Positions 1 to 64,000 of a DNA stretch of 64,000 nucleotides are shown one piece after another. Below the pieces are notes generated by a model. That model was not told the origin of the DNA, made no database searches, and saw only the letters and a list, made by a program, of their open reading frames with translations. The position numbers were made by a program, and so were the translations under genes. The DNA comes from Bacteroidia bacterium (GTDB lineage Bacteria > Bacteroidota > Bacteroidia > J057). Location of the stretch: contig JAUIGE010000002.1 in the NCBI GenBank assembly GCA_030430205.1, positions 310,001-374,000 of the forward strand, in the 5' to 3' direction. The number at the start of each line of letters is the position of its first letter. Position 1 is the stretch's first letter.

Positions 1-528
1 ATAGTTGATATGCAGATCAGCAAAAGCTGAGTGAATCTCAACATGATTCAGGCTCAGGTCTGAAAAATCCAGCCGCGAGCGGCCTACCCCCAGGTCAAGG
101 TAAAGATCTGTAGAAACAGATGGGTCCGGGCTATAGGTAGATCGCAATGCAGTTGCATTGCCTGAACTATTCAAAAATACCTGCTGACTGAAGTCAGCAG
201 AAGTTCTGTTAGCGCTTTGCGCTACCTGCTCAGCAGACTCGCTTTGTTTTACATTCAGCGCTACGGTGCGCATCCAGTTTCCATGCGCATCAGGGCCTTC
301 ATCCACTTTGGGGATGAGTTGATCGTCATCACTGTAGAGTTTGAAAAAGCTCTTCCCACATACTGGGGAAGACTTGATAAATACTTCTCCTGCGGGTATC
401 CGCAGATTGAGATGCATGTGCTGGACTTTGCTGTCCGTGGGAAAGGTTTGTACCTGTAAATCCGTTTTTTGGCTGAAAAGCCATACCGGAGCAAACAGGG
501 ATACCCAAATTATTAACTTCGTTTTCAT
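1..528 (-). CDS. Secreted beta-solenoid-like protein, 3' end outside window
   Basis: This open frame runs off the left edge without a stop, so the ORF track misses it. It reads 176 codons from an ATG at 526-528 and starts with a clear signal peptide (MKTKLIIWVSLFAPVWLFSQ), so the product is exported. The last visible part, DLGVGRSRLDFSDLSLNHVE, resembles the repeating strands of toast-rack/DUF4097-type beta-solenoid proteins of Bacteroidota, in which short hydrophobic strands alternate with turns. Function is unknown; such proteins are usually envelope-associated. It is transcribed leftwards from the intergenic region before the 776 gene. The signal peptide is seen directly; the fold is inferred from a short stretch. 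Confidence 0.75.
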   Translation of the reverse strand, partial: MKTKLIIWVSLFAPVWLFSQKTDLQVQTFPTDSKVQHMHLNLRIPAGEVFIKSSPVCGKSFFKLYSDDDQLIPKVDEGPDAHGNWMRTVALNVKQSESAEQVAQSANRTSADFSQQVFLNSSGNATALRSTYSPDPSVSTDLYLDLGVGRSRLDFSDLSLNHVEIHSAFADLHINY

Positions 529-632
529 AGCAATCGCCTTTACGTCCATCATATGGATAATGTTTAACTATGGAGGTTGTATGAAATCGTTTTCTGACTA
601 AAAAAAAGCTGATTTTCCAGGCTTTCTTTATA

Positions 633-664
633 CAAAGATAAAATTGTTGGACAACTTTTTACAA
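633..664 (-). promoter_or_regulatory. Putative Bacteroidota promoter for the leftward partial gene
   Basis: On the minus strand the sequence reads TATCTTTG, an exact match to the Bacteroidota -7 consensus TAnnTTTG, with a TTG about 21 bases upstream. It lies about 105 bases before the start codon of the leftward gene. The rest of the 529-775 gap shows nothing else recognisable. Confidence 0.45.
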
Positions 665-775
665 AATTTATCGAATGCAGCTCGGAATGCTGGCGTTTTC
701 AGGGGGCTTTTCTCCCTTTTTATCGCCTAAACCCATAGTTTTATCCGTTAATAGAATTCCTTAAAAGAACCGATT

Positions 776-1354
776 TTGTCCGATTTTTTGTACGAAATAG
801 AACCTTTTTATGGCTGGTTGGATGCCTATAGCCATGAGAACGATCCCCGATCTCCCTTCCATGGAGTGGAGCACAATCTTTTCTACTTTGACCGTTCTGT
901 TAATGAGATGCCCGCGCATCCCCTGTGGGATACGATCGGATCGGAAAGTCTGCTGATTAAAATTCTGTATGCCAGCTATGATAAAGGCTACGCTATCATT
1001 GAGCTTTTTGGAGAGTGGAATGATCTCTATGACAATGACTACAAGCTACTGGCAGAAAACTGCCTGACCTATCTGCTCGATCACGGAATAAATCGTTTTA
1101 TTCTGATCTGTGAAAATGTATTTCACGCTTACTTTGAGACAGACGATTATTATGATGCCTTGCAGGAAGAGCTGGAAGAGGGCTGGATCAGCCTGGTCAG
1201 GCCTCGGGAAAATGTACTGGAGGAGCTGGAAAGCTACAATTTGAGCCATTATTTTTACCTCAGCCCCGTGCTGGATGACCTCAACTGGCGAAAGCTCAAA
1301 CCTTTTCAGCTATTTGAACTTATTGAGTCGAGGATTACGAAGTTGTTGAGGTGA
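776..1354 (+). CDS. Conserved hypothetical protein, 192 aa
   Basis: The frame opens at a TTG codon; an in-frame TAG lies 24 bases upstream and no ATG is available, so a TTG start (or a rare ATT just before it) is the only option near the 5' end. The protein is acidic and soluble, with no signal peptide or membrane segment. It is rich in aromatic residues, and the stretch AIIELFGEWNDLYDNDYKLL looks like a strand-helix core. I recall similar proteins as conserved hypotheticals of Bacteroidota but can assign no domain or function. It stands alone and is followed immediately by a purine-rich tandem repeat. Confidence 0.7.
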   Translation: MSDFLYEIEPFYGWLDAYSHENDPRSPFHGVEHNLFYFDRSVNEMPAHPLWDTIGSESLLIKILYASYDKGYAIIELFGEWNDLYDNDYKLLAENCLTYLLDHGINRFILICENVFHAYFETDDYYDALQEELEEGWISLVRPRENVLEELESYNLSHYFYLSPVLDDLNWRKLKPFQLFELIESRITKLLR

Positions 1355-1500
1355 GAGCAGAGAGCAGAGAGCAGAGAGCAGAGAGGCGAGAGCAGAGAGC
1401 AGAGAGGCGAGAGCAGAGAGCAGAGAGGTGAGAGCAGAGAGCAGAGAGGCGAGAACCGAGACTGCAAACTGAAGACTGCAAACTGAAGACTGAAGACTGT
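1353..1500. repeat. Purine-rich tandem repeat (GAGAGCA units) plus ACTGCAAACTGAAG repeat
   Basis: About 105 bases consist of GAGAGCA/GAGAGGC units, followed by about 40 bases of a different repeat built from ACTGCAAACTGAAG. The plus strand, which is the sense strand of the upstream gene, is the purine-rich one. The 68-residue minus ORF across it is a repeat translation and not a gene. Related arrays occur at 3731, 12437 and 27668. Confidence 0.9.
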
Positions 1501-1501
1501 G

Positions 1502-1882
1502 CTACTCTTCAATCTTCTCTACATCTACGATGAAGTACTTGGTATCGCCTCGCCAGGAGAAAGTGAAGAGTTTTTCTTCGTATTGCAACTTGACTCTGTG
1601 GCCTTTATTCATTGCCTCTTCGATTTCCTTCCGCACTTCATCATCTCCGGGGTAGACGGAAAAATTCCAATAAGTAGAGTTCATGTCTCCGCCATCTCCG
1701 CCGCCGATACCTCCCAAAAAGAGCTGGCCTTCCCAGGTTTTGACCACATAGCCTTTTTTGCTGAATTTCATCACCTTGCCTACCCGATCTCCGGTACTGT
1801 AATTGTAGTAAAAAGTGATAACAAAAGTGCCCATTATAGCCAGCATAAGAGCTGCAACGAATATGATTAGAATTTTGCGCAT
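1502..1882 (-). CDS. Small membrane-anchored protein (mis-named 6-phosphogluconate dehydrogenase family)
   Basis: The start is placed at the ATG giving MRKILIIFVAALMLAIMGTF, which puts a single N-terminal membrane segment first; the track's longer form adds ten residues (start at 1912). After the membrane segment comes a small beta-rich domain of about 100 residues with KFSKKGYVVKTWEGQL and, at the end, FSWRGDTKYFIVDVE. These motifs match a short Bacteroidota family that databases often label 6-phosphogluconate dehydrogenase, although it has no nucleotide-binding fold and is far too short for that enzyme. The real function is unknown. It is divergent from the moxR-like gene. Confidence 0.8.
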   Translation of the reverse strand: MRKILIIFVAALMLAIMGTFVITFYYNYSTGDRVGKVMKFSKKGYVVKTWEGQLFLGGIGGGDGGDMNSTYWNFSVYPGDDEVRKEIEEAMNKGHRVKLQYEEKLFTFSWRGDTKYFIVDVEKIEE

Positions 1883-1963
1883 GACATCATTTTTTGAGCC
1901 CCCAATATACAACCTTTGCGCTTTCTAAACTATGATGTAAATTGAAGGACAAATTATTTCTAC

Positions 1964-2932
1964 ATGAAAAGTACAGCCTCATTCAATCCTCGTCAGGATA
2001 TATATTTGATGAAGGACCCTCGACTCGAAGCCGCCATCGAGGTAGCCCTTGATCTGGGTATGCCGCTCATGGTCACCGGAGAACCCGGCACAGGTAAGAC
2101 ACGCCTCGCTTACTATATTGCCCAGCAGCTTTTGGGCGTTGAGCAGCCGCTTATTTTCAATACGAAGACTTCTTCGAAGGCCAAAGACCTTTTCTACAAA
2201 TACAATGCGCTCACCCATTTCCGTGATGCACAATCGGGCAAGGCTGACATCAATCCGATGGATTATGTATCTTTTGAGCCGCTGGGGCGGGCGATTCTGG
2301 AGTCTGCCAGCAAACGCAATGTCATCCTCATTGATGAGATAGACAAGGCTCCCCGGGACTTCCCCAATGATGTATTGTTTGAATTTGAAGAGCTGGCCTT
2401 CCGGGTGGAGGAAGCGAGCAGGGAAGAGGTAAAGCAGTGGGCGGAGAGGCAGTCAACAGTGGGCAGTGGGCAGGCTGTAGGGGTGAAGGTAGATGAGCAG
2501 GGATTTATCCGTTTTGCGGGTAAAATCGAGGAGCGCCCCGTGCTGTTGATTACTTCGAATACAGAAAAAAACCTGCCGGAGCCTTTCCTCCGGCGCTGTG
2601 TGTATTACCATATTCCTTTTCCGGATAAAAGTGTGTTGCAGGAGATCGTGCAGGCCAAAGTGCCATTGGAGGCAGCTTTTGTAGACAAAATGCTGCCCGC
2701 AGCATTGGATTACTTTCGCGAGATTCGCGAAAAGAAACTGCGCAAAGCGCCAGCCACAGCGGAGCTGATCGCATGGGTGCATTTGCTCCATAAAAAAGCC
2801 ATCAATGTGGCCCTCAATCGCGCCCGTGGCGCAGACGAAAAACTCAAAGAAGAACTCATGCGCACCTTCACGGTTTTGCTCAAAAACAAAGAAGACCGCC
2901 GCAGGATGGAAGATGAACTCAAAAGACTTTAG
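1964..2932 (+). CDS. MoxR-family AAA ATPase
   Basis: This is a 322-residue soluble AAA ATPase of the MoxR/dynein-related type. Walker A is GEPGTGKT at about residues 39-46, and Walker B with the following sensor region is ILIDEIDKAPRDF at about 120-132. An arginine-rich segment (EPFLRRCVYYHIPFP) after the sensor-1 strand fits the arginine-finger/sensor-2 part of the family. MoxR ATPases act as hexameric remodelling chaperones, often for metal-binding or MIDAS-containing vWA partners. It is the first of a co-directional set: the NYN gene follows after 20 bases, then a repeat, then the CHAT gene and the giant gene with a vWA-like part. This suggests the ATPase powers or gates that module. The pairing is inferred from position only. 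Confidence 0.9.
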   Translation: MKSTASFNPRQDIYLMKDPRLEAAIEVALDLGMPLMVTGEPGTGKTRLAYYIAQQLLGVEQPLIFNTKTSSKAKDLFYKYNALTHFRDAQSGKADINPMDYVSFEPLGRAILESASKRNVILIDEIDKAPRDFPNDVLFEFEELAFRVEEASREEVKQWAERQSTVGSGQAVGVKVDEQGFIRFAGKIEERPVLLITSNTEKNLPEPFLRRCVYYHIPFPDKSVLQEIVQAKVPLEAAFVDKMLPAALDYFREIREKKLRKAPATAELIAWVHLLHKKAINVALNRARGADEKLKEELMRTFTVLLKNKEDRRRMEDELKRL

Positions 2933-2952
2933 TATAAACCAGGCTATCAAGA

Positions 2953-3729
2953 ATGGAAAACAACCTCAAACTAGCCGTGCTGATTGATGCGGATAATATC
3001 CCCTCAACCCACGTAAAAGAAATGATGGAGGAAATCGCCAAATACGGCAATCCGACCATCAAACGCATATATGGAGACTGGACCAAGCCCCATGTAGGGC
3101 GCTGGAAAAATATTTTGCTCGAAAATGCCATCACGCCTATCCAGCAATATGCCTATACAACCGGCAAAAATGCCACGGACTCGGCCATGATCATAGATGC
3201 CATGGACATCCTGTATACAGGCAAAGTCACAGGCTTTTGCATTGTATCCAGTGATAGTGATTTCACGCGTCTTGCGACGCGCCTGCGGGAAGCCGGAATG
3301 GCTGTGATCGGTATCGGGGAAAAGAAAACGCCGGATCCATTTATCGTTTCCTGTGATAAATTTATCTATATCGAAATCCTCAAAAATCAAAGTGACGAGG
3401 AGGAAGAAGACGCAGCGGAAGCGAGTGGCAAGCAGGTAACCAAAAAGCCCAAACCTACCTTTGATAAGGTCACACCCAAAGTCATCCGACTGATAGCTTC
3501 CAGCATCTCTGATGCCGCCGATGAGGATGGCTGGGCATTCCTCGGAGATGTCGGCAATCTGATACAAAAAAAGCAACCCAACTTCGACGCCCGTAACTAC
3601 GGCTTCCAGAAGCTAACGCCTCTCATCAACTCCATCGGAAGATTTGAGATCGAAACGCGGGAAACTTCCCGCAGAAACCTGAAACTCATTTATGTGAAGA
3701 ACAAAGAGAGGAAGGGGAGGAAGAGGTAG
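2953..3729 (+). CDS. NYN-domain RNase-like protein with C-terminal OST-HTH/LOTUS domain
   Basis: Residues about 7-140 form a NYN (LabA/DUF88, PIN-like) domain: AVLIDADNI holds the first acidic pair, TDSAMIIDAMD the second cluster and IVSSDSDF the third, so the metal-binding acidic residues of this nuclease fold are present. Residues about 170-250 match an OST-HTH/LOTUS domain, with VIRLIASSISDAADEDGWAFLGDV followed by a fold-closing strand; in other proteins this domain binds RNA or G-quadruplexes. The combination is a common bacterial NYN architecture whose substrates are mostly unknown. It sits 20 bases after the MoxR gene and is likely co-transcribed with it. Confidence 0.9.
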   Translation: MENNLKLAVLIDADNIPSTHVKEMMEEIAKYGNPTIKRIYGDWTKPHVGRWKNILLENAITPIQQYAYTTGKNATDSAMIIDAMDILYTGKVTGFCIVSSDSDFTRLATRLREAGMAVIGIGEKKTPDPFIVSCDKFIYIEILKNQSDEEEEDAAEASGKQVTKKPKPTFDKVTPKVIRLIASSISDAADEDGWAFLGDVGNLIQKKQPNFDARNYGFQKLTPLINSIGRFEIETRETSRRNLKLIYVKNKERKGRKR

Positions 3730-3730
3730 G

Positions 3731-3876
3731 GGGGAGGCGAGAGCCGAGAGCCGAGAGCCGAGACAAGAGATCAGAGACAAGAGATCAGAGATCAGAGATC
3801 AGAGATCAGAGATCAGAGATCAGAGATCAGAGAGCCGAGACGTTCTTCCATCTGCTAATTTTCTAATCTGCAAATT
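3731..3876. repeat. Purine-rich tandem repeat (GAGAGCC, GAGATCA units) plus CTAATCTGCAAAT motif
   Basis: Between the NYN and CHAT genes lies a run of GAGAGCC units, then GAGACAA/GAGATCA units repeated about eight times. It ends with CTGCTAATTTTCTAATCTGCAAATT just before the CHAT start codon. The plus strand, sense to both neighbours, is purine-rich. The terminal motif recurs near 23.9 and 25.1 kb. Confidence 0.9.
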
Positions 3877-3882
3877 ATTCTT

Positions 3883-5382
3883 ATGCCCATCCTACCCCGC
3901 ATATTGCTTGCTTTTGCCAATGATGCCTTCTCGGAGGTACGGAAGCTGGATGAACTCCAGCAGGAGATGGTTTCTTTGGGAGAAATCCTACAGGGGCACA
4001 TGGAGGTGACGACCAAGCCGGAGGCAAGTCAATCGGTGATCGTCAAGGCATTTAAGGAATTGGGGGAAGATATCCATATCTTTCACTTTGCAGGTCATGC
4101 CAGCGGAGAGGGGATAGAGACGCAGGAGAAAGAATATGAGCGCCGCGTCACCCTGGCCGACGGCCTGGCGGACTTTATCGGCCAACAACGCCAGCTCAAG
4201 CTGGCTTTTCTCAATGGCTGCGCCACCGAGGGCCAGGTGAAATACTTTCACCAATCCCATATCCCGGCGGTGATCGCCACCAAATATCCGATCGGAGATC
4301 GGCTGGCCCGGGAGTTTTCCGAAGCATTTTATGATTCGATGGCCAAAGGGCGGAGCATCCGCGCTGCTTTTGAGGAGGCGCGTGCGCAGATGCGCATGAG
4401 CTACCAGGAGTACAACAGCCGCAGCCTGCTGCTGCGCGATGCGCCGCCTGCTGCGGCGCAGGAATTTCCATACACCCTGGAGCTCGCTCCAGGCAAAGAG
4501 GCGATAGCCGATGCCCGGCTGGGTGACTGGCACAGGAGTGTGCCCAAGGTAGGACCACTGGAGAAGGCGCCGGCGGCGCAGTTTGAGGAGGTACACCTCC
4601 TGTGTGATCGGTATCAGCAAAACAACCTCTTTACCGATACCCTGGATGAAAGCCAGAGTAATGGAAAAAAGGGACCTTATATTTTTATGATTCATGGAGA
4701 GCAGCCCGATTTGCCCAACAGCCTGGCGGAGCGCTTTGTCAAGTTCAGTGTGCAGGAGATTTTTGCGCAGGCGGGCATCGGCATCTCAGAGGATAAATAC
4801 GATCTTATCAAGGTCAACCTGCCTACCATTTCTGATTTTGAAAGCAACCACAGCAACAAAGCCTTTTATCGCCTGCAGCGAAATTTTGACCGCGCAGGAT
4901 ACGAAAAGCCGGAAACGGCTGCCGATCTATTGCCTTTTTTCAGCGGATTTACAGAGCTCGCCATCATACAGCACAGCTTTGTAGCAGATAACTGGCATGA
5001 GGGATTCGAAAACTTCATGGAGTCCTATATCGGTGATTTCTGGCAACTAGAATTGGAAAAATCGGATCCTTTCCTGATTATTCTCTTTGATTTTACCTAT
5101 ACAGCCTCTCAGAAAGGATTGAAAGCCCTGTTCAAAAAAGGTCCTAACAGCGCGCTGGAGAAGGTATTGGATCGTTTGCAAAAACGCTTTGAGTCCTGCT
5201 ACCTGCTGGATCGGCTGCCTTTGGTGCGCGATGGAGATATCGAGCAATGGAAAAATGATTTTCTACCCGAGGCGACCACGCTGACCGCTGAAATCTGTCA
5301 GGGGATGTCCCGTCTACCTATGATACAGGTGCAACCCAAACTCAAGGAAGCGCTCAAACTCCATAACAGCCGGTATGGATAA
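3883..5382 (+). CDS. CHAT-domain caspase-like protease with iSTAND-like C-terminal region
   Basis: The N-terminal 190 residues form a CHAT (caspase HetF-associated with TPRs) domain. The catalytic histidine lies in IFHFAGHASGEG at about residue 70, and the catalytic cysteine in LAFLNGCATEGQ at about residue 112. After a linker, residues about 265-480 begin with GPYIFMIHGEQPDLP, the pattern of a P-loop-less STAND-like (iSTAND) module: a hydrophobic strand, then IHG, then a loop lacking the Walker lysine. CHAT proteins are effectors in bacterial conflict and regulated-proteolysis systems. The stop overlaps the start of the next gene by 8 bases, so the two are translationally coupled. The CHAT call is firm; the iSTAND call is an inference from one motif and general layout. 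Confidence 0.85.
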   Translation: MPILPRILLAFANDAFSEVRKLDELQQEMVSLGEILQGHMEVTTKPEASQSVIVKAFKELGEDIHIFHFAGHASGEGIETQEKEYERRVTLADGLADFIGQQRQLKLAFLNGCATEGQVKYFHQSHIPAVIATKYPIGDRLAREFSEAFYDSMAKGRSIRAAFEEARAQMRMSYQEYNSRSLLLRDAPPAAAQEFPYTLELAPGKEAIADARLGDWHRSVPKVGPLEKAPAAQFEEVHLLCDRYQQNNLFTDTLDESQSNGKKGPYIFMIHGEQPDLPNSLAERFVKFSVQEIFAQAGIGISEDKYDLIKVNLPTISDFESNHSNKAFYRLQRNFDRAGYEKPETAADLLPFFSGFTELAIIQHSFVADNWHEGFENFMESYIGDFWQLELEKSDPFLIILFDFTYTASQKGLKALFKKGPNSALEKVLDRLQKRFESCYLLDRLPLVRDGDIEQWKNDFLPEATTLTAEICQGMSRLPMIQVQPKLKEALKLHNSRYG

Positions 5383-8300
5383 AACCCCCAATCATATCGC
5401 TTTTTTGCCTTTTGAGGAGCTGCTTTCTGAACTGAAAGAGCAGTATCATTTTGTATTGGGGGTGGACAGCCACGAGCGGATCAACCGCCTGCTCAATCGC
5501 TACGCGATGAGCGAAAGCCCAGACGCAAGGCGTCTGCAATATGAGCTTTGCGCTCTCCTGGCTGGAAGCCAGGAAGAACAGGACATCTTCGATCGCAGTT
5601 TTCAGGAGTTTCTCGATCGCTACAGCTTCGAGCTGGAGAAGAAGGAGGTGGATTCCAGCGTAGAAATAAGTAAAAAGATTTCCCGTTCCAGGTTGTTTTT
5701 CAGGGCTTTTTCCTTCCTGCTATTGCTCGTCAGCCTCTATATTTATCTGGCTTTTGTATATGTCAAGCCGATTCCAGGGCCTGTTTTCGCCCAGTTGCCG
5801 GGGAGTTATCACATGTTTTTGGCGGATACTTCCGAAGTCAGAGATCTGCCTCCCTTATTTATTGATAAGGTAAAAGAGCGCTATTGGCAATTTAAGTTTG
5901 AAAACTATAAGGAAGCAAAGCCCCGTTTGATCATCCCCTTCAGCGAGCCTCTGGCAGAGGGGGTACAATTTAGAATTGTCACCCAAAGCAATAAGGAAAG
6001 GCAGCGTGAAGTAAAATTGCGGTTTCAGGAGCCTTTGAGGGTGCGTATCGAAGAAAAGAAAAAGGATTCTGAACGTGTTTTTGTTCCTCAAATAATAGGC
6101 GTCAAAGCAGAGGTCGAAAACTGGCCAGATAGTCTCCGGGAAGCCTACCAGGATGTTGCGGCGAGCTATCAATTGCTGGGAAGGAGTTATCTGTGGAAGT
6201 TATCAGATGGAAGGCAGTTTGAGGAAAGTGAAATATCACTGGCCGACCCCGAGCAGAGCCTGCAACTCAGGCTGGAGGTGATAGCCTATTGGCTGGTGGA
6301 TGGAGATACGTTGAGTTGGGAAGCAAGTGCCAGCACCGAGATCAGCCCGCCCCATCCTGCCACCCGCATTCCTTTTGTGCCCATTGGCTTCAAATACCTG
6401 GAAGGACCGGATATAAATAAGGTCAAAAGCCTGATTCAATCCATGAAGCCTCACTATCTGCCATTTTACCTCTTATTACTTGGCCTTACCTTATATCTGC
6501 TGTATGAATGGTACAGGTTCCGTCGCCGCAAACTGATATTGGAACCCTCTAAAAAAATCGGTTCACCTCTTCGGGTGGACCTGGAAATAGAGCCCTCGGG
6601 CTGGCCAAAGTTTGACGATCCCAAACAGGAGGAGGCCCTGCTTTCCCTGCGAATCCGGCAGCTGGGTTTGGGGGAAAAGCTGGATATCCCAGCCACACTG
6701 GAGGCTACGGTGGAGGCGGGAGCTATCCCGGCGTTTCGTTATGAGGCCCGGTCTCAGGCGCCTCATTATCTGTTTTTGATAGAGGAAAAAAGCAGCCGGG
6801 ACCACTTTGCCCTTTACTTCTCTGCCTGGGTGGCAGAGATGAACCGGCGGGATATCACCGCCGAATGTTATTTCTACCGCCGCAGCCCGCACAAATGCTG
6901 GCGAATATATAGCGACCGCGATAGCCACAGGAGCCTGGGCCAGTTGCTGTCTGTGTATAGTGACTACCGGATAGTAGTCGTTGGAGAGGCTCAGGGCCTC
7001 TTTGACTTGCGGAGCGGCAAGCCGGGGGAGATCATCCACCAGCTTGAAAACTGGCACCAAAAAGCGTTGCTCACGCCTTCCCCCATCAGCCAATGGGCAC
7101 ATGCCGAAAAAAGCGCGCAGGAATATTTGCCTGTCTTGCCTGCTAATTCGGAAGGACTGCTTCAGCTCAGTCGTATCTGGTCTGAAGAAGAAAAGCTGAA
7201 TAAACTTTCGCCCAAAAGCCTCTTAGACCCAGAGCTCCCCATTTTGCCGGATGATCCTGTGGCAGAGGAAAAGGCCGATTGGCCTGCTGTGGTGGAGGAG
7301 CTGCGGCCTTATTTGGGAGTAGAAGCCATGCAATGGCTGGCAGCCACCGCCATTTACACAGAACTCGAATGGGAGTTAACCCTCAACCTGGGGCGCGCTT
7401 TAGGCTTTTATTATGAAGAGCAAAGCGGCCTGCGCATCTTTCGCCTTCCCTGGTTCCGCCAGGGAGCTCTGCCCGAAGGCCTCCGGGAAGCACTATATGA
7501 CGAACTCAGCCCGCAGCAGCGCGCAGACGCGCTAGCCTACCTGACAAGCCTGCTCGCGCATCGTGAGAATATGCCGCCACCCAACAGCCTGGCGGAGCAG
7601 GAGCGCCGGTCCCAGGTGGCGATGTATCACTTTTTGCAATCTGATCAGGGGGCTACAGCCCGTGCTGCCCTCCAGCAGGTGATCCGCTCCCTTCCTCCGG
7701 AAGAAATCCAGGACCCTGTAGTTCTCAAAGGTTTAGCTTCCGCAACTCCCAAGCCCCTGATGGCTGTATTGCCCCGGCAAATGTTTCATAAACAAATGCC
7801 CTACTTTGGTCTGCGGAGCAGAACGAGGGCCGTAGCTTTTGGTATCGCAGCCTTGCTGTTTTCGTCGATTTGGGTACTTCTGAATGGAAATCCGTTGGCC
7901 AAAGGTTTGCCCAAGGCTCCTTATACAGAAAACATGATGCGGACAGGATTGACAGAAAGGGATAGCCTGACATGGGCGCATTATCGTGCCTGGCAGGCAG
8001 CGGATACGGGTAATTACGAACAGGCACTGCAGATTTTTGATCGCCGGATAGTTGCATTTTTGGAAGCCCAGGGGACAGATTCAGATGAGCTGGCTCCACT
8101 TGCACGGGATCATAGCAGGGCTATGTACAATGTGCTGCTGCAGCAGCGCAATGAGATTGGGCAGGGCTTGAAGCCACCCTTTGGCGTTGATTCAAAAGTA
8201 TTGAGCCGTTTTTCTTACCTATACTCCGCCTATAGCGATCCTATATACCGGCAGCTGAGTGGCCTGCCTGTTTATGGTGCCTCTTTTTGGCAAAGCTATA

Positions 8301-10108
8301 TGCGTTCGGTGACCATCCAGGAAGCAAGGGATAATAAATGGCTTTTGGCAAACAGCTATGTCTACTACGGTGATGACTGGGACGCCCTGATCATAGATCA
8401 GGAGGCAAAGACGGCAACGGGTTACCTTTCCCCCTTTATCGATTTTAAAGCCTTGCTTGATTCGGCCTATTTTGATAGGGCTTCGGCTCCCAATGCCTTT
8501 TTTGACGCTGGCACTTTGGCCCGGGATTCATTGATCCTGCTATTGGATTACCTGGAAGGACAGATCGTGGCGCCTGTTGAGCAGCAGACGATAGATAGCA
8601 TCAGGCGCGTATTGGGAGTGATTTCTGATGAAAAATGCAGGGGAAATTACGTCATTGAAGGTTATGTCCGGGAGCAGACGAAGCGGACGGGACTTGAAGC
8701 AGTGGCGATTCGCTGGGGAAGAGAAGATAATGAAACACGCACGAATAAATCTGGATATTTCAAGCTGGCGCTGGATACCTGCAAATACCCTCTTTCAGAC
8801 TTCAGATTGGAACTCAGTCGAAAGGGTTATAGAGACACGCTGTGGTATATAGTCCCGACGGATGCTTTTTATGAAACCTTCATGAAAGCCAGCTTATCGG
8901 ATGATAAAGACCCCCATACCGAGCCAGACCCTGATCGCAGCATCAAAGGACGTGTCACGCTGATCAGTTCCGGAAATAAAGCCGTGACAAATGCAGAGGT
9001 CTATGAGATGGGCTATGTTTCTACAAGGACAGATGAAAAAGGAAACTTTGAGCTGATTTATGGCGATCCGGAAGAGACACGGAAAACGGGTGCCCTCATT
9101 TCACTTCAGGTAGATAAAAAGGGACTCGAAGTGGTGAATACGGATGCACTGAAAGCAAAACTGGGGCAAATGAGCCTGGTTCGGATATTTATGGCTCCCC
9201 TGGGCTATGTAGATAGCCTGGAGCGCGCTTACTACAATACCCTGATGAACGCCATAGACAAGGCCTATCGGACTGAAGTACAGGGCCTGCAGGACAACCG
9301 CAAAATGAATACCTATGAGGTACAGCAGAAGACCCAGGTCATAGACCGGGTGAGAAATAACCGCGAGCTGGAAGCCGCCAGCCTGGCCCGTCAGCTGGCC
9401 CGCACCAATATTGATCAGGTATCGAGAGAAAAAGGCTACGCCATTTTGGCCTTGCAAAAAGGGGATGGCTCTCTTGTGATGGATTTGATGCAGGATAGCA
9501 AAGTCCAGCAAAAACTACCAGAAGATGATTTTGTCCAGAATAAAAAAAGTCAAACAGATTTCAGGGATGGACAGTCCTCTTTGGATAAAGCTATGCGTCT
9601 CCTGAGTGAATATAAATACAAAGAGGCTATGGAAAGCTTCAACCAGGCAGTGGGTGCAGAGCCCGGAAATATCACCTTTTACCTTGATTTTGGCGAAAGA
9701 TTGGAAAAAGCTGGCAGATCTGATGAGGCAATTTTAGTGTATAAACAGGCCATTCAATATGGAAATCCAACCGTGGAGCAGCAGCAAATACTGGCTAACA
9801 GGCTGTCCGATGTACATGCAAAAAGCGGAGATTATATCAATGCCATATATGTGCAGAAGAACTTCCTCAACCGCCTGAAAGAAGTGCAGAATCAGGACCC
9901 CGAAAAGTACGACCTCATGTTTATTGAAAGTACCTTGCGTATCGCTGATTATTACCAATACCAGCCCAAATCCAGGGATGGGGAGTATCTAGGCCTGCTC
10001 AGAAGCGCCAGAAGGTTAATTCTCAACCATCGAAAATACCCACGGTATAAAGAATACAAAGCCAGACTGGATGATTATTGGAAGAAATCAGGAGAAGGTG
10101 ACGGATAA
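5375..10108 (+). CDS. Giant membrane protein with CoxE/vWA-like region, carboxypeptidase-regulatory-like and TPR domains
   Basis: Residues 1-105 are helical and contain ERINRLLNRYAMSESPDARR and EEQDIFDRSFQEFL, like the N-terminal part of CoxE-type vWA proteins. Membrane segments are at about 108-130, 361-382 and 818-838. The region 131-360 between the first two should be outside the cytoplasm. Residues about 460-610 (HYLFLIEEKSSRDHFALY, then YRIVVVGEAQGLFD, then ALLTPSPISQW) look like a vWA domain whose metal site (DxSxS) has decayed to ExKSS. After the third segment come a helical-repeat part, two small beta domains at about 1087-1160 and 1189-1270 resembling carboxypeptidase regulatory-like folds, and TPRs at about 1403-1500. 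It is coupled to the CHAT gene by an 8-base overlap (ATGGATAA). I infer it is the membrane platform of a MoxR/vWA-type conflict or signalling system. Confidence 0.85.
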   Translation: MDKTPNHIAFLPFEELLSELKEQYHFVLGVDSHERINRLLNRYAMSESPDARRLQYELCALLAGSQEEQDIFDRSFQEFLDRYSFELEKKEVDSSVEISKKISRSRLFFRAFSFLLLLVSLYIYLAFVYVKPIPGPVFAQLPGSYHMFLADTSEVRDLPPLFIDKVKERYWQFKFENYKEAKPRLIIPFSEPLAEGVQFRIVTQSNKERQREVKLRFQEPLRVRIEEKKKDSERVFVPQIIGVKAEVENWPDSLREAYQDVAASYQLLGRSYLWKLSDGRQFEESEISLADPEQSLQLRLEVIAYWLVDGDTLSWEASASTEISPPHPATRIPFVPIGFKYLEGPDINKVKSLIQSMKPHYLPFYLLLLGLTLYLLYEWYRFRRRKLILEPSKKIGSPLRVDLEIEPSGWPKFDDPKQEEALLSLRIRQLGLGEKLDIPATLEATVEAGAIPAFRYEARSQAPHYLFLIEEKSSRDHFALYFSAWVAEMNRRDITAECYFYRRSPHKCWRIYSDRDSHRSLGQLLSVYSDYRIVVVGEAQGLFDLRSGKPGEIIHQLENWHQKALLTPSPISQWAHAEKSAQEYLPVLPANSEGLLQLSRIWSEEEKLNKLSPKSLLDPELPILPDDPVAEEKADWPAVVEELRPYLGVEAMQWLAATAIYTELEWELTLNLGRALGFYYEEQSGLRIFRLPWFRQGALPEGLREALYDELSPQQRADALAYLTSLLAHRENMPPPNSLAEQERRSQVAMYHFLQSDQGATARAALQQVIRSLPPEEIQDPVVLKGLASATPKPLMAVLPRQMFHKQMPYFGLRSRTRAVAFGIAALLFSSIWVLLNGNPLAKGLPKAPYTENMMRTGLTERDSLTWAHYRAWQAADTGNYEQALQIFDRRIVAFLEAQGTDSDELAPLARDHSRAMYNVLLQQRNEIGQGLKPPFGVDSKVLSRFSYLYSAYSDPIYRQLSGLPVYGASFWQSYMRSVTIQEARDNKWLLANSYVYYGDDWDALIIDQEAKTATGYLSPFIDFKALLDSAYFDRASAPNAFFDAGTLARDSLILLLDYLEGQIVAPVEQQTIDSIRRVLGVISDEKCRGNYVIEGYVREQTKRTGLEAVAIRWGREDNETRTNKSGYFKLALDTCKYPLSDFRLELSRKGYRDTLWYIVPTDAFYETFMKASLSDDKDPHTEPDPDRSIKGRVTLISSGNKAVTNAEVYEMGYVSTRTDEKGNFELIYGDPEETRKTGALISLQVDKKGLEVVNTDALKAKLGQMSLVRIFMAPLGYVDSLERAYYNTLMNAIDKAYRTEVQGLQDNRKMNTYEVQQKTQVIDRVRNNRELEAASLARQLARTNIDQVSREKGYAILALQKGDGSLVMDLMQDSKVQQKLPEDDFVQNKKSQTDFRDGQSSLDKAMRLLSEYKYKEAMESFNQAVGAEPGNITFYLDFGERLEKAGRSDEAILVYKQAIQYGNPTVEQQQILANRLSDVHAKSGDYINAIYVQKNFLNRLKEVQNQDPEKYDLMFIESTLRIADYYQYQPKSRDGEYLGLLRSARRLILNHRKYPRYKEYKARLDDYWKKSGEGDG

Positions 10109-10123
10109 CAACAATAGTTAGCT

Positions 10124-10147
10124 CCAATTGTAAAAAAAATTGGTTTT
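10124..10147 (+). terminator. Weak intrinsic terminator after the giant gene
   Basis: CCAATT and AATTGG form a short stem around an A-rich loop, followed by TTTTC. It lies 15 bases after the stop of the 1577-residue gene. The stem is short, so efficiency is doubtful. Confidence 0.4.
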
Positions 10148-10274
10148 CTCCACTATTTTCCCTAAAATCATATCGCCTTTCGCTTTCCCTCCTTAGAGCC
10201 AGTAACGAATTAAGAACAACACACACGGACTTGTTGGTGAAAACCATTTGTTTACTATTAATTTATGCTTGCTC

Positions 10275-11132
10275 ATGAAGAACATGTTACTTTGCTTCTG
10301 CTTCATTTTATTTTCTACCCTCTTCAGCTTCGGTCAGTCTGCTCCTCAAAGTGAATCTCAATTTCTCGAACCCCAACCCGGGGAACTCATCGACCAACAG
10401 GTCAATGTGAAGCGTGTACACGCAAAAGAGTTTCAGGTGACACCTTACGGCAAGAAAAAAGATGCAGGGCATCTTGAGTTTTTTGAATTTGACAGCCTGG
10501 GACATCTTGTCAGACAAGTTGAAATCAAAAACGACGACACCAGTCGTGTGCGTTCCCTGCATTACTCTCATCCCGGCCTTTTGGCCTGGGAACAGGTAGA
10601 TGACAAGCTTTTGGCAAAAAGCTACAAAGCCGGCTACCGCCTCAATCCGGATCGCTCCGTTTTTCAGGTGAAAAACTATGAGCTCCTCAACGCCAAGTCT
10701 TCCATGTTGCTCGATACACGCATGTATCGCTACAACCAGGCGGGCAAAAAACAGACGGTTTATTCCCTTACCAACAATCACCTGAGCGAATCTCAGCACT
10801 TCAGCTATGACCCACAGGGTCGATTGGTCGAAGAGATCAACAAAGATGCCGCCGGCAAGATGGTGCGGAGTATCCGCTATACCTACAATGAAGCCGGTAA
10901 GCGTACCCGCATCGAAAAAACAGATTTTTGGATAAAAGAGCGCAATGAGGTATTTAACTATACCTACAATGAGTTAGGAAAATTGCTGGAAATCCTGTGG
11001 GAAGTGGATGGGAAGGAAAAAGGACGAATGATTTATGAGTATGACGAGTCAGGAAAAAGCTTGCAAAGAATCAGCAAGACGGTAGACGGCAAGCGTGAGT
11101 ATGTGAAGGAATTTAATTACGAATTTTTTTAA
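10275..11132 (+). CDS. Secreted YD/RHS-repeat-like protein
   Basis: The start is put at the second ATG (MKNMLLCFCFILFSTLFSFG), which gives a clean signal peptide; the track's start adds nine residues. The mature part carries repeated strand motifs of YD-repeat type: HFSYDPQGRLVEEINKD, IRYTYNEAGKRTRIEK, FNYTYNELGKLLEIL and MIYEYDESGKSLQRI, spaced by about 20-35 residues. These repeats build beta-sheet surfaces in RHS and wall-associated proteins, but the number here is low and there is no toxin tip or core motif, so this is a small secreted YD-repeat protein of unknown role. It ends just before a strong bidirectional terminator and faces a convergent membrane-protein gene. Confidence 0.8.
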   Translation: MKNMLLCFCFILFSTLFSFGQSAPQSESQFLEPQPGELIDQQVNVKRVHAKEFQVTPYGKKKDAGHLEFFEFDSLGHLVRQVEIKNDDTSRVRSLHYSHPGLLAWEQVDDKLLAKSYKAGYRLNPDRSVFQVKNYELLNAKSSMLLDTRMYRYNQAGKKQTVYSLTNNHLSESQHFSYDPQGRLVEEINKDAAGKMVRSIRYTYNEAGKRTRIEKTDFWIKERNEVFNYTYNELGKLLEILWEVDGKEKGRMIYEYDESGKSLQRISKTVDGKREYVKEFNYEFF

Positions 11133-11166
11133 GGAAATTTTCCTTGGACGATAAAACCCAACTACA

Positions 11167-11200
11167 AACCCAACAAGTTTTTAAAACCTGTTGGGTTTTG
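11167..11200. terminator. Bidirectional intrinsic terminator
   Basis: AACCCAACAAG and CCTGTTGGGTT form a nearly perfect 11-bp stem around TTTTTAAAA, with T-rich sequence on the plus side and A-rich sequence before it. It lies between the convergent YD-repeat gene and the 407-residue membrane-protein gene and can serve both. Confidence 0.8.
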
Positions 11201-11212
11201 TTATGCCTTGAA

Positions 11213-12436
11213 TCAAGGCTGCATCTGAAGCCTCCGCATGCGCGGAGCGAGCACCCCCACCCAGAGCAGTACACTAAGTACTGAAGGAAGTAGCCCAAAA
11301 TAGAACAAAAAGTAATATTCTTCAGAGAAGCCCCATCCCATATTCACATTCACATTCATGCCCAGCACTTCATGCAGATAAAAAGCGAAAGCAAAACCCA
11401 AAAATGGCAGAGCAAGACTCCAAAGCGTCAATGCCACTTTTCGCATAGCTGTCTTTCGTCTGACACTCCCCAGCGCGACCATGCCTACCACCAGATAACT
11501 CACAAGTATGGAACTGGCGATAAACTTATCGTCATGAAAGGAGTGTGTCAATTCATTGACAAAAAGAAGGATTCCCACCAGCAGGGCGATCACCGCAAAA
11601 GCCAGCAAGGCAAGCAGAAACTGCTTCACATGGGCTTGTTGGAAGACAAGCGCAAGCAGGCCGAAAAGCATGACCATAAACAGCAGGATATGGGAAAATT
11701 TAGATCGAAATTGCAGATAATCGCTTAGTTCTCTGAATAAACTAATTGCGATCGATTTTCGCTCATGATTTTGCCATACTTTTTTCACTTCTGAATGAAA
11801 ATCCGGTGACATAGCTCTGCGCTGATAATGCGCAGTCATCAATTCCGCACTTGTCACCCCTTCAAGATCACCTCCATAATATTCGAAAAGCTGCATGGCT
11901 TTTTCCAGATGTAGCTGATCCTGATCGCCCGATGGAGGCCCATAGCGGTCGTGACGCTCCTGGCTTGAGGCCAGGCTGTGGGCATCGTAAGTCCAATAAC
12001 TTCCGCCAAAATCCAGCAGATTTTCCTCCGCCCGAAAACTGTCATGCAAACTCTCTGCATCGAGTTGGTGATGGATTCCTATGCTATAATAGAAAGGCAT
12101 CAATGCCAGCAGCATCGTCCCGCCTATCACTATCCCTGCCTGTTGCAGGTTACTCCCTCCGGGATATTTTCCCGGCCGAAAGGTATGCATACCGATCATC
12201 CAGCCCAGCCATATCAGCCCGCAGCTGATGTAGATGAGCGCCAGATCCATTTCTGCGTCAGGCACGTTTTTCGGCGATGCTAAAAGGACTTTCACACCTA
12301 TCACCCCAGCAAGGCCTCCTAAAGCCAGAAGCAAAGCATGGATGCGGGTAGCCCACAGCTTCGGGTAATTCACCAGAAGCCAGTGATCTGTTTTTTCAAA
12401 AAATGGGGGCCAAAAGCGGCGAAAAAATCTAGTCAT
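11213..12436 (-). CDS. Multi-pass membrane protein, paralogue of the next gene
   Basis: The 407-residue protein has about eight hydrophobic segments: three in the first 130 residues, an extracytoplasmic stretch of about 100 residues, then five more (for example LLALLAFAVIALLVGILLFV). The N terminus has the signature DHWLLVNYPKLWATRIHALL, shared with the upstream neighbour (DHHLLIHYPALWATRIHQVI). The two genes are therefore tandem paralogues, with strongest similarity in the first 60 residues. I recognise the signature from uncharacterised Bacteroidota membrane proteins but know no function. A pyrimidine-rich repeat separates it from its upstream copy, and both are on the minus strand. Confidence 0.75.
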   Translation of the reverse strand: MTRFFRRFWPPFFEKTDHWLLVNYPKLWATRIHALLLALGGLAGVIGVKVLLASPKNVPDAEMDLALIYISCGLIWLGWMIGMHTFRPGKYPGGSNLQQAGIVIGGTMLLALMPFYYSIGIHHQLDAESLHDSFRAEENLLDFGGSYWTYDAHSLASSQERHDRYGPPSGDQDQLHLEKAMQLFEYYGGDLEGVTSAELMTAHYQRRAMSPDFHSEVKKVWQNHERKSIAISLFRELSDYLQFRSKFSHILLFMVMLFGLLALVFQQAHVKQFLLALLAFAVIALLVGILLFVNELTHSFHDDKFIASSILVSYLVVGMVALGSVRRKTAMRKVALTLWSLALPFLGFAFAFYLHEVLGMNVNVNMGWGFSEEYYFLFYFGLLPSVLSVLLWVGVLAPRMRRLQMQP

Positions 12437-12521
12437 AAGTATTTTCTCTTATCTCTTATCTCTGCTCTCTATTCTCTCCTCTCTCCTCTCTCCTCTCTGC
12501 TCTCTCCTCTCTGCTCTCCCC
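12437..12521. repeat. Tandem repeat, purine-rich on the minus strand
   Basis: The plus strand reads TCTCTTATCTCTTATCTCTG and then CTCTCCT units. The minus strand, which is sense to both flanking genes, is GAGAGGA/GAGAGCA. It fills the entire gap between the two paralogous membrane-protein genes and belongs to the same class as the arrays at 1353, 3731 and 27668. Confidence 0.85.
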
Positions 12522-12522
12522 C

Positions 12523-13767
12523 CTAATTCCTCGTCGGCGATGCCTGAAGCCTGCCCAACCGCAGGCGATACAGCCCATTCCAGACAAAATAGCTGACAGC
12601 AGCTGTGACCAGGACAACACTTGTCATTTTGTGGTCTTGAAATTGGACAATGTTGCTCCATCCGATGAAGCACATGAGAAGCACCGGAAAGCTCAGCGCT
12701 AACAGCAAAACGATGACGGTTCTGCCTTGAGCCAGGATGCGTGTATTTCGATTTCTGAAAATCTGGGTGAAAAGCAGCCCATAGAGGCCAATGCCGATAA
12801 ACATGGCCCAGTCCTCCTGGCGTGTAGCGCGAAAGGTGTTGTCCAGAAACTCGCTCGCGAGTCCGATGATCAGGCCGCCAATGGCGGCGGAGGCCAGCGC
12901 CATCAGAAACTGTTTCCAGCTTGCCTGCTGGAAGATGCTGAAAGCAAAACAGACAAACAGTACCATGGCTATGAAGGCACTTCGGCTGCCAGGACCGTAT
13001 AGGAAAACCTTGTTGGTTTTTATTCTGCTGATAAGCATGGCGTTTTTCATGGCGCTGTTTTTGGCCTTTTCAAAACTGGAATTGAAAAAGCTCTCTCCAT
13101 GTTGGAAGTTATCCATCACCCGTGCAGGCGAATGCGGGAAGCCTTCTTTGCTATAGCGGTTGTAGGTATCTAAGAAAAGCTGAATTTGCGCAGTGTGCTC
13201 ATGGGAATTTGCCGGAATCGAAAAATCAGGATGTGAAAGCTTGAAAGTTGAAGGCTCTCTTTTTAGGTAAAATCTGCCAAATTGGGGGTAGTGGGAGTCA
13301 TTGAGGTAGTATTCGCTTCCCATATCCAGTACAAATACATCCTGTGCAAAAAGCTGATCGTCAATTTTGTGATCAATTTTGTGATTCAAAATGACTGTAT
13401 AGGCGATAGGGCCTGAAATCATAAACAAAATGCCCAGGATATAAATCAGTTGCTCTCTCATCCACTGTCCGGCCTTTCGTTCTCCAAAAACCTTTTCCGG
13501 TTTAAACTGATACACCCGGATAGCCCAAAGGCCCGCACATAGCGCAACAGGAACCATCAGGAGCCCAAAATGGGTCTCCGTGTCAGGTACATCCTGCAGC
13601 TTGATGGGGGTAAAAAGTGCTTTGAGAGCCAGGAGGCCGAATGCAAGGCTACCAAAAAATATGACCTGGTGGATGCGTGTAGCCCAGAGGGCAGGATAAT
13701 GGATCAGCAGATGGTGATCTAATCGCTTGAGGAAGGGCGGACTGAGCGCCTGCAGTTTTCGTAGCAT
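12523..13767 (-). CDS. Multi-pass membrane protein, tandem paralogue
   Basis: The 414-residue protein has the same plan as its downstream neighbour: an N-terminal signature DHHLLIHYPALWATRIHQVI, three membrane segments, a polar region at about 130-260 and five further membrane segments. The polar loop is predicted to be outside the cytoplasm, and in both copies it contains a similar motif (DMGSEYYLNDSHYPQ here, DFGGSYWTYDAHSL in the other), so the loop is conserved although the flanking sequence has diverged. No catalytic motif is visible. Function is unknown; a transporter accessory or sensor role is possible but cannot be shown from sequence alone. Confidence 0.75.
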   Translation of the reverse strand: MLRKLQALSPPFLKRLDHHLLIHYPALWATRIHQVIFFGSLAFGLLALKALFTPIKLQDVPDTETHFGLLMVPVALCAGLWAIRVYQFKPEKVFGERKAGQWMREQLIYILGILFMISGPIAYTVILNHKIDHKIDDQLFAQDVFVLDMGSEYYLNDSHYPQFGRFYLKREPSTFKLSHPDFSIPANSHEHTAQIQLFLDTYNRYSKEGFPHSPARVMDNFQHGESFFNSSFEKAKNSAMKNAMLISRIKTNKVFLYGPGSRSAFIAMVLFVCFAFSIFQQASWKQFLMALASAAIGGLIIGLASEFLDNTFRATRQEDWAMFIGIGLYGLLFTQIFRNRNTRILAQGRTVIVLLLALSFPVLLMCFIGWSNIVQFQDHKMTSVVLVTAAVSYFVWNGLYRLRLGRLQASPTRN

Positions 13768-13894
13768 GACTTTTTAGGTTAAGGGCGAATGTTATGTTTA
13801 CCTGAGGAAAGACGAAGAAGTTGTACTTTTCCTATCCTTTTACAAGATAAAACGAAAGAAGAGATTCCACAGTGTAAAAAAAGATTCCTCTATT

Positions 13895-14491
13895 ATGCAA
13901 AGTGAGTTATTGTTGATTTTTGTCAAGCATCCCATCCCCGGGCAGGTAAAAACCCGCCTGGCCGCTAGCCTGGGCCATGAAAAGGCCCTGAGCATCTACC
14001 AACGCCTGCTCGCGCATACGCGCGATCTCAGCAGCCAGCTTTCGGCTGACAAAGTCGTCTTTTATGGCAATGAAGTTCCTGAACAGGATCTTTGGCAGGA
14101 AGCAGGCTATCCCCGCTTTTTACAAAGCGGAGAGGATTTGGGAGCACGCATGAAACATGCGTTTCAGTGGGGATTGGGGCAGGGATACGAGCGTATCCTG
14201 ATCATCGGCAGCGACTGCGCCGAGCTGGAGGCCGTCCATTTGCAGGAAGCATTTCTGCAACTCAAGGAATACGATGCAATCCTGGGACCCGCCAAAGACG
14301 GCGGCTATTATTGCCTGGGAATGAAGCAATTGATCCCTACGCTTTTTGAGAAAAAAGACTGGAGTACAGCAAGTGTTTTTACCGCAAGTATACAAGATCT
14401 ACTGAGAGAAAATCGCGCATTTTACCTGCTGCCTACCCTTTCAGACATAGACCATGAAGCGGATTTGGAGGGGACTTTTTTGGCAGAATAA
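13895..14491 (+). CDS. DUF2064 / TIGR04282-type glycosyltransferase
   Basis: The 198-residue protein begins ELLLIFVKHPIPGQVKTRLA, the family signature of the DUF2064 (TIGR04282) GT-A-like glycosyltransferases. GSDCAEL at about residue 106 is the likely metal-binding strand end, and ILGPAKDGGYYCLGM is the next conserved block. Members occur in arsenosugar clusters but also widely outside them; none of the other arsenosugar genes is present here, so the substrate is unknown. The ATG overlaps no other gene, and the gene ends 10 bases before a convergent small secreted-protein gene. Confidence 0.9.
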   Translation: MQSELLLIFVKHPIPGQVKTRLAASLGHEKALSIYQRLLAHTRDLSSQLSADKVVFYGNEVPEQDLWQEAGYPRFLQSGEDLGARMKHAFQWGLGQGYERILIIGSDCAELEAVHLQEAFLQLKEYDAILGPAKDGGYYCLGMKQLIPTLFEKKDWSTASVFTASIQDLLRENRAFYLLPTLSDIDHEADLEGTFLAE

Positions 14492-14501
14492 ATGCCTTTT
14501 C

Positions 14502-14804
14502 CTAAAGCTTGCGCCAGTGACCTCCGGTCCATGACCAGCCTTCAGCGATGCGGCTCCACTGGCCTGGGATCCACATGTGCCCATTTTTTATTCGAACACA
14601 CTCTCCAGGCTCCCATTCATATTTTTGGGTTTTGTTATCCCACTTCCAATCATCTCCCTCCCAGATATATCCTGGTGGGCATTCTTGTGGCTCAGTCAAT
14701 TTTTCAGTTGGCTTTGAGGGGCGTTTTTCTACAATCTTCTGAGCATTCGTCTGGCTATACATGAACAAAAAAATAGCAGTAAACAAAAAGGCGTTGCGTT
14801 TCAT
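14502..14804 (-). CDS. Small secreted WxxGxW-repeat-like protein
   Basis: The start is placed at MKRNAFLFTAIFLFMYSQTNAQ, a good signal peptide with Ala-Gln at the cleavage site; the track's start adds three residues. The mature part of about 78 residues is Trp-rich: PPGYIWEGDDWKWDNKTQKY and HMWIPGQWSRIAEGWSWTGG. This matches the small YXWGXW/WxxGxW repeat proteins that are exported in many Gram-negatives, with unknown function. It is monocistronic by position, facing a convergent glycosyltransferase gene. Confidence 0.75.
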   Translation of the reverse strand: MKRNAFLFTAIFLFMYSQTNAQKIVEKRPSKPTEKLTEPQECPPGYIWEGDDWKWDNKTQKYEWEPGECVRIKNGHMWIPGQWSRIAEGWSWTGGHWRKL

Positions 14805-14973
14805 GGAAATCATAGCAATTCTACTACTCTTTATGAGTATTCATTTTTCGTGTTGTACAAAAAGGATCGTCGGAAAATAATGAGGCAGGAAACTTATTGG
14901 GCGATGAACAAGAACAATGCCGGAAATGGATGGGAGGATGAGCAGATTTGCAGGTTGGAAGAAATTGCTCTTG

Positions 14974-15582
14974 CTAATGCTTTTCTGCTTTAATGCCAGC
15001 GGGTATTTCCACCTTCAGATGATTTTCATCGGGAGGGATAGGGCAGGAGTAAATATCTGCATAGGCGCAGTAGGGATTGTAACAAAGGTTGAAATCGATC
15101 TCGATTTTGTCGCCCTTAGGGACCTTCAGGTCCAGGTAGCGGCCGCCGCCATAGGAGCCATTTCCATTGGTGTAGTCCTTAAAAGGGAGAAAGAGGTAGT
15201 CTTTGTACTTGCGCTCGCTGGCGAGGCGGAGGTTGCGGTAGATGCTGAGTTGGTAGGTTTTGCCTTCCAGCTCAAATTCGGCCACGCCATATTTTACATA
15301 TTTCGCCAGGCGATCGGTACTGGTGGGCATGTCAAATGGCTGTGCATCAGGCGTGAGGGTGAGTCTTGCCGTGACTTTGTAAGTTGGATCCGGTGCATAG
15401 TAGGGCAAAGGATGGAAGGTGACACCTCCTTTTACAAAAGGCGAGTGATCGTCTTTTTGGAACTCTTTGGCTGCTTTTTTTCGATGCTTTTCGACCTTTT
15501 TTGCATAGGCTGCATCGCTTTGTGAATAAGCTGGTGCCATAAAAAGCAACAAAAGCATGGACAAAATGAATAAAGGCTTCAT
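14974..15582 (-). CDS. Secreted DUF1684-family protein
   Basis: The 202-residue protein starts with a signal peptide (MKPLFILSMLLLLFMAPAYS). The mature part has the DUF1684 pattern: a charged segment ending FQKDDHSPF, a beta-rich middle, LFLPFKDYTNGNGSYGGGRYLDL, and then FNLCYNPYCAYADIYSCPIP with the conserved cysteines. DUF1684 proteins are widespread in Bacteroidota and Actinobacteria and have no proven activity. Its upstream gap toward the ABC permease genes is short and the two units diverge. The family call is confident; no function can be given. Confidence 0.9.
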   Translation of the reverse strand: MKPLFILSMLLLLFMAPAYSQSDAAYAKKVEKHRKKAAKEFQKDDHSPFVKGGVTFHPLPYYAPDPTYKVTARLTLTPDAQPFDMPTSTDRLAKYVKYGVAEFELEGKTYQLSIYRNLRLASERKYKDYLFLPFKDYTNGNGSYGGGRYLDLKVPKGDKIEIDFNLCYNPYCAYADIYSCPIPPDENHLKVEIPAGIKAEKH

Positions 15583-15649
15583 GATTTATTAATAATTTAA
15601 AACGCAACGCCAGCAACGATCTGGTGTCTTTAGAAAAACTCTCTTTCTC

Positions 15650-18052
15650 ATGCTAAGAAACTACCTAAAAATCATTTTTCGAAATCTTCGCCGCCACAAG
15701 ATTTTTTCCCTTATCAATATATTGGGACTTGCTGTAGGCATGGCAGCCTGTCTGATGATCCTTTTGTTCATCCACAATGAACGCAATTTTGATGGCTTTC
15801 ATCAAAAGAAAAAGGACCTCTATCGCCTTTGCGAAGTGCAAAGCTGGGAGGGGATCATCCCACAAAAGGTGGCCCTCTCCATGTATCCCATGGGGCCCAG
15901 CCTCTCCAAAGACTATCCCGAAGTCGAAGAATTTGCCCGCATTTTTACCTGGGATCAGATCCCTCTTGTGTATGAGGACAAGAAAGTATTTATAGATAAA
16001 TTTTATTGGACAGACAGCGCTTTTCTCGATCTTTTTTCCTTCCCTATGATCGCAGGAGACCCAGCCACCGCTCTGGATGCACCCAATACAATGGTCATTA
16101 CTGCTACTACTGCGAAAAAGGTTTTTGGGGAAACAGATGTCGTGGGAAAACAGATTCAGGTAATGGGAAATGACCCCCTTTCCTGTACCATTACAGGGGT
16201 GTTGGAAGACATACCGTATGCTTCGCATCTACAGTTTGATGGGCTTCTTTCACTCAACACCCTCAGGGGGGAGGAAAATGAAAACAGGATGCAGAATTGG
16301 GGCGGGAACTGGTTGGTGACTTACCTGCAAATTGCCCCAGCTACGAATATCGAAGCATTGGAAGCCAAACTGCCGGATTTTCTGGTGAAATACATGGGAG
16401 AGGAAAGGTCTCAGGGATATGAACTTTTTCTCCAGTCACTTTCCGAAGTGCATCTGGGCTCTACCGATATCACGCATGACTACCAGAATCTGCGAAAATT
16501 TGATGGGCAGTACATTTCCATCTTCCTGATTCTGGCAGCTTTTGTGCTGCTGATCGCAGCGATCAACTTCATGAATCTCTCCACCGCCCGTGCCGCCCGG
16601 CGCGCCCGGGAAGTGGGTATCCGCAAGACGATCGGCGCGACCCGCAGCCAGCTTGCCCGTCAGTTTCTTGGCGAATCAGTTCTGTTTTCGCTCTTCGCTT
16701 TTGCCCTGGCCCTCAGTTTCACGGCTTTGATTTTACCGGAAGTCAACGATCTGAGCCAGCGGGCAATGCATTTTTCGACCTTGCTGGAGCCTCTGCATTT
16801 TTGCAGCATCCTGGGGATCGCCATATTGGTGGGCGTATTGGCAGGTGCCTATCCTGCTTTTTTCCTTGCCTCCTTTGACCCGATTCGGTCGTTGAAAGGC
16901 AATTTGTTTTTTCGGAGAAAGAAACTTTCGCTGCAAAACATCCTGGTCATATCCCAGTTTGCGATTGCGACAGCCCTGATTATCGGTACGGTGCTTGTCG
17001 CCCGTCAGCTCAATTTCATGACCGGGAGAGATCCCGGTTTTCAGCGGGAGCAGGTCGTGCTCCTGCCGATGAATCGCACGATTAACCAAAATTACGGGCC
17101 ACTCAAAGATAAAATCCGCGCCCTGCCGGATGTTGTAGATGTGACAGCTTCGCGTCAGCGGCTGGGCAGCAACATCCATCAGACCGGAATCACGGTGCAG
17201 GGAGAAGATACGGCTGAGTTCAGCCTGGCCATCTCGCACCTGAATGTCGATTACAATTATTTTGATTTGTATGAAATGGAGTTGCTTGATGGGCGCTTTT
17301 TTGATGAGTCATACGCTACCGATAGCGCCGGAGCCTTTGTGATCAATGAAACGCTGGCGAAGAAGATCGGCTGGGATGATCCCGTAGGGAAGAATGTGCG
17401 ATTTGGCAGGAATCAGGAATGGTCCAAGGTCGTAGGCCTTGTCAAAGACTTCAATTATAATAGTTATCATCATGGGGTAAATCCCCTTGCACTGAGCGTA
17501 CAGCCCCATTGGGGCTACAGCGAGATATCGGTAAAAATCGCGCAAGGCAGTGCCGCGCGAGTACTGCCACAGTTGGAGGCAGCCTGGCGCAGCATAGATG
17601 CAGAAAGCCCCTATAGCTATGATTTTCTGGACGAACATTTTGCTGAATTATACCATGCCGATACGCAAGTGAGTCAGGTAGTGAGCATCATTACCTTCCT
17701 GGCCATTTTTGTGGCCTGTCTTGGGCTTTTTGGGCTTATTTCTTTTGAGGCGGAGCGCCGTACCAAAGAGATTGGCATCCGCAAGGTGCTGGGAGCTTCC
17801 ATTAATCAATTGATGCTGCTTTTTGGCAAAAATGTCGCCATACTGGTGCTGATCGCCTTTGTGATAGCTGCGCCTGTGGCCTGGTGGTTTATGAGCGGCT
17901 GGCTCGAAAATTTCGCATACCGCATCCCGCAGGGATGGGATGTCTTTGCCGTAGCCGGTGGCTCTGCCCTGCTGATCGCCCTGCTGACCATTAGCCTGCG
18001 TGCCTATCAGGCCTCCGTGGCGAATCCTGTTGAATCACTGAGAGACGAATAA
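15650..18052 (+). CDS. FtsX/MacB-type ABC transporter permease
   Basis: The 800-residue protein has the duplicated FtsX plan: a first membrane segment at about 20-43 (ILGLAVGMAACLMILLFIHN), a large MacB-type periplasmic domain to about residue 280, three membrane segments, a second periplasmic domain, and three C-terminal membrane segments. Both halves carry the coupling-helix signature: RAREVGIRKTIGATRSQL near 318 and RRTKEIGIRKVLGASINQL near 705. Such permeases work with a LolD/MacB-type ATPase to move lipoproteins, peptides or antibiotics by mechanotransmission, but no ATPase gene is nearby. The next gene starts 4 bases after the stop, so the two permeases are an operon. Confidence 0.92.
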   Translation: MLRNYLKIIFRNLRRHKIFSLINILGLAVGMAACLMILLFIHNERNFDGFHQKKKDLYRLCEVQSWEGIIPQKVALSMYPMGPSLSKDYPEVEEFARIFTWDQIPLVYEDKKVFIDKFYWTDSAFLDLFSFPMIAGDPATALDAPNTMVITATTAKKVFGETDVVGKQIQVMGNDPLSCTITGVLEDIPYASHLQFDGLLSLNTLRGEENENRMQNWGGNWLVTYLQIAPATNIEALEAKLPDFLVKYMGEERSQGYELFLQSLSEVHLGSTDITHDYQNLRKFDGQYISIFLILAAFVLLIAAINFMNLSTARAARRAREVGIRKTIGATRSQLARQFLGESVLFSLFAFALALSFTALILPEVNDLSQRAMHFSTLLEPLHFCSILGIAILVGVLAGAYPAFFLASFDPIRSLKGNLFFRRKKLSLQNILVISQFAIATALIIGTVLVARQLNFMTGRDPGFQREQVVLLPMNRTINQNYGPLKDKIRALPDVVDVTASRQRLGSNIHQTGITVQGEDTAEFSLAISHLNVDYNYFDLYEMELLDGRFFDESYATDSAGAFVINETLAKKIGWDDPVGKNVRFGRNQEWSKVVGLVKDFNYNSYHHGVNPLALSVQPHWGYSEISVKIAQGSAARVLPQLEAAWRSIDAESPYSYDFLDEHFAELYHADTQVSQVVSIITFLAIFVACLGLFGLISFEAERRTKEIGIRKVLGASINQLMLLFGKNVAILVLIAFVIAAPVAWWFMSGWLENFAYRIPQGWDVFAVAGGSALLIALLTISLRAYQASVANPVESLRDE

Positions 18053-18056
18053 TGCT

Positions 18057-20504
18057 ATGTTTACCAACTTCTTTAAAATCGCACTGCGCAACTTTCGCAA
18101 GCAAAAAGGCTACACCTTTATCAATATTCTGGGCCTGACAGTAGGGCTTACTACCTGCATTCTGATTTTTCTGTATGTACAGGATGAGCTGAGCTATGAC
18201 AGACATTTTGATCATGCGGAGCGCATCTTTCGGCTGGAACGATCCTCCAGCAGCCCCCATGGGGAGTCGCATTGGGCTGCCACTACCGGCCATATCATTC
18301 CGGAAGTCACCCGCAGGTATCCCCAGATTGAGGCAGGAGCCAAAGTTTTACCTTCACGAAATACCACGGTTTTTCATATAGGAGATCAGCATTTTAGCGA
18401 AGAAGGGCTGATTTTTGCCGACTCGATCTTCTTTTCCATTTTCAGTTTCCCGTGGATTTATGGCAATCCGCAGACAGCGCTCAATTCAGTAGAAAAGATT
18501 GTCCTGACGAAATCTATCGCAGAAAAATATTTTGGGAAAGAAGATCCGGTAGGTCAGACGATCAAAACAGAAAGAGCTACCTATGTGGTAAGTGGAGTGG
18601 TAGAGGATGTGCCGATTCATAGCCATTTTCACTTTGATATGGTGATATCCATGGAGTATTTGCGGACTGTCTGGCCTCAGGTAGATGAATATGGCCCCAG
18701 TACTTTTTACTCTTATGTATTGCTGAATGACGAGAAATCCCTTGCCGGCATCCAGCAAAGCCTTGAGCGCGAGGCTTTTGAAATATATGGCTACGATATA
18801 TCAGAAGACAGCAGCAATGTGCCGGATGATACCCGGATTTCAATTTTGTTCAACAATATCCGCGATATCCACCTGGGAGGAAATGCTGAAAAGGAATGGG
18901 AAACCAATAACGAACGCAGCAACATCTACATTTTTGGCATCATAGCCCTGCTGGTGCTGCTGATTGCCAGCTTCAATTATATGAATCTGGCGACAGCCCG
19001 CTCCATGGACCGCGCCAGAGAGGTAGGCATCCGCAAGGTTCTTGGCGCTATCCGGGGCCAGCTTTTCTGGCAATTTATGGCAGAATCTCTGCTGGTGACA
19101 GCCATCGCTTTGGGACTGGCTTTGCTGGTGACGCAAGGCATGTTGGGGCTTTTCAATGAAGTTGTAGGAAAGGAGTTGGCTCTGGCTTTGGGGAGAAATA
19201 TTCCACTTATGATGGCCCTCCTGGGCATTTGGCTGGGAATCGGATTTCTTTCGGGTGTCTACCCGGCTGTTTTTATTTCAGGCTTTAGGCCGATTCAGGT
19301 GCTGAAAAGCAGCTTTACAGGCGGGCGAGGCAAAGGCTCCGCCAATCAATTGCGCAAAGGCCTGGTTGTCTTGCAATTTTTTATCTCTGTTGTGCTGATT
19401 ACTTCTGCCCTGACAGTTTCCCGTCAACTTTCCTTTATCCAAAATAAGACCTTGGGTTTCAACAAAGAACAGGTGGTGGTCATGCCGATAGGAGGGGGGG
19501 ATTTTGGGCAAAAGCTCGCTTTATTGGAGGAAAAGCTTTCCCATGATCCGGAAATCATAGCGAGCACGCCGAGCTCCTGCATACCCGGCAGGCGGGTACA
19601 TATCATGCCCGTGAGGGTACCGGCCCTTGCCCGGCAGGGCGATCAGCCTGAAGATCAGGATGATGGGGTGCGGGGTCCGCGTATCATTTCTGTGGATGAA
19701 GAGGTAGAAGAAACCTTTGGGTTGGAGATCGTTTCGGGCAGAGGTTTGTCCAAAGACTTCAGCAATGATGCACAAAGCGGATTTTTGGTCAATGAGGCCG
19801 CCGTGGAGGCCTGGGGCCTGGAAGACCCTGTGGGCCAGCCCTTTGAATACATTTACCAACTCGATACTCCTAAAACAGGGACGATCGTAGGCGTAGTGAA
19901 AAACTTCCATTATGCATCTCTGCATACCGAAGTAGAGCCCCTGATGATGCACGTTTGGCCCGGCCATTATTCCTACCTCAATGTGCGGGTCAATACAGAA
20001 AACATGGCTTCCTGCCTGGAAAGAATGCAGACGATTTGGTCAGAAGTCAATCCAACTTCGCCTTTTAACTACTTTTTCCTGGACGACAACTATGACCAGA
20101 TGTACAAAACGGAAATGAGTACCAATAAGGTGGTTACCTATTTCACCCTGCTGGCGATTCTGATTGCCTGTCTGGGCCTGTTCGGCCTGGCTGCTTTCAC
20201 TGCGCAGCAGCGCACCCGCGAGATCGGCATCCGCAAGGTGCTGGGCGCCTCTGTCAGCAATATACTTTTATTGCTGACCCGCAATTTTGCGCTCCTGGTG
20301 CTGATATCGAGCGTGCTCGCCATCCCCCTGGCCTGGTGGCTTCTCAGCCAGTGGCTGGAGGATTTTGCGTACCGCATAGACCTGAATATATGGATGTTTA
20401 TTGCCGCTGCGGTCAGCGCCTTGCTATTGGCGGTGCTCACTGTGGGTTTTCAGTCGCTGAAAGCGGCCTATGCGAATCCTGTGGATTCGTTGAAGGATGA
20501 ATAA
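18057..20504 (+). CDS. FtsX/MacB-type ABC transporter permease, tandem paralogue
   Basis: The 815-residue protein has the same eight-segment duplicated architecture as the preceding gene, with coupling signatures RAREVGIRKVLGAIRGQL and QRTREIGIRKVLGASVSNIL. The first 45 residues (FFKIALRNFRKQKGYTFINI) are typical of these Bacteroidota permeases. The periplasmic domains are diverged from the first copy, so the two could form a heterodimer, as in paired permease systems, or be independent homodimers. It ends 8 bases before the convergent secA stop, and no terminator fits in that gap. Confidence 0.92.
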   Translation: MFTNFFKIALRNFRKQKGYTFINILGLTVGLTTCILIFLYVQDELSYDRHFDHAERIFRLERSSSSPHGESHWAATTGHIIPEVTRRYPQIEAGAKVLPSRNTTVFHIGDQHFSEEGLIFADSIFFSIFSFPWIYGNPQTALNSVEKIVLTKSIAEKYFGKEDPVGQTIKTERATYVVSGVVEDVPIHSHFHFDMVISMEYLRTVWPQVDEYGPSTFYSYVLLNDEKSLAGIQQSLEREAFEIYGYDISEDSSNVPDDTRISILFNNIRDIHLGGNAEKEWETNNERSNIYIFGIIALLVLLIASFNYMNLATARSMDRAREVGIRKVLGAIRGQLFWQFMAESLLVTAIALGLALLVTQGMLGLFNEVVGKELALALGRNIPLMMALLGIWLGIGFLSGVYPAVFISGFRPIQVLKSSFTGGRGKGSANQLRKGLVVLQFFISVVLITSALTVSRQLSFIQNKTLGFNKEQVVVMPIGGGDFGQKLALLEEKLSHDPEIIASTPSSCIPGRRVHIMPVRVPALARQGDQPEDQDDGVRGPRIISVDEEVEETFGLEIVSGRGLSKDFSNDAQSGFLVNEAAVEAWGLEDPVGQPFEYIYQLDTPKTGTIVGVVKNFHYASLHTEVEPLMMHVWPGHYSYLNVRVNTENMASCLERMQTIWSEVNPTSPFNYFFLDDNYDQMYKTEMSTNKVVTYFTLLAILIACLGLFGLAAFTAQQRTREIGIRKVLGASVSNILLLLTRNFALLVLISSVLAIPLAWWLLSQWLEDFAYRIDLNIWMFIAAAVSALLLAVLTVGFQSLKAAYANPVDSLKDE

Positions 20505-20512
20505 TGGGCAGA

Positions 20513-23500
20513 TTATCTCCGCTTCCTGGGCATGCGGCTTGAGCCGCCACTCTCTTTGCGCTCGCTTGCCCTGCGCTGTGCGCGGGTGACGGGTCGCTCC
20601 TGCTCGCCGCTGGCGGCGGCCATGACGCGGCGCTCCGAGTCCATCTCCCGGCGGCGTTGCCGCTCGATGGCTTCATGCTTCGTATTGAACTTGCTGAAGT
20701 CGTCGCGCTTGGCTTCTGTATTGTCAGAAGAGGCACGGCCTTCTACCTTCAGGTCAGCCTTGAATATGGTTGAGATAACCTCGAGGTTGATCTTTTTGAG
20801 CATTTGCTGGAACAATTCGAAAGATTCGAATTTGTAGACCAGAAGAGGGTCTTTTTGCTCAAAAACGGCATTTTGTACCGACTGACGCAATTCGTCCATC
20901 TCGCGCAAGTGCGTCTTCCAGTTGTCATCGATGATGCGCAGGGTGATGACTTTCTCCAGCTCATCCATGATGATTTTGCCATTGGATTCCATGGCATCAT
21001 CTACGCCAATCACAATCTGCACTTCCCGACTTCCGTCGGAGAAAGGGATCAGAATCCGCTCAACATTGTTGTTGTTGCGCTTGATGTTCATGATGCCGAT
21101 AAGCATTTCCTCTGCAAGTATTTTGCACTTGGTCTGGTAAAATGCTTTGGCAGATTCAAATACCCGCTGCGCGAGTTTCTCTACATTGTGGTCGTTGAGA
21201 TCGTCCTCAGAGATTTTGGCGTCGATAGCCAGGTAGCGGATGGTGTCCATGCGCAGACCTGCGGCATCGGTATAGTCAATGTGGCGCTCCACCAGACTCT
21301 GGCAGAGGTCATAGAGCATATTGTCAATGTCAACTTTGATGCGGTCTCCATAGAGTGCGTTGCGACGGCGGCGATAGACCACCTCACGCTGGTTGTTCAT
21401 GACATCATCATACTCCAGGAGGCGTTTCCGCATACCGAAGTTGTTTTCCTCTACTTTTTTCTGGGCATTTCCAATGGATTTACTGATCATGGAATGTTGG
21501 ATCACCTCGCCTTCTTTCAGGCCAATGCGGTCCATGACTTTGGCGATACGCTCAGAGCCGAAAAGACGCATGAGGTTGTCCTCAAGAGAGACATAAAACT
21601 GGGAGCTTCCCGGGTCTCCCTGGCGGCCTGCGCGTCCGCGCAGCTGGCGGTCGATGCGGCGCGATTCGTGACGCTCCGTACCGATAATGGCGAGGCCACC
21701 GGCCTCTTTCACCCCTTCACCCAGTTTGATGTCCGTACCCCGGCCGGCCATGTTGGTGGCGACGGTGACAGCGCCAGACTGGCCGGCAGCGGCTACAATC
21801 TCAGCCTCCCGCTGGTTGTGCTTGGCGTTAAGCACTTCGTGGGTGATCTTGCGGGCACGCAGCAATCGGCTGATGTGCTCGGAGACCTCCACCGAGGTGG
21901 TACCTACCAGTACAGGTTGTCCTGCTTCCTGCAGGACGAGAATTTCGTCTATGACGGCATCATATTTCTCTCTGGCAGTCTTGTAAACAAGGTCCTGCCG
22001 GTCGTCACGGGCGATGGGACGGTTGGTAGGAATGACTACCACATCCAGTTTGTATATTTCGTAAAACTCGCCTTCCTCCGTCTCCGCAGTACCGGTCATG
22101 CCCGATAGTTTGTGGTACATCCGGAAATAGTTCTGGAGGGTAACAGTCGCATAAGTCTGGGTTGCAGACTCGATTTTTACATTCTCCTTTGCCTCTATCG
22201 CCTGGTGCAAGCCGTCAGAATACCTTCTTCCTGCCAGGACACGACCTGTCTGTTCATCGACGATCATGACCTTGTTGTCCTGGATGATGTATTCTACATC
22301 GAGGTCAAAAAGAGTATAGGCTTTCAGCAGCTGGTTGAGTGCGTGCAGCACTTCTGACTTCTCCGCAAAATCCTGCGCCAATTCATCCTTTTGTTTGACC
22401 TTCTCTTCTTCGCTCATGCTTTCATCCCGTTCAATATCTGCAAAGCGAGAAGCTACATCAGGAATCACGAAGAGGTTGGCGTCTTCGCCAGCTTTGGTGA
22501 TGAGCTCCCGACCCTTGTCGGTCAGCTCTACCTGGTTGTTTTTTTGGTCAATGGTAAAGAAGAGGGGCTCATCTGCTTCAGGCATTTTTTTGGAATTGTC
22601 CTGCATGTAGAATGCTTCCGTCTTCAGCATTTGGGCTTTCACGCCTTGCTCTGAGAGCAATTCGATGAGCTTGTTGTTTTTGGGAAGGCCGCGGAAAGCT
22701 CGGAAAAGCGGAACGCCTGCTGTTTTGTTATCTCCTTTATCAAAAGCCTCACGTGCCTCTTTCAAATAGCTATTGACGAGTTTTTCCTGCTCGCGAACCA
22801 GGCGCTCGATGCGCGGCTTGAGGCGGATATACTCCTCCATATCCTTTGCCTGGTCCTTTCTGGAAACCGGACCGGAAATGATCAGCGGCGTACGCGCCTC
22901 ATCAATCAGGACGGAGTCAATCTCGTCAATGATGGCGTAGAAGTGTTTTTTCTGTACCAAAAACTCCGGATGCGTGGTCATGTTGTCACGCAGGTAGTCG
23001 AAGCCAAATTCATTGTTGGTACCGTAGGTGATGTCCGCACCATAGGCGGCACGCCTTTCTTCAGAGTTGGGCTGGTGGGAGTCGATACAATCGACTGTCA
23101 GGCCATGAAACTGGAAAAGTGGCGCATTCCACTCACTGTCTCGCTTCGCGAGGTAATTGTTTACTGTCACAAGGTGAACACCCTGCCCTGCGAGGGCATT
23201 CAGATAAACCGGGAAAGTCGCCACGAGGGTTTTACCCTCACCTGTCGCCATCTCCGCGATTTTGCCCTGGTGGAGCACAGCTCCACCCATGATCTGCACA
23301 TTGTAGTGGACCATGTTCCACTCGATCTTAGCGCCGGCGGCGGTCCAGCTATTTTTGTAAAAAGCCTGATCGCCTTCGATGACGATATGGGGCCTTTTCT
23401 CTGCAAGTTCACGGTCGTAGTCATTGGCTTTGACGCGGAGGCCTCCATTTTCTGAGAGCCTGCGAGCCGTTTCCTTCATGGTAGCAAAAGCTTCCGGCAT

Positions 23501-23812
23501 CAGGTCAAGCATGATCTCATCCAATTGCTCAAAGAATACCTTTTCCAATCGGTCAATTTCGATATAGATGGTATCCTTCTCATGGATGTCGAGAGTTGTC
23601 TTAGCCTCCTCTTTCAGGGCATCTATATTGCCCCGAATTTCAGCGGTATAGTCCTTTATCTGCTGTTTGAAGGTGGCAGTCCTGCCCCGCAACTCATCAT
23701 CGCTGATGTCACGCAGTGACTCAAAAATTTCATTTACCTGCTCAGCAATAGGTAAAAGGTCTTTTATATCTTTCTCCTTCTTGGAAGGGAAGAGTTTGTT
23801 AAGGAATTTCAT
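20513..23812 (-). CDS. secA: Preprotein translocase subunit SecA
   Basis: The 1099-residue protein is the ATPase motor of the Sec export channel at the cytoplasmic membrane. It carries the SecA Walker A (ATGEGKTLVATFPVYL), the DEAD-type box (IIDEIDSVLIDEARTPLIIS), motif TEEGEFYEIY, and NMAGRGTDIKLGEGV and ERHESRRIDRQLRGRAGRQG in the second helicase domain. It is longer than the E. coli protein (about 900), as usual for Bacteroidota, because of insertions in the first motor domain. The C terminus is basic and Arg-rich and lacks the zinc-binding C-x-C-x8-C-H/C tail, also common in the phylum. It is the only secA here and presumably essential. Confidence 0.98.
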   Translation of the reverse strand: MKFLNKLFPSKKEKDIKDLLPIAEQVNEIFESLRDISDDELRGRTATFKQQIKDYTAEIRGNIDALKEEAKTTLDIHEKDTIYIEIDRLEKVFFEQLDEIMLDLMPEAFATMKETARRLSENGGLRVKANDYDRELAEKRPHIVIEGDQAFYKNSWTAAGAKIEWNMVHYNVQIMGGAVLHQGKIAEMATGEGKTLVATFPVYLNALAGQGVHLVTVNNYLAKRDSEWNAPLFQFHGLTVDCIDSHQPNSEERRAAYGADITYGTNNEFGFDYLRDNMTTHPEFLVQKKHFYAIIDEIDSVLIDEARTPLIISGPVSRKDQAKDMEEYIRLKPRIERLVREQEKLVNSYLKEAREAFDKGDNKTAGVPLFRAFRGLPKNNKLIELLSEQGVKAQMLKTEAFYMQDNSKKMPEADEPLFFTIDQKNNQVELTDKGRELITKAGEDANLFVIPDVASRFADIERDESMSEEEKVKQKDELAQDFAEKSEVLHALNQLLKAYTLFDLDVEYIIQDNKVMIVDEQTGRVLAGRRYSDGLHQAIEAKENVKIESATQTYATVTLQNYFRMYHKLSGMTGTAETEEGEFYEIYKLDVVVIPTNRPIARDDRQDLVYKTAREKYDAVIDEILVLQEAGQPVLVGTTSVEVSEHISRLLRARKITHEVLNAKHNQREAEIVAAAGQSGAVTVATNMAGRGTDIKLGEGVKEAGGLAIIGTERHESRRIDRQLRGRAGRQGDPGSSQFYVSLEDNLMRLFGSERIAKVMDRIGLKEGEVIQHSMISKSIGNAQKKVEENNFGMRKRLLEYDDVMNNQREVVYRRRRNALYGDRIKVDIDNMLYDLCQSLVERHIDYTDAAGLRMDTIRYLAIDAKISEDDLNDHNVEKLAQRVFESAKAFYQTKCKILAEEMLIGIMNIKRNNNNVERILIPFSDGSREVQIVIGVDDAMESNGKIIMDELEKVITLRIIDDNWKTHLREMDELRQSVQNAVFEQKDPLLVYKFESFELFQQMLKKINLEVISTIFKADLKVEGRASSDNTEAKRDDFSKFNTKHEAIERQRRREMDSERRVMAAASGEQERPVTRAQRRASERKESGGSSRMPRKRR

Positions 23813-23834
23813 TTCAAATGGTTTTTTAAGACAT

Positions 23835-23842
23835 CAAAGGTA
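23835..23842 (-). promoter_or_regulatory. Putative -7 promoter element of secA
   Basis: On the minus strand the sequence is TACCTTTG, an exact TAnnTTTG match, 23 bases before the secA ATG. No good TTG element is seen about 20 bases further upstream, so the assignment rests on the -7 box and position. Confidence 0.45.
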
Positions 23843-23865
23843 AGAATAAATGGGCTAATTAGAAG

Positions 23866-23907
23866 ATTTGCAGATGAGCAAATGGAAGAATCTGCTCATC
23901 TGCAAAT
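23866..23907. repeat. Perfect 15-bp inverted repeat built from the TGCAGATGAGCA motif
   Basis: ATTTGCAGATGAGCA and its exact complement TGCTCATCTGCAAAT are separated by 12 bases. The unit shares CTGCAAAT with the motifs ending at 3873 and near 25.12 kb. It lies between the small secreted-protein gene and the secA promoter and could fold as a strong hairpin in transcripts leaving the small gene. No T-run follows, so it is not a classical terminator. Confidence 0.85.
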
Positions 23908-23911
23908 GTAC

Positions 23912-24220
23912 TCATTTGCACATTCCTGCGGGAGCACGTGGCTCAATAGCCACATTGATGTCTTTGGGAAGTAGAAGGAAGGGTCCTTCGTGGGACAGGA
24001 GCGCGCTTAGCTCTCCGCAAACAGCTTCCTGCTGTTCCTGCATGGCCCAGGCAAAGGGGGTTGCCTGTTGATCCTGGCTTTGCAGTCGGTTCTCGATCAA
24101 AGTGATCGAGATGTTGAGGCTGCGCAACATGCGCTCGGCCGACATGCTGTCGACTGGCTGGGCTGATACGTTGATCATCAGCACCATTGGAATTGATAAG
24201 CCCCAAATTAAAGTTTTCAT
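23912..24220 (-). CDS. Small secreted protein, hypothetical
   Basis: The 102-residue ORF begins with a convincing signal peptide (MKTLIWGLSIPMVLMINVSA, then Gln). The mature part of about 80 residues is helical and polar, with two cysteines (EAVCGELS and the final GMCK) that could pair. No family is recognised. It lies in line with the surrounding minus-strand genes, between the inositol monophosphatase gene and secA, with an inverted repeat just downstream. The signal peptide and position argue for a real gene; there is no homology support. Confidence 0.55.
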   Translation of the reverse strand: MKTLIWGLSIPMVLMINVSAQPVDSMSAERMLRSLNISITLIENRLQSQDQQATPFAWAMQEQQEAVCGELSALLSHEGPFLLLPKDINVAIEPRAPAGMCK

Positions 24221-24275
24221 CGGTTGGATGATGGCAAGAGGTGTTCCAAAAAATATTTCCTGTCAGATTGTCAGG

Positions 24276-24320
24276 GGGGAGAGGTTTACTAAACGTTTAA
24301 AGTTTAGTAAACCTCTCCCC
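24276..24320. repeat. Perfect 19-bp palindrome overlapping the monophosphatase stop codon
   Basis: GGGGAGAGGTTTACTAAAC and GTTTAGTAAACCTCTCCCC are exact complements around a 7-base loop (GTTTAAA). One arm encodes the last residues of the monophosphatase (ERFTKL) and the stop codon lies in the loop. There is no T-run directly after the stem on either strand, so it may be a processing or stability hairpin rather than a simple terminator. Confidence 0.85.
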
Positions 24321-25106
24321 ACCAATTACTCCCAGCACCTCCTCATGGACACGTCCATTGGAAGCGACGATCTGTCGCCCAAACAAAAAACCGTCATCTC
24401 CCTGAAAGTCAGTGACTTTTCCACCAGCTTCTGTTACGATCAAAGCGCCGGCGGCGATGTCCCAGGGATTGAGTCCGATTTCGAAAAAGCTTTCGAAACG
24501 ACCGCAGGCCACATGGACCAGGTCTATGGCCGCGCTACCGAGGCGGCGTATGCCGTGGGATTCTTTCATGAAATCCTTTAACATTTCCATGAAATCATCC
24601 AGCCAGGCAAATTTTGTATAGGGAAAACCCGTAGCCACCAGGCTTTCAGACAATTTGGCTACTTCACTGACGGAAATGCGCTTTCCGTTTAAGGTCGCGC
24701 CTTTTCCTTTTTCCGCCACAAACATTTCGTCATGCATGACTTCGTAGACAATGCCCACGATGGTCTCTTCCTCATACTGAAGGGCAACGGAAATGGCAAA
24801 CAAAGGCAGGCCATGGGTAAAGTTGGTTGTGCCATCTATAGGATCTATGATCCAGCGAAAGGCGTTTTCGCCCTGCTCGTCTTCTCCTTCTTCATTGATG
24901 AAGCCCGCACCGGGCAGCAAAGCCTGAAAAGCGGTTTTCAGCTTTTGCTCCGTCTGCACATCCACAAAGGAAAAAAGATCATTTGTCCCTTTGTACCTGA
25001 TGTCGCTCCTCGAAAAGGCTAGAAATGCTTTTCTCGCAAATTCTCCCGCTTCGCGGATGATGTTCTCAATATCCCTGATATCAGGTTTTTTTAAATTTTC
25101 TTCCAT
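24297..25106 (-). CDS. Inositol monophosphatase family protein
   Basis: The start is set at MEENLKKPDIRDIENIIREA (start codon at 25104-25106). The track's extra 28 residues are translated from the repeat motif that follows gldG and look spurious. The 269-residue protein has the Mg-dependent phosphatase motifs: EEGEDEQG (first metal acid), WIIDPIDGTTNFTHG, and NPWDIAAGALIVTEAGG with the third metal ligand. It is about the normal length for inositol/fructose-1,6-bisphosphatase relatives; substrate cannot be read from sequence, and such enzymes often act on inositol-1-phosphate, histidinol phosphate or PAP. It is downstream of gldG on the same strand. Confidence 0.95.
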   Translation of the reverse strand: MEENLKKPDIRDIENIIREAGEFARKAFLAFSRSDIRYKGTNDLFSFVDVQTEQKLKTAFQALLPGAGFINEEGEDEQGENAFRWIIDPIDGTTNFTHGLPLFAISVALQYEEETIVGIVYEVMHDEMFVAEKGKGATLNGKRISVSEVAKLSESLVATGFPYTKFAWLDDFMEMLKDFMKESHGIRRLGSAAIDLVHVACGRFESFFEIGLNPWDIAAGALIVTEAGGKVTDFQGDDGFLFGRQIVASNGRVHEEVLGVIGGERFTKL

Positions 25107-25146
25107 TTCCTCATTTTCTAATCTGCAAATCCTCTCATCCTCCAAT
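25107..25146. repeat. Dispersed motif CATTTTCTAATCTGCAAATCC with CCTCTCAT units
   Basis: The plus strand reads CTCATTTTCTAATCTGCAAATCCTCTCATCC and then another CCTCTCATTC. The core TTTTCTAATCTGCAAAT is the same 17-mer found just before the CHAT gene at 3857-3873. It overlaps the last codons of gldG. Confidence 0.75.
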
Positions 25147-26934
25147 CCTCTCATTCTTCCGCCTCCTCCGCCAAAAGCGGAAAGCCCCAAAAGCCAGCAC
25201 CAGCAGGATCGGCACGATCAGGTTAAGGGCCTGAAGCAGGCCTACTTTGCCTTTGACTTTCGCTCTGTCGAGCGGGCGATCCTGCACATCTTTGGAGCGA
25301 AGCTCCGTGAGGGTCTGGTCGCCCATGAGGTAGTCTACCACATTGAGCATCAGGCTTTTGTTGTCGTAGGGTAAAAACTGTCTTTTGCCTCGGAAAAGCT
25401 TGGGCAGGACAAATTCGCCCTCAGATATCACCGCCATGTGGCGGCCTGTGGGGGAGCTTACGCGCTCCAGGTATTCCAGCATTTGCTGGTCAGGTTTTTC
25501 GCCATTGGCCTCGGCGAGGCGCCGAGCCATCTGCTCAGCCAGGTCTGAGCGCTCCAAAAACACCGCTGAAGGCGGCCTCGGGAAGGTGCTGTCCACTGGC
25601 GCTACGCGCCCTTTGAAGAGGGAAGGGAAATGCCCTTCCATCATCAGGCCCATGATCTGGCTGCCTTTGTTGAAAAGGCCTTCGGGCGGCGGATTTTGCA
25701 GGTACGCATTCAGATCAATGAATTGCTTGCCCTGTACCCTTCGGCTGTAGGGCGAACTTTGGATAAAGACGCTCTTTTTTACTTCAGCCTGGGGAAAGGT
25801 GTCTATGCTGCTGGCGTAGCGCAGCAGGATGGCATCTACATTTCGGTTGACAGGATGGTCCGGCAGGATGTTGGGACGGGGAAAAAAGATCCAGGGCCGC
25901 TCAACAAATGCCCCGGTCTGGGGATTAAAAACCTCTGTTGCTTCACAATGGATGTCCTGCACCAGGTCATAATTGAGCTTGAAGCCATAGTTCATGAACA
26001 TATCGTCCAGGTTCAGTTCCTGCAATTCGGTCAGCGTAGAGCGCTTTTCATATAAATCGAGGTTCACTTTCTGCTGATCCATTACCCAGAGGACGTTTCC
26101 CCCGCGCATGAGGTATTGGTCGATCTCGTACTTGACGCGCTCAGAGAAAGGCTGGGTGGGTTGCAAAACCATGAGCAGGTCTACGCTGGGGCTGATGCTG
26201 GCATCAGGCACCTCTCTCAGGTCCAGTGCAGCTACGGTGTAGCTGTTGTCCAGCGCGCTGAGCAGCTCGCTCATCTCTGTGACCACCCGCTTGACGCGGG
26301 GGATGGAGTCGCCACTGGGCTGTCGCTCCCAGGCGATCTCGGGCTTCATCTGGTGCTCGCCCTGCCCTTGCAGGACGGCGATCAGGCCCTGCCGGCTGGC
26401 AGTCAGGTTGCGCAGGGCGGAAGTGAGCTTGTATTCAAGCTCGGCTTCGGCCTTGGGGAAATTGATTTCCAGGTTGGGAAAGGCGCAGCCTTTGAAGAGG
26501 TCTATGTATTGCTCGCGCTCGCCTGCGCGCAGCACGACCACGGGAAACATGAGCTGCTCTTCCTGCTCAAATTCGCCTTTCTGAACGCGAATAGGGATGG
26601 GCGAAATGCCTCGCTCGGCCAGGTCTTTTCTGAGGTTGGGGTTGTCGGAAGGATTGACAAACTCAAAATTGAAATCCCGACCGGCCATTTGCCGGTATTC
26701 GATCAGGCTGGTGCGCAGCACATCCTGGTATCGGCGGATTTTGGCAGGGAAGTTCCCTTCCAGGTATACCTCGGCGTAGACTTCGGTGGGGAGATTGGCC
26801 AGGCTTTCTGAGGTGATCTCAGAGAAGGAGTAGCGTTTTTCTTTCGTCAAATCAAAACGGGCGAAAAAACTCGTTCCAAGCAGGTTGACAAAGATGATCA
26901 CCCCAATAATGATGAGCAGATTGAGATTTTTCAT
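25135..26934 (-). CDS. gldG: Gliding-motility ABC transporter auxiliary protein GldG
   Basis: The 599-residue protein has an N-terminal membrane segment (LLIIIGVIIFVNLLGTSFF), a large exported domain with the ABC-type uncharacterised transport-system fold (RFDLTKEKRYSFSEIT at the start, VIAVLQGQGEH-like and VDLLMVLQPTQPFSERVKYE further on), and a C-terminal membrane anchor (ALNLIVPILLVLAFGAFRFW) with a basic tail. This matches GldG, which with GldF and the ATPase GldA forms an ABC transporter linked to gliding. Its start overlaps the gldF stop by 4 bases (ATGA), a coupled pair. No gldA is in the window, as in many Bacteroidota where it sits elsewhere. Confidence 0.95.
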   Translation of the reverse strand: MKNLNLLIIIGVIIFVNLLGTSFFARFDLTKEKRYSFSEITSESLANLPTEVYAEVYLEGNFPAKIRRYQDVLRTSLIEYRQMAGRDFNFEFVNPSDNPNLRKDLAERGISPIPIRVQKGEFEQEEQLMFPVVVLRAGEREQYIDLFKGCAFPNLEINFPKAEAELEYKLTSALRNLTASRQGLIAVLQGQGEHQMKPEIAWERQPSGDSIPRVKRVVTEMSELLSALDNSYTVAALDLREVPDASISPSVDLLMVLQPTQPFSERVKYEIDQYLMRGGNVLWVMDQQKVNLDLYEKRSTLTELQELNLDDMFMNYGFKLNYDLVQDIHCEATEVFNPQTGAFVERPWIFFPRPNILPDHPVNRNVDAILLRYASSIDTFPQAEVKKSVFIQSSPYSRRVQGKQFIDLNAYLQNPPPEGLFNKGSQIMGLMMEGHFPSLFKGRVAPVDSTFPRPPSAVFLERSDLAEQMARRLAEANGEKPDQQMLEYLERVSSPTGRHMAVISEGEFVLPKLFRGKRQFLPYDNKSLMLNVVDYLMGDQTLTELRSKDVQDRPLDRAKVKGKVGLLQALNLIVPILLVLAFGAFRFWRRRRKNERIGG

Positions 26935-27665
26935 GAGCGTTTGAAGTTTAAAGACATTTTGGTGCCGATCAGGGCAACGCCCACAAAGCTGACAAAATAG
27001 ATGAAGTCGCGGGTATCAATGACGCCTCTGCTGATGCTGCGGTAATGCTCCATGATGCCCAGGCGGATCAGAAAATTATTGATGCCATCCAGGCTTTTTA
27101 CGCCTGCCATAAATTCAAAAGCAAGGAAAAAGAAGAAGCAGAGAAAGACGCCCAGGATAAATGCGATGATCTGGTTGTCGGTAAGGGAGGAGGTAAAAAT
27201 GCCGATGGCGGCAAAGATAGATCCCAGGAAAAACAGCCCAATATAGGCCCCGATGGTGGCGCCTGTATCTATATTTCCTGTCGGTTTTCCCAGCATATAG
27301 ATGGTGAAAAAATAGATCAGAGTAGGCAGGAGGGAAAAAAGGACAAGGAATACAGCGGCAAAATATTTGCCCAAAATGATCTGCCAATCGCTGAGCGGTT
27401 TGGTGATCAGGAACTCCATGGTGCCTGTTTTTACTTCTTCAGAGAAGGAGCGCATGGTGATGGAAGGCACCAGAAACAGGAAAAAATAAGGCCCTATTTC
27501 GAAAAGGGCATCCATGGAAGCGTAGCCGCTTTCGAGGACATTGTATTCAAAAACCCAAAAGAAGAGCCCTACGCCTATCAAAAATACAGAGATCACCATA
27601 TAGGCAATCAATGAATTGAAAAAGGCCGCCACTTCTTTCCGAAAAATAGTCAGTATGCTATGCAT
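26931..27665 (-). CDS. gldF: Gliding-motility ABC transporter permease GldF
   Basis: The 244-residue protein is an ABC-2 type permease with six membrane segments, starting FRKEVAAFFNSLIAYMVISV, and the conserved block FLFLVPSITMRSFSEEVKTGTMEFLITKPLSDWQIILGKY, shared with GldF and NosY-like permeases. It works with GldG and an ATPase. The upstream gap is filled by a tandem repeat that is purine-rich in the sense direction, so its promoter must lie within or beyond that repeat. It diverges from the secreted copper-enzyme gene. Confidence 0.95.
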   Translation of the reverse strand: MHSILTIFRKEVAAFFNSLIAYMVISVFLIGVGLFFWVFEYNVLESGYASMDALFEIGPYFFLFLVPSITMRSFSEEVKTGTMEFLITKPLSDWQIILGKYFAAVFLVLFSLLPTLIYFFTIYMLGKPTGNIDTGATIGAYIGLFFLGSIFAAIGIFTSSLTDNQIIAFILGVFLCFFFFLAFEFMAGVKSLDGINNFLIRLGIMEHYRSISRGVIDTRDFIYFVSFVGVALIGTKMSLNFKRS

Positions 27666-27667
27666 AA

Positions 27668-27737
27668 GTATTAAGTATCTCTATTCTCTATTCTCTATTC
27701 TCTATTCTCTATTCTCTATTCTCGCCTCTCGCCTCCC
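27668..27737. repeat. Tandem repeat CTCTATT, purine-rich on gldF sense strand
   Basis: The plus strand has about five CTCTATT units followed by CTCGCCT units. On the gldF sense strand this reads GAGAATA/GAGGCGA. It lies immediately upstream of the gldF start, so the 5' UTR of gldF is likely to contain it. Confidence 0.9.
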
Positions 27738-27897
27738 TCTTCCCGCCCGAAAATTAGAAAGATAATGCTAAAACGGGAAAAGAATCCTTTTTCATTCATC
27801 CCCTTTTTTCTTTTCTTGTAGGATAGTGGACTAAACTCTTTCCTTTTTCGTCTATCTATTGGCATATTCAAAGCTTCCATTATTTATACCGATTTTT

Positions 27898-29559
27898 ATG
27901 AAACGCTTATTTACCTTTTTGTTTTTCTGTAGTTTTTCTTTTGCGCTCTATGCACAAAGCAACACCGCAGAGTACGTCTACTTCATCCTGCAGCAGCGCT
28001 GTGCGAGTTGTCATGGTGCCAGCAATCCTGCCGCTAACCTGAATCTGGTAGGTTCTGGAGCTACCCAGTCCGCTCAGATGGCCGATGTCTACAACAAATT
28101 GGTGGGGAAGAGCCCGGCCAATGCCTTTGCTACAGGCAAAGGCTACCAACTTGTCAAAAAAGGCCATTTCTACGAAAGCTTCCTTTTTCGCAAAATCAAC
28201 AATGGCTTTCAGCCCAATCTCGTCCTGGACGCCATGGAAGGCGACCCACACAGCGATCCGATGCTGCACACCATCACAGATGTAGAAAAAGAGGCCATCC
28301 GCCAGTGGATGCTCTTCAATGCACCGCCTTCAGGCAAGGTGGTGGACATCCCGATGTTGCAGAAATATTATAGCGGTGACAGTGTGCCGAGCTTCAGCAC
28401 GCCTCCACCTGCGCCCGATCCATCGAAAGGCTTTCAGATTCACATGGGCCCTTTTTTCCTGCCGGAAGGAGGTGAAGATGAGTTTTACTGGAAATACCCC
28501 ACAGGCCTGCCAGCTGCGCTGGAAGTGAACAAACTCGAAGTCCTGTTTGGTCTGTATTCGCATCACATGATTTTGTATGAGTTGGACAAAAACCTGTCTT
28601 CGCAGGTCAACACGGGTATCCGCGATGACAATGCGCACTATATCAGTAAGCTCGTTACTGCCAACCAATATCCCGATACGACGACCCTGCCCCAAGGCAG
28701 TGCTTTCTTTTGGGGTGCGGGCACCGTGCTGGATGTCAATTCTCATTATATCAATTATTCGTCCGACAAAATCGCCAAATGCGAGGCATACATCAATATT
28801 TACACCCAGCCCCAAGGTATCGCCAAACAAGAGATGAAGAGTGAAATCACAGCCAATACCTCCATTTGGATCCCCAATGATGGCATCACACGAAAATTTG
28901 AGACAGCTTTATATGATCCCGGTAATACCGGCGAAACCTTCCTATGGGCCATCACCAGCCACACCCACCAGTGGGGCACGGACTTCAATATATATAAGCG
29001 AACCGCTTTTGGGGACAAAGATGACCTCATTTTTGATGCAGAATATGCCGGTGGCGATCCCAACGACTTCTTTTTGGGCTTTGATTACCGCCATCCGCCT
29101 TTGCGGTATTTTGACGAGTTTTTACCCATAAAAACCAATGAAGGGCTTATCTACCAGGCTAGCTTCAACAATACCGGCCCCCGTGCGGTAGGTTTTGGCA
29201 ATACTTCGGATGACGAGATGATGGTGATTGCGTTTTTCTACCTGGATGATACCACGGGCGTAAGCACTACTACGACTGCTATAGAGCAGCCTTATCCCGA
29301 TGTGCGCACGGCCTTCGCGCCGAATCCGGTAGATCAGGATGCGATCCTGTGGATCGAAGATTTGCCCTTGAATCGCGTGCGATTTCAGCTTTTTGATCAG
29401 ATGGGCCGCCAGGCCCGGAGCAGCTCGTACGAGCTGATTCCGTTTCAGGCGAATCGCATTCGCTTTGAGCGAAATGACTTAGCGTCAGGCATTTACTACT
29501 ACCATCTGGAAGATGATATGGGTCGTTTGATTCATTCCGGAAAAGTGTTCATGCGCTGA
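27898..29559 (+). CDS. Secreted copper type II monooxygenase-like protein with heme-c motif and T9SS domain
   Basis: The start is set at MKRLFTFLFFCSFSFALYAQ, a clean signal peptide; the track's start adds 13 residues. A heme-c attachment motif CASCH lies at about 35-39, with a following helical domain. The remainder has the ligand pattern of PHM/dopamine-beta-monooxygenase enzymes: SHHMILYE at about 221, DVNSHYINYS at about 280, SHTHQWGTDF at about 353, and the methionine in DDEMMVIAFFY at about 440, which would be the second copper site. The C terminus (FAPNPVDQDAILWIEDLP onward to SGKVFMR) is a T9SS type A sorting domain, so the protein should be exported to the surface. Substrate is unknown. 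It is monocistronic, followed by a terminator. Confidence 0.85.
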   Translation: MKRLFTFLFFCSFSFALYAQSNTAEYVYFILQQRCASCHGASNPAANLNLVGSGATQSAQMADVYNKLVGKSPANAFATGKGYQLVKKGHFYESFLFRKINNGFQPNLVLDAMEGDPHSDPMLHTITDVEKEAIRQWMLFNAPPSGKVVDIPMLQKYYSGDSVPSFSTPPPAPDPSKGFQIHMGPFFLPEGGEDEFYWKYPTGLPAALEVNKLEVLFGLYSHHMILYELDKNLSSQVNTGIRDDNAHYISKLVTANQYPDTTTLPQGSAFFWGAGTVLDVNSHYINYSSDKIAKCEAYINIYTQPQGIAKQEMKSEITANTSIWIPNDGITRKFETALYDPGNTGETFLWAITSHTHQWGTDFNIYKRTAFGDKDDLIFDAEYAGGDPNDFFLGFDYRHPPLRYFDEFLPIKTNEGLIYQASFNNTGPRAVGFGNTSDDEMMVIAFFYLDDTTGVSTTTTAIEQPYPDVRTAFAPNPVDQDAILWIEDLPLNRVRFQLFDQMGRQARSSSYELIPFQANRIRFERNDLASGIYYYHLEDDMGRLIHSGKVFMR

Positions 29560-29678
29560 TATCAGCCGTTTATTGAGGGTTGAATACAATTAAACCGCCG
29601 AAATGGACCGATGACGTTGGGCCGGGCGGCTCAAGCTCGAAATAAGCGTATATTTGATTACAACAAAGAATGAGCAAT

Positions 29679-29723
29679 AAGGGTTGACTCTCACGCAATT
29701 AGGCTGGAGTCCCCTTTTTTTTT
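29679..29723 (+). terminator. Intrinsic terminator after the copper-enzyme gene
   Basis: AAGGGTTGACTC and GAGTCCCCTT form a stem with a small internal mismatch around a 19-base loop, followed directly by T9. It lies 120 bases downstream of the stop. The remaining gap up to 29940 shows no gene. Confidence 0.7.
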
Positions 29724-29940
29724 ATGGAAAAAATCCGCCCTTGCCAGTCGCCCTGACCTTTTCGCCCATTACCCTTTTTCCCCTGTACAATACCCTTCTC
29801 CTATGGTAAGAAAGCCAGCCTTCCGCTTAGGCCCAACAGGCATGGCACCCAGTACCCCCCCCTTCAATAAGCGGAGTATCGGGATTGAGATATGCAATTG
29901 GAAGCACCAATCTGATAAGCATGCTTTTTGCGCAGCTCAA

Positions 29941-29991
29941 TGATGTAGTAATGATGTGTTAAGGATCGGAAAGTGCTGTATTTTTGATGTA
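29941..29991 (+). promoter_or_regulatory. TGATGTA operator array upstream of the starch-binding-fold protein
   Basis: TGATGTA (29941), TGATGTG (29952) and TGATGTA (29985) lie on the plus strand with spacings of 11 and 33 bases. The same spacing, read on the minus strand, occurs at 37635-37585, and a variant of 11 and 21 occurs at 41964-42003. The array is 86 bases upstream of the ATG at 30077. I infer a shared activator or repressor site. Confidence 0.7.
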
Positions 29992-30076
29992 GGTATATAT
30001 GTTAATAGATTTCCAGATGATGTTGATATTGTGCTTTCGTTTTCAATTTTAACTACTTAATCAATTTACTAACATC

Positions 30077-31420
30077 ATGAAAAGAATTTTATTCACGATT
30101 TTTCTGGTAATGGGAATTGGAGCACTGACAGCTCAGGACTCCGTTAACATTACTTTTCACGTAAACATGAAGCAGCATACTGTTGCTGCTACTGGTGTTT
30201 ATCTTGCAGGAGGGGGTACCTTTGGTAATCCAGGTGACAACGAGATGACAGACCCTAACGCTGATGGCGTTTACTCTATCACCGTTAGACTCCCCAAAAA
30301 TATTACCACTGACTATACCTTCACAAACGGTGCATGTGGTGATTGGTCATGTAAGGAAAATATTACCGGACAGTCTTGTGCTGTTGCTCCCTTCAGTGAT
30401 CGTAGAATTTCAAATGTATCTGCTGATACAACTATTCTTACTTGTTTCCAGGAGTGTACCACGGATACTATTTGTAGCACTCCTCCCTCTGCTGTAAATG
30501 TGACCTTCCGTGTTGACATGACAGGCCAGACTTTTGACAGTGTGTATGTTACAGGTGGCTTTAGTGGTTGGGGTGGTTTTGCCCACAAAATGTCTGACAG
30601 TGACAATGACAACATCTGGGAAGCAACTGCCGCTATTGATCCAGGCAATATCGAGTACAAATTTGTAATCAACGGTACGCAGTACGAAGAGTGGGATAGC
30701 GTTGGAACGATGGGTGCTTGTATCAAGGATTTTGGCGGTTTTATTAACCGTTATGCTTCTATCAGTGGTAATGGCGATACAACTTTCTGTGTTGCTTCAT
30801 GGATGGGCTGCTGTGCTGCTGCTGCTCTTTATAGCGTAGAGTTCTCTGTAGATGTAAATACCCTTTCTCCAGCTCCAATGGCAGTGAATATAGGTGCTAA
30901 CTGGGACGGATGGTCTGGTGCAATCGCTATGGACGATTCTGATATGGACGGTGTTTGGAAGGCTACAGTTATGTTGCCTGCAGGTCCAATAGAGTACAAA
31001 TTCATACCAGACGGTAACTGGGAGGTTCTTGACAGCATCAATGGTCAGCCTTGTGTGCATGACTTCGGCGGCTTTGTTAACCGTGTCGATACCATTAGCG
31101 GGAATGTTGCACTATGTACCCCTATCATCGGACAGTGCTGTGCTGCTGCAGGCATCAACGACATTCTGGTAGACAACAACCTCTTTGTACTTCGTCCTAC
31201 CCAGACCAGCGACTTCGCTTATGTTGATTTCCCAACATTGAATGGTGAAGTAGCACAGCTTCAGATCATCAACATGGTCGGTCAGCGTGTATACCGCGAA
31301 GAGATGAAGACTTCAACAGAAACACATCGTATCGATGTGCGCAGCCTTACAAGCGGCTTGTACTTCGTACAGGTCAAAGTAGGTAACCGCATCGGAACGC
31401 AGAAAATGATAGTTGATTAG
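30077..31420 (+). CDS. Secreted protein with three starch-binding-fold (CBM20/48-like) repeats and T9SS domain
   Basis: The 447-residue protein has a signal peptide (MKRILFTIFLVMGIGALTAQ). Three repeats at about 22-125, 140-250 and 258-355 each contain VTFRVDMTGQ or similar, a DSDNDNIWEAT-type acidic turn and an EYKFVING-type strand, the look of CBM20/CBM48-like beta sandwiches. Each repeat also has a cysteine-rich ending such as GCCAAA. The C terminus (FVLRPTQTSDFAYVDFPT to TQKMIVD) is a T9SS type A domain. The gene uses more A/T at third positions than its neighbours, as often seen for highly expressed genes. It precedes the beta-glucan locus and is driven from a TGATGTA array. I infer a surface glycan-binding protein of that locus. 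Confidence 0.8.
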   Translation: MKRILFTIFLVMGIGALTAQDSVNITFHVNMKQHTVAATGVYLAGGGTFGNPGDNEMTDPNADGVYSITVRLPKNITTDYTFTNGACGDWSCKENITGQSCAVAPFSDRRISNVSADTTILTCFQECTTDTICSTPPSAVNVTFRVDMTGQTFDSVYVTGGFSGWGGFAHKMSDSDNDNIWEATAAIDPGNIEYKFVINGTQYEEWDSVGTMGACIKDFGGFINRYASISGNGDTTFCVASWMGCCAAAALYSVEFSVDVNTLSPAPMAVNIGANWDGWSGAIAMDDSDMDGVWKATVMLPAGPIEYKFIPDGNWEVLDSINGQPCVHDFGGFVNRVDTISGNVALCTPIIGQCCAAAGINDILVDNNLFVLRPTQTSDFAYVDFPTLNGEVAQLQIINMVGQRVYREEMKTSTETHRIDVRSLTSGLYFVQVKVGNRIGTQKMIVD

Positions 31421-31444
31421 GTTGGTTAGATAATTTTAACCAAA

Positions 31445-31477
31445 AAGGGTCGAGCTTTGCTCGACCCTTATTTTTTT
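31445..31477 (+). terminator. Strong intrinsic terminator
   Basis: AAGGGTCGAGC and GCTCGACCCTT form a perfect 11-bp stem with a TTT loop, followed by A and then T7. It ends the T9SS protein gene; the A-run before the stem makes it usable from the other side, for the convergent lipoprotein gene. Confidence 0.9.
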
Positions 31478-31510
31478 GCCTGAAAAGTAGGTGGGAGAGG
31501 GGACAAAAGA

Positions 31511-32722
31511 CTATTTCTCTACCAGACGAACATTATCCAGATAAAAATGCCCTTTTCCTGACAGATTGAAGCGGAGATTCTTGATGCTTTTCAGATCAGC
31601 CTTGCCTTTCAACTTTGAGAAAGGAATGCGTACCTCCTGCCACTCGCCCGTAAAACGGTCGCCTTGTATCCACTCTGTACTCAAAACGGCCTTTAGCCCG
31701 CCTCTGCCATCATAAGCCTCCAGCTCTACTTCCACCGGAAGGCTTTTATCAGCAGTAGCCTGAGCCACTTTTACATAAAAAGAAATCACCGCCTTGTCCA
31801 TGATCGGACGCACATCTACCAGCTCCCAATGCGCCCAGGAGACGCCCAGAGCACGGATGTCACAAGGGCTATTGTCCTCATAATTCCATTTCACGGAGAT
31901 CGCCTTGCTGCCGCTTTGCGGCGCTTCTTTGACGTATTCGATTTGCTGGCAGGCATTGCTATAGATGCCCCAACCATGGTTATGGATGAAAGCATCATCA
32001 TATAAAAGCTGTGGCAGCGCACAGGGATCGGGATAAACAGGCTCTTCCGTCCAGATCTCCTCAGGAGGAGCCACATAATCCACCACTGAGATTTCATCCA
32101 GATAAATATGGCCACTGCCCTGAAACTCCAGCATCACCTGCTTGATGTTGGTAGGATCTATGCCATCTTTTTCGAAGTCGAAAGCGCTCAAGGGAACTGT
32201 GATCGACTGCCAGTTTTCATCTATTACCGCCCGCTCAAAGTACTTATTGGCGGCATAGGCATAGGACTGCACACTTGAATAATCTTCCAGCGTCAGAACC
32301 ATGGGCAGGCCAAACATTTTGCCTTTGTAGCTGCGCACATGCATCTTAAAAGCAGCTACCTGCTGTATCTCTGACAGGTCCTTGCCTGCCCAGCCGTCCC
32401 ATCCCATGCCTATACCGGTCCAGATACAACCGCTGCGGTTCCACTCCAGCTCCAGGGCCGCACTGCCCTGGTAGGTGACATCATGCACAAGCCTGACATC
32501 CTTGCAACTGTCCTTTTCAATCCCCCAGACACTGAAGGTGTCATCCTTGAAGACGATGGGCTCGACTGCCAGCGACACCTTCGCCGGAGGCACGATCACT
32601 TCTGCAGCCATAGGCTGGTCATACAAGCCTATTTTTTTGAATTCTATGCAGCTTTCCAGCACCATCATAAGCAGGATAAACAGAAAGCCCGACAGACCTA
32701 TTTTTGCGAATTTCTTCATCAT
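31511..32722 (-). CDS. Lipoprotein with two galactose-binding-like (CBM11-like) domains
   Basis: The 403-residue protein has a signal peptide with a lipobox-like LESC near residue 25, so it is probably a lipoprotein. Two similar domains follow: about 45-220, ending FQGSGHIYLDEISVVD, and about 240-403, ending NLSGKGHFYLDNVRLVE. The repeat ending (GHxYLDxxxxV) and the KMHVRSY/ISFYVKV strand partners indicate CBM11/CIA30-type beta-sandwich modules, which bind glucans in other proteins. It is last in a four-gene minus-strand operon with another lipoprotein and two outer-membrane barrels, inside a glucan locus. I infer a surface glycan-binding protein. Confidence 0.75.
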   Translation of the reverse strand: MMKKFAKIGLSGFLFILLMMVLESCIEFKKIGLYDQPMAAEVIVPPAKVSLAVEPIVFKDDTFSVWGIEKDSCKDVRLVHDVTYQGSAALELEWNRSGCIWTGIGMGWDGWAGKDLSEIQQVAAFKMHVRSYKGKMFGLPMVLTLEDYSSVQSYAYAANKYFERAVIDENWQSITVPLSAFDFEKDGIDPTNIKQVMLEFQGSGHIYLDEISVVDYVAPPEEIWTEEPVYPDPCALPQLLYDDAFIHNHGWGIYSNACQQIEYVKEAPQSGSKAISVKWNYEDNSPCDIRALGVSWAHWELVDVRPIMDKAVISFYVKVAQATADKSLPVEVELEAYDGRGGLKAVLSTEWIQGDRFTGEWQEVRIPFSKLKGKADLKSIKNLRFNLSGKGHFYLDNVRLVEK

Positions 32723-32737
32723 AAATCGTAATTGAGG

Positions 32738-33742
32738 TTAAAGTTCAAGGGCTTTTCCTGAGGTAAAGGTCAGAAAGTCAATCCCGAATCGCACGGGCAG
32801 CGGCGGATTGGGTTGGGTATTTTTATTGGAAATAAGCAAAACCTGGATGGTGACGATCTTGGCCATCTCTGCCGCGGTCAGACCGATTTCCTCCATGCTG
32901 TTCGAGACCATTTTCCAGCCTTCATGATCCAGGGGATAATCCCCTGCCAGTTGCCTGGATTGATCCACGCCATCTGTAAATTTCCCGTCATTGTTGGTAT
33001 CAATGAAAAACTGCACCACCGCGATGGTGTGAGGCGTCTTGTCGTGCCAAAGGAAAGTGTTGAAATACACATCCGCAGGATCGGGGCTGGGCGTGGGGAA
33101 ATAGGTATTTCCGTCAAATTGAGCGTCAATCCGAATCAGCCCACAGAAGAAGTTGGAGACGACACCATCGGTGCCTTCAAACAGGAAGAATTTTTCTCCC
33201 TGCCCGGCAGCCAGATCAGCCCGGACACCGGTCTCTCCCGACAATTCAAATTCGAAATTTCCGAGAAACAGGCTGCTGCCGAGATCTTTCTCAAAATCAA
33301 CGAGCGTGATGGCGTCGTAGACTTTGCCCGAAAGGGCTTCCACTTCTGCTGTCATCAGCATGGAATCTGCCGTAGGCAGGAGCAGGGTCACATCGCACAT
33401 CTCGGCGCGAAAAAGCGGCGGCTGAGATGCGCCTCCATCCCAGAGGGCATTTTCTAAATTGAGTTCCTCAGAAAGGCCTTCTATGAACTTGACAGCACCG
33501 CTGCTGCGGCCCGTGATCGTCAGCTCCCAGTGGACCGATTTGTTGAATTTTGCGGTGAAAAAGACGTCTTCACCATTGGTGAAATCTGCCTGTGGCTGGC
33601 TGGCCGCCAGGCTTTCAACGAGCCTGAATTCTCCGAACTGATCCACCAGAGAAGGCCCATCAAATATGTCTGTCTCATGCTGACAAGCTGTGACAGCCAG
33701 CGTGAGCAGGAGAATGCTGAGGTATTTTGCTATATTTTTCAT
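32738..33742 (-). CDS. Lipoprotein of unknown family in the glucan locus
   Basis: The 334-residue protein has a lipoprotein signal (YLSILLLTLAVTACQHE). The mature part appears beta-rich, with FFTAKFNKSVHWELTI, an acidic loop FIDTNNDGKFTDGVD that looks like a calcium-binding loop, and a closing strand RFGIDFLTFTSG. It has no SusD or SusE signature. It lies 15 bases before the two-CBM lipoprotein gene and 35 bases after the barrel gene, so it belongs to the operon. The role is unknown; position and the Ca-like loop suggest glycan capture at the surface. Confidence 0.75.
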   Translation of the reverse strand: MKNIAKYLSILLLTLAVTACQHETDIFDGPSLVDQFGEFRLVESLAASQPQADFTNGEDVFFTAKFNKSVHWELTITGRSSGAVKFIEGLSEELNLENALWDGGASQPPLFRAEMCDVTLLLPTADSMLMTAEVEALSGKVYDAITLVDFEKDLGSSLFLGNFEFELSGETGVRADLAAGQGEKFFLFEGTDGVVSNFFCGLIRIDAQFDGNTYFPTPSPDPADVYFNTFLWHDKTPHTIAVVQFFIDTNNDGKFTDGVDQSRQLAGDYPLDHEGWKMVSNSMEEIGLTAAEMAKIVTIQVLLISNKNTQPNPPLPVRFGIDFLTFTSGKALEL

Positions 33743-33777
33743 GTTAAAATTGTTCTTGAGAGTGAATAGGCTTTTTG

Positions 33778-35517
33778 CTAAAATTCCATCACATAGAGGA
33801 TAAATCCGTGATTGAACCGGAAGGCATTCGTAGGATCATCTGCATTTTCGAAAGAAAAGCGCTGGAGCTGAGCCGTCAGGTAAATGCCTTCTTTGAAGGT
33901 ATAGCGAAAGCCTGCGCCGAGCAGTTGCTCGCTGTCATTGGCAGAAAACTGTGGAAAGTCTTCCACGGTATTGAATCTATTGATGACAGGCAGGTATTCA
34001 TTTCCGACTGCGGAAAGCGTTTTGAGGCCCAGGAGCAATTCAAAGTTGTTGAACAACTCAGCCTCTATGCCCACATCCAATAAATGGGAGCTGAGGTCTA
34101 TCTGCTCAACGGCGACACCGCCGCGCTCTGTCTTTTCCATCTGGTAGCCCAGGCTGACATCCAGCTCTTTCTGCCAATCCAACCACTTGGCAAGATGTGC
34201 ATCCGCCGAGAGGCGGGCGAGGCTAAAGCTTTTCAGTTCAAAGGTGCCCTGGCCACGTATTTCCCCCATCAATCCCACATCCAGCCCTACTTCGAGGCCT
34301 TCATTGGGCGTTTCATATTGGGCGTTGAGCCATAAGCCCCGGCGGTTGGGCGTTGCCTGCCCGTAGGGCTGGGTATTGCTGAGGCGAGGGTCGTAGGCCA
34401 TGAGGTAATCGTTCAGTTGGTAGGTGTATAGGCCGCGGTCACGGCCCAGGTCATACAAGGTCGTGGGGCGCAGCTGGCGGTCGTTGCCGATGCGGTTGTA
34501 GTACACTTTGGATCGGTCAAAGTCCACCCGCTTGCTCTGGGCTGTGGTGCTGAAAAAATCAGGACCAACATCTCTGAAGCTGGCGGTAAGGCTAAGTCCT
34601 TGCTCAGGCAATTCGATATGGAGGCCCGCTTCCAGAAAGCCATCGCTTTTGTCAAAGGTGAGCACGGAGTCCGTTTCGAGAAAACTCAGGCTGGAGCGAC
34701 CGGCTTCTCCGACAAGTTTTACTTTCAGTTTGTCTTTATTGAGCAAGTTGAGCGCTGCCTCCAGCGAGTAAACCGTATTTCTCATGCCTGAATTGGCATT
34801 TCCCGAATTCAAATCATCAAAGGTATGAACGAGGTTTCCCGTAAGGGTTCCCACCGTTTCATTCATCAGATTCAGCCTGCCTCCTCCTACAAATCGTGAA
34901 GGAACAGTGAAAAAGTCCGTGCCTCGGGTACGTGTGATGAATGCCTGCACGCGGGCTTCTTCTATGACTTGTCCCAGGGCCAGGGCAAAATCTATTTTAG
35001 CCCCCTGATAGCGGCGCATATTGTCCTGGTAGAAATTTTCGTAGTACAAAACCTCTTTCTGTGCTTCGAAAATGCTGGGATTGTTGACGCTGCCTTCTTC
35101 TTCAAAATTATACAGGGTATAAGGGGAAAGGGCCAGGTCCATATCGCCCACATGGTAGCGAAGGACTTCGGCGATCACGCCTTTGGCAAATAATTCCCGC
35201 ACCTCCACGCTGATCCCGCCGCCAAAGAAGCCGCCAAACTCATTGCGCAAACGCAGCGTACTTTGCACCTCTGTGCTTTTGTTGGGGGTAAAATTGAGCT
35301 GGAAATCCAGGAGGGTCTCTCCATCGGTGAGTCGGCTGGCAGAGGTGCTGTCGGTGACAGCTCCTTCAAGTTGAATGTTTTGCAACAATGCCCGGCCATA
35401 GCCATTGAAATTCAGTTTTTGTGTCTCTTCTTCCTGGGCGAAGATCAGGCCCGGCACTAGCAGGCAAGCCAGGCAGCTCAGGTAGAATTTGAGGGAAAAT
35501 GATGTATACTTTTTCAT
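33778..35517 (-). CDS. Outer-membrane beta-barrel protein
   Basis: The 579-residue protein has a signal peptide (ending LLVPGLIFAQ) and then alternating amphipathic strands through to a final phenylalanine (FNHGFILYVMEF), the normal C-terminal sorting signature of outer-membrane barrels. Repeated patterns of the type LDVGIEAELFNNFELLLGLK fit long barrel strands. It has no TonB box or plug domain and is not SusC. Together with the next barrel it probably forms the outer-membrane entry or surface part of the glucan locus. Substrate cannot be read from the sequence. Confidence 0.75.
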   Translation of the reverse strand: MKKYTSFSLKFYLSCLACLLVPGLIFAQEEETQKLNFNGYGRALLQNIQLEGAVTDSTSASRLTDGETLLDFQLNFTPNKSTEVQSTLRLRNEFGGFFGGGISVEVRELFAKGVIAEVLRYHVGDMDLALSPYTLYNFEEEGSVNNPSIFEAQKEVLYYENFYQDNMRRYQGAKIDFALALGQVIEEARVQAFITRTRGTDFFTVPSRFVGGGRLNLMNETVGTLTGNLVHTFDDLNSGNANSGMRNTVYSLEAALNLLNKDKLKVKLVGEAGRSSLSFLETDSVLTFDKSDGFLEAGLHIELPEQGLSLTASFRDVGPDFFSTTAQSKRVDFDRSKVYYNRIGNDRQLRPTTLYDLGRDRGLYTYQLNDYLMAYDPRLSNTQPYGQATPNRRGLWLNAQYETPNEGLEVGLDVGLMGEIRGQGTFELKSFSLARLSADAHLAKWLDWQKELDVSLGYQMEKTERGGVAVEQIDLSSHLLDVGIEAELFNNFELLLGLKTLSAVGNEYLPVINRFNTVEDFPQFSANDSEQLLGAGFRYTFKEGIYLTAQLQRFSFENADDPTNAFRFNHGFILYVMEF

Positions 35518-35529
35518 GATGATGTCTTA

Positions 35530-37521
35530 TCAAAAGAATATTTTTAGTTCAAAAGTGGTCTCATGGCCTTGATACTGATCAAGGCTGAAGTTGCGGTCGG
35601 CATAGCGCATGCGCCTGTGGCGCAGGTAGATCCCAGCGCCCTGGGCGATGGTCCAGTCGAAGCCTATGCCGTAGGCTTCTCCGAGTTGGTCACGTGGCAG
35701 GGCTGTTTCGACATCCCATTCGGTATCAGCTCCCCCCTGTATCCACTCGCGGCCGAGGTAGCCCGCGAGGATAAATTTGGGGAAGAGTTCATAGTACACA
35801 TCCAGCTCATGGTACTGGCTGAAGATATAGGTGTTTTCATCCATATAGGCGGTCAGGGAGAATTCGCTTTTCGCAGATTGCCATGAGCCCAGGTAGAAGG
35901 CATAGAAAGAATTGCCGGCAATTTTGCCTTTGTATTTCCCGATGATCTCTGCGGAGAGAAAATACTTTTTGTTCAGGGGGGCAGCCGTTCCCGGGTCAAT
36001 ATCTGTTGTCTGCACCCGCTCATAGGTTCCGCGGAAGTAGGTCACCTTCCGGCTATATGGACCTGCGATGGTAGGGCCTGTGGCATTGGCGGGAAAGGGA
36101 TTGTAGATACGTGATATCGCCAGACCATTGATCCGATGATCATAGGAAAGGGTGCTGGTAAGCGCCTCCAATTCCTGCGACATGCCATAGTTGGCTGCCA
36201 GGTTGAAAGAGCCCAGCTTTTTCGTTATGTAGATATTGGCTCCTCGGCGGTTGTGCGCCAATTGCCCCGTGATGGGCATGCCATTGCCGCCTGTCGGTTG
36301 CCCCGACTGGTTGGTTCCAAAAGAGCTGGAAGTAAATTTGGGGTTGGAAAAGGTCTGGATTTCGCTGTTGTTGTTGAAAAAATTCTTTCCGATCTGATAG
36401 AGCTGTACTTCCAGTGGCAGGAAGGTGTATTCTTTGGGAAAGGTGGCGCGCAGCATCAGGGCTTCGCCCCATTTGGAGGTCTCTGTCGGATTGAAATAGC
36501 GCCCTACGCCCATCTCTCCGGTGAATCGTACCTTCGCCAGGCTATAGTCAAAACTCATGGTATTGACCTGAAAACCATTCCGGATGTCCTGGACCGTATC
36601 CAGGAAGGTTCTGCTGTAGAGGGTGTTATAGGCGACATAGTTTGCGCCGAAACTCTTCTTGAGCTGCCCGCCCGTAGCGATACTCGCTACAAAACGGCTG
36701 TCCCCGGCCAGGGGATAGTAGTTGGGCACATTGCCATTGATGCCAGGATTGACGATCACGGGAAGCGTCGCCGCCGGGCTTGTCTGAAAGCCTCCCTGCC
36801 CATTGGAGTTCAGGTTAAATAAACCGCCATTGGGCTGGGTTTTTCCATAAATGGCCTTGAAAGACAAGTTCCCCGGCAGATCACTGCCTTCAAATACAAA
36901 GCCCTGAAAGGCGACATAGCCCCAGCGGGAGTCCCGGCTTACGCTGCCGGTTTCGTAATAGTTGTCATACTTATCGGTATGCGTCGCAGGCTCCCAGGGA
37001 GTCCGCTCAAAAATACTGTAGCGATCCAGGATCTGAAAGGTCCCCATGGTAAAAGGACTGATACTGTACCAGTTGATGCCTCCTGCACGGACGCCAAACT
37101 TTCCGATATCTGTCCGGAAATTGCCGTACATGCTCAGGCCCAGGTTGAGCGTAAGCACATTGTCCTTGTAGGTGCCTGCATAAGGCGAGAAAATAAAAAG
37201 CTCTGTTCCAAAGCTGGCGCGCCCATTGGGGCGGCCACTCACTGTGAGGGAGAGCATCGGCTCCCGATAGCCATCTCCGATTCCTCCGACTATCCTTTCA
37301 TAAGGACTCAGTCCGGGATAGGGAGTGGTCATGTTGCGGTTATACATGAATAGCCGATAATAGCCAAACATGCTCAGCCGATTGAGGGGCGGCTTTCGCC
37401 CTTTGCTGGAGTCTGCCACAGCCTGTGCAGGCTTGTCAGAAGGCGAAGCCATCGGCTGGCCTGCCAGGGGGAGCATGCTGCCTACCAGGAGAAGCAAACA
37501 TCCCAACATACGGTATATCAT
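35530..37521 (-). CDS. Outer-membrane beta-barrel protein, first gene of the operon
   Basis: The 663-residue protein has a signal peptide (MLGCLLLLVGSMLPLAGQ if read from the second ATG, which may be the true start at 37509). The mature part consists of amphipathic strands such as GYYRLFMYNRNM, SFGTELFIFSPY and IGKYKGKIAGNSFYAFYLGS and ends in a terminal phenylalanine (TTFELKIFF). There is no plug or TonB box. It is the promoter-proximal gene of the four-gene operon, with a TAGATTTG box and a TGATGTA array upstream. The pair of barrels replaces the SusC/SusD pair normally found in such loci. Confidence 0.75.
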   Translation of the reverse strand: MIYRMLGCLLLLVGSMLPLAGQPMASPSDKPAQAVADSSKGRKPPLNRLSMFGYYRLFMYNRNMTTPYPGLSPYERIVGGIGDGYREPMLSLTVSGRPNGRASFGTELFIFSPYAGTYKDNVLTLNLGLSMYGNFRTDIGKFGVRAGGINWYSISPFTMGTFQILDRYSIFERTPWEPATHTDKYDNYYETGSVSRDSRWGYVAFQGFVFEGSDLPGNLSFKAIYGKTQPNGGLFNLNSNGQGGFQTSPAATLPVIVNPGINGNVPNYYPLAGDSRFVASIATGGQLKKSFGANYVAYNTLYSRTFLDTVQDIRNGFQVNTMSFDYSLAKVRFTGEMGVGRYFNPTETSKWGEALMLRATFPKEYTFLPLEVQLYQIGKNFFNNNSEIQTFSNPKFTSSSFGTNQSGQPTGGNGMPITGQLAHNRRGANIYITKKLGSFNLAANYGMSQELEALTSTLSYDHRINGLAISRIYNPFPANATGPTIAGPYSRKVTYFRGTYERVQTTDIDPGTAAPLNKKYFLSAEIIGKYKGKIAGNSFYAFYLGSWQSAKSEFSLTAYMDENTYIFSQYHELDVYYELFPKFILAGYLGREWIQGGADTEWDVETALPRDQLGEAYGIGFDWTIAQGAGIYLRHRRMRYADRNFSLDQYQGHETTFELKIFF

Positions 37522-37544
37522 AAGCAGTAGATTTTAGGTTATTT

Positions 37545-37552
37545 CAAATCTA
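37545..37552 (-). promoter_or_regulatory. -7 promoter element of the barrel/lipoprotein operon
   Basis: The minus strand reads TAGATTTG, an exact TAnnTTTG match, 24 bases before the annotated ATG at 37521. It lies 83 bases downstream of the first TGATGTA heptamer of the array and has no good -33 element, as expected for an activator-dependent promoter. Confidence 0.5.
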
Positions 37553-37584
37553 CATCTAGCTATATAGATATTGAAATTTCTGCC

Positions 37585-37635
37585 TACATCAAGAACTCAT
37601 CCCTTTTGCCTGCCCGCTACATCACCAATACATCA
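37585..37635 (-). promoter_or_regulatory. TGATGTA operator array of the barrel operon
   Basis: On the plus strand TACATCA occurs at 37585, 37618 and 37629. Read on the minus strand, toward the barrel operon, this is TGATGTA at 37635, then 11 bases on, then 33 bases on. This is identical in spacing and order to the array before the 30077 gene. The divergent glycosidase gene at 37716 might share it. Confidence 0.75.
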
Positions 37636-37648
37636 TGCCTTCAAATGC

Positions 37649-37679
37649 TTGCATGCGATGATTTCAAGCACTATTTTTT
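37649..37679 (+). promoter_or_regulatory. Possible promoter of the glycosidase gene
   Basis: TTG at 37649 and TATTTTTT at 37672 are separated by 20 bases, close to the Bacteroidota TTG-N19-TAnnTTTG layout, with the last G of the -7 box missing. It lies 37 bases upstream of the start codon. Confidence 0.35.
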
Positions 37680-37715
37680 CTTATCCTTTTATTTTCAAGA
37701 CAATATGTATCCATC

Positions 37716-39029
37716 ATGATGAACCGTCAATTATTCCGTATTCTCACGATTAGCTGTTTTTTCTGTCTGGCATTTTTGCCGCTGATCCAGGCCCAGGAGG
37801 GGCCGATAAAAGTGGAGGTCAGAGAAGAAAATGGCAATTTTCAGTTATACCGGGGCGGGCAGCCCTATTATATCAATGGCATAGGCGGGCAGATCTATAT
37901 GGACCGAGGAAAAGCCTATGGCGCCAATTCGGTGCGTACCTGGGGGGCAGATGATGCCATCAAGATACTGGATGAAGCCCATTCAAAGGGGCTCACAGTC
38001 TTGTTTGGCCTGTGGGTAGGGCAGGAGCGGCAGGGCTTTGATTATGATGATGCGAAGGCTGTGAAATCTCAGCTGGCCTATTTTGCCGAAGTGGTAAAAA
38101 GCTATAAGGACCACCCTGCAATTTTGATGTGGGGGATCGGCAATGAAAATGACCTGATGTATGAAAACCGCAAGGTCTGGACGGCGATCAATGACATCGC
38201 GAAGATGATCCACGAAGTGGATCCCAATCACCCCACCATGACCGTCACGGCCGGTCTGGATGTAGCTGAAGTTCAGCTGATCCAGGAGCGGGCCCCCCAT
38301 ATAGATGTATATGGGATCAACACCTATGGCGGCCTGATCGGTATCGATCAGCAGATCCGCAGCTATGGCTGGGAAGGCCCCTATATCATCGCCGAGTGGG
38401 GCCCCAATGGACATTGGGAGGTGCCTAAAACCAAATGGGGAGCCCCCATAGAGCAGACAAGCGCCGTAAAAGCCGCGAAATACCGCGAGCGCTATGAGCA
38501 GGGCATCGCCCGCGATAAGGAGCGCTGCCTGGGATCTTATGTTTTCCTTTGGGGAAATAAGCAGGAAACGACCCCCACCTGGTATGGCCTTTTCCTGGAA
38601 AATGGAGAAGAAACCGAAGTCATGGACGAGCTCGAGTATTGCTGGTCAGGCAAATGGCCCGAGAATCGGGCGCCTCATATTGCCTCTTTTACCCTCGACG
38701 GCAAAGAACCTACGGCCAGTGTCTACCTCAAGCCCGGCAGAAAATATACAGCAGAAACGACCATTACAGATCCCAATGGGGACAAGCTCAGCTATGAGTG
38801 GATCATCCTGGAGTCTGAGATAGGCCTCACGGGCTCAGGAGGAGATGCGGAGGTGAAGCCGGATCAGGTGAAAATAAAAGTCCAGGAAGAAGGGGAGGGA
38901 AAACTCACCTTCAAGGCCCCCAATCAGGAAGGAGGCTATCGCCTCTTTATCTATGCCCGCGATGGCAAAGGCAAGGTGGCTACCGCCAATTTCCCTTTTT
39001 ATGTGCGCATCCATTCGGATTCGAAGTAG
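37716..39029 (+). CDS. Secreted TIM-barrel glycoside hydrolase (beta-glucanase-like)
   Basis: The 437-residue protein has a signal peptide (FFCLAFLPLIQAQ). The first 310 residues form a clan-A-like TIM barrel: NSVRTWGADDAIKILDEAH, LMWGIGNENDLM with the acid/base glutamate, and YIIAEWGPNGHWE with the nucleophile glutamate. Residues 315-437 form a beta-sandwich with a PKD-like look (TITDPNGDKLSYEWI). It resembles enzymes annotated as GH2-type TIM barrels, including endo-beta-1,3-glucanases of GH158; the exact family cannot be settled by eye. It sits divergent from the barrel operon and before the sensor gene, fitting extracellular or periplasmic glucan cutting. Confidence 0.85.
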   Translation: MMNRQLFRILTISCFFCLAFLPLIQAQEGPIKVEVREENGNFQLYRGGQPYYINGIGGQIYMDRGKAYGANSVRTWGADDAIKILDEAHSKGLTVLFGLWVGQERQGFDYDDAKAVKSQLAYFAEVVKSYKDHPAILMWGIGNENDLMYENRKVWTAINDIAKMIHEVDPNHPTMTVTAGLDVAEVQLIQERAPHIDVYGINTYGGLIGIDQQIRSYGWEGPYIIAEWGPNGHWEVPKTKWGAPIEQTSAVKAAKYRERYEQGIARDKERCLGSYVFLWGNKQETTPTWYGLFLENGEETEVMDELEYCWSGKWPENRAPHIASFTLDGKEPTASVYLKPGRKYTAETTITDPNGDKLSYEWIILESEIGLTGSGGDAEVKPDQVKIKVQEEGEGKLTFKAPNQEGGYRLFIYARDGKGKVATANFPFYVRIHSDSK

Positions 39030-39032
39030 GCA

Positions 39033-41957
39033 TCAAAAATTCATCATATACTCAACCAGGTTGGTATCGCGATCAAGCTCCATCTTTTTGCGCAGCCGGT
39101 ACCGACTGATCTCAACCCCCCTGACGGAGATATTCAGCAGGGGGGCTACCTCCTTGGTCACCAGATTCATGCGCAGATATGCCGCGAGTTTCAGGTCTTT
39201 GGGGGTGAGTTGCGGATACGTTTCCCGCAGTCTTTTGATAAAGTCCTCATGCACCCGGTCAAAGTGATGCTCAAAACTGTTCCAGTTTTCGTCCAGTTTG
39301 ACATCCTGCTCGATGGCCTTGATGATTTGTTTCACTTCCTTTCGCTGGTTTTCAGGCACCTGCTTGCTCAGGCGGGTCAGTTCATTTTTGAGTTTAAAAA
39401 GGATTTCGCTCTTCTGGAGCAGGTGCATGGTTGTAGAAGCGAGTTCCTGCTTTTTGAACTCAATCTCATTGCGGAGCTTGTCATTGCGTAGCTGGAGGAT
39501 CTCGGCTTCGTTTTCTTCCAGCGTTTGTTGAAAAGCGGCTTCTTTCCTCTCCAACTCAGCTTTGCTGGCCTGTACCAAAGCATCTGCTTTCCTGCTCATG
39601 CGCCTTCTGTTGAGGAGAAAAACGCATGCCAATCCCATCAAAAACAGCATTACCCAAAATATCCTTGCAGCGGGTTTGAGATACCAGGGGCTTTCTATTT
39701 CGAAGAAAAAGCTGCTTACCGTACTTGCCGCTCCCAGGTCATTTCTTGCCTGTACCTGAAACTCGTACCTGCCAGAAGCCAGATTGCTGTATTCTTTTTC
39801 CGTTTTTTCATCCCAGGCGGACCAACTTTCATTCAGGCCTTTCAATTGAAAGCGATACTGGGTATGGGCCTTTTCGCTGAACTGAGTGGCTGCAAAGCTG
39901 AAGCGTAACGAATGGATATGGCTCGACAGCAGACATACAGAATCCAAAGCTGATCCAAAGCTCTGGGCACCCCCATATATCAGGCTATCGGCCTGCTGGT
40001 CGAGTACGGTTCTGATATGTATTTTTTGCGGATGGACCACTCCGGAGTTGAAGGAGGGATTATAATGGACAAAACCTCCTTCTGTGGCGATAAAAACATT
40101 GTTTTCGTCCAGGGGAAATACCTGCTCAAAGCCCTCTACCAGGGCAGGTTGTAGCCGGTTAAGTCTCACTTTTTTCAGGGAGTATTCCAATCCTTTGTTT
40201 TCTATTTGTAAAAAACCAAACTCCAGTCCGGCAGAAAACCAGACATTTCCATCAGGTGCTTCCCAGAGCCACCGGGGCGGGGTTTGGGCAAATACACTGT
40301 CAAAAACAGGATGAGGGATAAAGCGATCTTCTGCCGGCAGGTATTTAAACACCCCTTTGAGGGTAGTGAAGATCAACTCATTATAGATGCGGCAGACATT
40401 GACGGAAAAGGAGGAGGGGAGGCCGCTGCTGCTATCGTAGCTGGTGACAGTTTCCAATTGTGTCAGGTCATCAGAAAGTGTCAATTTAAATACCCCCCGG
40501 TAAAAATGGGTGACCCATAAATCGCCGGAGTCTCCTTCCTCCATCACGCGGCTTGACTCACTAAAGCCAGGAATCCGGCTTTCAGCGATCCAGTGCCCTC
40601 CCTGCCTGCGGTAGCGCACCAGGCCGTCATAGGTGCCTCCTACGGCATAGCCGGGATGATGACGCAAAGGCAGAAACTTCCAGGCTCCCGCCACCTGTGA
40701 TAGCTGCTGGTTTTGATTTTTATAGGAAAAAAATGCGCCTTCATGGCGTCCTACCCACAGGCTGTCGCCCCACTCAGACAATGCCCATACCTGCCCTGAG
40801 AAGCCAGGGATAAGCTGAAATGACAAAGCCTGATGCGCAGGCCAGCTATGGGCGTAGACCCCCTGGTTGGTTCCCAGGTACATTTTGCCGTCATGAAATG
40901 CGGAAGTATAGCCTGTCCCTTCTATGCCTTCGGTAGGCCCCAGTATGCTGAAAGGGGAGTTTATTTCCACATAATTCAGGCCGTTGTCCAGCCCCAGCCA
41001 GAGATGCCCCTGCCTGTCCTGGAGCATGCTGAGCACGGTATTGTTGGTGAGGCCCTGCTCTTTGTTGATGTGCCAGATGACATCGCCCTGTGGGTTGCTG
41101 AGCAAAAGGCCATTTTGCGGACTGCCAAAGGCAAAGTTGCCGTCCTGAAGGCGGATACCGCAGTAGGCCTGGTATTTTTTCAAAAAATCATGTGCCTGGC
41201 CCGAACTTTCCACAAAATGCTTTCCATCATAATAAAAGATACCTTTTTGCGCCGTTATGACCCGGATTTTGTCGCCTTCCATGGGGAGGATGCTGGCTAA
41301 AGTGATTTGCTTCAGCCTCTCCCCATCCGGAACGGGTTGAAGCAGAAAGGATTCGTTCAGTTCCATCAGGCCTTTTTGCCAATCATGTACATATAGCTTT
41401 TTCCCCAGCTGATAAGCATTGTCAAATCGGCTGTCCTCTTCAGCTTTCAATAAGCTGATCTGCTTCCCATCCCATCGCATGATCATATTTTGGGCTACGC
41501 CTATGATGCCCCCCTCTGTCACAAAAGTCTTCCAGACATCATCGAAGCTGCGTTGTTCTTTTGGAAAAAAAGGCAGCAGGGAATGGAAAACATTTTCCCC
41601 TTTTTCATTTGCCCTGAAGTAGCCCCATTCTCCCTGCCCTCCGACAAATAATCGCCCCTCGCCATCCAACGCCAGAGAGCGGGCGATGGTGTGATTCGGA
41701 AGTGCATACCTCCGCCAATTCACACCATCAAACTCCAGCAATCCATGGTTGTTGCCAATATAGATCAGGTCCCTTTCATCCTGGACGAAAGCCCAGTTTT
41801 GGGTGCCTGCCTGGTATGTGGATTTGGAATAATGGGTGATAAAAGGGCTACCCGGGCGATAGCCCTGAGCCTGGATGAGCCCCAGGCCCTGCACGCCCAA
41901 AATGATCCACCAGACGGCTTTGTAAATCCCCTGAACCGCTACCTTTTTCATAATCAT
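39033..41957 (-). CDS. One-component sensor: propeller, Y_Y_Y domain, TM, coiled coil and LuxR-type HTH
   Basis: The 974-residue protein has an N-terminal signal/anchor, a series of propeller blades (for example DRQGHLWLGLDNGLNYVEI, the typical two-component-regulator propeller motif), a Y_Y_Y domain (YRFQLKGLNESWSAWDEK to YEFQVQARNDLG), one membrane segment (IFWVMLFLMGLACVFLLNRR), a coiled coil at about 790-880, and a C-terminal HTH (LTPKDLKLAAYLRMNLVTKE, then ISVRGVEISRYRLRKKMEL) of LuxR/GerE type. It lacks a histidine kinase domain and so acts directly on DNA. Such sensors regulate glycan loci after binding oligosaccharides in the periplasm. It is divergent from the MFS transporter gene, and the TGATGTA arrays are the best candidate targets. 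Confidence 0.9.
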   Translation of the reverse strand: MIMKKVAVQGIYKAVWWIILGVQGLGLIQAQGYRPGSPFITHYSKSTYQAGTQNWAFVQDERDLIYIGNNHGLLEFDGVNWRRYALPNHTIARSLALDGEGRLFVGGQGEWGYFRANEKGENVFHSLLPFFPKEQRSFDDVWKTFVTEGGIIGVAQNMIMRWDGKQISLLKAEEDSRFDNAYQLGKKLYVHDWQKGLMELNESFLLQPVPDGERLKQITLASILPMEGDKIRVITAQKGIFYYDGKHFVESSGQAHDFLKKYQAYCGIRLQDGNFAFGSPQNGLLLSNPQGDVIWHINKEQGLTNNTVLSMLQDRQGHLWLGLDNGLNYVEINSPFSILGPTEGIEGTGYTSAFHDGKMYLGTNQGVYAHSWPAHQALSFQLIPGFSGQVWALSEWGDSLWVGRHEGAFFSYKNQNQQLSQVAGAWKFLPLRHHPGYAVGGTYDGLVRYRRQGGHWIAESRIPGFSESSRVMEEGDSGDLWVTHFYRGVFKLTLSDDLTQLETVTSYDSSSGLPSSFSVNVCRIYNELIFTTLKGVFKYLPAEDRFIPHPVFDSVFAQTPPRWLWEAPDGNVWFSAGLEFGFLQIENKGLEYSLKKVRLNRLQPALVEGFEQVFPLDENNVFIATEGGFVHYNPSFNSGVVHPQKIHIRTVLDQQADSLIYGGAQSFGSALDSVCLLSSHIHSLRFSFAATQFSEKAHTQYRFQLKGLNESWSAWDEKTEKEYSNLASGRYEFQVQARNDLGAASTVSSFFFEIESPWYLKPAARIFWVMLFLMGLACVFLLNRRRMSRKADALVQASKAELERKEAAFQQTLEENEAEILQLRNDKLRNEIEFKKQELASTTMHLLQKSEILFKLKNELTRLSKQVPENQRKEVKQIIKAIEQDVKLDENWNSFEHHFDRVHEDFIKRLRETYPQLTPKDLKLAAYLRMNLVTKEVAPLLNISVRGVEISRYRLRKKMELDRDTNLVEYMMNF

Positions 41958-41963
41958 ATCACA

Positions 41964-42003
41964 TGATGTAATGGTGATGTAATATAACGCTTTAATGATG
42001 TAT
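41964..42003 (+). promoter_or_regulatory. TGATGTA operator array between sensor and MFS genes
   Basis: TGATGTAA at 41964, TGATGTAA at 41975 and TGATGTAT at 41996 give spacings of 11 and 21 bases, about one and two helical turns, so all three lie on one face of the DNA. The array begins 7 bases from the sensor start codon, so it could also repress or autoregulate that gene. A weak TAACTTAT lies 83 bases downstream of the first unit. Confidence 0.75.
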
Positions 42004-42126
42004 GCAAAGTGAGCCAGCTTGTATGGCCCTTTTCAGAATCAGCTTCTAACTTATGGAAATCTTTAAATAGCTAAATAGTTTACTTATGCAGCGAATAATC
42101 ACCCCCTTATCTAACCCGCTTGTCTC

Positions 42127-43731
42127 ATGAAGAATAAAAATACCACACTCGTTTTGATCTCCCTGATAGTCGCTTTGGGCGGCTTTTTGATGGGATTTGA
42201 TGCATCGGTGATCTCCGGTGTCAATAAGTTTATCACCATTGAGTTCGAACTCAGTGATATAGAATTGGGCTGGGCTGTGGCCTCGCTCACGCTCAGCTCT
42301 ACCCTGGCCATGTTTGTGGCCGGACCTCTCAGCGACCGCTACGGCCGAAAGCGCATGCTGACCCTTGCAGCCATCCTCTATGCCGTTTCTGCCATAGGCT
42401 CTGCCCTGGCACCTTCATTTATCATTTTGGTTATCGCCAGGATGATAGGCGGCATCGGCGTAGGCTTTTCTTTGATTTTGGCACCTATGTATATCGCCGA
42501 GCTTGCGCCAGCCAGGATGCGGGGGCGGCTGGTTTCCTTCAACCAGCTCAACATTGTCATCGGTATCTCTGTTGCTTTTTTTACCAACTACCTGATCCTC
42601 CAACTGGGGAAATCGGATGCCGCCTGGGCGCAGAACCTGAAACTGGATGACTACAACTGGCGTTGGATGCTGGGGCTGGAGGCCCTGCCTGCCATACTGT
42701 ATTTCCTGGGCCTGAGCTTTGTGCCACAGAGTCCGCGCTGGCTGATGATGAAGGGCAAATTTGACCAGGCCATGGCCATCATGAGGCGGGCAGGAGGCAA
42801 GGATGATGAAATCCAAAAACAAATGGCTGATGTGAAAAACAGCCTTCAATCCAGCGGAGGCGAAGCCTCGCGCAATTACCTCGACCTTTTGAAACCTGCC
42901 CTAAAACTTGTGCTTGTCATCGGAATTGTGATCGGGGCTTTGCAGCAGCTTACAGGCATCAACTCTGTATTTTTCTATGCACCCATGATTTTTGAGCAAT
43001 CCGGAGCAGGAGAGGATGCCTCTTTCACACAAGCGATCCTCGTAGGTCTGATCAACCTGGTTTTTACGGTCGTGGCCATCCTGTTTATTGACAGATTGGG
43101 CCGCAAGCCTCTGCTGGTGACAGGCGTAGCAGGAATTGTCTTGTGCATGGGATTATTGTCTTACCAATTTGGCCAGGCTACTTATAGCCTGACAGACAGC
43201 AGCTTTGAGGCCTTTGCAGAGGTTCCAGAAGGGGAAAAAGAGCCCAAAATCAAGGCGGAATATACAGCAGCCATGCTGGAGTTTAAGGATCAAACTTTTG
43301 ACAACGATGTAGATTTCAAAAATGCCCTCAAGGCAAAAATAGGCAAAGAAGAATTCAAGAAAATTGAATCCATTGTGATCACACAAGCCATCAAAAACCT
43401 GGATGCCAACCTCGTTTTGCTTGCTGTTTTGGGCTTTGTGGCCTTCTTTGCTGTGTCCATAGGGCCTGTCATGTGGGTGCTATTCTCAGAACTTTTCCCC
43501 AACTATATCCGGGGAATTGCCATCTCCTTTGTGGGCTTTATCAACTCGGGCGTGAGTTTTTCCGTGCAACTTGTCTTTCCCTGGGAACTCAATACACTCG
43601 GAAATGCAATGACATTTCTGATCTACGGCGCCATTTGCGCAGTAGGGCTTATCTTCATTGTCCTTGTCGTTCCGGAGACCAAAGGAAAATCCCTGGAAGA
43701 ACTGGAGGCTATGTTGGTAAAAAAGGATTAA
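42127..43731 (+). CDS. Sugar porter family MFS transporter
   Basis: The 534-residue protein has 12 membrane segments and the sugar-porter signatures DRYGRKRML after segment 2, PQSPRWLMMKGKFDQA after segment 6, QQLTGIN in segment 7 and VPETKGKSLEELEAM at the end. A hydrophilic insertion of about 75 residues (from about SLTDSSFEAFAEVPEGEKEP to KKIESIVITQAI) lies between segments 9 and 10, on the periplasmic side. These carriers usually import a sugar with protons. It heads a co-directional run with GH16 and a phosphorylase, so I infer import of glucan-derived oligo- or disaccharide. Confidence 0.93.
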   Translation: MKNKNTTLVLISLIVALGGFLMGFDASVISGVNKFITIEFELSDIELGWAVASLTLSSTLAMFVAGPLSDRYGRKRMLTLAAILYAVSAIGSALAPSFIILVIARMIGGIGVGFSLILAPMYIAELAPARMRGRLVSFNQLNIVIGISVAFFTNYLILQLGKSDAAWAQNLKLDDYNWRWMLGLEALPAILYFLGLSFVPQSPRWLMMKGKFDQAMAIMRRAGGKDDEIQKQMADVKNSLQSSGGEASRNYLDLLKPALKLVLVIGIVIGALQQLTGINSVFFYAPMIFEQSGAGEDASFTQAILVGLINLVFTVVAILFIDRLGRKPLLVTGVAGIVLCMGLLSYQFGQATYSLTDSSFEAFAEVPEGEKEPKIKAEYTAAMLEFKDQTFDNDVDFKNALKAKIGKEEFKKIESIVITQAIKNLDANLVLLAVLGFVAFFAVSIGPVMWVLFSELFPNYIRGIAISFVGFINSGVSFSVQLVFPWELNTLGNAMTFLIYGAICAVGLIFIVLVVPETKGKSLEELEAMLVKKD

Positions 43732-43772
43732 TATTCGAACTCAATTATATTCTCATCATTCAATCTCATCAA

Positions 43773-44996
43773 ATGAAACCACTCATTCATATTTGGGCTG
43801 CATGCCTGGGGCTTTTCCTTGTGTCATGCCAGCAAAATACGCCTGCTGAAAAAGAAGCAACAACAGATAGCTCTACCCCTCCGGTGGAAACGGTCATGTA
43901 TTCCCCTGACAGTCCTTTTTTGTTGCATACAGATACCACGCTTGATTTTTCGGTAGAAGTAAAAACCGTAGGGCGTTATCGGAGCAAAGTGATCCTGAAA
44001 AATGAAGGCGACGGCCCCGCCTCTATCTGGATAGAGGACTATATCGGCAATCCCGATGGCCGTACCTACAACATCACCGCAGGCATGGAAGTGCCTGTCG
44101 GCGCAACCGAAGTATTCAAAGAGGGAAGTCCTCTGAAGATAGGCACCCACAAGATGCGCCTGCACGCATCCAAAGGCGCTGTCAGCGTCTCTTCCATCGC
44201 TTTTGAATGGATGATCAATCATCAGGAGACACCCGATACCCTGGTGCAAAGCACCGATGGGGACGAGTGGGAACTCGTCTGGTCAGACGAATTTAACGGC
44301 ACAGGCCTCGTAGACGACAGCAAATGGACCTACGATGTAGGCAACTGGGGCTGGGGCAACAATGAGCCTCAATACTATACGGTAGCCCGTACAGAGAATG
44401 CCCGGCAGGAAAACGGCAACCTCATCATCGAGGCGCGCAAAAACGATATGGGGCAGCCATGGACTTCGGCCCGCCTGACGACCCGCGGCAAAGTCAGCTT
44501 CCTCTACGGCAAGCTCGAATTTCGCGCCAAAGCGCCCGCAGGCGATGGCAGCTGGGCAGCCGGCTGGCTGCTGGGAGATAGCTATAGAGACGAGATATCA
44601 TGGCCTTATTGTGGAGAGGTAGATGTGCTGGAATGCATAGGCAAAGAAATCGACGACAATACCGGCGACGGCATCAATCACGGTTCCTGCCACACGCGCG
44701 GCTATTATTTCAAACAGGGAAACCACATCACCAATACTATCCCTGTCAAAGACATGGTCAATACTTTCCATACCTATACCGCCGAGTGGATGCCCACCGA
44801 GATGCGACTGTATGTGGATGGCGAGCTTTATTATACCTACGACAAGATAGCCGATGAGCTGGAATGGCCTTTTGGCAAAGGACAAAATATCATCATCAAC
44901 CTCGCCATGGGCGGGGGTATGGGTGGAGATATTGACCCTACGCTTGAGCGCGCTCAGTTTGTTTTGGATTATGTTCGTTGGTACGGAAAGAAATAA
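43773..44996 (+). CDS. GH16 beta-glucanase (laminarinase-like) lipoprotein
   Basis: The start is set at MKPLIHIWAACLGLFLVSCQ; the 100 residues before it in the track overlap the MFS gene in another frame. The 407-residue protein has a lipobox (LVSC), an N-terminal beta-sandwich at about 40-165, possibly carbohydrate-binding, and a GH16 domain from WELVWSDEFNG to VRWYGKK. The catalytic signature is EVDVLECIG (E-x-D-x-x-E), and the NNEPQYYT motif is typical of beta-1,3-glucanases and lichenases. It is presumably surface- or periplasm-exposed on a lipid anchor. It lies 41 bases after the MFS stop and 5 bases before the phosphorylase start. Confidence 0.93.
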   Translation: MKPLIHIWAACLGLFLVSCQQNTPAEKEATTDSSTPPVETVMYSPDSPFLLHTDTTLDFSVEVKTVGRYRSKVILKNEGDGPASIWIEDYIGNPDGRTYNITAGMEVPVGATEVFKEGSPLKIGTHKMRLHASKGAVSVSSIAFEWMINHQETPDTLVQSTDGDEWELVWSDEFNGTGLVDDSKWTYDVGNWGWGNNEPQYYTVARTENARQENGNLIIEARKNDMGQPWTSARLTTRGKVSFLYGKLEFRAKAPAGDGSWAAGWLLGDSYRDEISWPYCGEVDVLECIGKEIDDNTGDGINHGSCHTRGYYFKQGNHITNTIPVKDMVNTFHTYTAEWMPTEMRLYVDGELYYTYDKIADELEWPFGKGQNIIINLAMGGGMGGDIDPTLERAQFVLDYVRWYGKK

Positions 44997-45001
44997 ATAA
45001 C

Positions 45002-48000
45002 ATGGCTACTTCCCCCATTTTTCTCGGAAAAAACCTCCTGCAAACCACCCCTAAAGCCATTTCAGGCAAATCTCTGGAGATGGATGGAGAGTCCTGGTTT
45101 CTGATTGAAAATTACGATCAGATGCCGCCCTTTTTTATGAGCATCGTCAGTCCTTCGGACCACTGGCTCTTCCTGTCGAGTACGGGTGCGCTGAGCGCGG
45201 GTCGCATAGACGCAGAGCATGCGCTATTCCCTTACTATACTGATGACAAAATCCACGACAGCGCCGAGCTGACGGGCAGCAAGAGTATTTTTTTGGTGGA
45301 AAAAGGGGAAAAGACCTATCTCTGGGAGCCTTTTTCGGAGAAATATGCAGGCATCTACCGCCTCCGGCGCAATGTGTACAAACACCGTTTGGGGCATCGG
45401 ATCATCTTTGAAGAGATCAATGAAGAGCTGGAAATCCGCTTTCGCTACAGCTGGAATAGCAGCGAGCGCCTGGGCTTTGTGCGGCAGGCAGAGCTTCTGA
45501 ATCTGGGGGGAAATGCTGCCAAAGTCCGGATGCTGGACGGCGTGCAAAACCTCCTTCCCGCAGGCGTCACTACCGGCATGCAAAACGATCGCAGCACCCT
45601 GATCGATGCGTATAAAAAAGCTGAATTGGAAGCAGATTGTGGCTTAGGGATTTTTGCCCTCAGCGCTATTCCTGTCGACCGACCAGAGCCCAGCGAAGCA
45701 CTGCTGGCGACCACCGTGTGGTCGGAAGGCATACAGGCCGAGGCCTATTTGCTGTGCAATCGCCAGCTGGACGCTTTTCGCAAAGGCGAAAAAGTGACAC
45801 CTGAAATCGACATCCGCGCAGAGCGCGGAGCCTATTTCATCCACGCCCGGCTTTCGCTGCAAGCGAAGCAGGCACAGCGCTGGTCGCTGGTGATCGAAGG
45901 AGATCGCGACGCGACGGAGGTCGCTGCCTTGCGCAGCCTGATCCTCTCGGGTCAGGATCTCGCAGCCCTGCTGCGGGCAGAGATACAGGCAGGCACCGAT
46001 CGCCTGTCTCAGATCATCGGCAGTGCCGATGGCCTGCAAGCCTCCGCCGACGAGCTCAGCTCGGCGCGGCACAGCAGCAATGTGCTGTTCAATGTCATGA
46101 GAGGCGGCCTTTTCTGGCGAAATCAGGAACTGCTTTCTCAGGATTTTCTGGCTTTTCTGCAAAGCCACAATCCCGGCATCGCGGATCAGCTGGCGGCGCG
46201 GATCGCCGCCGCGCCGGAAGTCATATCCCACGATCAGCTATTTGAATGGGCGGATAGCCCGCAGGCCCAGCGCCTGAGCTATGAATACCTGCCGCTCTAC
46301 TTCAGTCGCCGGCACGGCGACCCCAGCCGCCCCTGGAATCGCTTTGCGATTCATACGCAGGATGAGCAAGGCAATCCGATCTTCTCCTACCAGGGCAATT
46401 GGCGCGACATCTTCCAAAACTGGGAGGCCCTGGCCTGGTCCTATCCGGCTTTTATCCGGAGCATGATCGCCAAATTTGTCAATGCCTCCACCGCCGACGG
46501 CTACAATCCCTACCGCATCACACGCGATGGCATCGACTGGGAAGTCCTGGAGCCGCATGACCCATGGGCCTATATCGGCTATTGGGGAGATCACCAGATC
46601 ATCTACCTGCAAAAGCTGATGGAAGTGGCGCAGGCCTTTTATCCCGGCTCGCTGGATCAATTTCTGAAACAGGAGATTTTTGCCTACGCCAACGTCCCTT
46701 ACCGCATCAAGGGCCTGGAGGATTTGCTCCAAAATCCACATGATACCATTGATTTTGATGATGCGGCGGAAGCCGAAATACAAAAGCGGGTCGCCGCTAC
46801 AGGCGCGGATGGCAAGTTGATTTGGAACAAAAAAGGAGAAGTCTACCTGGTCAATTTTACCGAAAAACTGCTCGTCACCGGCCTGACCAAACTCAGCAAT
46901 TTTATCCTCGAAGGCGGCATTTGGATGAATACCCAGCGCCCCGAGTGGAACGACGCCAACAATGCCCTCGTGGGCTATGGCATCTCTGTGGTGACGCTTT
47001 GTTATTTGCGGCGCTTTCAGGCTTTTTGTGAAAGCCTGTTTCAGACTGGCGAGGAGAGCTATCAGCTCTCTTCAGAAGTGGTGAGCTGGTTTCAGCAAAG
47101 CCTTCAGGTATTTGAAGCACATGAAGAGTTGTTAAAAAATGACATTTCTGATGAACAACGTTTGGAGATGTTGCGTGCTTTAGGTGAGCCTGCAGAAAAC
47201 TATCGCAAAACGATTTATGGCTCTGGGTTTTCAGGAGCGAAACAATACGTCCGTAAAGCAGAATTGCTTCGTTTTTTCTCTCTAACCCAACAGTATATCG
47301 ACCATTCCATCCAGACCAACCAGCGAAAAGATTTGCTTTTCCATGCCTACAATCTCTGGGAGCTGAATGATGAAAAAGGCTTGCAACTCCTGTATCTCTA
47401 TGAGATGCTCGAAGGGCAGGTGGCTGCTCTGAGTTCGGGTCTGCTTGCTACCGGGGCGGTAGTGCAGGTACTCGACAGCCTGAAGCAAAGTGCTTTATTT
47501 CGAAAAGATCAATACAGCTATATCCTCTATCCCAACCGCGATCTCCCGCGCTTTACCGTCAAAAATCACATTCCGCCAGCCGCCTTTCAGAAGTCTTCTC
47601 TTTTTCAAAAGATGGTCTCTCAAAAGGATCACCGCCTGGTGACGCAGGATGTAGCAGGGGAGGGGCATTTTCAGGGAAATATCCGCAATGCCAAAGACGT
47701 CAGCCGCATCCTGGGCGAGTTGAAGCAGGAGGAAAGCTACCGTGAGCTTGTGCTTCAGGAGGAAAAAAGCATACTCGATGTGTTTGAGAAAATGTTTGAC
47801 CACCAATCATTTACGGGGCGTTCGGGGACATTTTTTGGCTATGAAGGCCTTGGCAGTATCTACTGGCACATGGTGTCTAAACTGCTGTTGGCGGTAGCGG
47901 AAAATTATTTTGCCGGCAAGGCAAAGGGCAGCCCACAGGGCCTGCTCGACCGCCTGGTCGCGCATTATTACGAAATCCGGGCCGGCATCGGCCTCAACAA

Positions 48001-48460
48001 ATCGCCGGAACTCTACGGCGCTTTTCCTACCGATCCCTACTCCCACACCCCTGCCCATCTGGGCGCACAGCAGCCCGGCATGACCGGACAGGTGAAGGAA
48101 GACATCCTTGCCCGCTATTATGAATTGGGGCTGGTGGTGGAGGCTGGGGAAATTCATTTCCGGTCTTATCTGCTGCGCAGCAGCGAGTTTTTCGCGCAGC
48201 CTGCGCCTTTTACCTGCTACGATGTCCAGGGCACAGCCCGGCAGATCACTCTCCCAGCCAAAAGCCTGGCTTTTACTTTCTGCCAGACTTTGATGGTGTA
48301 CCATCTTTCAGATGAGCCTTATGTGCATGTTTACCATGCATCAGGAGAGGTGTCCCGGCATCAGGAACTGATGCTATCGGCGGAGCTGAGCAAGGATATT
48401 TTTGCGAGAAATGGGAAAATTTTGAAGATTGAGGTCGGGCTGAGCGCGGGCCTTGGCTAG
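45002..48460 (+). CDS. Very large glycoside phosphorylase (GH94/GH149-like)
   Basis: The start is set at MATSPIFLGKNLLQTTPK, 5 bases after the GH16 stop; the track's start overlaps GH16 by 19 bases. The 1152-residue protein has no signal peptide and is presumably cytoplasmic. The order is an N-terminal beta-sandwich (about 1-320), a helical linker, an (alpha/alpha)6 barrel, and a C-terminal beta region. The conserved strings HDPWAYIGYWGDHQIIYLQK and QRPEWNDANNALVGYG (catalytic Asp in the latter, at about 645) mark cellobiose-phosphorylase relatives. Its length exceeds GH94 (about 800) and fits beta-1,3-oligoglucan phosphorylases of GH149. With GH16 and the transporter, I infer intracellular phosphorolysis of beta-1,3-glucan oligomers. 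Confidence 0.85.
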   Translation: MATSPIFLGKNLLQTTPKAISGKSLEMDGESWFLIENYDQMPPFFMSIVSPSDHWLFLSSTGALSAGRIDAEHALFPYYTDDKIHDSAELTGSKSIFLVEKGEKTYLWEPFSEKYAGIYRLRRNVYKHRLGHRIIFEEINEELEIRFRYSWNSSERLGFVRQAELLNLGGNAAKVRMLDGVQNLLPAGVTTGMQNDRSTLIDAYKKAELEADCGLGIFALSAIPVDRPEPSEALLATTVWSEGIQAEAYLLCNRQLDAFRKGEKVTPEIDIRAERGAYFIHARLSLQAKQAQRWSLVIEGDRDATEVAALRSLILSGQDLAALLRAEIQAGTDRLSQIIGSADGLQASADELSSARHSSNVLFNVMRGGLFWRNQELLSQDFLAFLQSHNPGIADQLAARIAAAPEVISHDQLFEWADSPQAQRLSYEYLPLYFSRRHGDPSRPWNRFAIHTQDEQGNPIFSYQGNWRDIFQNWEALAWSYPAFIRSMIAKFVNASTADGYNPYRITRDGIDWEVLEPHDPWAYIGYWGDHQIIYLQKLMEVAQAFYPGSLDQFLKQEIFAYANVPYRIKGLEDLLQNPHDTIDFDDAAEAEIQKRVAATGADGKLIWNKKGEVYLVNFTEKLLVTGLTKLSNFILEGGIWMNTQRPEWNDANNALVGYGISVVTLCYLRRFQAFCESLFQTGEESYQLSSEVVSWFQQSLQVFEAHEELLKNDISDEQRLEMLRALGEPAENYRKTIYGSGFSGAKQYVRKAELLRFFSLTQQYIDHSIQTNQRKDLLFHAYNLWELNDEKGLQLLYLYEMLEGQVAALSSGLLATGAVVQVLDSLKQSALFRKDQYSYILYPNRDLPRFTVKNHIPPAAFQKSSLFQKMVSQKDHRLVTQDVAGEGHFQGNIRNAKDVSRILGELKQEESYRELVLQEEKSILDVFEKMFDHQSFTGRSGTFFGYEGLGSIYWHMVSKLLLAVAENYFAGKAKGSPQGLLDRLVAHYYEIRAGIGLNKSPELYGAFPTDPYSHTPAHLGAQQPGMTGQVKEDILARYYELGLVVEAGEIHFRSYLLRSSEFFAQPAPFTCYDVQGTARQITLPAKSLAFTFCQTLMVYHLSDEPYVHVYHASGEVSRHQELMLSAELSKDIFARNGKILKIEVGLSAGLG

Positions 48461-48480
48461 CGGCTCTTCCCTTGTACTTG

Positions 48481-48501
48481 AACTCAAACTCAAACTCAAA
48501 C
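48481..48501. repeat. Short AACTCA tandem repeat
   Basis: AACTCA units with one-base variation are repeated about three and a half times between the phosphorylase stop and the start of the acylation cassette. It is another low-complexity intergenic run but with a different unit from the GAGAGCA class. Confidence 0.7.
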
Positions 48502-48526
48502 CTTCCAGCAACCTAAACAAACCCGC

Positions 48527-51382
48527 ATGGATCCCATTTTCACCTTTTCCCCTGAGGATAAGGCATTTTCTCACTCTCCTGCTCCCCAAAAACTCCCTTT
48601 TCAGCTTGACCCTGATGGCTGTCAGGCCGTCCCTCAATACGGGAATCTGCTTTTTTTCAATGAGGCAGATATTTTTCAGGGGAAAAAATCAACAGAGAAA
48701 GCGCAGGCGCTTTATGAGCAGCACTTTCAGGACATGGCGCAATACGAATTGTTCCTGCAACGCAAAGGCCGCAGGCCGCTTTTCGATCTCTATGGCTGTT
48801 TTCAGCCTTTCAATGAGGCTACCAAAGCCTTTTTCCCTTTTATCAAAGAGCTGCAAAAAAGGCTGAAGCCGGGAGATGTGATCCTCAACCTCTGGGACCG
48901 AAGTGCTTACTTCGCCGGGCTGCTAGCGGCTTTATTTCCTCGCCAGAAAATCATCACCACCTGGACCGGCAACAAAGATATCCTCGGATATAAAGGTTTT
49001 CACCATTGGTTGAAGGACGAGTCTCAGCTGCAGGTTTTATTCTGCGATCTCGACAAACCCCTGCCGATTCGGGACAATGCCATTTCGCTTGTCGTGGGGA
49101 TGGATGCCTTCCATCGTTTTGATCAGTCATTGCTGATGGGAGAGCTGCTGCGCATCACGCATGAGGAGGCTGCTATCATTTTTCCGCATGTACATCTGAG
49201 CAACAATGAGCCGGAGCCTTTCTTCGAAAGAGGCTGCAAGCAGCTGCATGGCCGGGATTATGATGCTTTTTTCCACAAAATGTCCGAGACGCACGCCCGC
49301 AAAGGCTATGTCTTCGGAGAGCCTTATTTGTTTTGGCAAAATGATGTGGAACGCAATCAGCAAATTCCCCTGATCAGCCAGCCTGATACAAGTGATTACA
49401 ATGCCTTGCTGTGCATCCTGCCCGATAGCTGGCAAGGGCCGCTCAGCGCCTTTTCGATGGCTGATCTGGCAGATCCCGGAAGCTGTCGCATCCTGCTCAA
49501 CCAGCTCCTGCATATAGACCTGTACCGGCAGCGGATTTCGGTGGACAGAGGGAAAATGGACGGCACTGCCGGGCACTTGCTGGACAGGCATCCCATCTTT
49601 GTCAAAAGACTGGAAAATGCAGCCGCTTTTCAGCTGGATGATAGCATGGCTCAGGTCCTGCATTTGGCACAATATGGCTTGACGCTCACCGAAATCAGCC
49701 AGCAGCTTCAGCTCCAACTCTCTGAAATCACGCCTTTTCTCCAGCAAATGGAAGAGGCAGGCATCCTGCAGGTACTTCCATTATCCGAAAACTTTTTCCG
49801 CCTTCAGCACTTTATCGCCACCCAATATTATATCATGCCCCGGCAGGCGCAGACGCTGCCCGCCCTTTGGCAACAGGCACAACAGCTCTATGCCGACCGG
49901 CCGCTGCTCATCGACGCGGGCGATGAAAGCAGTTTCAGCTTCGAAGAAGCGGATGAAGTGGTGGAAATTCTTTGTCATCGCCTGATGACAGCGGGTATTC
50001 AAAAAGGGGAGCATATCATGCTCTATGGCGAGCCGCATATAGAGGCATTATTTATTTTTTGGGCGTGCATGCGCCTGGGGATCGTGGTGGTGCCCGTGCA
50101 TGAGCATGTGCGCCCGCAAAGCCTGAGGGAGATCCAGGCGCTTGTTCAGGCCCGGATGGCCTTTTGCTGGGGCAAGGACCGGGCCAGCGTCCGGGAAGCC
50201 ATGGGCGATAGAGAGCTCATCCTGTGGGATGAGGAAGAAGAAATAAGCGGCGAAAAATCGGTCTCGCTTTGGCTGGAAGATGTGGTGGAAAATAGCTTTC
50301 CATCCACCGCCATCCGGCAGGAGGATACGGCCGTGGTCTTGTTTACTTCGGGCTCTACGGGTCGCCCCAAAGGCGTGCCCTTGTCTCATGGGCATCTTTT
50401 TCGCAGCGGCAGGCTGATCACTGAGGCTTTTCAGTGGACAGAAAAAGATCGTTTTCTCGCCCTGGGCGGGCTGGGCTATATGTCAGGCCTGCGCAACAGT
50501 TGCGTAGCGCCCCTGCTGAGTGGGACGGCCGTGGTCGTGCCGGATGTGTCAGCTGCCAGCCATACCTTTGCCATAGCCGAAACCATCGCGCAGCAGCAGG
50601 TCAGCATCCTCGCTGCCAATCCGGCCCTGTACCGGCAATTTGTCCAATACCAGGATCGCGTCGGCAGACAATTGCGCAGCCTCACATGCGTGATGTGCAC
50701 GGGCAGTCCTCTGACAGCAAGGCTGATGGAGGAGTTTGAAGCTGCTTTTCGGCAGCCGATCCTCAACTACTATGGCCTGACAGAGACCACGGGCATTTGC
50801 AGTGCGGTTTTGCCTTTTTTGGAGAAAAATATAGCTTCAGGTATCGGGCAGCCTTTGGGCAGCATCGCCCAGATAGTAGATGCGCAGGGCGCATTGTGCG
50901 CGGAGGGAGCAGAAGGAGAGCTGCGGATTTTCAGTGAAAATATCATGACAGGCTACCTCCGGCAAGCGGAGGAAACGGCCTCTGTGATCCGCAAGGGATG
51001 GTTTTATACAGGAGACATCGCCAGTCTCGATGAGAACAACCAGCTGCACTTGCGGGGCCGCAAGCGGGAGATCGTCAAAACAGCGACCGAAGAACTGATC
51101 TACCTCAGTGAGATAGAGAGCGCGGCAAAAAAATTGCCCTGGGTAAAGGCCGCTGCTGCGGGGGGTTTTGTGCAGCATGATGCAGAGCGCATCGCGCTCT
51201 TTGTGCTATGCGATGCGGATCGCATCTCAGAAGCGGGAGAAATTCTGATGCGGGAGCATCTTTCTGCCATATTGGGAGAAAAGCGTTTGCCTCAGTACAT
51301 TCGCCTGACAGCTGACTTTCCCTATGGTGCAAATGGAAAAATCCTGAAACAAGAATTGATAGATGAACTTCAAAACGGTTAA
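48527..51382 (+). CDS. Methyltransferase-like/winged-helix/AMP-binding fusion
   Basis: The 951-residue protein has a Rossmann-like region at about 115-250 (LKPGDVILNLWDRSAYFAGL, VLFCDLDKPLPIRDNAISLV) that resembles a SAM-methyltransferase with a degenerate glycine motif. A small winged-helix at about 375-415 (YGLTLTEISQQLQLQLSEI) follows. Residues about 440-945 form an ANL adenylation domain with LFTSGSTGRPKGVPLSHGHL, NYYGLTETTGICSA, GWFYTGD and a terminal GANGKILKQEL lysine motif. Adenylation enzymes activate a carboxylic acid as acyl-AMP for transfer to a carrier. The stop overlaps the next start by 20 bases. The acid is unknown, and whether the methyltransferase part is active cannot be told. 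Confidence 0.85.
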   Translation: MDPIFTFSPEDKAFSHSPAPQKLPFQLDPDGCQAVPQYGNLLFFNEADIFQGKKSTEKAQALYEQHFQDMAQYELFLQRKGRRPLFDLYGCFQPFNEATKAFFPFIKELQKRLKPGDVILNLWDRSAYFAGLLAALFPRQKIITTWTGNKDILGYKGFHHWLKDESQLQVLFCDLDKPLPIRDNAISLVVGMDAFHRFDQSLLMGELLRITHEEAAIIFPHVHLSNNEPEPFFERGCKQLHGRDYDAFFHKMSETHARKGYVFGEPYLFWQNDVERNQQIPLISQPDTSDYNALLCILPDSWQGPLSAFSMADLADPGSCRILLNQLLHIDLYRQRISVDRGKMDGTAGHLLDRHPIFVKRLENAAAFQLDDSMAQVLHLAQYGLTLTEISQQLQLQLSEITPFLQQMEEAGILQVLPLSENFFRLQHFIATQYYIMPRQAQTLPALWQQAQQLYADRPLLIDAGDESSFSFEEADEVVEILCHRLMTAGIQKGEHIMLYGEPHIEALFIFWACMRLGIVVVPVHEHVRPQSLREIQALVQARMAFCWGKDRASVREAMGDRELILWDEEEEISGEKSVSLWLEDVVENSFPSTAIRQEDTAVVLFTSGSTGRPKGVPLSHGHLFRSGRLITEAFQWTEKDRFLALGGLGYMSGLRNSCVAPLLSGTAVVVPDVSAASHTFAIAETIAQQQVSILAANPALYRQFVQYQDRVGRQLRSLTCVMCTGSPLTARLMEEFEAAFRQPILNYYGLTETTGICSAVLPFLEKNIASGIGQPLGSIAQIVDAQGALCAEGAEGELRIFSENIMTGYLRQAEETASVIRKGWFYTGDIASLDENNQLHLRGRKREIVKTATEELIYLSEIESAAKKLPWVKAAAAGGFVQHDAERIALFVLCDADRISEAGEILMREHLSAILGEKRLPQYIRLTADFPYGANGKILKQELIDELQNG

Positions 51383-53207
51383 ACAGATCGCAGAAAGCTG
51401 GGGAGAGAGAAATGTCCGCTCCCGATCCTTTGCTGAGGTTTTTAATCAAAAATACAGCTACCAGGAATTGTCCGAGGCTGTGCATACCATGGCCCTGTTT
51501 TTTCAGCAGGCAGGCCTCAGGCCCGGGAGCCGGGTGGTCCTTTCGGTGGCGAATCCCCTGGATACGGCGGTTTTGTTTTGGAGCATGCTCGCATCCGGAA
51601 TCACGGTGGTCGGCATAGACCCAGAAGCGGGAAAAGCGCGCGCAGGATTGATCATTCAGCAGGCCGAAGCGGAGGGTTTCATTATTGATAGGCAGCTTGT
51701 CAGTCGCTGGGGTCTGGATGATTATGCAGGCTTTTTACTGCCTGTGGAGCTCGCCCAGCCCAAAAAGGGCAAGCTGTACACCAAGCTTTTATCCCGAAAA
51801 AAAGAAGCCGCAGAAACCCCTGCCCATAGCTATCCGGCGATACTGGATACGACGGCAGCCATATCTGCTTTGGCAGAAGTACCTCCCTCTACCCTGGCTT
51901 ACATCCTCTTCACTTCCGGCACCACTGCCAACCCCAAAGGGGTGATGATTTCCCATCGAAATCTATTTTCTCACCTGCAGACGCTCAGCGCGCACTACAA
52001 GCTGGAAAGCAGATCCCATCTGCTCAACATCCTCAAACTATACCACGCCGATGGCGTGATCCAGGGGCCTGTCCTGGCCGGATATAACACTTGCTGCTGG
52101 CATCGCCCGCTGGAATTTGAGATTCCGCGGATTCCAGATCTGCTGGATGCTATCTACAAAAACCGCATCTCCCATGCGGTTATGGTTCCGACCATCCTCT
52201 ACCTCCTGCACAAATTTGGGGAAGACTACGAAGACAGCTTCGAGACGGAAGATTTTCAATGTGTGATTTCGGTTTCTTCTCATATCGAAATGGCGCTTTG
52301 GCAGGCTTTTGAACAAAAATTCAAAACCCGCATCGTCAATGTATATGGCCTCACCGAGACGGTGGCAGGCTCCTTCTTTTGTGGGCCGGATGATGCATCC
52401 CGGCAGGTCGGCAGCATCGGCAAGCCGATAGATTGCGAGGCGCGCATCCTCACGGATGCAGGAAAAGCGGCGCAGCCGCAGGAGGAAGGGGAGCTACAGC
52501 TCAAGGGTGAGCATGTGTTTGTCGGATATTTCAACAATGCTGCCGCTACGGCAGAAGCGATGGAAGATGGCTGGCTGAAAACGGGCGATTTGGCCGTTTG
52601 TGATGAAGCAGGATTTTACAAAATCACTGGCCGCAAGAAGAATATCATCATTTCGGGCGGGGTGAACATCCACCCGGAAGAGATCACAGAAGTGATCCAT
52701 ACACATCCTCTGGTGCGCGAAAGCGCCTGCATGGGCAAAGAGGATGCTGCTTTTGGGGAAAAGCTGGTGGCTTGCGTGGTGACTGAGCCTGGGGCTCAGC
52801 TGGATGCGGCACAGTTGACGGACTATCTCCGTCAGCGGCTGGAATCCAGTAAGATTCCCGGGGAGATCCATTTTATGGATGAACTGCCCAAAGGGCTGTC
52901 GGGCAAGGTGCAGCTCCAGGCCCTGAGGGAGCGATTGGAGAAGCAAAGCCAGGCCGATCCGCAGGATCAAAATATGTATAGCCAGGTGATAGCAAGCGCT
53001 GCCCAAGCCTTTGCCATTTCTCCCGAAAAACTCAGCCTGGAATCCAATTCCCGCAGCATAGAAGGCTGGGACTCGATGGCGCATCTCAATTTTGTGCTGT
53101 TATTGGAAAATCACTTTCAGCTGCGTTTCTCCACGGCTGATATCATGGTGATGAACAGCATACAGACAGCCGTGGACATCGTCAGCCGTTATCAGAAAAA
53201 AGCATGA
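51363..53207 (+). CDS. Adenylation enzyme fused to acyl carrier domain
   Basis: The 614-residue protein has an ANL adenylation domain at about 1-530 with LFTSGTTANPKGVMISHRNL, NVYGLTETVAGSFF, GWLKTGD and KKNIIISGGVNIHPEEI. Residues about 540-614 form a carrier domain with the phosphopantetheine serine in IEGWDSMAHLNFVL at about 568. The adenylation-plus-carrier pairing corresponds to DltA plus DltC in Gram-positive D-alanylation, here in one chain. The start overlaps the previous gene by 20 bases; the stop overlaps the next ATG by 4 bases (ATGA). Two adenylation enzymes in one operon may activate different acids, or one may hand over to the other's carrier. Confidence 0.9.
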   Translation: MNFKTVKQIAESWGERNVRSRSFAEVFNQKYSYQELSEAVHTMALFFQQAGLRPGSRVVLSVANPLDTAVLFWSMLASGITVVGIDPEAGKARAGLIIQQAEAEGFIIDRQLVSRWGLDDYAGFLLPVELAQPKKGKLYTKLLSRKKEAAETPAHSYPAILDTTAAISALAEVPPSTLAYILFTSGTTANPKGVMISHRNLFSHLQTLSAHYKLESRSHLLNILKLYHADGVIQGPVLAGYNTCCWHRPLEFEIPRIPDLLDAIYKNRISHAVMVPTILYLLHKFGEDYEDSFETEDFQCVISVSSHIEMALWQAFEQKFKTRIVNVYGLTETVAGSFFCGPDDASRQVGSIGKPIDCEARILTDAGKAAQPQEEGELQLKGEHVFVGYFNNAAATAEAMEDGWLKTGDLAVCDEAGFYKITGRKKNIIISGGVNIHPEEITEVIHTHPLVRESACMGKEDAAFGEKLVACVVTEPGAQLDAAQLTDYLRQRLESSKIPGEIHFMDELPKGLSGKVQLQALRERLEKQSQADPQDQNMYSQVIASAAQAFAISPEKLSLESNSRSIEGWDSMAHLNFVLLLENHFQLRFSTADIMVMNSIQTAVDIVSRYQKKA

Positions 53208-53544
53208 AACCGCAGGCTGCTCCGCTTTATATATGGATTGTCCTTGCTTTGATTTTTGGCATAAGCCAATGGGCGATGTATGTTTTTTCGGAGCAGTTAT
53301 TTCCGGTAAAAATCACCCCAGGCCTAAGCTCCTGGAGGAGGTTTATGCCCAGGATGGTGCGCATCCTAGGATTCAGCGCCTGCTCCGGCAGTATGAAGAC
53401 AGCCTGGGAATTCCTTTCTGGGATTGTCCTTTGGCACTGCCATTCGCATACTACCAGGATTTTGGGCACATGAATGCCAGAGGCCGGAATCATTTCAATC
53501 CCTGGTTATTGGACCGTATTCATCAACACATGATTCAGAACTGA
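53204..53544 (+). pseudogene. Internally deleted, frameshifted copy of the SGNH (DltD-like) gene
   Basis: The first 36 codons (MKPQAAPLYIWIVLALIFGI to SEQLFPVK) match the start of the 54672 gene (MKEQSPPLPIWIFAIGAFIA to FFPKE). From about 53311 a different frame reads NHPRPKLLEEVYAQDG, then YEDSLGIPFWDCPLALPFAY and HMNARGRNHFNPWLLDRIHQ, matching the C terminus of the 54672 product (HQPRPQSLEMLYEKEA, YQQELGIAYWHCPIAFSFSQ, HMNQKGRKIYSAWLLDNIHN). About 220 central codons, including the catalytic-serine region, are missing and the frame is shifted. The two track ORFs here are the two halves. It still starts with a 4-base overlap with the carrier gene. Confidence 0.85.
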
Positions 53545-53545
53545 T

Positions 53546-54670
53546 ATGACCCTCCTGACTTTTATCCTGTTGGGATGCATTCCCGTGGTGGCGGCCTCCT
53601 GGATTTTGCCCTCTCGCTGGCAACTCTGGCCCATGCCGATCGCTACGGCGGTTTTTCTGGCGTATTTTGCGCCGGTTTCTTTGGCGATACTCACGGCTAC
53701 GACGATCACTTCTTATTTTATCCTTCAGTATAAAAAGAAACTCACCGCAGCCACACTTGTGGTCGTGGCTCAGTCCGCCGCCATTTTCCTCTTTTTCAAA
53801 CTCGGCGCAAATCACCAGATGGGCATGGTGCTGGAGCGCATCATTCCGCTGGGTTTGTCCTATTATTCCTTTCGCCAAATCCACTATGCGGTAGAAGCTT
53901 ATAAGCAAAAACTGCCGCAGCATCACCTGGGAGATTACGTGAAATATTTATTTTTTCTGCCGACGATCTTGGTCGGTCCGATCCATCTTTTTCAGGATTT
54001 TCAGCGGGACAGCCGCAGGCGGCGGTGGGATGCGGGCATGTTTTCGCAGGGCCTGGAGCGCATCCTCTATGGTTTTGTCAAAATCACGGTTTTGGGCAAT
54101 TATCTCGTCTCCTATCACCTTCAAAATTACATTTTGAGCCTGGAGCCAGATTCCTGGCTGGCGACCTATCTGGATGCCTTTCGCTTCACGGCGAATGCCT
54201 ATTTTCAGTTCGCGGGCTTCTCAGAGATAGCCGTCGGTCTCTCCGCCCTGATGGGCTTTCGGATCATCGAAAACTTTCGTTTTCCTTTCCTGGCGCTCAA
54301 TATGACCGATTTTTGGAATCGCTGGCACATCTCGCTTTCGCATTGGTGCCGCGAGTATGTCTACTTTCCGATCTTGGGCTACAGCCGCAAGGGAAATATA
54401 GCCATCGTAGCGTCCATGCTGGTGCTGGGACTTTGGCATGAGATATCGAGCTATTTTATGGTTTGGGCGATTTCACATGCCGTTGCGATCAATATCTGGC
54501 ATGCGTATAAAAATTCCGCTTTTCAAAAAAAGCTTCATGCGGCCCTTCCTTTTCACCAGGCACTGGGCTGGCTGTTGACGATGCACTTTGTGATGTTTAG
54601 CTTTATTCTTTTGAAAGAGGAAAACTGGGCGGATATTATTCGGGCGTTCCAAAATCTTTTATTTCTGTAG
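53546..54670 (+). CDS. MBOAT-family membrane O-acyltransferase (DltB-like)
   Basis: The 374-residue multi-pass protein carries the MBOAT signatures PLGLSYYSFRQIHYAVEAYK, FLPTILVGPIHLFQDF, DFWNRWHISLSHWCREYVYF at about 254-273, and the catalytic histidine in LGLWHE at about 296. In DltB, AlgI and PatA these proteins move an acyl group from a cytoplasmic carrier to an extracytoplasmic acceptor. The length is nearer DltB (about 400) than AlgI (about 470 or more). It starts 2 bases after the pseudogene stop and ends 2 bases before the SGNH gene. With the adenylation-carrier enzyme it makes the expected transfer pair. Confidence 0.92.
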   Translation: MTLLTFILLGCIPVVAASWILPSRWQLWPMPIATAVFLAYFAPVSLAILTATTITSYFILQYKKKLTAATLVVVAQSAAIFLFFKLGANHQMGMVLERIIPLGLSYYSFRQIHYAVEAYKQKLPQHHLGDYVKYLFFLPTILVGPIHLFQDFQRDSRRRRWDAGMFSQGLERILYGFVKITVLGNYLVSYHLQNYILSLEPDSWLATYLDAFRFTANAYFQFAGFSEIAVGLSALMGFRIIENFRFPFLALNMTDFWNRWHISLSHWCREYVYFPILGYSRKGNIAIVASMLVLGLWHEISSYFMVWAISHAVAINIWHAYKNSAFQKKLHAALPFHQALGWLLTMHFVMFSFILLKEENWADIIRAFQNLLFL

Positions 54671-54671
54671 G

Positions 54672-55673
54672 ATGAAAGAGCAATCTCCACCACTCCCTAT
54701 CTGGATTTTTGCCATCGGCGCTTTTATCGCCCTGCAATGGGCGATGTCGCAGCATACTGAATTTTTTTTCCCAAAAGAGGCAAAGGATATGTCTTTTCTC
54801 CCCGCTCATGCCCAGCGCACACTGGCTCAATTGGAAATAAACAGAAGCCACTACCTGGAGATGAAAAAACAATTTCCAGGCGCTTACCAGGCTGTAGCCA
54901 TAGGTTCTTCCCTCACCAATGCGAATATCGATTGTACCGATGAACTGCTTACCCTAAGCCTTGAAAAATATGGAGATTCGATCGTTGTCTCCAAAATTTA
55001 CAGCCCCGGAAGGCCCCTCTTGCTTATGAGCAGATATGGAAAGCTCTTTGAAACCTTGCTTGAGAATCCTCCCGACCTCCTTTTTCTCGAAAGAGATATG
55101 ATGACTTTTGCATTTCGGGATTCGATAGAGAAGAAAGCTCCACCGGCTCATAAATTGGCTGGAACCACTTTTTTATCCCATGCAGAAGGGATGTATATAC
55201 AGCTGAGGGATGCTTTGATGAGCAATCGCCTGAACCTTATTTCTGCCCTTCAGGTAAAAAATTATGAACAGCCAGAACCCTTCTCTTCACAGGCCTGTTA
55301 TCCCATAGCTGCCAAAGCTATCCAGGCTGATACCCTCGGGATGGATCTGAGGAAACGCGTAGTCTTTCCTTATAGGAGCGTTGCTGTGTTTATACAGTCT
55401 GATATTCAAAAATTGCAGGCGCTGGGCACAGAGGTGATACTTTTGCATCAGCCACGCCCCCAGTCGCTTGAAATGCTCTATGAAAAAGAAGCTGAAAGCG
55501 CCCAAATAGAAAAGCTCACAGAGCAATACCAACAGGAATTGGGGATCGCTTACTGGCATTGCCCCATCGCGTTTTCCTTTTCCCAATTCGCAGATAGAGC
55601 GCACATGAACCAAAAAGGCCGGAAAATATACTCCGCATGGTTGCTGGACAACATTCATAATCAATTACCCTGA
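54672..55673 (+). CDS. Membrane-anchored SGNH-like acyltransferase accessory protein (DltD-like)
   Basis: The 333-residue protein has one N-terminal membrane segment (PIWIFAIGAFIALQWAM), and the rest is predicted to lie outside the cytoplasm. Block I is AIGSSLTNANID with a candidate nucleophilic serine at about 78-79, and block V is FADRAHMNQKGRKIYSAWL with a DxxH pair at about 308-311. This is the SGNH/GDSL layout of DltD and AlgX/AlgJ, which complete the acyl transfer after the MBOAT step. Its stop codon shares a base with the start of the next small gene (TGATG). A decayed paralogue lies two genes upstream. Confidence 0.8.
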   Translation: MKEQSPPLPIWIFAIGAFIALQWAMSQHTEFFFPKEAKDMSFLPAHAQRTLAQLEINRSHYLEMKKQFPGAYQAVAIGSSLTNANIDCTDELLTLSLEKYGDSIVVSKIYSPGRPLLLMSRYGKLFETLLENPPDLLFLERDMMTFAFRDSIEKKAPPAHKLAGTTFLSHAEGMYIQLRDALMSNRLNLISALQVKNYEQPEPFSSQACYPIAAKAIQADTLGMDLRKRVVFPYRSVAVFIQSDIQKLQALGTEVILLHQPRPQSLEMLYEKEAESAQIEKLTEQYQQELGIAYWHCPIAFSFSQFADRAHMNQKGRKIYSAWLLDNIHNQLP

Positions 55674-55810
55674 TGTATACTTTTTTCAAAAAACGTATCG
55701 GCAAAATCCCTGCACAGATCCTCATGTTTTTGTGGTACTTTTTGCTGCTCTCGCTGGTGTTTTATTGCTGGGATGCGGAGATGGCGCAGTTTCGGTATAT
55801 GCAGTGGTGA
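55673..55810 (+). CDS. 45-aa single-pass microprotein, DltX-like
   Basis: This ORF is too short for the track. It starts at ATG 55673, sharing one base with the preceding stop (TGATG), so it is translationally coupled. It encodes a basic N terminus (MYTFFKKRIGKIPAQ), one membrane segment (ILMFLWYFLLLSLVFYC) and the tail WDAEMAQFRYMQW. The tail pattern F-x-Y-x-x-W is close to the FIYNEF-like end of DltX proteins from Gram-positive dlt operons, which as I recall are about 50 residues, single-pass and act with DltB. Basic-in orientation places the C terminus outside. Position at the end of an adenylation, carrier, MBOAT and SGNH set makes this a strong inference, not proof. Confidence 0.7.
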   Translation: MYTFFKKRIGKIPAQILMFLWYFLLLSLVFYCWDAEMAQFRYMQW

Positions 55811-55960
55811 GGGATAGAGCAGTCTGAAAGTGGCAACATTCTCTCGAATGAGGAGGCGAAAAATCGGATGAAGATTTAGCCATGTCAATATATCGCCTTG
55901 CTGGTGAACAATAAAATCAAGCGCCACTTCGGCAAAAAGCCCATCAGCGAATTAAGCTCT

Positions 55961-56166
55961 ATGAATTTTCAGAATACCAGACAAAATTGTCATAGCTCCT
56001 TTTTTGACAGGATTACAGGATTACAGGATTACAGGATTTTCAGGATTAACAGGATGCCATTTGTTTTTCTTGTAAATCCTGAAAATCATGTTTATCCTGT
56101 CTAAATCTTCTCTTCAGCTTGGCTAACCAGGCAAAATGTCTAGCAGGATGATGAATTTTCAGAATA
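55961..56166. repeat. Two blocks in permuted order flanking a palindromic repeat
   Basis: ATGAATTTTCAGAATA occurs at 55961 and again at 56151. A second block, CCAGACAAAATTGTCATAGC at 55978, recurs as CCAGGCAAAATGTCTAGC at 56127. The blocks are in the order 1-2 on the left and 2-1 on the right, with an AGGATTACAGG repeat in between. From 55811 to 55960 only a short fragment reading NNKIKRHFGKKPISELSS is seen, with no gene. Confidence 0.6.
56013..56101. repeat. AGGATTACAGG tandem repeat with inverted copy
   Basis: GACAGGATTACAGGATTACAGGATTACAGGATTTTCAGGATTAACAGGAT is followed after a short spacer by GTAAATCCTGAAAATCATGTTTATCCTGTC, which is nearly its reverse complement. Palindromic elements of this sequence type occur as dispersed repeats in Bacteroidota genomes. 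No T-run follows the stem. Confidence 0.8.
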
Positions 56167-56475
56167 TACCGGTGTTTCGGAATCCCTTTTGAGGGAAAAA
56201 ATGCGGATTGGTGGGTGAGGTTTTGGGTGGTTTTTGGGGGGGCTTTTTTCGATTGAAACATTCTTGGTATTGTTCTCTAATCGGGAAATTTGCGCTTTTT
56301 TCACTCCTATCATTTCTCCTAATTCGGATTGGGTTAAATTCCTTTCTTTGCGCACATTTCTAATCATTTCGCCAATCAATTCAATCTTCAACTCTATTTC
56401 ATATTGCTCTCTCTTTGGAGTCCCAGCCTCTCCAATGAATCTATCTTTGGCTTGATCTAAAGTGTATTTTTTCAT
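56140..56475 (-). pseudogene. Truncated XRE-type HTH antitoxin (HigA-like)
   Basis: The first 78 residues form a normal antitoxin-type HTH protein: IELIGEMIRNVRKERNLTQS, LGEMIGVKKAQISRLENNT and KNVSIE, at which point family members continue with a C-terminal dimer helix. Here the frame instead enters a low-complexity Pro/Lys stretch (KSPPKNHPKPHP) and unrelated sequence, so the end has been lost. It starts 6 bases after the stop of a toxin remnant, the usual toxin-first order of HigBA-type pairs. The HTH may still fold and bind DNA. Confidence 0.7.
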
Positions 56476-56481
56476 AGTTCT

Positions 56482-56604
56482 TTAATTGTCCTGGTCAAAA
56501 TATTCAATTCTCAATTTCTCAGCCTTTTCGATTTCCTTTTTGGGTACTTTGCTATCCTTTTTGATGATTCCATGTGTAGCGCAAGTTTCCTTTTTTGTAA
56601 ACAT
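56482..56604 (-). pseudogene. C-terminal remnant of a RelE/HigB-type toxin
   Basis: The minus strand encodes ATHGIIKKDSKVPKKEIEKA and then EKLRIEYFDQDN before the stop, a good match to the C-terminal end of phage-derived HigB/RelE-like toxins (THGFxKKxxKxPxxEIxKA). The upstream body of the toxin is not found in any frame; only FTKKETC precedes it, and the 105-residue track ORF in another frame reads YKKGNL, hinting at a frameshift. The toxin is therefore non-functional. Confidence 0.7.
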
Positions 56605-56863
56605 TGATTTGTGTGGTGGATACTGGAAATTTTTATGGATATTAGGGTTTGATACTTAGCCTTATGCCAGACCCCTATATACTCACCAGGAAAACTTACG
56701 GATGTAGATGCGTCTTTTGACGGGAGTAGGGGGAGTATGCGCCGTTTATGGCGGGTAGTGAGGAGTTGGGCTTCATGCGAAAAAAATGCCCAAACTGGAA
56801 AATCATCAATATTAATACTCGAAATCAAGGAGTAAAATGAATACTTTTACCATTATAATTTAA

Positions 56864-57667
56864 GTGAATATACTTTTCGAACATATAGAAAGTCCTATCC
56901 GGAGTTATCAGGGAGTAGCTCTTGATGAAACGGAATGTCGCGGCCACTTGCAAAATGCTGTTAGGGATAATTTACAAGACAATGTGGAATGGGAAGATTC
57001 TCTAAATAGATTAAGAGCGCTCAGAGATGAAACTGGGTTTGAAGCGAGTGACGGTTTGTTGGCTGATATTCAGGCTTTAGAAAATGAAGAAATTGAAGTA
57101 CAACAATTTCGAGTAGGAGAAGCTTACGCAGAAGTAATTTTGGAACAGGAGTTTTCTTGTCGATTTCACTGGAATGAAAACAGAGATGCCCGAAATCCAA
57201 AGGGGAATAAGACAGGTGCAGACTTGGTTGGATTTATTGAGGTAGACGATCAGGTGCTTTTTCTTTTTGGAGAGGTGAAAACTTCCTCTGAAACAGCTAA
57301 TCGACCGCCCCAAGTAATGACTGGAGCAAAAGGTATAGAAAGCCAGTTAAGAGATTTATACAAGGATAGAAACAAACGATTAATTTTAATCAGTTACCTC
57401 AAAAATAAAATGCGGCATTTCCCAGAAGGACATCCTTTTAGATCAGATTTTGATGCTAGTCAAAGGGTCTATTATTCGGGAATTGAGAATTTTCATCTAA
57501 CCGGAGTGTTGGTTAGAGATGTTGCACATGACGAAAGGGATGTTTCAGTTAGTTACGGAAGATTGAGAGACCATGTTTTAGCCCCTAAAGGAATAAAACT
57601 TTTGGCAATGTATATTCCTATACGCAAAGAAGATTGGGTAGACATAGTAAACCAAAGAGCAGAATGA
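56864..57667 (+). CDS. PD-(D/E)XK nuclease-like protein of a two-gene defence pair
   Basis: The frame opens at GTG 56864, directly after an in-frame mini-ORF of eight codons plus TAA that begins at ATG 56837 and has an AGGAG sequence before it; reinitiation or a nonsense mutation is possible. The 267-residue protein has helices in the first 110 residues, then ILEQEF, GADLVGF and LFLFGEVKTSS, which together give the D...ExK core of the PD-(D/E)XK nuclease fold. This layout resembles HamA (DUF1837) of Hachiman defence. The stop overlaps the helicase start by 4 bases. The region is AT-rich, unlike the rest of the window. The nuclease fold is likely; the Hachiman assignment is tentative. Confidence 0.7.
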   Translation: MNILFEHIESPIRSYQGVALDETECRGHLQNAVRDNLQDNVEWEDSLNRLRALRDETGFEASDGLLADIQALENEEIEVQQFRVGEAYAEVILEQEFSCRFHWNENRDARNPKGNKTGADLVGFIEVDDQVLFLFGEVKTSSETANRPPQVMTGAKGIESQLRDLYKDRNKRLILISYLKNKMRHFPEGHPFRSDFDASQRVYYSGIENFHLTGVLVRDVAHDERDVSVSYGRLRDHVLAPKGIKLLAMYIPIRKEDWVDIVNQRAE

Positions 57668-60600
57668 GCATACAAACCAAATATCATATCCTTGAACAAG
57701 CCTATCCAGATATGCTTGAAGGGATTGGTATGCTCATACAAAAGGGGAAATTATCCAAGCGATTCGAAAGTCTTCAACTCAATGAGGACGAAGTTCAAGA
57801 GCTTTCCAAGGCTAAAGAATTATGTGAATTACGCATCATTGAACTTTGGGAGCTGCGCAATGAAGAAGAAACTGCATATGAATTCAAATCCTTGTGCTCT
57901 ACCTATTTTGATATTGCTGGCCAATTGCCAGTCATTGTTGAAGATGAGTATTTCGTGTATGAGACCTTTAAGCTGATTGCGTTTGGCTATTTGGGTGAGC
58001 ACTGGCATTTTGTTAAGCAATATCTAAAAGGACTGAATGAACAAATTCAAAATATAGAACTTAACCAAAGCTGGAATAGCAGGGTTATGAAAATCTCGTT
58101 CAAAGCTGTTGTCCAATTGGTGAAAAAGGACAATTGGCGAGATGTTAGCCAAGCCGTTGAGCTTATCAATCAATTAAGAAGTGAGCAAAATCAGTTTGAA
58201 AATACATTTCTTAATCAGGTCAATGAAGAAAGCCGTCCTTATGGAGCTGCCGAATTGGTGTCGTTATATCATTTTGCCAAGAGCATTGACATTCTTGGAC
58301 AATATTTATTAGAGGGAAGACCACTTGAGCCCGAAGATCAGTTGCGATATCATTTGCAAATCTCTGGAGAGTATGCCCAAAAGTCAGGCAATATAAGTTT
58401 GAGCTTATTGTATCAATTCTTTGAAGCGTTTGCTATAAAAATGGTTAGAAATACAATATGGCACAACACTAGAGGCATCAACAATTGGGTTACTGGGTTT
58501 AATCGGTTCATTAGCCAACAAGAAAAAAAAGGGTTATTTGAACTGCTTTATCCTCAGAAAGAGTCTATTTTGGAAGGTGAGTTACTCAATCCTGCACATC
58601 GTGCGATTATTGTAAACCTTCCTACATCCAGCGGAAAAACCTTGATTGCAGAGTATAGGATTTTGCAGGCATTGAATCAATTTAGGGCTCAGGGTGGTTG
58701 GGTTGCTTATGTGGTGCCAACAAAAGCATTGGTCAACCAGATTTATAATCAACTCAAAAGAGATTTAGGAAACATTGGACTTAGTGTGGAAAAAGCAAGC
58801 GGTGCCATTGAATTGGATGGTTTTGAACAACATTTGATAGAAGAGAGCGGCAATCAAACCACATTCGATGTGCTTGTAACCACTTACGAGAAAATGAACC
58901 TTCTCGTCCGTCAAGGTCTTGGCACTACCAATGTGCGTCCCTTGGTTTTAACTGTGGTAGATGAGGCTCATAATATTGAGGAAAAGCAAAGAGGCTTAAA
59001 TCTTGAATTTTTATTATCTACTGTTAAAAACGACTGTGAGGAAGCGAATTTCTTGTTGATGACCCCTGATATTTCTAACTCAGATGATGTGGTCAATTGG
59101 CTTGCTGGTGATAGAGGGCAAGTTATCAATTTAGAGTTGGATTGGTGGCAGCCAAATGAACGAGTGATTGGTGCTATTCAAGTTGAAGGAAGCCGCAGAG
59201 AGTATGAATATCTCTTGAGGACTTTGCATACAGATAAAGGCACCTATGAAATTGGCGAAGCTATTCCATTGTTTCCAGGGAATACCGATGAAACAGCATC
59301 TCAAGCTAGAGGATCAAAAGTAAAAATTGCAAAAAATGTTGGGGCTAATTGCTTAAATCCTGCATCGCCAATAATTGTCTTAGCATCTGATCCTAATGAA
59401 ACATATAGCATTGCTGAAACGCTGTTTGAGAAATCGGATGATGATTTTGGCGATGATGATGATGTAGATTTATTAATCAAATTAGTGCAAAGTGAGCTGG
59501 GCAATGATTTTCCATTAGCAAAATTTCTGAGGAGAAGGATTGCAGTTCACAGCTCTGCTTTGCCAGGTGAAATTCGCTATTTAGTTGAAGATTTGATGTC
59601 CAATGAAAAATTACAGGCATTAGTAGCAACCACAACAATAGCCCAAGGAATCAATTTTCCTGTCTCAGCAGTGATAATGGGTTCTTATGTCTATAAGAGT
59701 AAAACAGGAACTTATGACATGCCGGTCCGTGACTTTTGGAATTTAGCCGGAAGAGTTGGACGTGCTGGCCAAGACAGCATGGGCTGGGTTGGAATCGCTG
59801 TAAGAAATGCAAATGATTTTACCCGTGTCACTCAATATGTGAAAAAAGCTTCTGATGAATTGCTTTCACAACTTATTGATGTGATTAATAAAGCAATGGA
59901 AAATCCCGATGTTGATTTCAGTAGGTGGCTTTATTATGATGATAGATGGTCAGCACTACTTCAGTATATATCGCATTTAAGAAGGCAGACAAATGCATTA
60001 GATTCATTCTTAGCTCAGCTTGAGCAGAAACTTCAAGGAACCTTTGGTTATCGTCAATTACCCCCTGAAAAAAAAGCATTTCTGAGAAATCAAATCAGAA
60101 GATATGCTGAAAGTATTTCTGTAACAGATGCTGAAAGGTCAGACAAAACAGGGTTCTCTACAGTTTCGGTTAATCAAATGATGTCTAAACTTAGAAAAGC
60201 TGGCCTTACCAATAACGATTGGAATAGAAACCAATTATTTTCAGAGCAGAACCAAAGCATGCAAAAATTGGTAGGTATAATGCTAAATACCTATGAAATA
60301 CGAAAATCAATAGAAACACTAAGCAATAGTGAAAGACCTTTAGATGAATCAAGCATTGCAAGATTGATAATTGATTGGGTTAATGGGCAATCTGTATCAC
60401 GAATTGCAAGTCGGTTTTACCCAGATGAAGAATTGAATAATGCGATTAAGAAAACTACACAAGCCTTATACAAAGTTGTAGCTCATTCTGCAACATGGGG
60501 TTTAGCGGCTTTGCAAAGTATGCCAACTAGTGGAGTTGATTGGGATAGTTTGTCCGAGGTTGATAAAAAACGGATGGCAAATCTGCCAGCCTATCTACAC

Positions 60601-60849
60601 TATGGTGTTAACACAGATGAAGGGGTATTAATGCGAAAAAATAATATTCCTAGAAGCATAGCTAACCGAATTGGCCATCTGTACAATGAAGCTGTAAATG
60701 GAAAAATTTTCTCTCAACCAACCGATTCTGTAAGTAATTGGCTAAGAGGACAAAGTCAGCAAACTTGGGATAGTGTGCGACCTGCTGGATCTAGGTTAAG
60801 CGGTCAGGAGTACAAACGGGTCTGGGAGAAATTGAATGGTATAAATTAA
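57664..60849 (+). CDS. SF2 DEAD/DEAH-type helicase of the defence pair (HamB-like)
   Basis: The start is set at the ATG of the ATGA overlap with the nuclease stop (MSIQTKYHILEQAYPDMLEG). The 1061-residue protein has a helical N-terminal region of about 300 residues, then motif I (LPTSSGKTLIAEYRI), motif Ia (VAYVVPTKALVNQI), the DEAH box (VVDEAHNIEEKQRG), the second RecA domain with ATTTIAQGINFPVSAVIMG, and motif VI (LAGRVGRAGQDSMGW). The C-terminal 330 residues are helical. A nuclease-plus-large-helicase pair with coupled translation is the pattern of Hachiman and related anti-phage systems, in which the helicase senses DNA and releases the nuclease. The gene is AT-rich and likely acquired. 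Confidence 0.85.
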   Translation: MSIQTKYHILEQAYPDMLEGIGMLIQKGKLSKRFESLQLNEDEVQELSKAKELCELRIIELWELRNEEETAYEFKSLCSTYFDIAGQLPVIVEDEYFVYETFKLIAFGYLGEHWHFVKQYLKGLNEQIQNIELNQSWNSRVMKISFKAVVQLVKKDNWRDVSQAVELINQLRSEQNQFENTFLNQVNEESRPYGAAELVSLYHFAKSIDILGQYLLEGRPLEPEDQLRYHLQISGEYAQKSGNISLSLLYQFFEAFAIKMVRNTIWHNTRGINNWVTGFNRFISQQEKKGLFELLYPQKESILEGELLNPAHRAIIVNLPTSSGKTLIAEYRILQALNQFRAQGGWVAYVVPTKALVNQIYNQLKRDLGNIGLSVEKASGAIELDGFEQHLIEESGNQTTFDVLVTTYEKMNLLVRQGLGTTNVRPLVLTVVDEAHNIEEKQRGLNLEFLLSTVKNDCEEANFLLMTPDISNSDDVVNWLAGDRGQVINLELDWWQPNERVIGAIQVEGSRREYEYLLRTLHTDKGTYEIGEAIPLFPGNTDETASQARGSKVKIAKNVGANCLNPASPIIVLASDPNETYSIAETLFEKSDDDFGDDDDVDLLIKLVQSELGNDFPLAKFLRRRIAVHSSALPGEIRYLVEDLMSNEKLQALVATTTIAQGINFPVSAVIMGSYVYKSKTGTYDMPVRDFWNLAGRVGRAGQDSMGWVGIAVRNANDFTRVTQYVKKASDELLSQLIDVINKAMENPDVDFSRWLYYDDRWSALLQYISHLRRQTNALDSFLAQLEQKLQGTFGYRQLPPEKKAFLRNQIRRYAESISVTDAERSDKTGFSTVSVNQMMSKLRKAGLTNNDWNRNQLFSEQNQSMQKLVGIMLNTYEIRKSIETLSNSERPLDESSIARLIIDWVNGQSVSRIASRFYPDEELNNAIKKTTQALYKVVAHSATWGLAALQSMPTSGVDWDSLSEVDKKRMANLPAYLHYGVNTDEGVLMRKNNIPRSIANRIGHLYNEAVNGKIFSQPTDSVSNWLRGQSQQTWDSVRPAGSRLSGQEYKRVWEKLNGIN

Positions 60850-60884
60850 AGCACGAAAGCACAACAATGCCTATGCGCACATAG

Positions 60885-61058
60885 CCTCCGCAAGCTCTGG
60901 CTACGATCGCACAGACTCGCGTAATACTCAACGAAACGAAATACCAGAACCTAATCGGAAAAAGCTTTGAGATAATCGACCGTCCTGAATCATCTTATCT
61001 GATAGAAAAAAATGATGATGAAGCCATAATTGAGGCGTTTGGAAAAGGGGGAGGGTAA
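60885..61058 (+). pseudogene. Gene remnant after the helicase
   Basis: From just after a TAG to a TAA the frame reads 57 codons without a start in a suitable place: IAQTRVILNETKYQNLIGKS, then FEIIDRPESSYLIEKNDDEA and a GKGGG end. It looks like the C terminus of a lost protein. I do not recognise the family. It lies between the island and the T9SS gene and may mark the island border. Confidence 0.45.
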
Positions 61059-61070
61059 AAGATCGAAAAC

Positions 61071-64000
61071 TCACCGCAATACCTCCCATTTCCGAATCAC
61101 ATAATCATCATTTACCCGCAAGCGTAGGAGGTAAATCCCTGCCGCCAGATGGGGCAGATACACCTGTTCTCTCAGGCGACCTTGCGGTGCATGCAGGTAT
61201 TTATTGTAGAGGGATTTTCCGTCTGGTGTAAAAATCTGTGCATCTACAAAGGTATTTCCTTTGAAATCGGCGCGAATCTCGAATATGCCCGAATTGGGAT
61301 TCGGATATAGGCTGACAGCTACCCCATCAAGCAGGTCGTCTAATGCAGTATTGATTAGCAGACTATCTGATTCCGCAGATTCACAAGGCCCATTGAAGAC
61401 AATCACGGAGTAATGACCATTTTGCATGTATAGGATAGTTTGTGAAGTGGGAGCGATCAAATTTCCATTGATAAACCACTGATAAGAAGTTCCCTGGGTG
61501 CTTGCCATCAGGCTATCTGTTCCAATTTTGAGTATGCCGGGCCTGGCAGGAATGGCAAGTACGGTAATGCTCACAGAGTCTGTTGCATGTCCTTCACACA
61601 TATTGCTATCTATGACGCTAAGAGCGTAGGTTCCAGACTGGCTTACCAACAGGCTGTCTGCCGTGCTGCCGTCTGACCAGGTGTAAAAAGGGTACTGTTG
61701 CTGGGTCCGTAAAACCAGGCTTTCCCCATCACAGAATATGCTGTCTCCTGGAAGTATGATGGGATTCGGCAAGGCATGGACGGTTACGTTTGCCGCATTT
61801 GAAAGGGGGCTTTCGCAACCATTCGAATCCGTCACAACGACAGTGAGGCTTTGGGCGGCCCGCACGCTAATCAGCGAATCGGTTTGGCCATTGGACCAAA
61901 GGTAGCCTGCAAATCCTGCTGGCGCTGCCAGTTGGCTGGAGTCGCCCTGGCAGAAGGCCAGATTGCCGGTGATGGTGGCTTGTGCTGGCAAGGCATGGAC
62001 GGTTACAGAAAGCGTATTGCTTATTAAACTTTGGCAGCCTTCGCTATTTTTGATTGACAGAGTATAACTTCCACTTTGGGTCAGCTGGATACTTTGGGTC
62101 GTGTCCTGGTTGCTCCAATGGTAGGCAGCCATATTGGCGGGGCCATGGAGACTAACCGTATCTCCGAGGCAAAAGGGCCCTTGAGGGCTCGTCAATACCG
62201 GAGCATCCGGTCTTTTAGATACCTTAAATGGCAATTCGTTTTTTGCAAACAGCATCGCCTCTTTTTGGCTTTCTACCTTCAAGAAATAGCTGGCCGAAGA
62301 AGGAAGACTATCTGGCAAAAGCCAGTGAAAAACAGAATCTGTGGCATTTCTGCCCACTTCCAGTGCAATATAATTTTGACCGGAATCCGCAGAATAATAG
62401 AGATTGACGGAGTCTATCCCACGGGCAGACCAGCTCGCTGTCAGGCTGTCGCCTGTACAATAGCTATCCCCTCCATTCGGCTGAAGGAGGCTTATCAGCT
62501 TTGCTGCAAGAACAGTCAAACAAGAATCGGATTGGGCCTTAAGAGGCTCCTGGTTTTTTACCCAATCAATAGAGCGGGAGAAAAAACAATAGGTAGAAGC
62601 TTGATTTCCTACGAAAAGGTAGCTGGAATCAATGGCAATTCCCGCTGTCAGGAGGCTATATGCGCCATTGTTTTCTGAAACATAGAGATCATAAGCAGCT
62701 GCCCCTACGCCTCCGCTATCATCCTGTGCATGTACAGAAAGGCAAAAAGTCGAATCATTTTTCATCAGGATGCTATCCAGTTCTGAAGCTGGAGCAAAGG
62801 CATCCACCAGGTTGACATAGGTGTTGGTGAGCAAGGGGTCATTGATGTCGAAAACAATGCTTGCAAAAGCCGAAATGCTGTCTCCTGTCTGGCTGGAAGT
62901 ACGGGCTTTGATAAAATAGGTAACAAAGCCTTCTCCTATTCCGAAGCTATCATTTACGGGTAAATATCCTGCAAAGGGGTCATAAGGCGGCAGGCCTGTA
63001 GCGGGGTCTATGGATTGAAAAACCCAGAATATCTCCCTATTTACTATGTCCAGTCCTGCGGTTACTTCGACATCTACCCCAATGCTGTCTTTCAGACGCA
63101 GGACGGTAGAGTAGGAGCTTCTGTTTGCGGGCACCTGAAATGTCATATTTCGGAAACCAAATTCTCCTAAGGAGAAGCTGGCAAGATTTAAGTCGGCATC
63201 GACTTCCTGACGGACGGTGACCCGCTGTGCGGGTGCATTGGCAAATACAGGATCATTTTCGTAGAAAATGGTATAATCCAAATTGTCTTTTACCGAAACC
63301 CAATGGTCGGTTTCATAGCCTGGAGGGCCTACGATTTCATTCGGATCACATGATCGAACGACGGGGATCAACTCACAGGTATATCCTCCACAACCCAAAG
63401 CTCCTGAAGGATCTCCTGTAATGACATCTCCTATACCTGTGGCACAACCGATCGCATTGGTTACCTTATTACCTCCTGTTTTACAATTGTAAACACTGAT
63501 GGCACATTTAAAGCTGGCATATCCTGCGCCCAAAACACCTCCCCAGCCAGCGCCTGCTATTGCTCCTGCCCCGGTATATTTGATGATATCTTTTGTACAA
63601 CTAACTAGCGTAGTATAACATCCGACATACTGCCAGAAATCCTGGCATTTCTTCGTTGACTCAGTTTTATCATTGCTGCATCTGACCGGGCCTAAGCCCG
63701 GGCCTCCAATACCAGCGCCAGAATTGCCACCGGAGTTGCTGTAATTAAATCCTCCATTGCTATTTTCCGGCGAATACGCATTTCCGGATGTGCCTCCATC
63801 TCCCAAATTTCCATCTGAGCCTGGGGCTCCGGAACCTCCTCCGCTCGGCCCTCCGGGCCCTTTGTCGCCGCCGGGGCCACCGGTATCGCCATCTCCTCCT
63901 TTTCCTCCATCTCCTCCTGTACCTCCGCCACCATTCGATCCGCCCTCTCCTCCGGAACCGCCTTTCCCTCCTGCTCCGCCTGTCTGGCCGGGGCCGGATT
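61071..64000 (-). CDS. Giant secreted glycine-rich T9SS protein, 5' end outside window
   Basis: The frame is open to the right edge (976 codons), so the track's start at a TTG (63806) is not the true start. The first visible 75 residues are collagen-like and Gly-rich (GGAGGKGGSGGEGGSNGGGG). A cysteine-containing hydrophobic part (CYTTLVSCTKDIIKYTGAGA) follows, then SCDPNEIVGPPGYETDHWVS, the start of a DUF11-like beta domain common in Bacteroidota surface proteins. Several PKD/Ig-like repeats come next, each with a pattern like FCLGDTVSLHGP, AYHWSNQDTTQSIQLTQSGS and GCQS, and the protein ends with a T9SS type A domain (LYPNPNSGIFEIRADF to IRKWEVLR). It is exported through T9SS and is a likely surface adhesin or structural protein. 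Confidence 0.9.
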   Translation of the reverse strand, partial: SGPGQTGGAGGKGGSGGEGGSNGGGGTGGDGGKGGDGDTGGPGGDKGPGGPSGGGSGAPGSDGNLGDGGTSGNAYSPENSNGGFNYSNSGGNSGAGIGGPGLGPVRCSNDKTESTKKCQDFWQYVGCYTTLVSCTKDIIKYTGAGAIAGAGWGGVLGAGYASFKCAISVYNCKTGGNKVTNAIGCATGIGDVITGDPSGALGCGGYTCELIPVVRSCDPNEIVGPPGYETDHWVSVKDNLDYTIFYENDPVFANAPAQRVTVRQEVDADLNLASFSLGEFGFRNMTFQVPANRSSYSTVLRLKDSIGVDVEVTAGLDIVNREIFWVFQSIDPATGLPPYDPFAGYLPVNDSFGIGEGFVTYFIKARTSSQTGDSISAFASIVFDINDPLLTNTYVNLVDAFAPASELDSILMKNDSTFCLSVHAQDDSGGVGAAAYDLYVSENNGAYSLLTAGIAIDSSYLFVGNQASTYCFFSRSIDWVKNQEPLKAQSDSCLTVLAAKLISLLQPNGGDSYCTGDSLTASWSARGIDSVNLYYSADSGQNYIALEVGRNATDSVFHWLLPDSLPSSASYFLKVESQKEAMLFAKNELPFKVSKRPDAPVLTSPQGPFCLGDTVSLHGPANMAAYHWSNQDTTQSIQLTQSGSYTLSIKNSEGCQSLISNTLSVTVHALPAQATITGNLAFCQGDSSQLAAPAGFAGYLWSNGQTDSLISVRAAQSLTVVVTDSNGCESPLSNAANVTVHALPNPIILPGDSIFCDGESLVLRTQQQYPFYTWSDGSTADSLLVSQSGTYALSVIDSNMCEGHATDSVSITVLAIPARPGILKIGTDSLMASTQGTSYQWFINGNLIAPTSQTILYMQNGHYSVIVFNGPCESAESDSLLINTALDDLLDGVAVSLYPNPNSGIFEIRADFKGNTFVDAQIFTPDGKSLYNKYLHAPQGRLREQVYLPHLAAGIYLLRLRVNDDYVIRKWEVLR

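Follow-up and report, generated by a model that had tools for sequence, protein, structure and literature searches.

Three promoters of this glucan locus are preceded by phased copies of the heptamer TGATGTA, which raises the question of what these arrays do and which protein reads them. A preliminary description of the window, by which we mean the whole 64,000-nucleotide stretch of DNA analysed here, had taken them to join a T9SS protein, an operon of barrels and a transporter into one regulon, with the sensor encoded at 39033 (REG from here on) as the obvious candidate regulator. We find that the arrays are real, regulatory and well conserved; both the regulon and the regulator proposed earlier hold up, and the anatomy of the element itself can be drawn more sharply. 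The reading that we favour, at a probability of roughly 0.87, is that the arrays are the operators of a single beta-1,3-glucan (laminarin-type) regulon, read and activated by REG.

The arrays and their genes

The arrays in the window are composed as follows:

29941-29991, plus strand: array 1, upstream of the T9SS CBM gene at 30077; units TGATGTA (29941-29947), TGATGTG (29952-29958), TGCTGTA (29974-29980) and TGATGTA (29985-29991), phased 0/11/33/44
37585-37635, minus strand: array 2, at the promoter of the barrel operon; units at 37629-37635, 37618-37624, 37596-37602 (degenerate, GGATGAG) and 37585-37591
41964-42002, plus strand: array 3, between the regulator and the MFS-GH16-GH149 operon; units at 41964-41970, 41975-41981 and 41996-42002, phased 0/11/32 and equivalent to units 1, 2 and 3

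Every unit described earlier was recovered at its position (29941, 29952 and 29985 on the plus strand; 37635, 37624 and 37591 on the minus strand; 41964, 41975 and 41996 on the plus strand), as were the spacings of 11 and 33 in arrays 1 and 2, those of 11 and 21 in array 3, and the orientation of all three arrays toward the gene that they had been said to serve. The window contains 28 copies of TGATGTR; shuffled sequence gives 13.2 ± 3.9, and none of 100 shuffles reached 28. Once one mismatch is allowed, TGCTGTA at 29974 supplies array 1 with a fourth unit, giving a phasing of 0/11/33/44 in which all four units are present, two of them imperfect. Units 1, 2 and 4 survive in array 2, where unit 3 is degenerate, and units 1, 2 and 3 survive in array 3; the spacing of 33 in the one and of 21 in the other arises because different units of the tetrad have been kept. 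The window arrays are versions of the tetrad element seen in relatives, with decayed units. The units and spacings hold as first described, and the triple as the basic unit does not: that unit is a doublet or a tetrad.

The genes that these arrays would serve, and their neighbours, are:

30077-31420, plus strand: T9SS-secreted protein with AMPK1_CBM/CBM20/CBM48-like modules and a Por_Secre_tail, target of array 1
31511-32722, minus strand: CBM30 / surface glycan-binding-like protein (Pfam), last gene of the array-2 operon
32738-33742, minus strand: conserved lipoprotein-like protein, array-2 operon
33778-35517, minus strand: BAR2, second barrel, of no Pfam family, array-2 operon
35530-37521, minus strand: BAR1, outer-membrane beta-barrel of no Pfam family, first gene of the array-2 operon
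37716-39029, plus strand: GH2-TIM-barrel-like glycosidase (Pfam), divergent from BAR1
39033-41957, minus strand: REG, the presumed regulator, 974 aa (Pfam, AF2 model, PDB matches)
42127-43731, plus strand: MFS sugar transporter (Pfam), first gene after array 3
43770-44996, plus strand: GH16 beta-glucanase lipoprotein (start inferred)
44978-48460, plus strand: GH149 1,3-beta-D-glucan phosphorylase (NCBIfam equivalog GH149_beta_1_3; score 1641 bits, cut-off 1150)

Array 2 shares its intergenic region with the divergent GH2-TIM-like gene, and array 3 starts 7 bp upstream of the annotated start of the divergent regulator. The substrate is most likely a beta-1,3-glucan such as laminarin, since the locus encodes a GH149 phosphorylase, in line with the MFS sugar transporter and the GH16 enzyme; the modules of the array-1 target are of the starch/glycogen-binding type. 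Neither barrel of the array-2 operon carries SusC/SusD signatures, and the PDB comparison of BAR1 returned generic porin-like barrels only, with low TM-scores. Barrels of no Pfam family replace SusC/SusD in the two-barrel glycan locus (33778-37521 in the window; L062-L132 among relatives), which is widespread and kept from Saprospiraceae to Rhodothermia. Directly downstream of the GH149 gene lie two consecutive large AMP-binding (acyl-CoA synthetase-like) proteins (48527-53204), followed by an MBOAT acyltransferase at 53546, with no evident relation to the glucan regulon.

Specificity, conservation and promoter geometry

Two tests that could refute the earlier reading had been named beforehand, a genome scan and a comparison of related loci, and both came out in its favour. 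Their frequency in the genome proved not to be random: TGATGTR-N4-TGATGTR has exactly three matches in 7.24 Mb, which are the three window arrays, where about 0.2 would be expected by chance on our own base-rate estimate, and the reversed-pattern control gave no match in the same 7.24 Mb. The looser pattern TGATGTA-N12..38-TGATGTA was abandoned, as it returned up to nine mostly scattered matches per genome. Allowing one mismatch adds a single promoter:

G000 contig C40:55645-55674 (L060:7646-7675): fourth array, TGATGTA/AGATGTA/TGATGTA, phased 0/11/23, upstream of a gene for a T9SS protein with a CBM35-like domain

Furthermore, a profile built from 32 elements of relatives, with all window sequence left out, was run over 13 genomes of the family. 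Its top four sites in the genome of the window are array 2 (E=3.8e-7), array 3 (6e-4), array 1 (0.002) and the C40 site (0.009), followed by a fifth-ranked site at E=0.3. The earlier proposal of one regulon is borne out by this ranking, and the predicted regulon comprises the three window arrays and the C40 promoter. Elsewhere in the family, doublets precede genes for T9SS-tail or CBM35-like proteins in G006:C815 and G008:C317. The doublet in G011:C437 is oriented away from the nearby CBM35 gene, which counts against the reading, and a TGATGTG pair in G007:C71 lies inside an ORF and was treated as chance.

As for related loci, the same element recurs at orthologous positions in dozens of genomes. 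A scan with the barrel protein, taking one genome per species, yielded 71 loci, among which a clade about 50% identical to BAR1 comprises Saprospiraceae, Lewinella (the cultivable Lewinella cohaerens has the locus), Cryomorphaceae and other Flavobacteriales; the element also recurs at orthologous loci of other Bacteroidota. At the barrel promoter of this clade the tetrad reads TGATGTA-N4-TGATGTA-N13-WGATGTA-N4-TGATGTA, and about 27 relatives carry this 0/11/31/42 arrangement, or part of it, at the orthologous promoter. A second such tetrad precedes the GH16/MFS operon that diverges from the neighbouring regulator; elements of this kind were seen there in 14 loci. Overall, units fall at 0/11/31-33/42-44, that is, two head-to-tail doublets about three helical turns apart, each doublet consisting of a 7-bp site and a 4-bp spacer (11 bp). 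In the alignment of 32 elements, conservation is limited to the heptamers and the -7 box, and the spacers have diverged. In the distant, 35%-identical barrel clade, where the operon mostly occurs without REG, the one locus L098, which has REG, shows a near-doublet before its operon, and the other loci of that clade have none. The regulator and the GH2-like gene lie tail to tail in the window (37716-41957) and in most relatives (L065 and others), and run in the same direction in G006 and G007 (L062, L063); this difference implies that the regulator gene was inverted while the operator at the barrel promoter was kept.

The element also keeps its distance from the promoter, for which the following -7 boxes are relevant:

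37545-37552, minus strand: -7 box TAGATTTG (TAnnTTTG), at a distance of 83 bp from where array 2 begins (80-83 bp in relatives)
42047-42054, plus strand: TAACTTAT, a weak candidate for the -7 box (by eye, off consensus), at a distance of 83 bp from where array 3 begins
30024-30031, plus strand: TGATATTG, a weak candidate for the -7 box (by eye, off consensus), at a distance of 83 bp from where array 1 begins

The TAnnTTTG box of Bacteroidota sigma-A promoters is present at array 2 and in its relatives, and arrays 1 and 3 have no consensus match in the expected place. Of the 27 barrel promoters listed, 22 have the box 80-83 bp from the first unit; at the second promoter, on the GH16/MFS side, the distance is 82-84 bp. 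Where there is just one doublet, the box is found at 49-51 bp, which is the position of the tetrad's proximal doublet, and class-wide, eight of nine exact -7 boxes downstream of doublets lie at 50/51 or 82/83 bp. About 34 bp lie between the end of the proximal doublet and the first base of the box downstream of it. In Flavobacterium psychrophilum the TAnnTTTG box sits at -12 to -5 (PMC9723704). Given these fixed distances (80-83 bp, or 49-51 bp for a single doublet), the proximal doublet would cover roughly -63 to -46 from the start site, a typical position for an activator.

The candidate regulator and its relatives in Bacteroidia

REG is the only candidate regulator encoded in the locus. It has a signal or transmembrane segment (6-28), a double beta-propeller with Y_Y_Y, a second transmembrane segment (about 762-786), a coiled coil and a C-terminal HTH (about 916-970); Pfam reports Reg_prop, Y_Y_Y and GerE only. 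Its periplasmic part resembles the heparin sensor BT4663 (PDB 4a2l), with further PDB matches to 3v9f and 3ott. The GerE match to the HTH (E=4.5e-4, 20.2 bits) falls below the cut-off of 23.5 bits, a model of LuxR-type response regulators matches the C-terminus at E=1.7e-7, and the AF2 model has a pLDDT mostly below 60 in this part. We regard REG as a membrane one-component regulator with a LuxR/GerE-like HTH, the HTH assignment being a weak one. In orthologues that are about 40% identical overall, the HTH is near-invariant. At two loci (L072:3061-6119 and L207:8930-11870) REG is split into two overlapping ORFs, by a frameshift or an assembly error.

Array-positive loci of the 50% clade, in a tally that leaves out six of them on short contigs, have REG either adjoining or elsewhere in the genome (L064, L068, L071). 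The array-negative barrel loci of this clade, L073, L083, L086, L100 and L125, belong to genomes in which no REG-type protein was found genome-wide, L125 giving a sensor-like match only. We extended the comparison to 395 Bacteroidia genomes, 57 of them REG-positive and 338 REG-negative, and to the flanks of 30 REG homologues taken from that set. The exact TGATGTA doublet occurs in 18 of 57 REG-positive against 17 of 338 REG-negative genomes (Fisher p=4e-8, uncorrected for relatedness), and within the former, 13 of 26 exact doublets lie no more than 2 kb from REG, for an expectation of about 0.05 (likewise uncorrected). The near-REG doublets span eight family groups and lie 27-200 bp from a REG homologue; their neighbours encode SusC-like receptors, glycosidases (one of them a GH2-TIM), and PKD, CBM and CBM48 proteins. 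Such co-occurrence and adjacency argue for the sensor as regulator, as first suggested, with its binding to the arrays putative.

The generalised doublet [AT]G[AT][AT]GTA was found at a spacing of 11 in the flanks of 18 of the 30 homologues, and in none of the 30 at control spacings of 9, 10, 12 and 13; local shuffles gave a mean of 0.1 locus and at most 2. This half-site class was picked after some of the loci had been seen, which makes the spacing contrast the cleaner evidence. A sequence-blind count of exact heptamer repeats also peaks at 11, the next peaks being periods 7 and 14. In the class-wide count we disregarded repeats at spacings of 8 and 14, which arise where TGATGTAGTA overlaps itself. 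Among REG-positive genomes the reversed pattern is an imperfect control, as elements of the TGATGTAGTnnTGATGTAGT form contain it (seen in L212).

Next to sister REG homologues whose recognition helices are altered, the 11-bp period is kept in doublets built from related heptamers. Beside the genome's own REG paralogue on contig C12 stands TGTAGTA-CTAT-TGTAGTA (L205:1507-1524), beside another sister TGTAGTA-GTAA-TGTTGTA (L204:10663-10680), and AGTAG doublets accompany further sisters (L055:8505 and 11437, L057:1602). A related heptamer doublet also lies beside a sister regulator around position 10987 of L054. The association between recognition helix and site is 16/2 against 2/10 (p=1e-4) when uncorrected, and in tree-based independent pairs its direction is consistent and not significant, so that this covariation is a lead, not proof. 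On balance we lean towards an uncharacterised, Bacteroidia-wide family (double propeller, Y_Y_Y and LuxR-type HTH) that reads a common code. In it, NNNNGTA half-sites follow one another every 11 bp and make up doublets or tetrads, whose first base would lie about 50 or 82 bp before the -7 box, with a heptamer (TGATGTA, TGTAGTA, TGTTGTA, ATGAGTA) that drifts with the recognition helix and a head-to-tail assembly like that of PhoB on an unrelated fold. The element, its anatomy, its fixed distance to the -7 box, its conservation, its specificity within the genome, and its co-occurrence with and adjacency to REG are all direct observations.

Mode of action and comparison with known systems

How would REG use such an element? 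What we infer is that REG physically binds the arrays, how many subunits do so, that the outcome is activation and not repression, and what the ligand is. One HTH would occupy each half-site TGATGTA(G), and two subunits would bind head to tail on one doublet, in which the 7-bp site and 4-bp spacer make up one helical turn. With two doublets three turns apart, the tetrad would lie on one face of the helix. The periplasmic double propeller would sense a glucan oligosaccharide, upon which REG at the proximal doublet would contact RNA polymerase and activate the barrel operon, the MFS-GH16-GH149 operon, the T9SS CBM gene and the unlinked T9SS CBM35 gene. Activation is suggested by the position of the sites and by analogy with SusR (PMC3878776).

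REG could instead bind these sites chiefly to repress its targets, or, at array 3, to repress its own gene. The 7 bp between array 3 and the REG start codon would suit this, as would the doublets that often lie 50-150 bp from the regulator start throughout the class. However, at the barrel promoter and the GH16 promoter the sites stop about 34 bp short of the -7 box, on its upstream side and without overlap, their orientation and distance are fixed as for an activator, and the functional analogue SusR is an activator (PMC3878776); we therefore consider repression as the main role unlikely, and array 3 may add negative autoregulation to activation by REG. Even less probable is that another regulator of the cell, such as a response regulator of the OmpR/PhoB type, binds the arrays, with 39033 merely a neighbour. 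The geometry of the arrays matches PhoP/PhoB sites exactly (PMC4832192) and binding by REG is putative, yet the doublets keep to the vicinity of a 39033 homologue across eight family groups, loci without the regulator are also without the array, and no other regulator was seen to be conserved in these loci. That the arrays are chance clusters, or remnants of REP or CRISPR-like repeats with no regulatory role, is scarcely credible: arrays 1 and 3 are imperfect and have no clear -7 box, but conservation is confined to the heptamers and the -7 box, the spacers having diverged, the distances are constant across dozens of genomes, and exact sites number three in 7.2 Mb. The genome scan, the fixed distances in relatives, the held-out model and the class-wide spacing test together refute this last reading.

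How Bacteroidota control their use of glycans is of central importance for carbon cycling in the sea and in the gut, and site codes have so far been proposed mainly for SusR and the HTCS of Bacteroides. A search of the open-access literature returned nothing on a TGATGTA site code or on Reg_prop/Y_Y_Y/LuxR regulators; subscription papers and RegPrecise may hold some. The arrays belong with the direct-repeat operators of PUL regulators, and the 7+4 doublet code is new to the literature searched, where the widespread regulator family to which it is tied has no described sites. Simple, strongly conserved and at a fixed distance to the -7 box, this code allows one to predict from sequence the regulons of many uncharacterised genes, and hence their substrates; transport loci that lack SusC/SusD, such as the barrel locus, are among them.

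Like REG, the regulators of SusR-like regulons in Bacteroides are membrane one-component proteins, with direct-repeat sites predicted upstream of polysaccharide operons (PMC3878776). SusR motifs consist of two direct-repeat sites with 67 or 77 bp between their centres (Ravcheev et al. 2013, PMC3878776), a spacing that does not occur here, where spacings are 11 and 31-33. Moreover, REG has a GerE-like HTH and a double-propeller sensor, whereas the DNA-binding domain of SusR has been described as unlike those of other known factors (PMC3878776), the description on which this contrast between the two domains is based. The HTCS of Bacteroides (BT4663, BT4673, BT3049) have the periplasmic Reg_prop double propeller and Y_Y_Y in common with REG, and likewise combine direct-repeat sites with control of PULs. 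However, they unite kinase, receiver and AraC domains in one chain, none of which Pfam finds in REG, and have a distance of about 21 bp between their sites (PMC3878776). In geometry, the arrays match the tandem sites of the OmpR/PhoB type, which are 7-bp direct repeats with a strict 4-bp spacer. PhoP and PhoB bind such repeats as head-to-tail dimers, and longer arrays as cooperative tri- and tetramers (PMC4832192). Proteins of this type have a receiver and a winged helix, neither of which Pfam finds in 39033. Purely by analogy, REG would work like PhoP/PhoB on its repeats. The code raises a structural question, namely in what way an HTH of the LuxR type that is tethered to the membrane would recognise direct repeats in tandem.

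Follow-up and report, generated by a model that had tools for sequence, protein, structure and literature searches.

A conserved 45-codon gene in a Bacteroidota acylation cassette very probably provides a tail-less MBOAT with a detached acyl shuttle arm

Introduction

What does a 45-codon ORF encode when it is squeezed behind the genes of a putative envelope-acylation cassette and ends in FRYMQW? The question arises in a stretch of DNA of 64,000 nucleotides (the window hereafter), whose host phylum was deduced to be Bacteroidota because of T9SS sorting domains. The first-pass annotation had placed the ORF behind SGNH and MBOAT genes, and had suggested that it shares the mechanism of DltX. To our knowledge, a separate tyrosine-arm peptide has previously been credited only to Dlt, a pathway described mostly in Gram-positives.

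The dltX gene was found in 809 species, 805 of which are Firmicutes (PMC5541007), and a 2025 paper describes the carrier protein and the DltX-like microprotein as both absent from non-Dlt MBOAT/SGNH pathways (PMC12148441). For PatA, experiments have demonstrated auto-acylation of the tail Tyr, and the SGNH partner is served by the resulting acyl-tyrosine peptide; DltX is reported to behave likewise (PMC12148441).

Results

The microprotein gene is real and conserved

The ORF at 55673-55810 on the + strand translates as MYTFFKKRIGKIPAQILMFLWYFLLLSLVFYCWDAEMAQFRYMQW* (45 codons). The SGNH and MBOAT genes do lie upstream (Table 1), and the A at 55673 is common to the SGNH stop codon (TGA, 55671-55673) and to the ATG of the microprotein, as had been noted on first reading. 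The single membrane segment claimed at that stage was also found: residues 16-33 are the sole hydrophobic segment (mean hydropathy 2.17), and since four K/R and no D/E precede it, the microprotein is predicted to be N-in/C-out.

Other genomes of the phylum yielded five homologues, 31-44% identical. A peptide search gave one relative, full-length and from a different genus of the family (44% identity, E 1e-5); growing profiles added one in another family of the class and one more in that other genus, and then two in another class of the phylum. All five are encoded by an ORF of 45-48 codons directly 3' of a short MBOAT gene that lacks a tail of its own; in the window, one SGNH gene stands between MBOAT and peptide. 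The six tails are FRYMQW, FRYLNW, FRYIGW (twice), FRYLGL and FRYFGL, and F-R-Y is the longest invariant run among these divergent microproteins. The likeness of FRYMQW to the F-x-Y-x-x-F pattern, proposed in the first-pass annotation, therefore holds in part: F and Y are at the DltX spacing and invariant in 6/6, but W replaces the final F, and the last residue is W in four members and L in two. Arg41, which had not been mentioned, is invariant as well.

The frame of the microprotein is under purifying selection, with dN/dS clearly below 1 (0.52/1.96 between the window and G005, 0.35/1.08 between G142 and G747), more distant pairs being too diverged for informative values. In the other frames dN/dS was about 1 or higher, except for one antisense frame with a milder synonymous excess. 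A tail of the form F.Y..[FWYLMI] ends 1 of the 409 window ORFs of 30-70 aa, the microprotein alone, and 20 of 8251 ORFs of this size at 80 other loci; as 18 of these 20 are DltX-like peptides beside tail-less MBOATs, about two tails in the 8251 control ORFs are due to chance. In conclusion, the ORF is a conserved coding gene.

None of the six peptides matched the Pfam DltX model at E<=10, and no match over its cut-off was found in the six genomes; one peptide matches DUF2705 only, below its cut-off. A profile-profile comparison with DltX gave a probability of 6%, with ten tail residues aligned. The PF12459 cut-off (25 bits) is passed by Levilactobacillus DltX (81 bits), and divergent clostridial DltX peptides (14-17 bits) also fall below it. 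In five clostridial dlt-type operons (L066, L086, L090, L096, L046) the DltX-like gene is last, after dltD; such peptides, at 13.7-17.3 bits where tested, are likely missed in annotation.

The partner MBOAT has no tail of its own

The cassette MBOAT belongs to the superfamily by its MBOAT fold and both conserved His residues. It matches the DltB model TIGR04091 (E 3.5e-53) with 181 bits, below the cut-off of 375, and DltB is the closest solved structure in the PDB to its AF2 model (pLDDT 88.7).

As a control, 80 MBOAT loci of other genomes were taken from one scan, and 78 had a readable MBOAT. An own x-Y-x-x-F tail was present in 52/78, a short MBOAT with a nearby tail-bearing microprotein in 24/78, and neither in 2/78. 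MBOATs of the microprotein type measure 370-404 aa and those of the fused type mostly 449-570 aa. The cassette MBOATs (366-384 aa) belong to the microprotein class by length and by their ends, LLFL, FFIN, INFF or FFFM, with no FxYxxF. The missing tail is specific to the cassette, as all other MBOATs of four host genomes (14/14) carry their own tail, for example FIYFQF.

In a tree of the MBOAT core, calculated without the tail columns, the six cassette MBOATs form one clade (100/99) beside DltB and fused (99/97) clades; the tree is unrooted and fits a single origin of detachment as well as two. In two samples, of 395 and 396 genomes, those with close relatives of the MBOAT (E below 1e-100) and those with the microprotein coincided exactly. 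The microprotein accompanies every found member of one tail-less MBOAT clade, which lost its tail or never had one. The MBOAT of G527 was considered as a seventh member and rejected, since its own C-terminal tail, PIYLQF, makes it of the fused type.

Directly after the catalytic His, the six-member clade has E or Q, compared with G in 62/62 other MBOATs counted, so that the chemistry may differ. The residue preceding the tail Tyr is likewise peculiar, an invariant Arg in the microprotein versus mostly I, V, L or T in the DltX and fused tails counted. We infer that the microprotein Arg and the MBOAT Glu/Gln meet at the active site.

Table 1. Features of the cassette in the window (positions of the 64,000-nucleotide stretch)
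Feature	Coordinates	Strand	Evidence or remark
Second AMP-forming ligase, 951 aa, with a ~440-aa N-domain lacking a family match	48527..51382	+	Pfam AMP-binding 5.7e-66 at 449-811
AMP-forming ligase with C-terminal carrier-protein domain	51363..53207	+	Pfam AMP-binding 8.7e-59
Carrier-protein (ACP/DltC-like) domain, GWDS phosphopantetheine site	52956..53204	+	Weak, near-threshold Pfam PP-binding match
Remnant of a second SGNH gene	53204..53545	+	N-terminal TM and C-terminal D-x-x-H block in two different frames; GSS block with the active-site serine missing
Short tail-less MBOAT, DltB-like, 374 aa	53546..54670	+	Pfam MBOAT 3.7e-18
MBOAT His261	54326-54328	+	Invariant
MBOAT His298	54437-54439	+	Invariant
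MBOAT Glu299	54440-54442	+	Usual Gly replaced
SGNH-like putative acyltransferase, 333 aa, N-terminal TM, GSS (78-80), DxxH (308-311)	54672..55673	+	
Probable acyl-shuttle microprotein (45 aa), one TM helix, predicted N-in/C-out	55673..55810	+	Five homologues, purifying selection in frame, single hydrophobic segment
Microprotein transmembrane segment, residues 16-33	55718..55771	+	Hydropathy; same place in all six members
C-terminal hexapeptide FRYMQW	55790..55807	+	F-R-Y invariant 6/6, last residue W or L
Invariant Arg41 of the microprotein	55793-55795	+	
Proposed acyl-carrying Tyr42 of the microprotein	55796-55798	+	

Composition of the cassette

In four other genomes the genes are ordered long-N-domain ligase, ligase with carrier, SGNH, MBOAT and microprotein; the contig of the fifth, G409, stops short of the upstream genes. 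A homologue of the 951-aa ligase stands first in these four cassettes, and its N-terminal ~440-aa domain is kept in all complete cassettes. In the window this domain (48527-49846) had no family match in Pfam, NCBIfam or PDB sequences; a SAM-binding Rossmann identity, seen as a by-eye pattern and lacking a library match, is not claimed.

The GWDS serine block recurs in each of the five homologues, where it belongs to the ligase polypeptide. Among solved structures, the carrier-linked ligase is nearest to oxalyl-CoA synthetase, then to malonyl- and succinylbenzoyl-CoA synthetases and luciferases. At the position of the FDxS of DltA, it has H[AVS]DG, and the other ligase has xMS[GA]; depending on the alignment, the Asp of the carrier-linked ligase is at the DltA Asp or one aligned position off. 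D-alanine is a doubtful cargo, since the ligases lack FDxS and oxalyl-CoA synthetase is the nearest structure to the carrier-linked one.

The SGNH assignment is based on motifs: G78, S79, S80, D308 and H311 are invariant in the five homologues, and GDSL/SGNH family matches were all sub-threshold. Profile-profile comparison with DltD aligned 47 columns with a probability of 28%, which does not support kinship with DltD. A single-sequence fold of the SGNH protein was discarded (pLDDT 34). The remnant upstream of the MBOAT gene occupies the site of the intact SGNH gene in homologous cassettes, and the intact SGNH 3' of the MBOAT resembles it at both ends. To judge from these sequences, this looks like a tandem SGNH duplication of which the first copy decayed, which would explain why the microprotein gene is behind SGNH here and behind MBOAT elsewhere. 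Conservation of GWDS, of the two MBOAT His and of both SGNH motifs (GSS, DxxH) makes the cassette itself look active.

Directly upstream of the cassette and on the same strand (42127-48460) are genes for a sugar transporter, a GH16 glucanase and a GH149 1,3-beta-glucan phosphorylase (NCBIfam NF058639, 1641 bits); transporter, GH16 and GH149 genes are not close by in the other cassettes. In G401, an aminotransferase gene (L116 8324-9700, 458 aa, class III type by eye) is directly upstream of the cassette and possibly hints at the cargo. Short tandem repeats of the ggattaca form lie downstream of the cassette in the window, at 56015-56060.

Discussion

The microprotein very probably serves an envelope-acylation machine as its detached acyl shuttle arm. 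In the scheme that we propose, the AMP ligase would load an acyl group on its own C-terminal carrier domain, and the MBOAT, on the cytoplasmic side, would take it over from the carrier thioester. By analogy with DltX and PatA, the periplasmic tail FRYMQW would plug the MBOAT funnel, where His298 would promote transfer to Tyr42. The tail would then swing to the SGNH protein, whose GSS serine would receive the acyl group and hand it on to a sugar hydroxyl outside the membrane. A mechanism shared with DltX, presumably acyl-Tyr formation, is supported, as initially suggested, by the conserved ORF, its F/Y tail and the purifying dN/dS.

The resemblance to DltX (PF12459) is extensive: 40-55 aa, a single N-in/C-out TM, a C-terminal F-x-Y hexapeptide, a tail-less MBOAT of ~370-400 aa and an SGNH protein as partners, and an operon with a ligase and a carrier protein. 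The locus might accordingly be an extremely diverged true Dlt operon, in which the peptide is the orthologous DltX and the cargo is D-alanine. That the parts are the same (ligase, carrier, MBOAT, SGNH, microprotein) speaks for this, as do DltB being the best characterised relative of the MBOAT, the terminal position of the DltX-like gene in clostridial dlt operons, and the unrooted tree, in which one change gives the detached state to the DltB and cassette clades. We nevertheless regard it as unlikely: the six peptides and their genomes do not reach the cut-off of the DltX model and the profile-profile probability is low, the MBOAT stays below the DltB cut-off, neither ligase has the FDxS of DltA, oxalyl- and malonyl-CoA synthetases are among the proteins most like the carrier-linked ligase, and Dlt has no second ligase. 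Other differences from DltX and its pathway are the fusion of the carrier to its ligase, a tail of FRYxx[WL] where DltX has FxYxxF with an invariant final F, and host genomes that bear T9SS and are of another phylum. Because the Pfam model failed and the tail departs, the microprotein is DltX-like in its working and not established as DltX; 'shared mechanism' holds better than 'DltX', as the peptides are outside the Pfam family and the cargo is probably something other than D-alanine.

Going beyond the shuttle role, we tentatively envisage that these detached shuttles form a family of their own, which may have parted from the MBOAT separately from DltX, has a distinctive active-site pairing (an invariant Arg by the Tyr, a Glu/Gln by the catalytic His) and may deliver a carrier-bound acyl group other than D-alanine to a Gram-negative surface polymer.

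Small single-TM proteins commonly serve as subunits for assembly, and DltX too keeps its partners together (PMC12148441). The peptide could thus be an assembly or stability subunit that joins MBOAT and SGNH and whose Tyr carries no acyl group; two features that known shuttles do not share would fit, namely an Arg next to the Tyr and a last residue that is not aromatic in two members. This seems improbable, since F-R-Y, which occupies the shuttle position, is the longest run that all six divergent members have unchanged, and since the partner MBOAT is the one that has no built-in tail. A chance ORF without a product, which its shortness and its one-base overlap with another ORF might have suggested, is practically dismissed by same-place homologues under purifying selection in its frame, this conservation being in itself a refutation, and by the rarity of chance tails (about 2 per 8000 ORFs).

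The cassette is also akin to PatA/PatB-type pairs, which have an MBOAT with two invariant His, an SGNH partner and tyrosine tail chemistry. In these the tail is the C-terminus of the MBOAT itself, on two extra helices, whereas the cassette MBOAT stops ~80-100 residues earlier; the cassette has a carrier and a microprotein, and PatA/PatB-type systems have neither according to published accounts (PMC12148441). Dlt-type genes in Gram-negative bacteria are known from Dickeya and Pectobacterium, where they are reported as dlt homologues (PMC5541007); judged by that description, the cassette is set apart by failing the Dlt models. A literature search, whose coverage left out most subscription journals, found no paper on such a cassette.

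These results have a practical side for annotation: a tail-less bacterial MBOAT predicts a nearby unannotated gene of 40-55 codons that ends in F-x-Y plus three residues. They also indicate that D-alanylation, in the sense of the Dlt models, is not alone in having the split design of a carrier protein and a detached tyrosine peptide. Since a second lineage of MBOATs combines carrier and microprotein, it seems that a detached shuttle and a thioester-carrier donor are linked traits.
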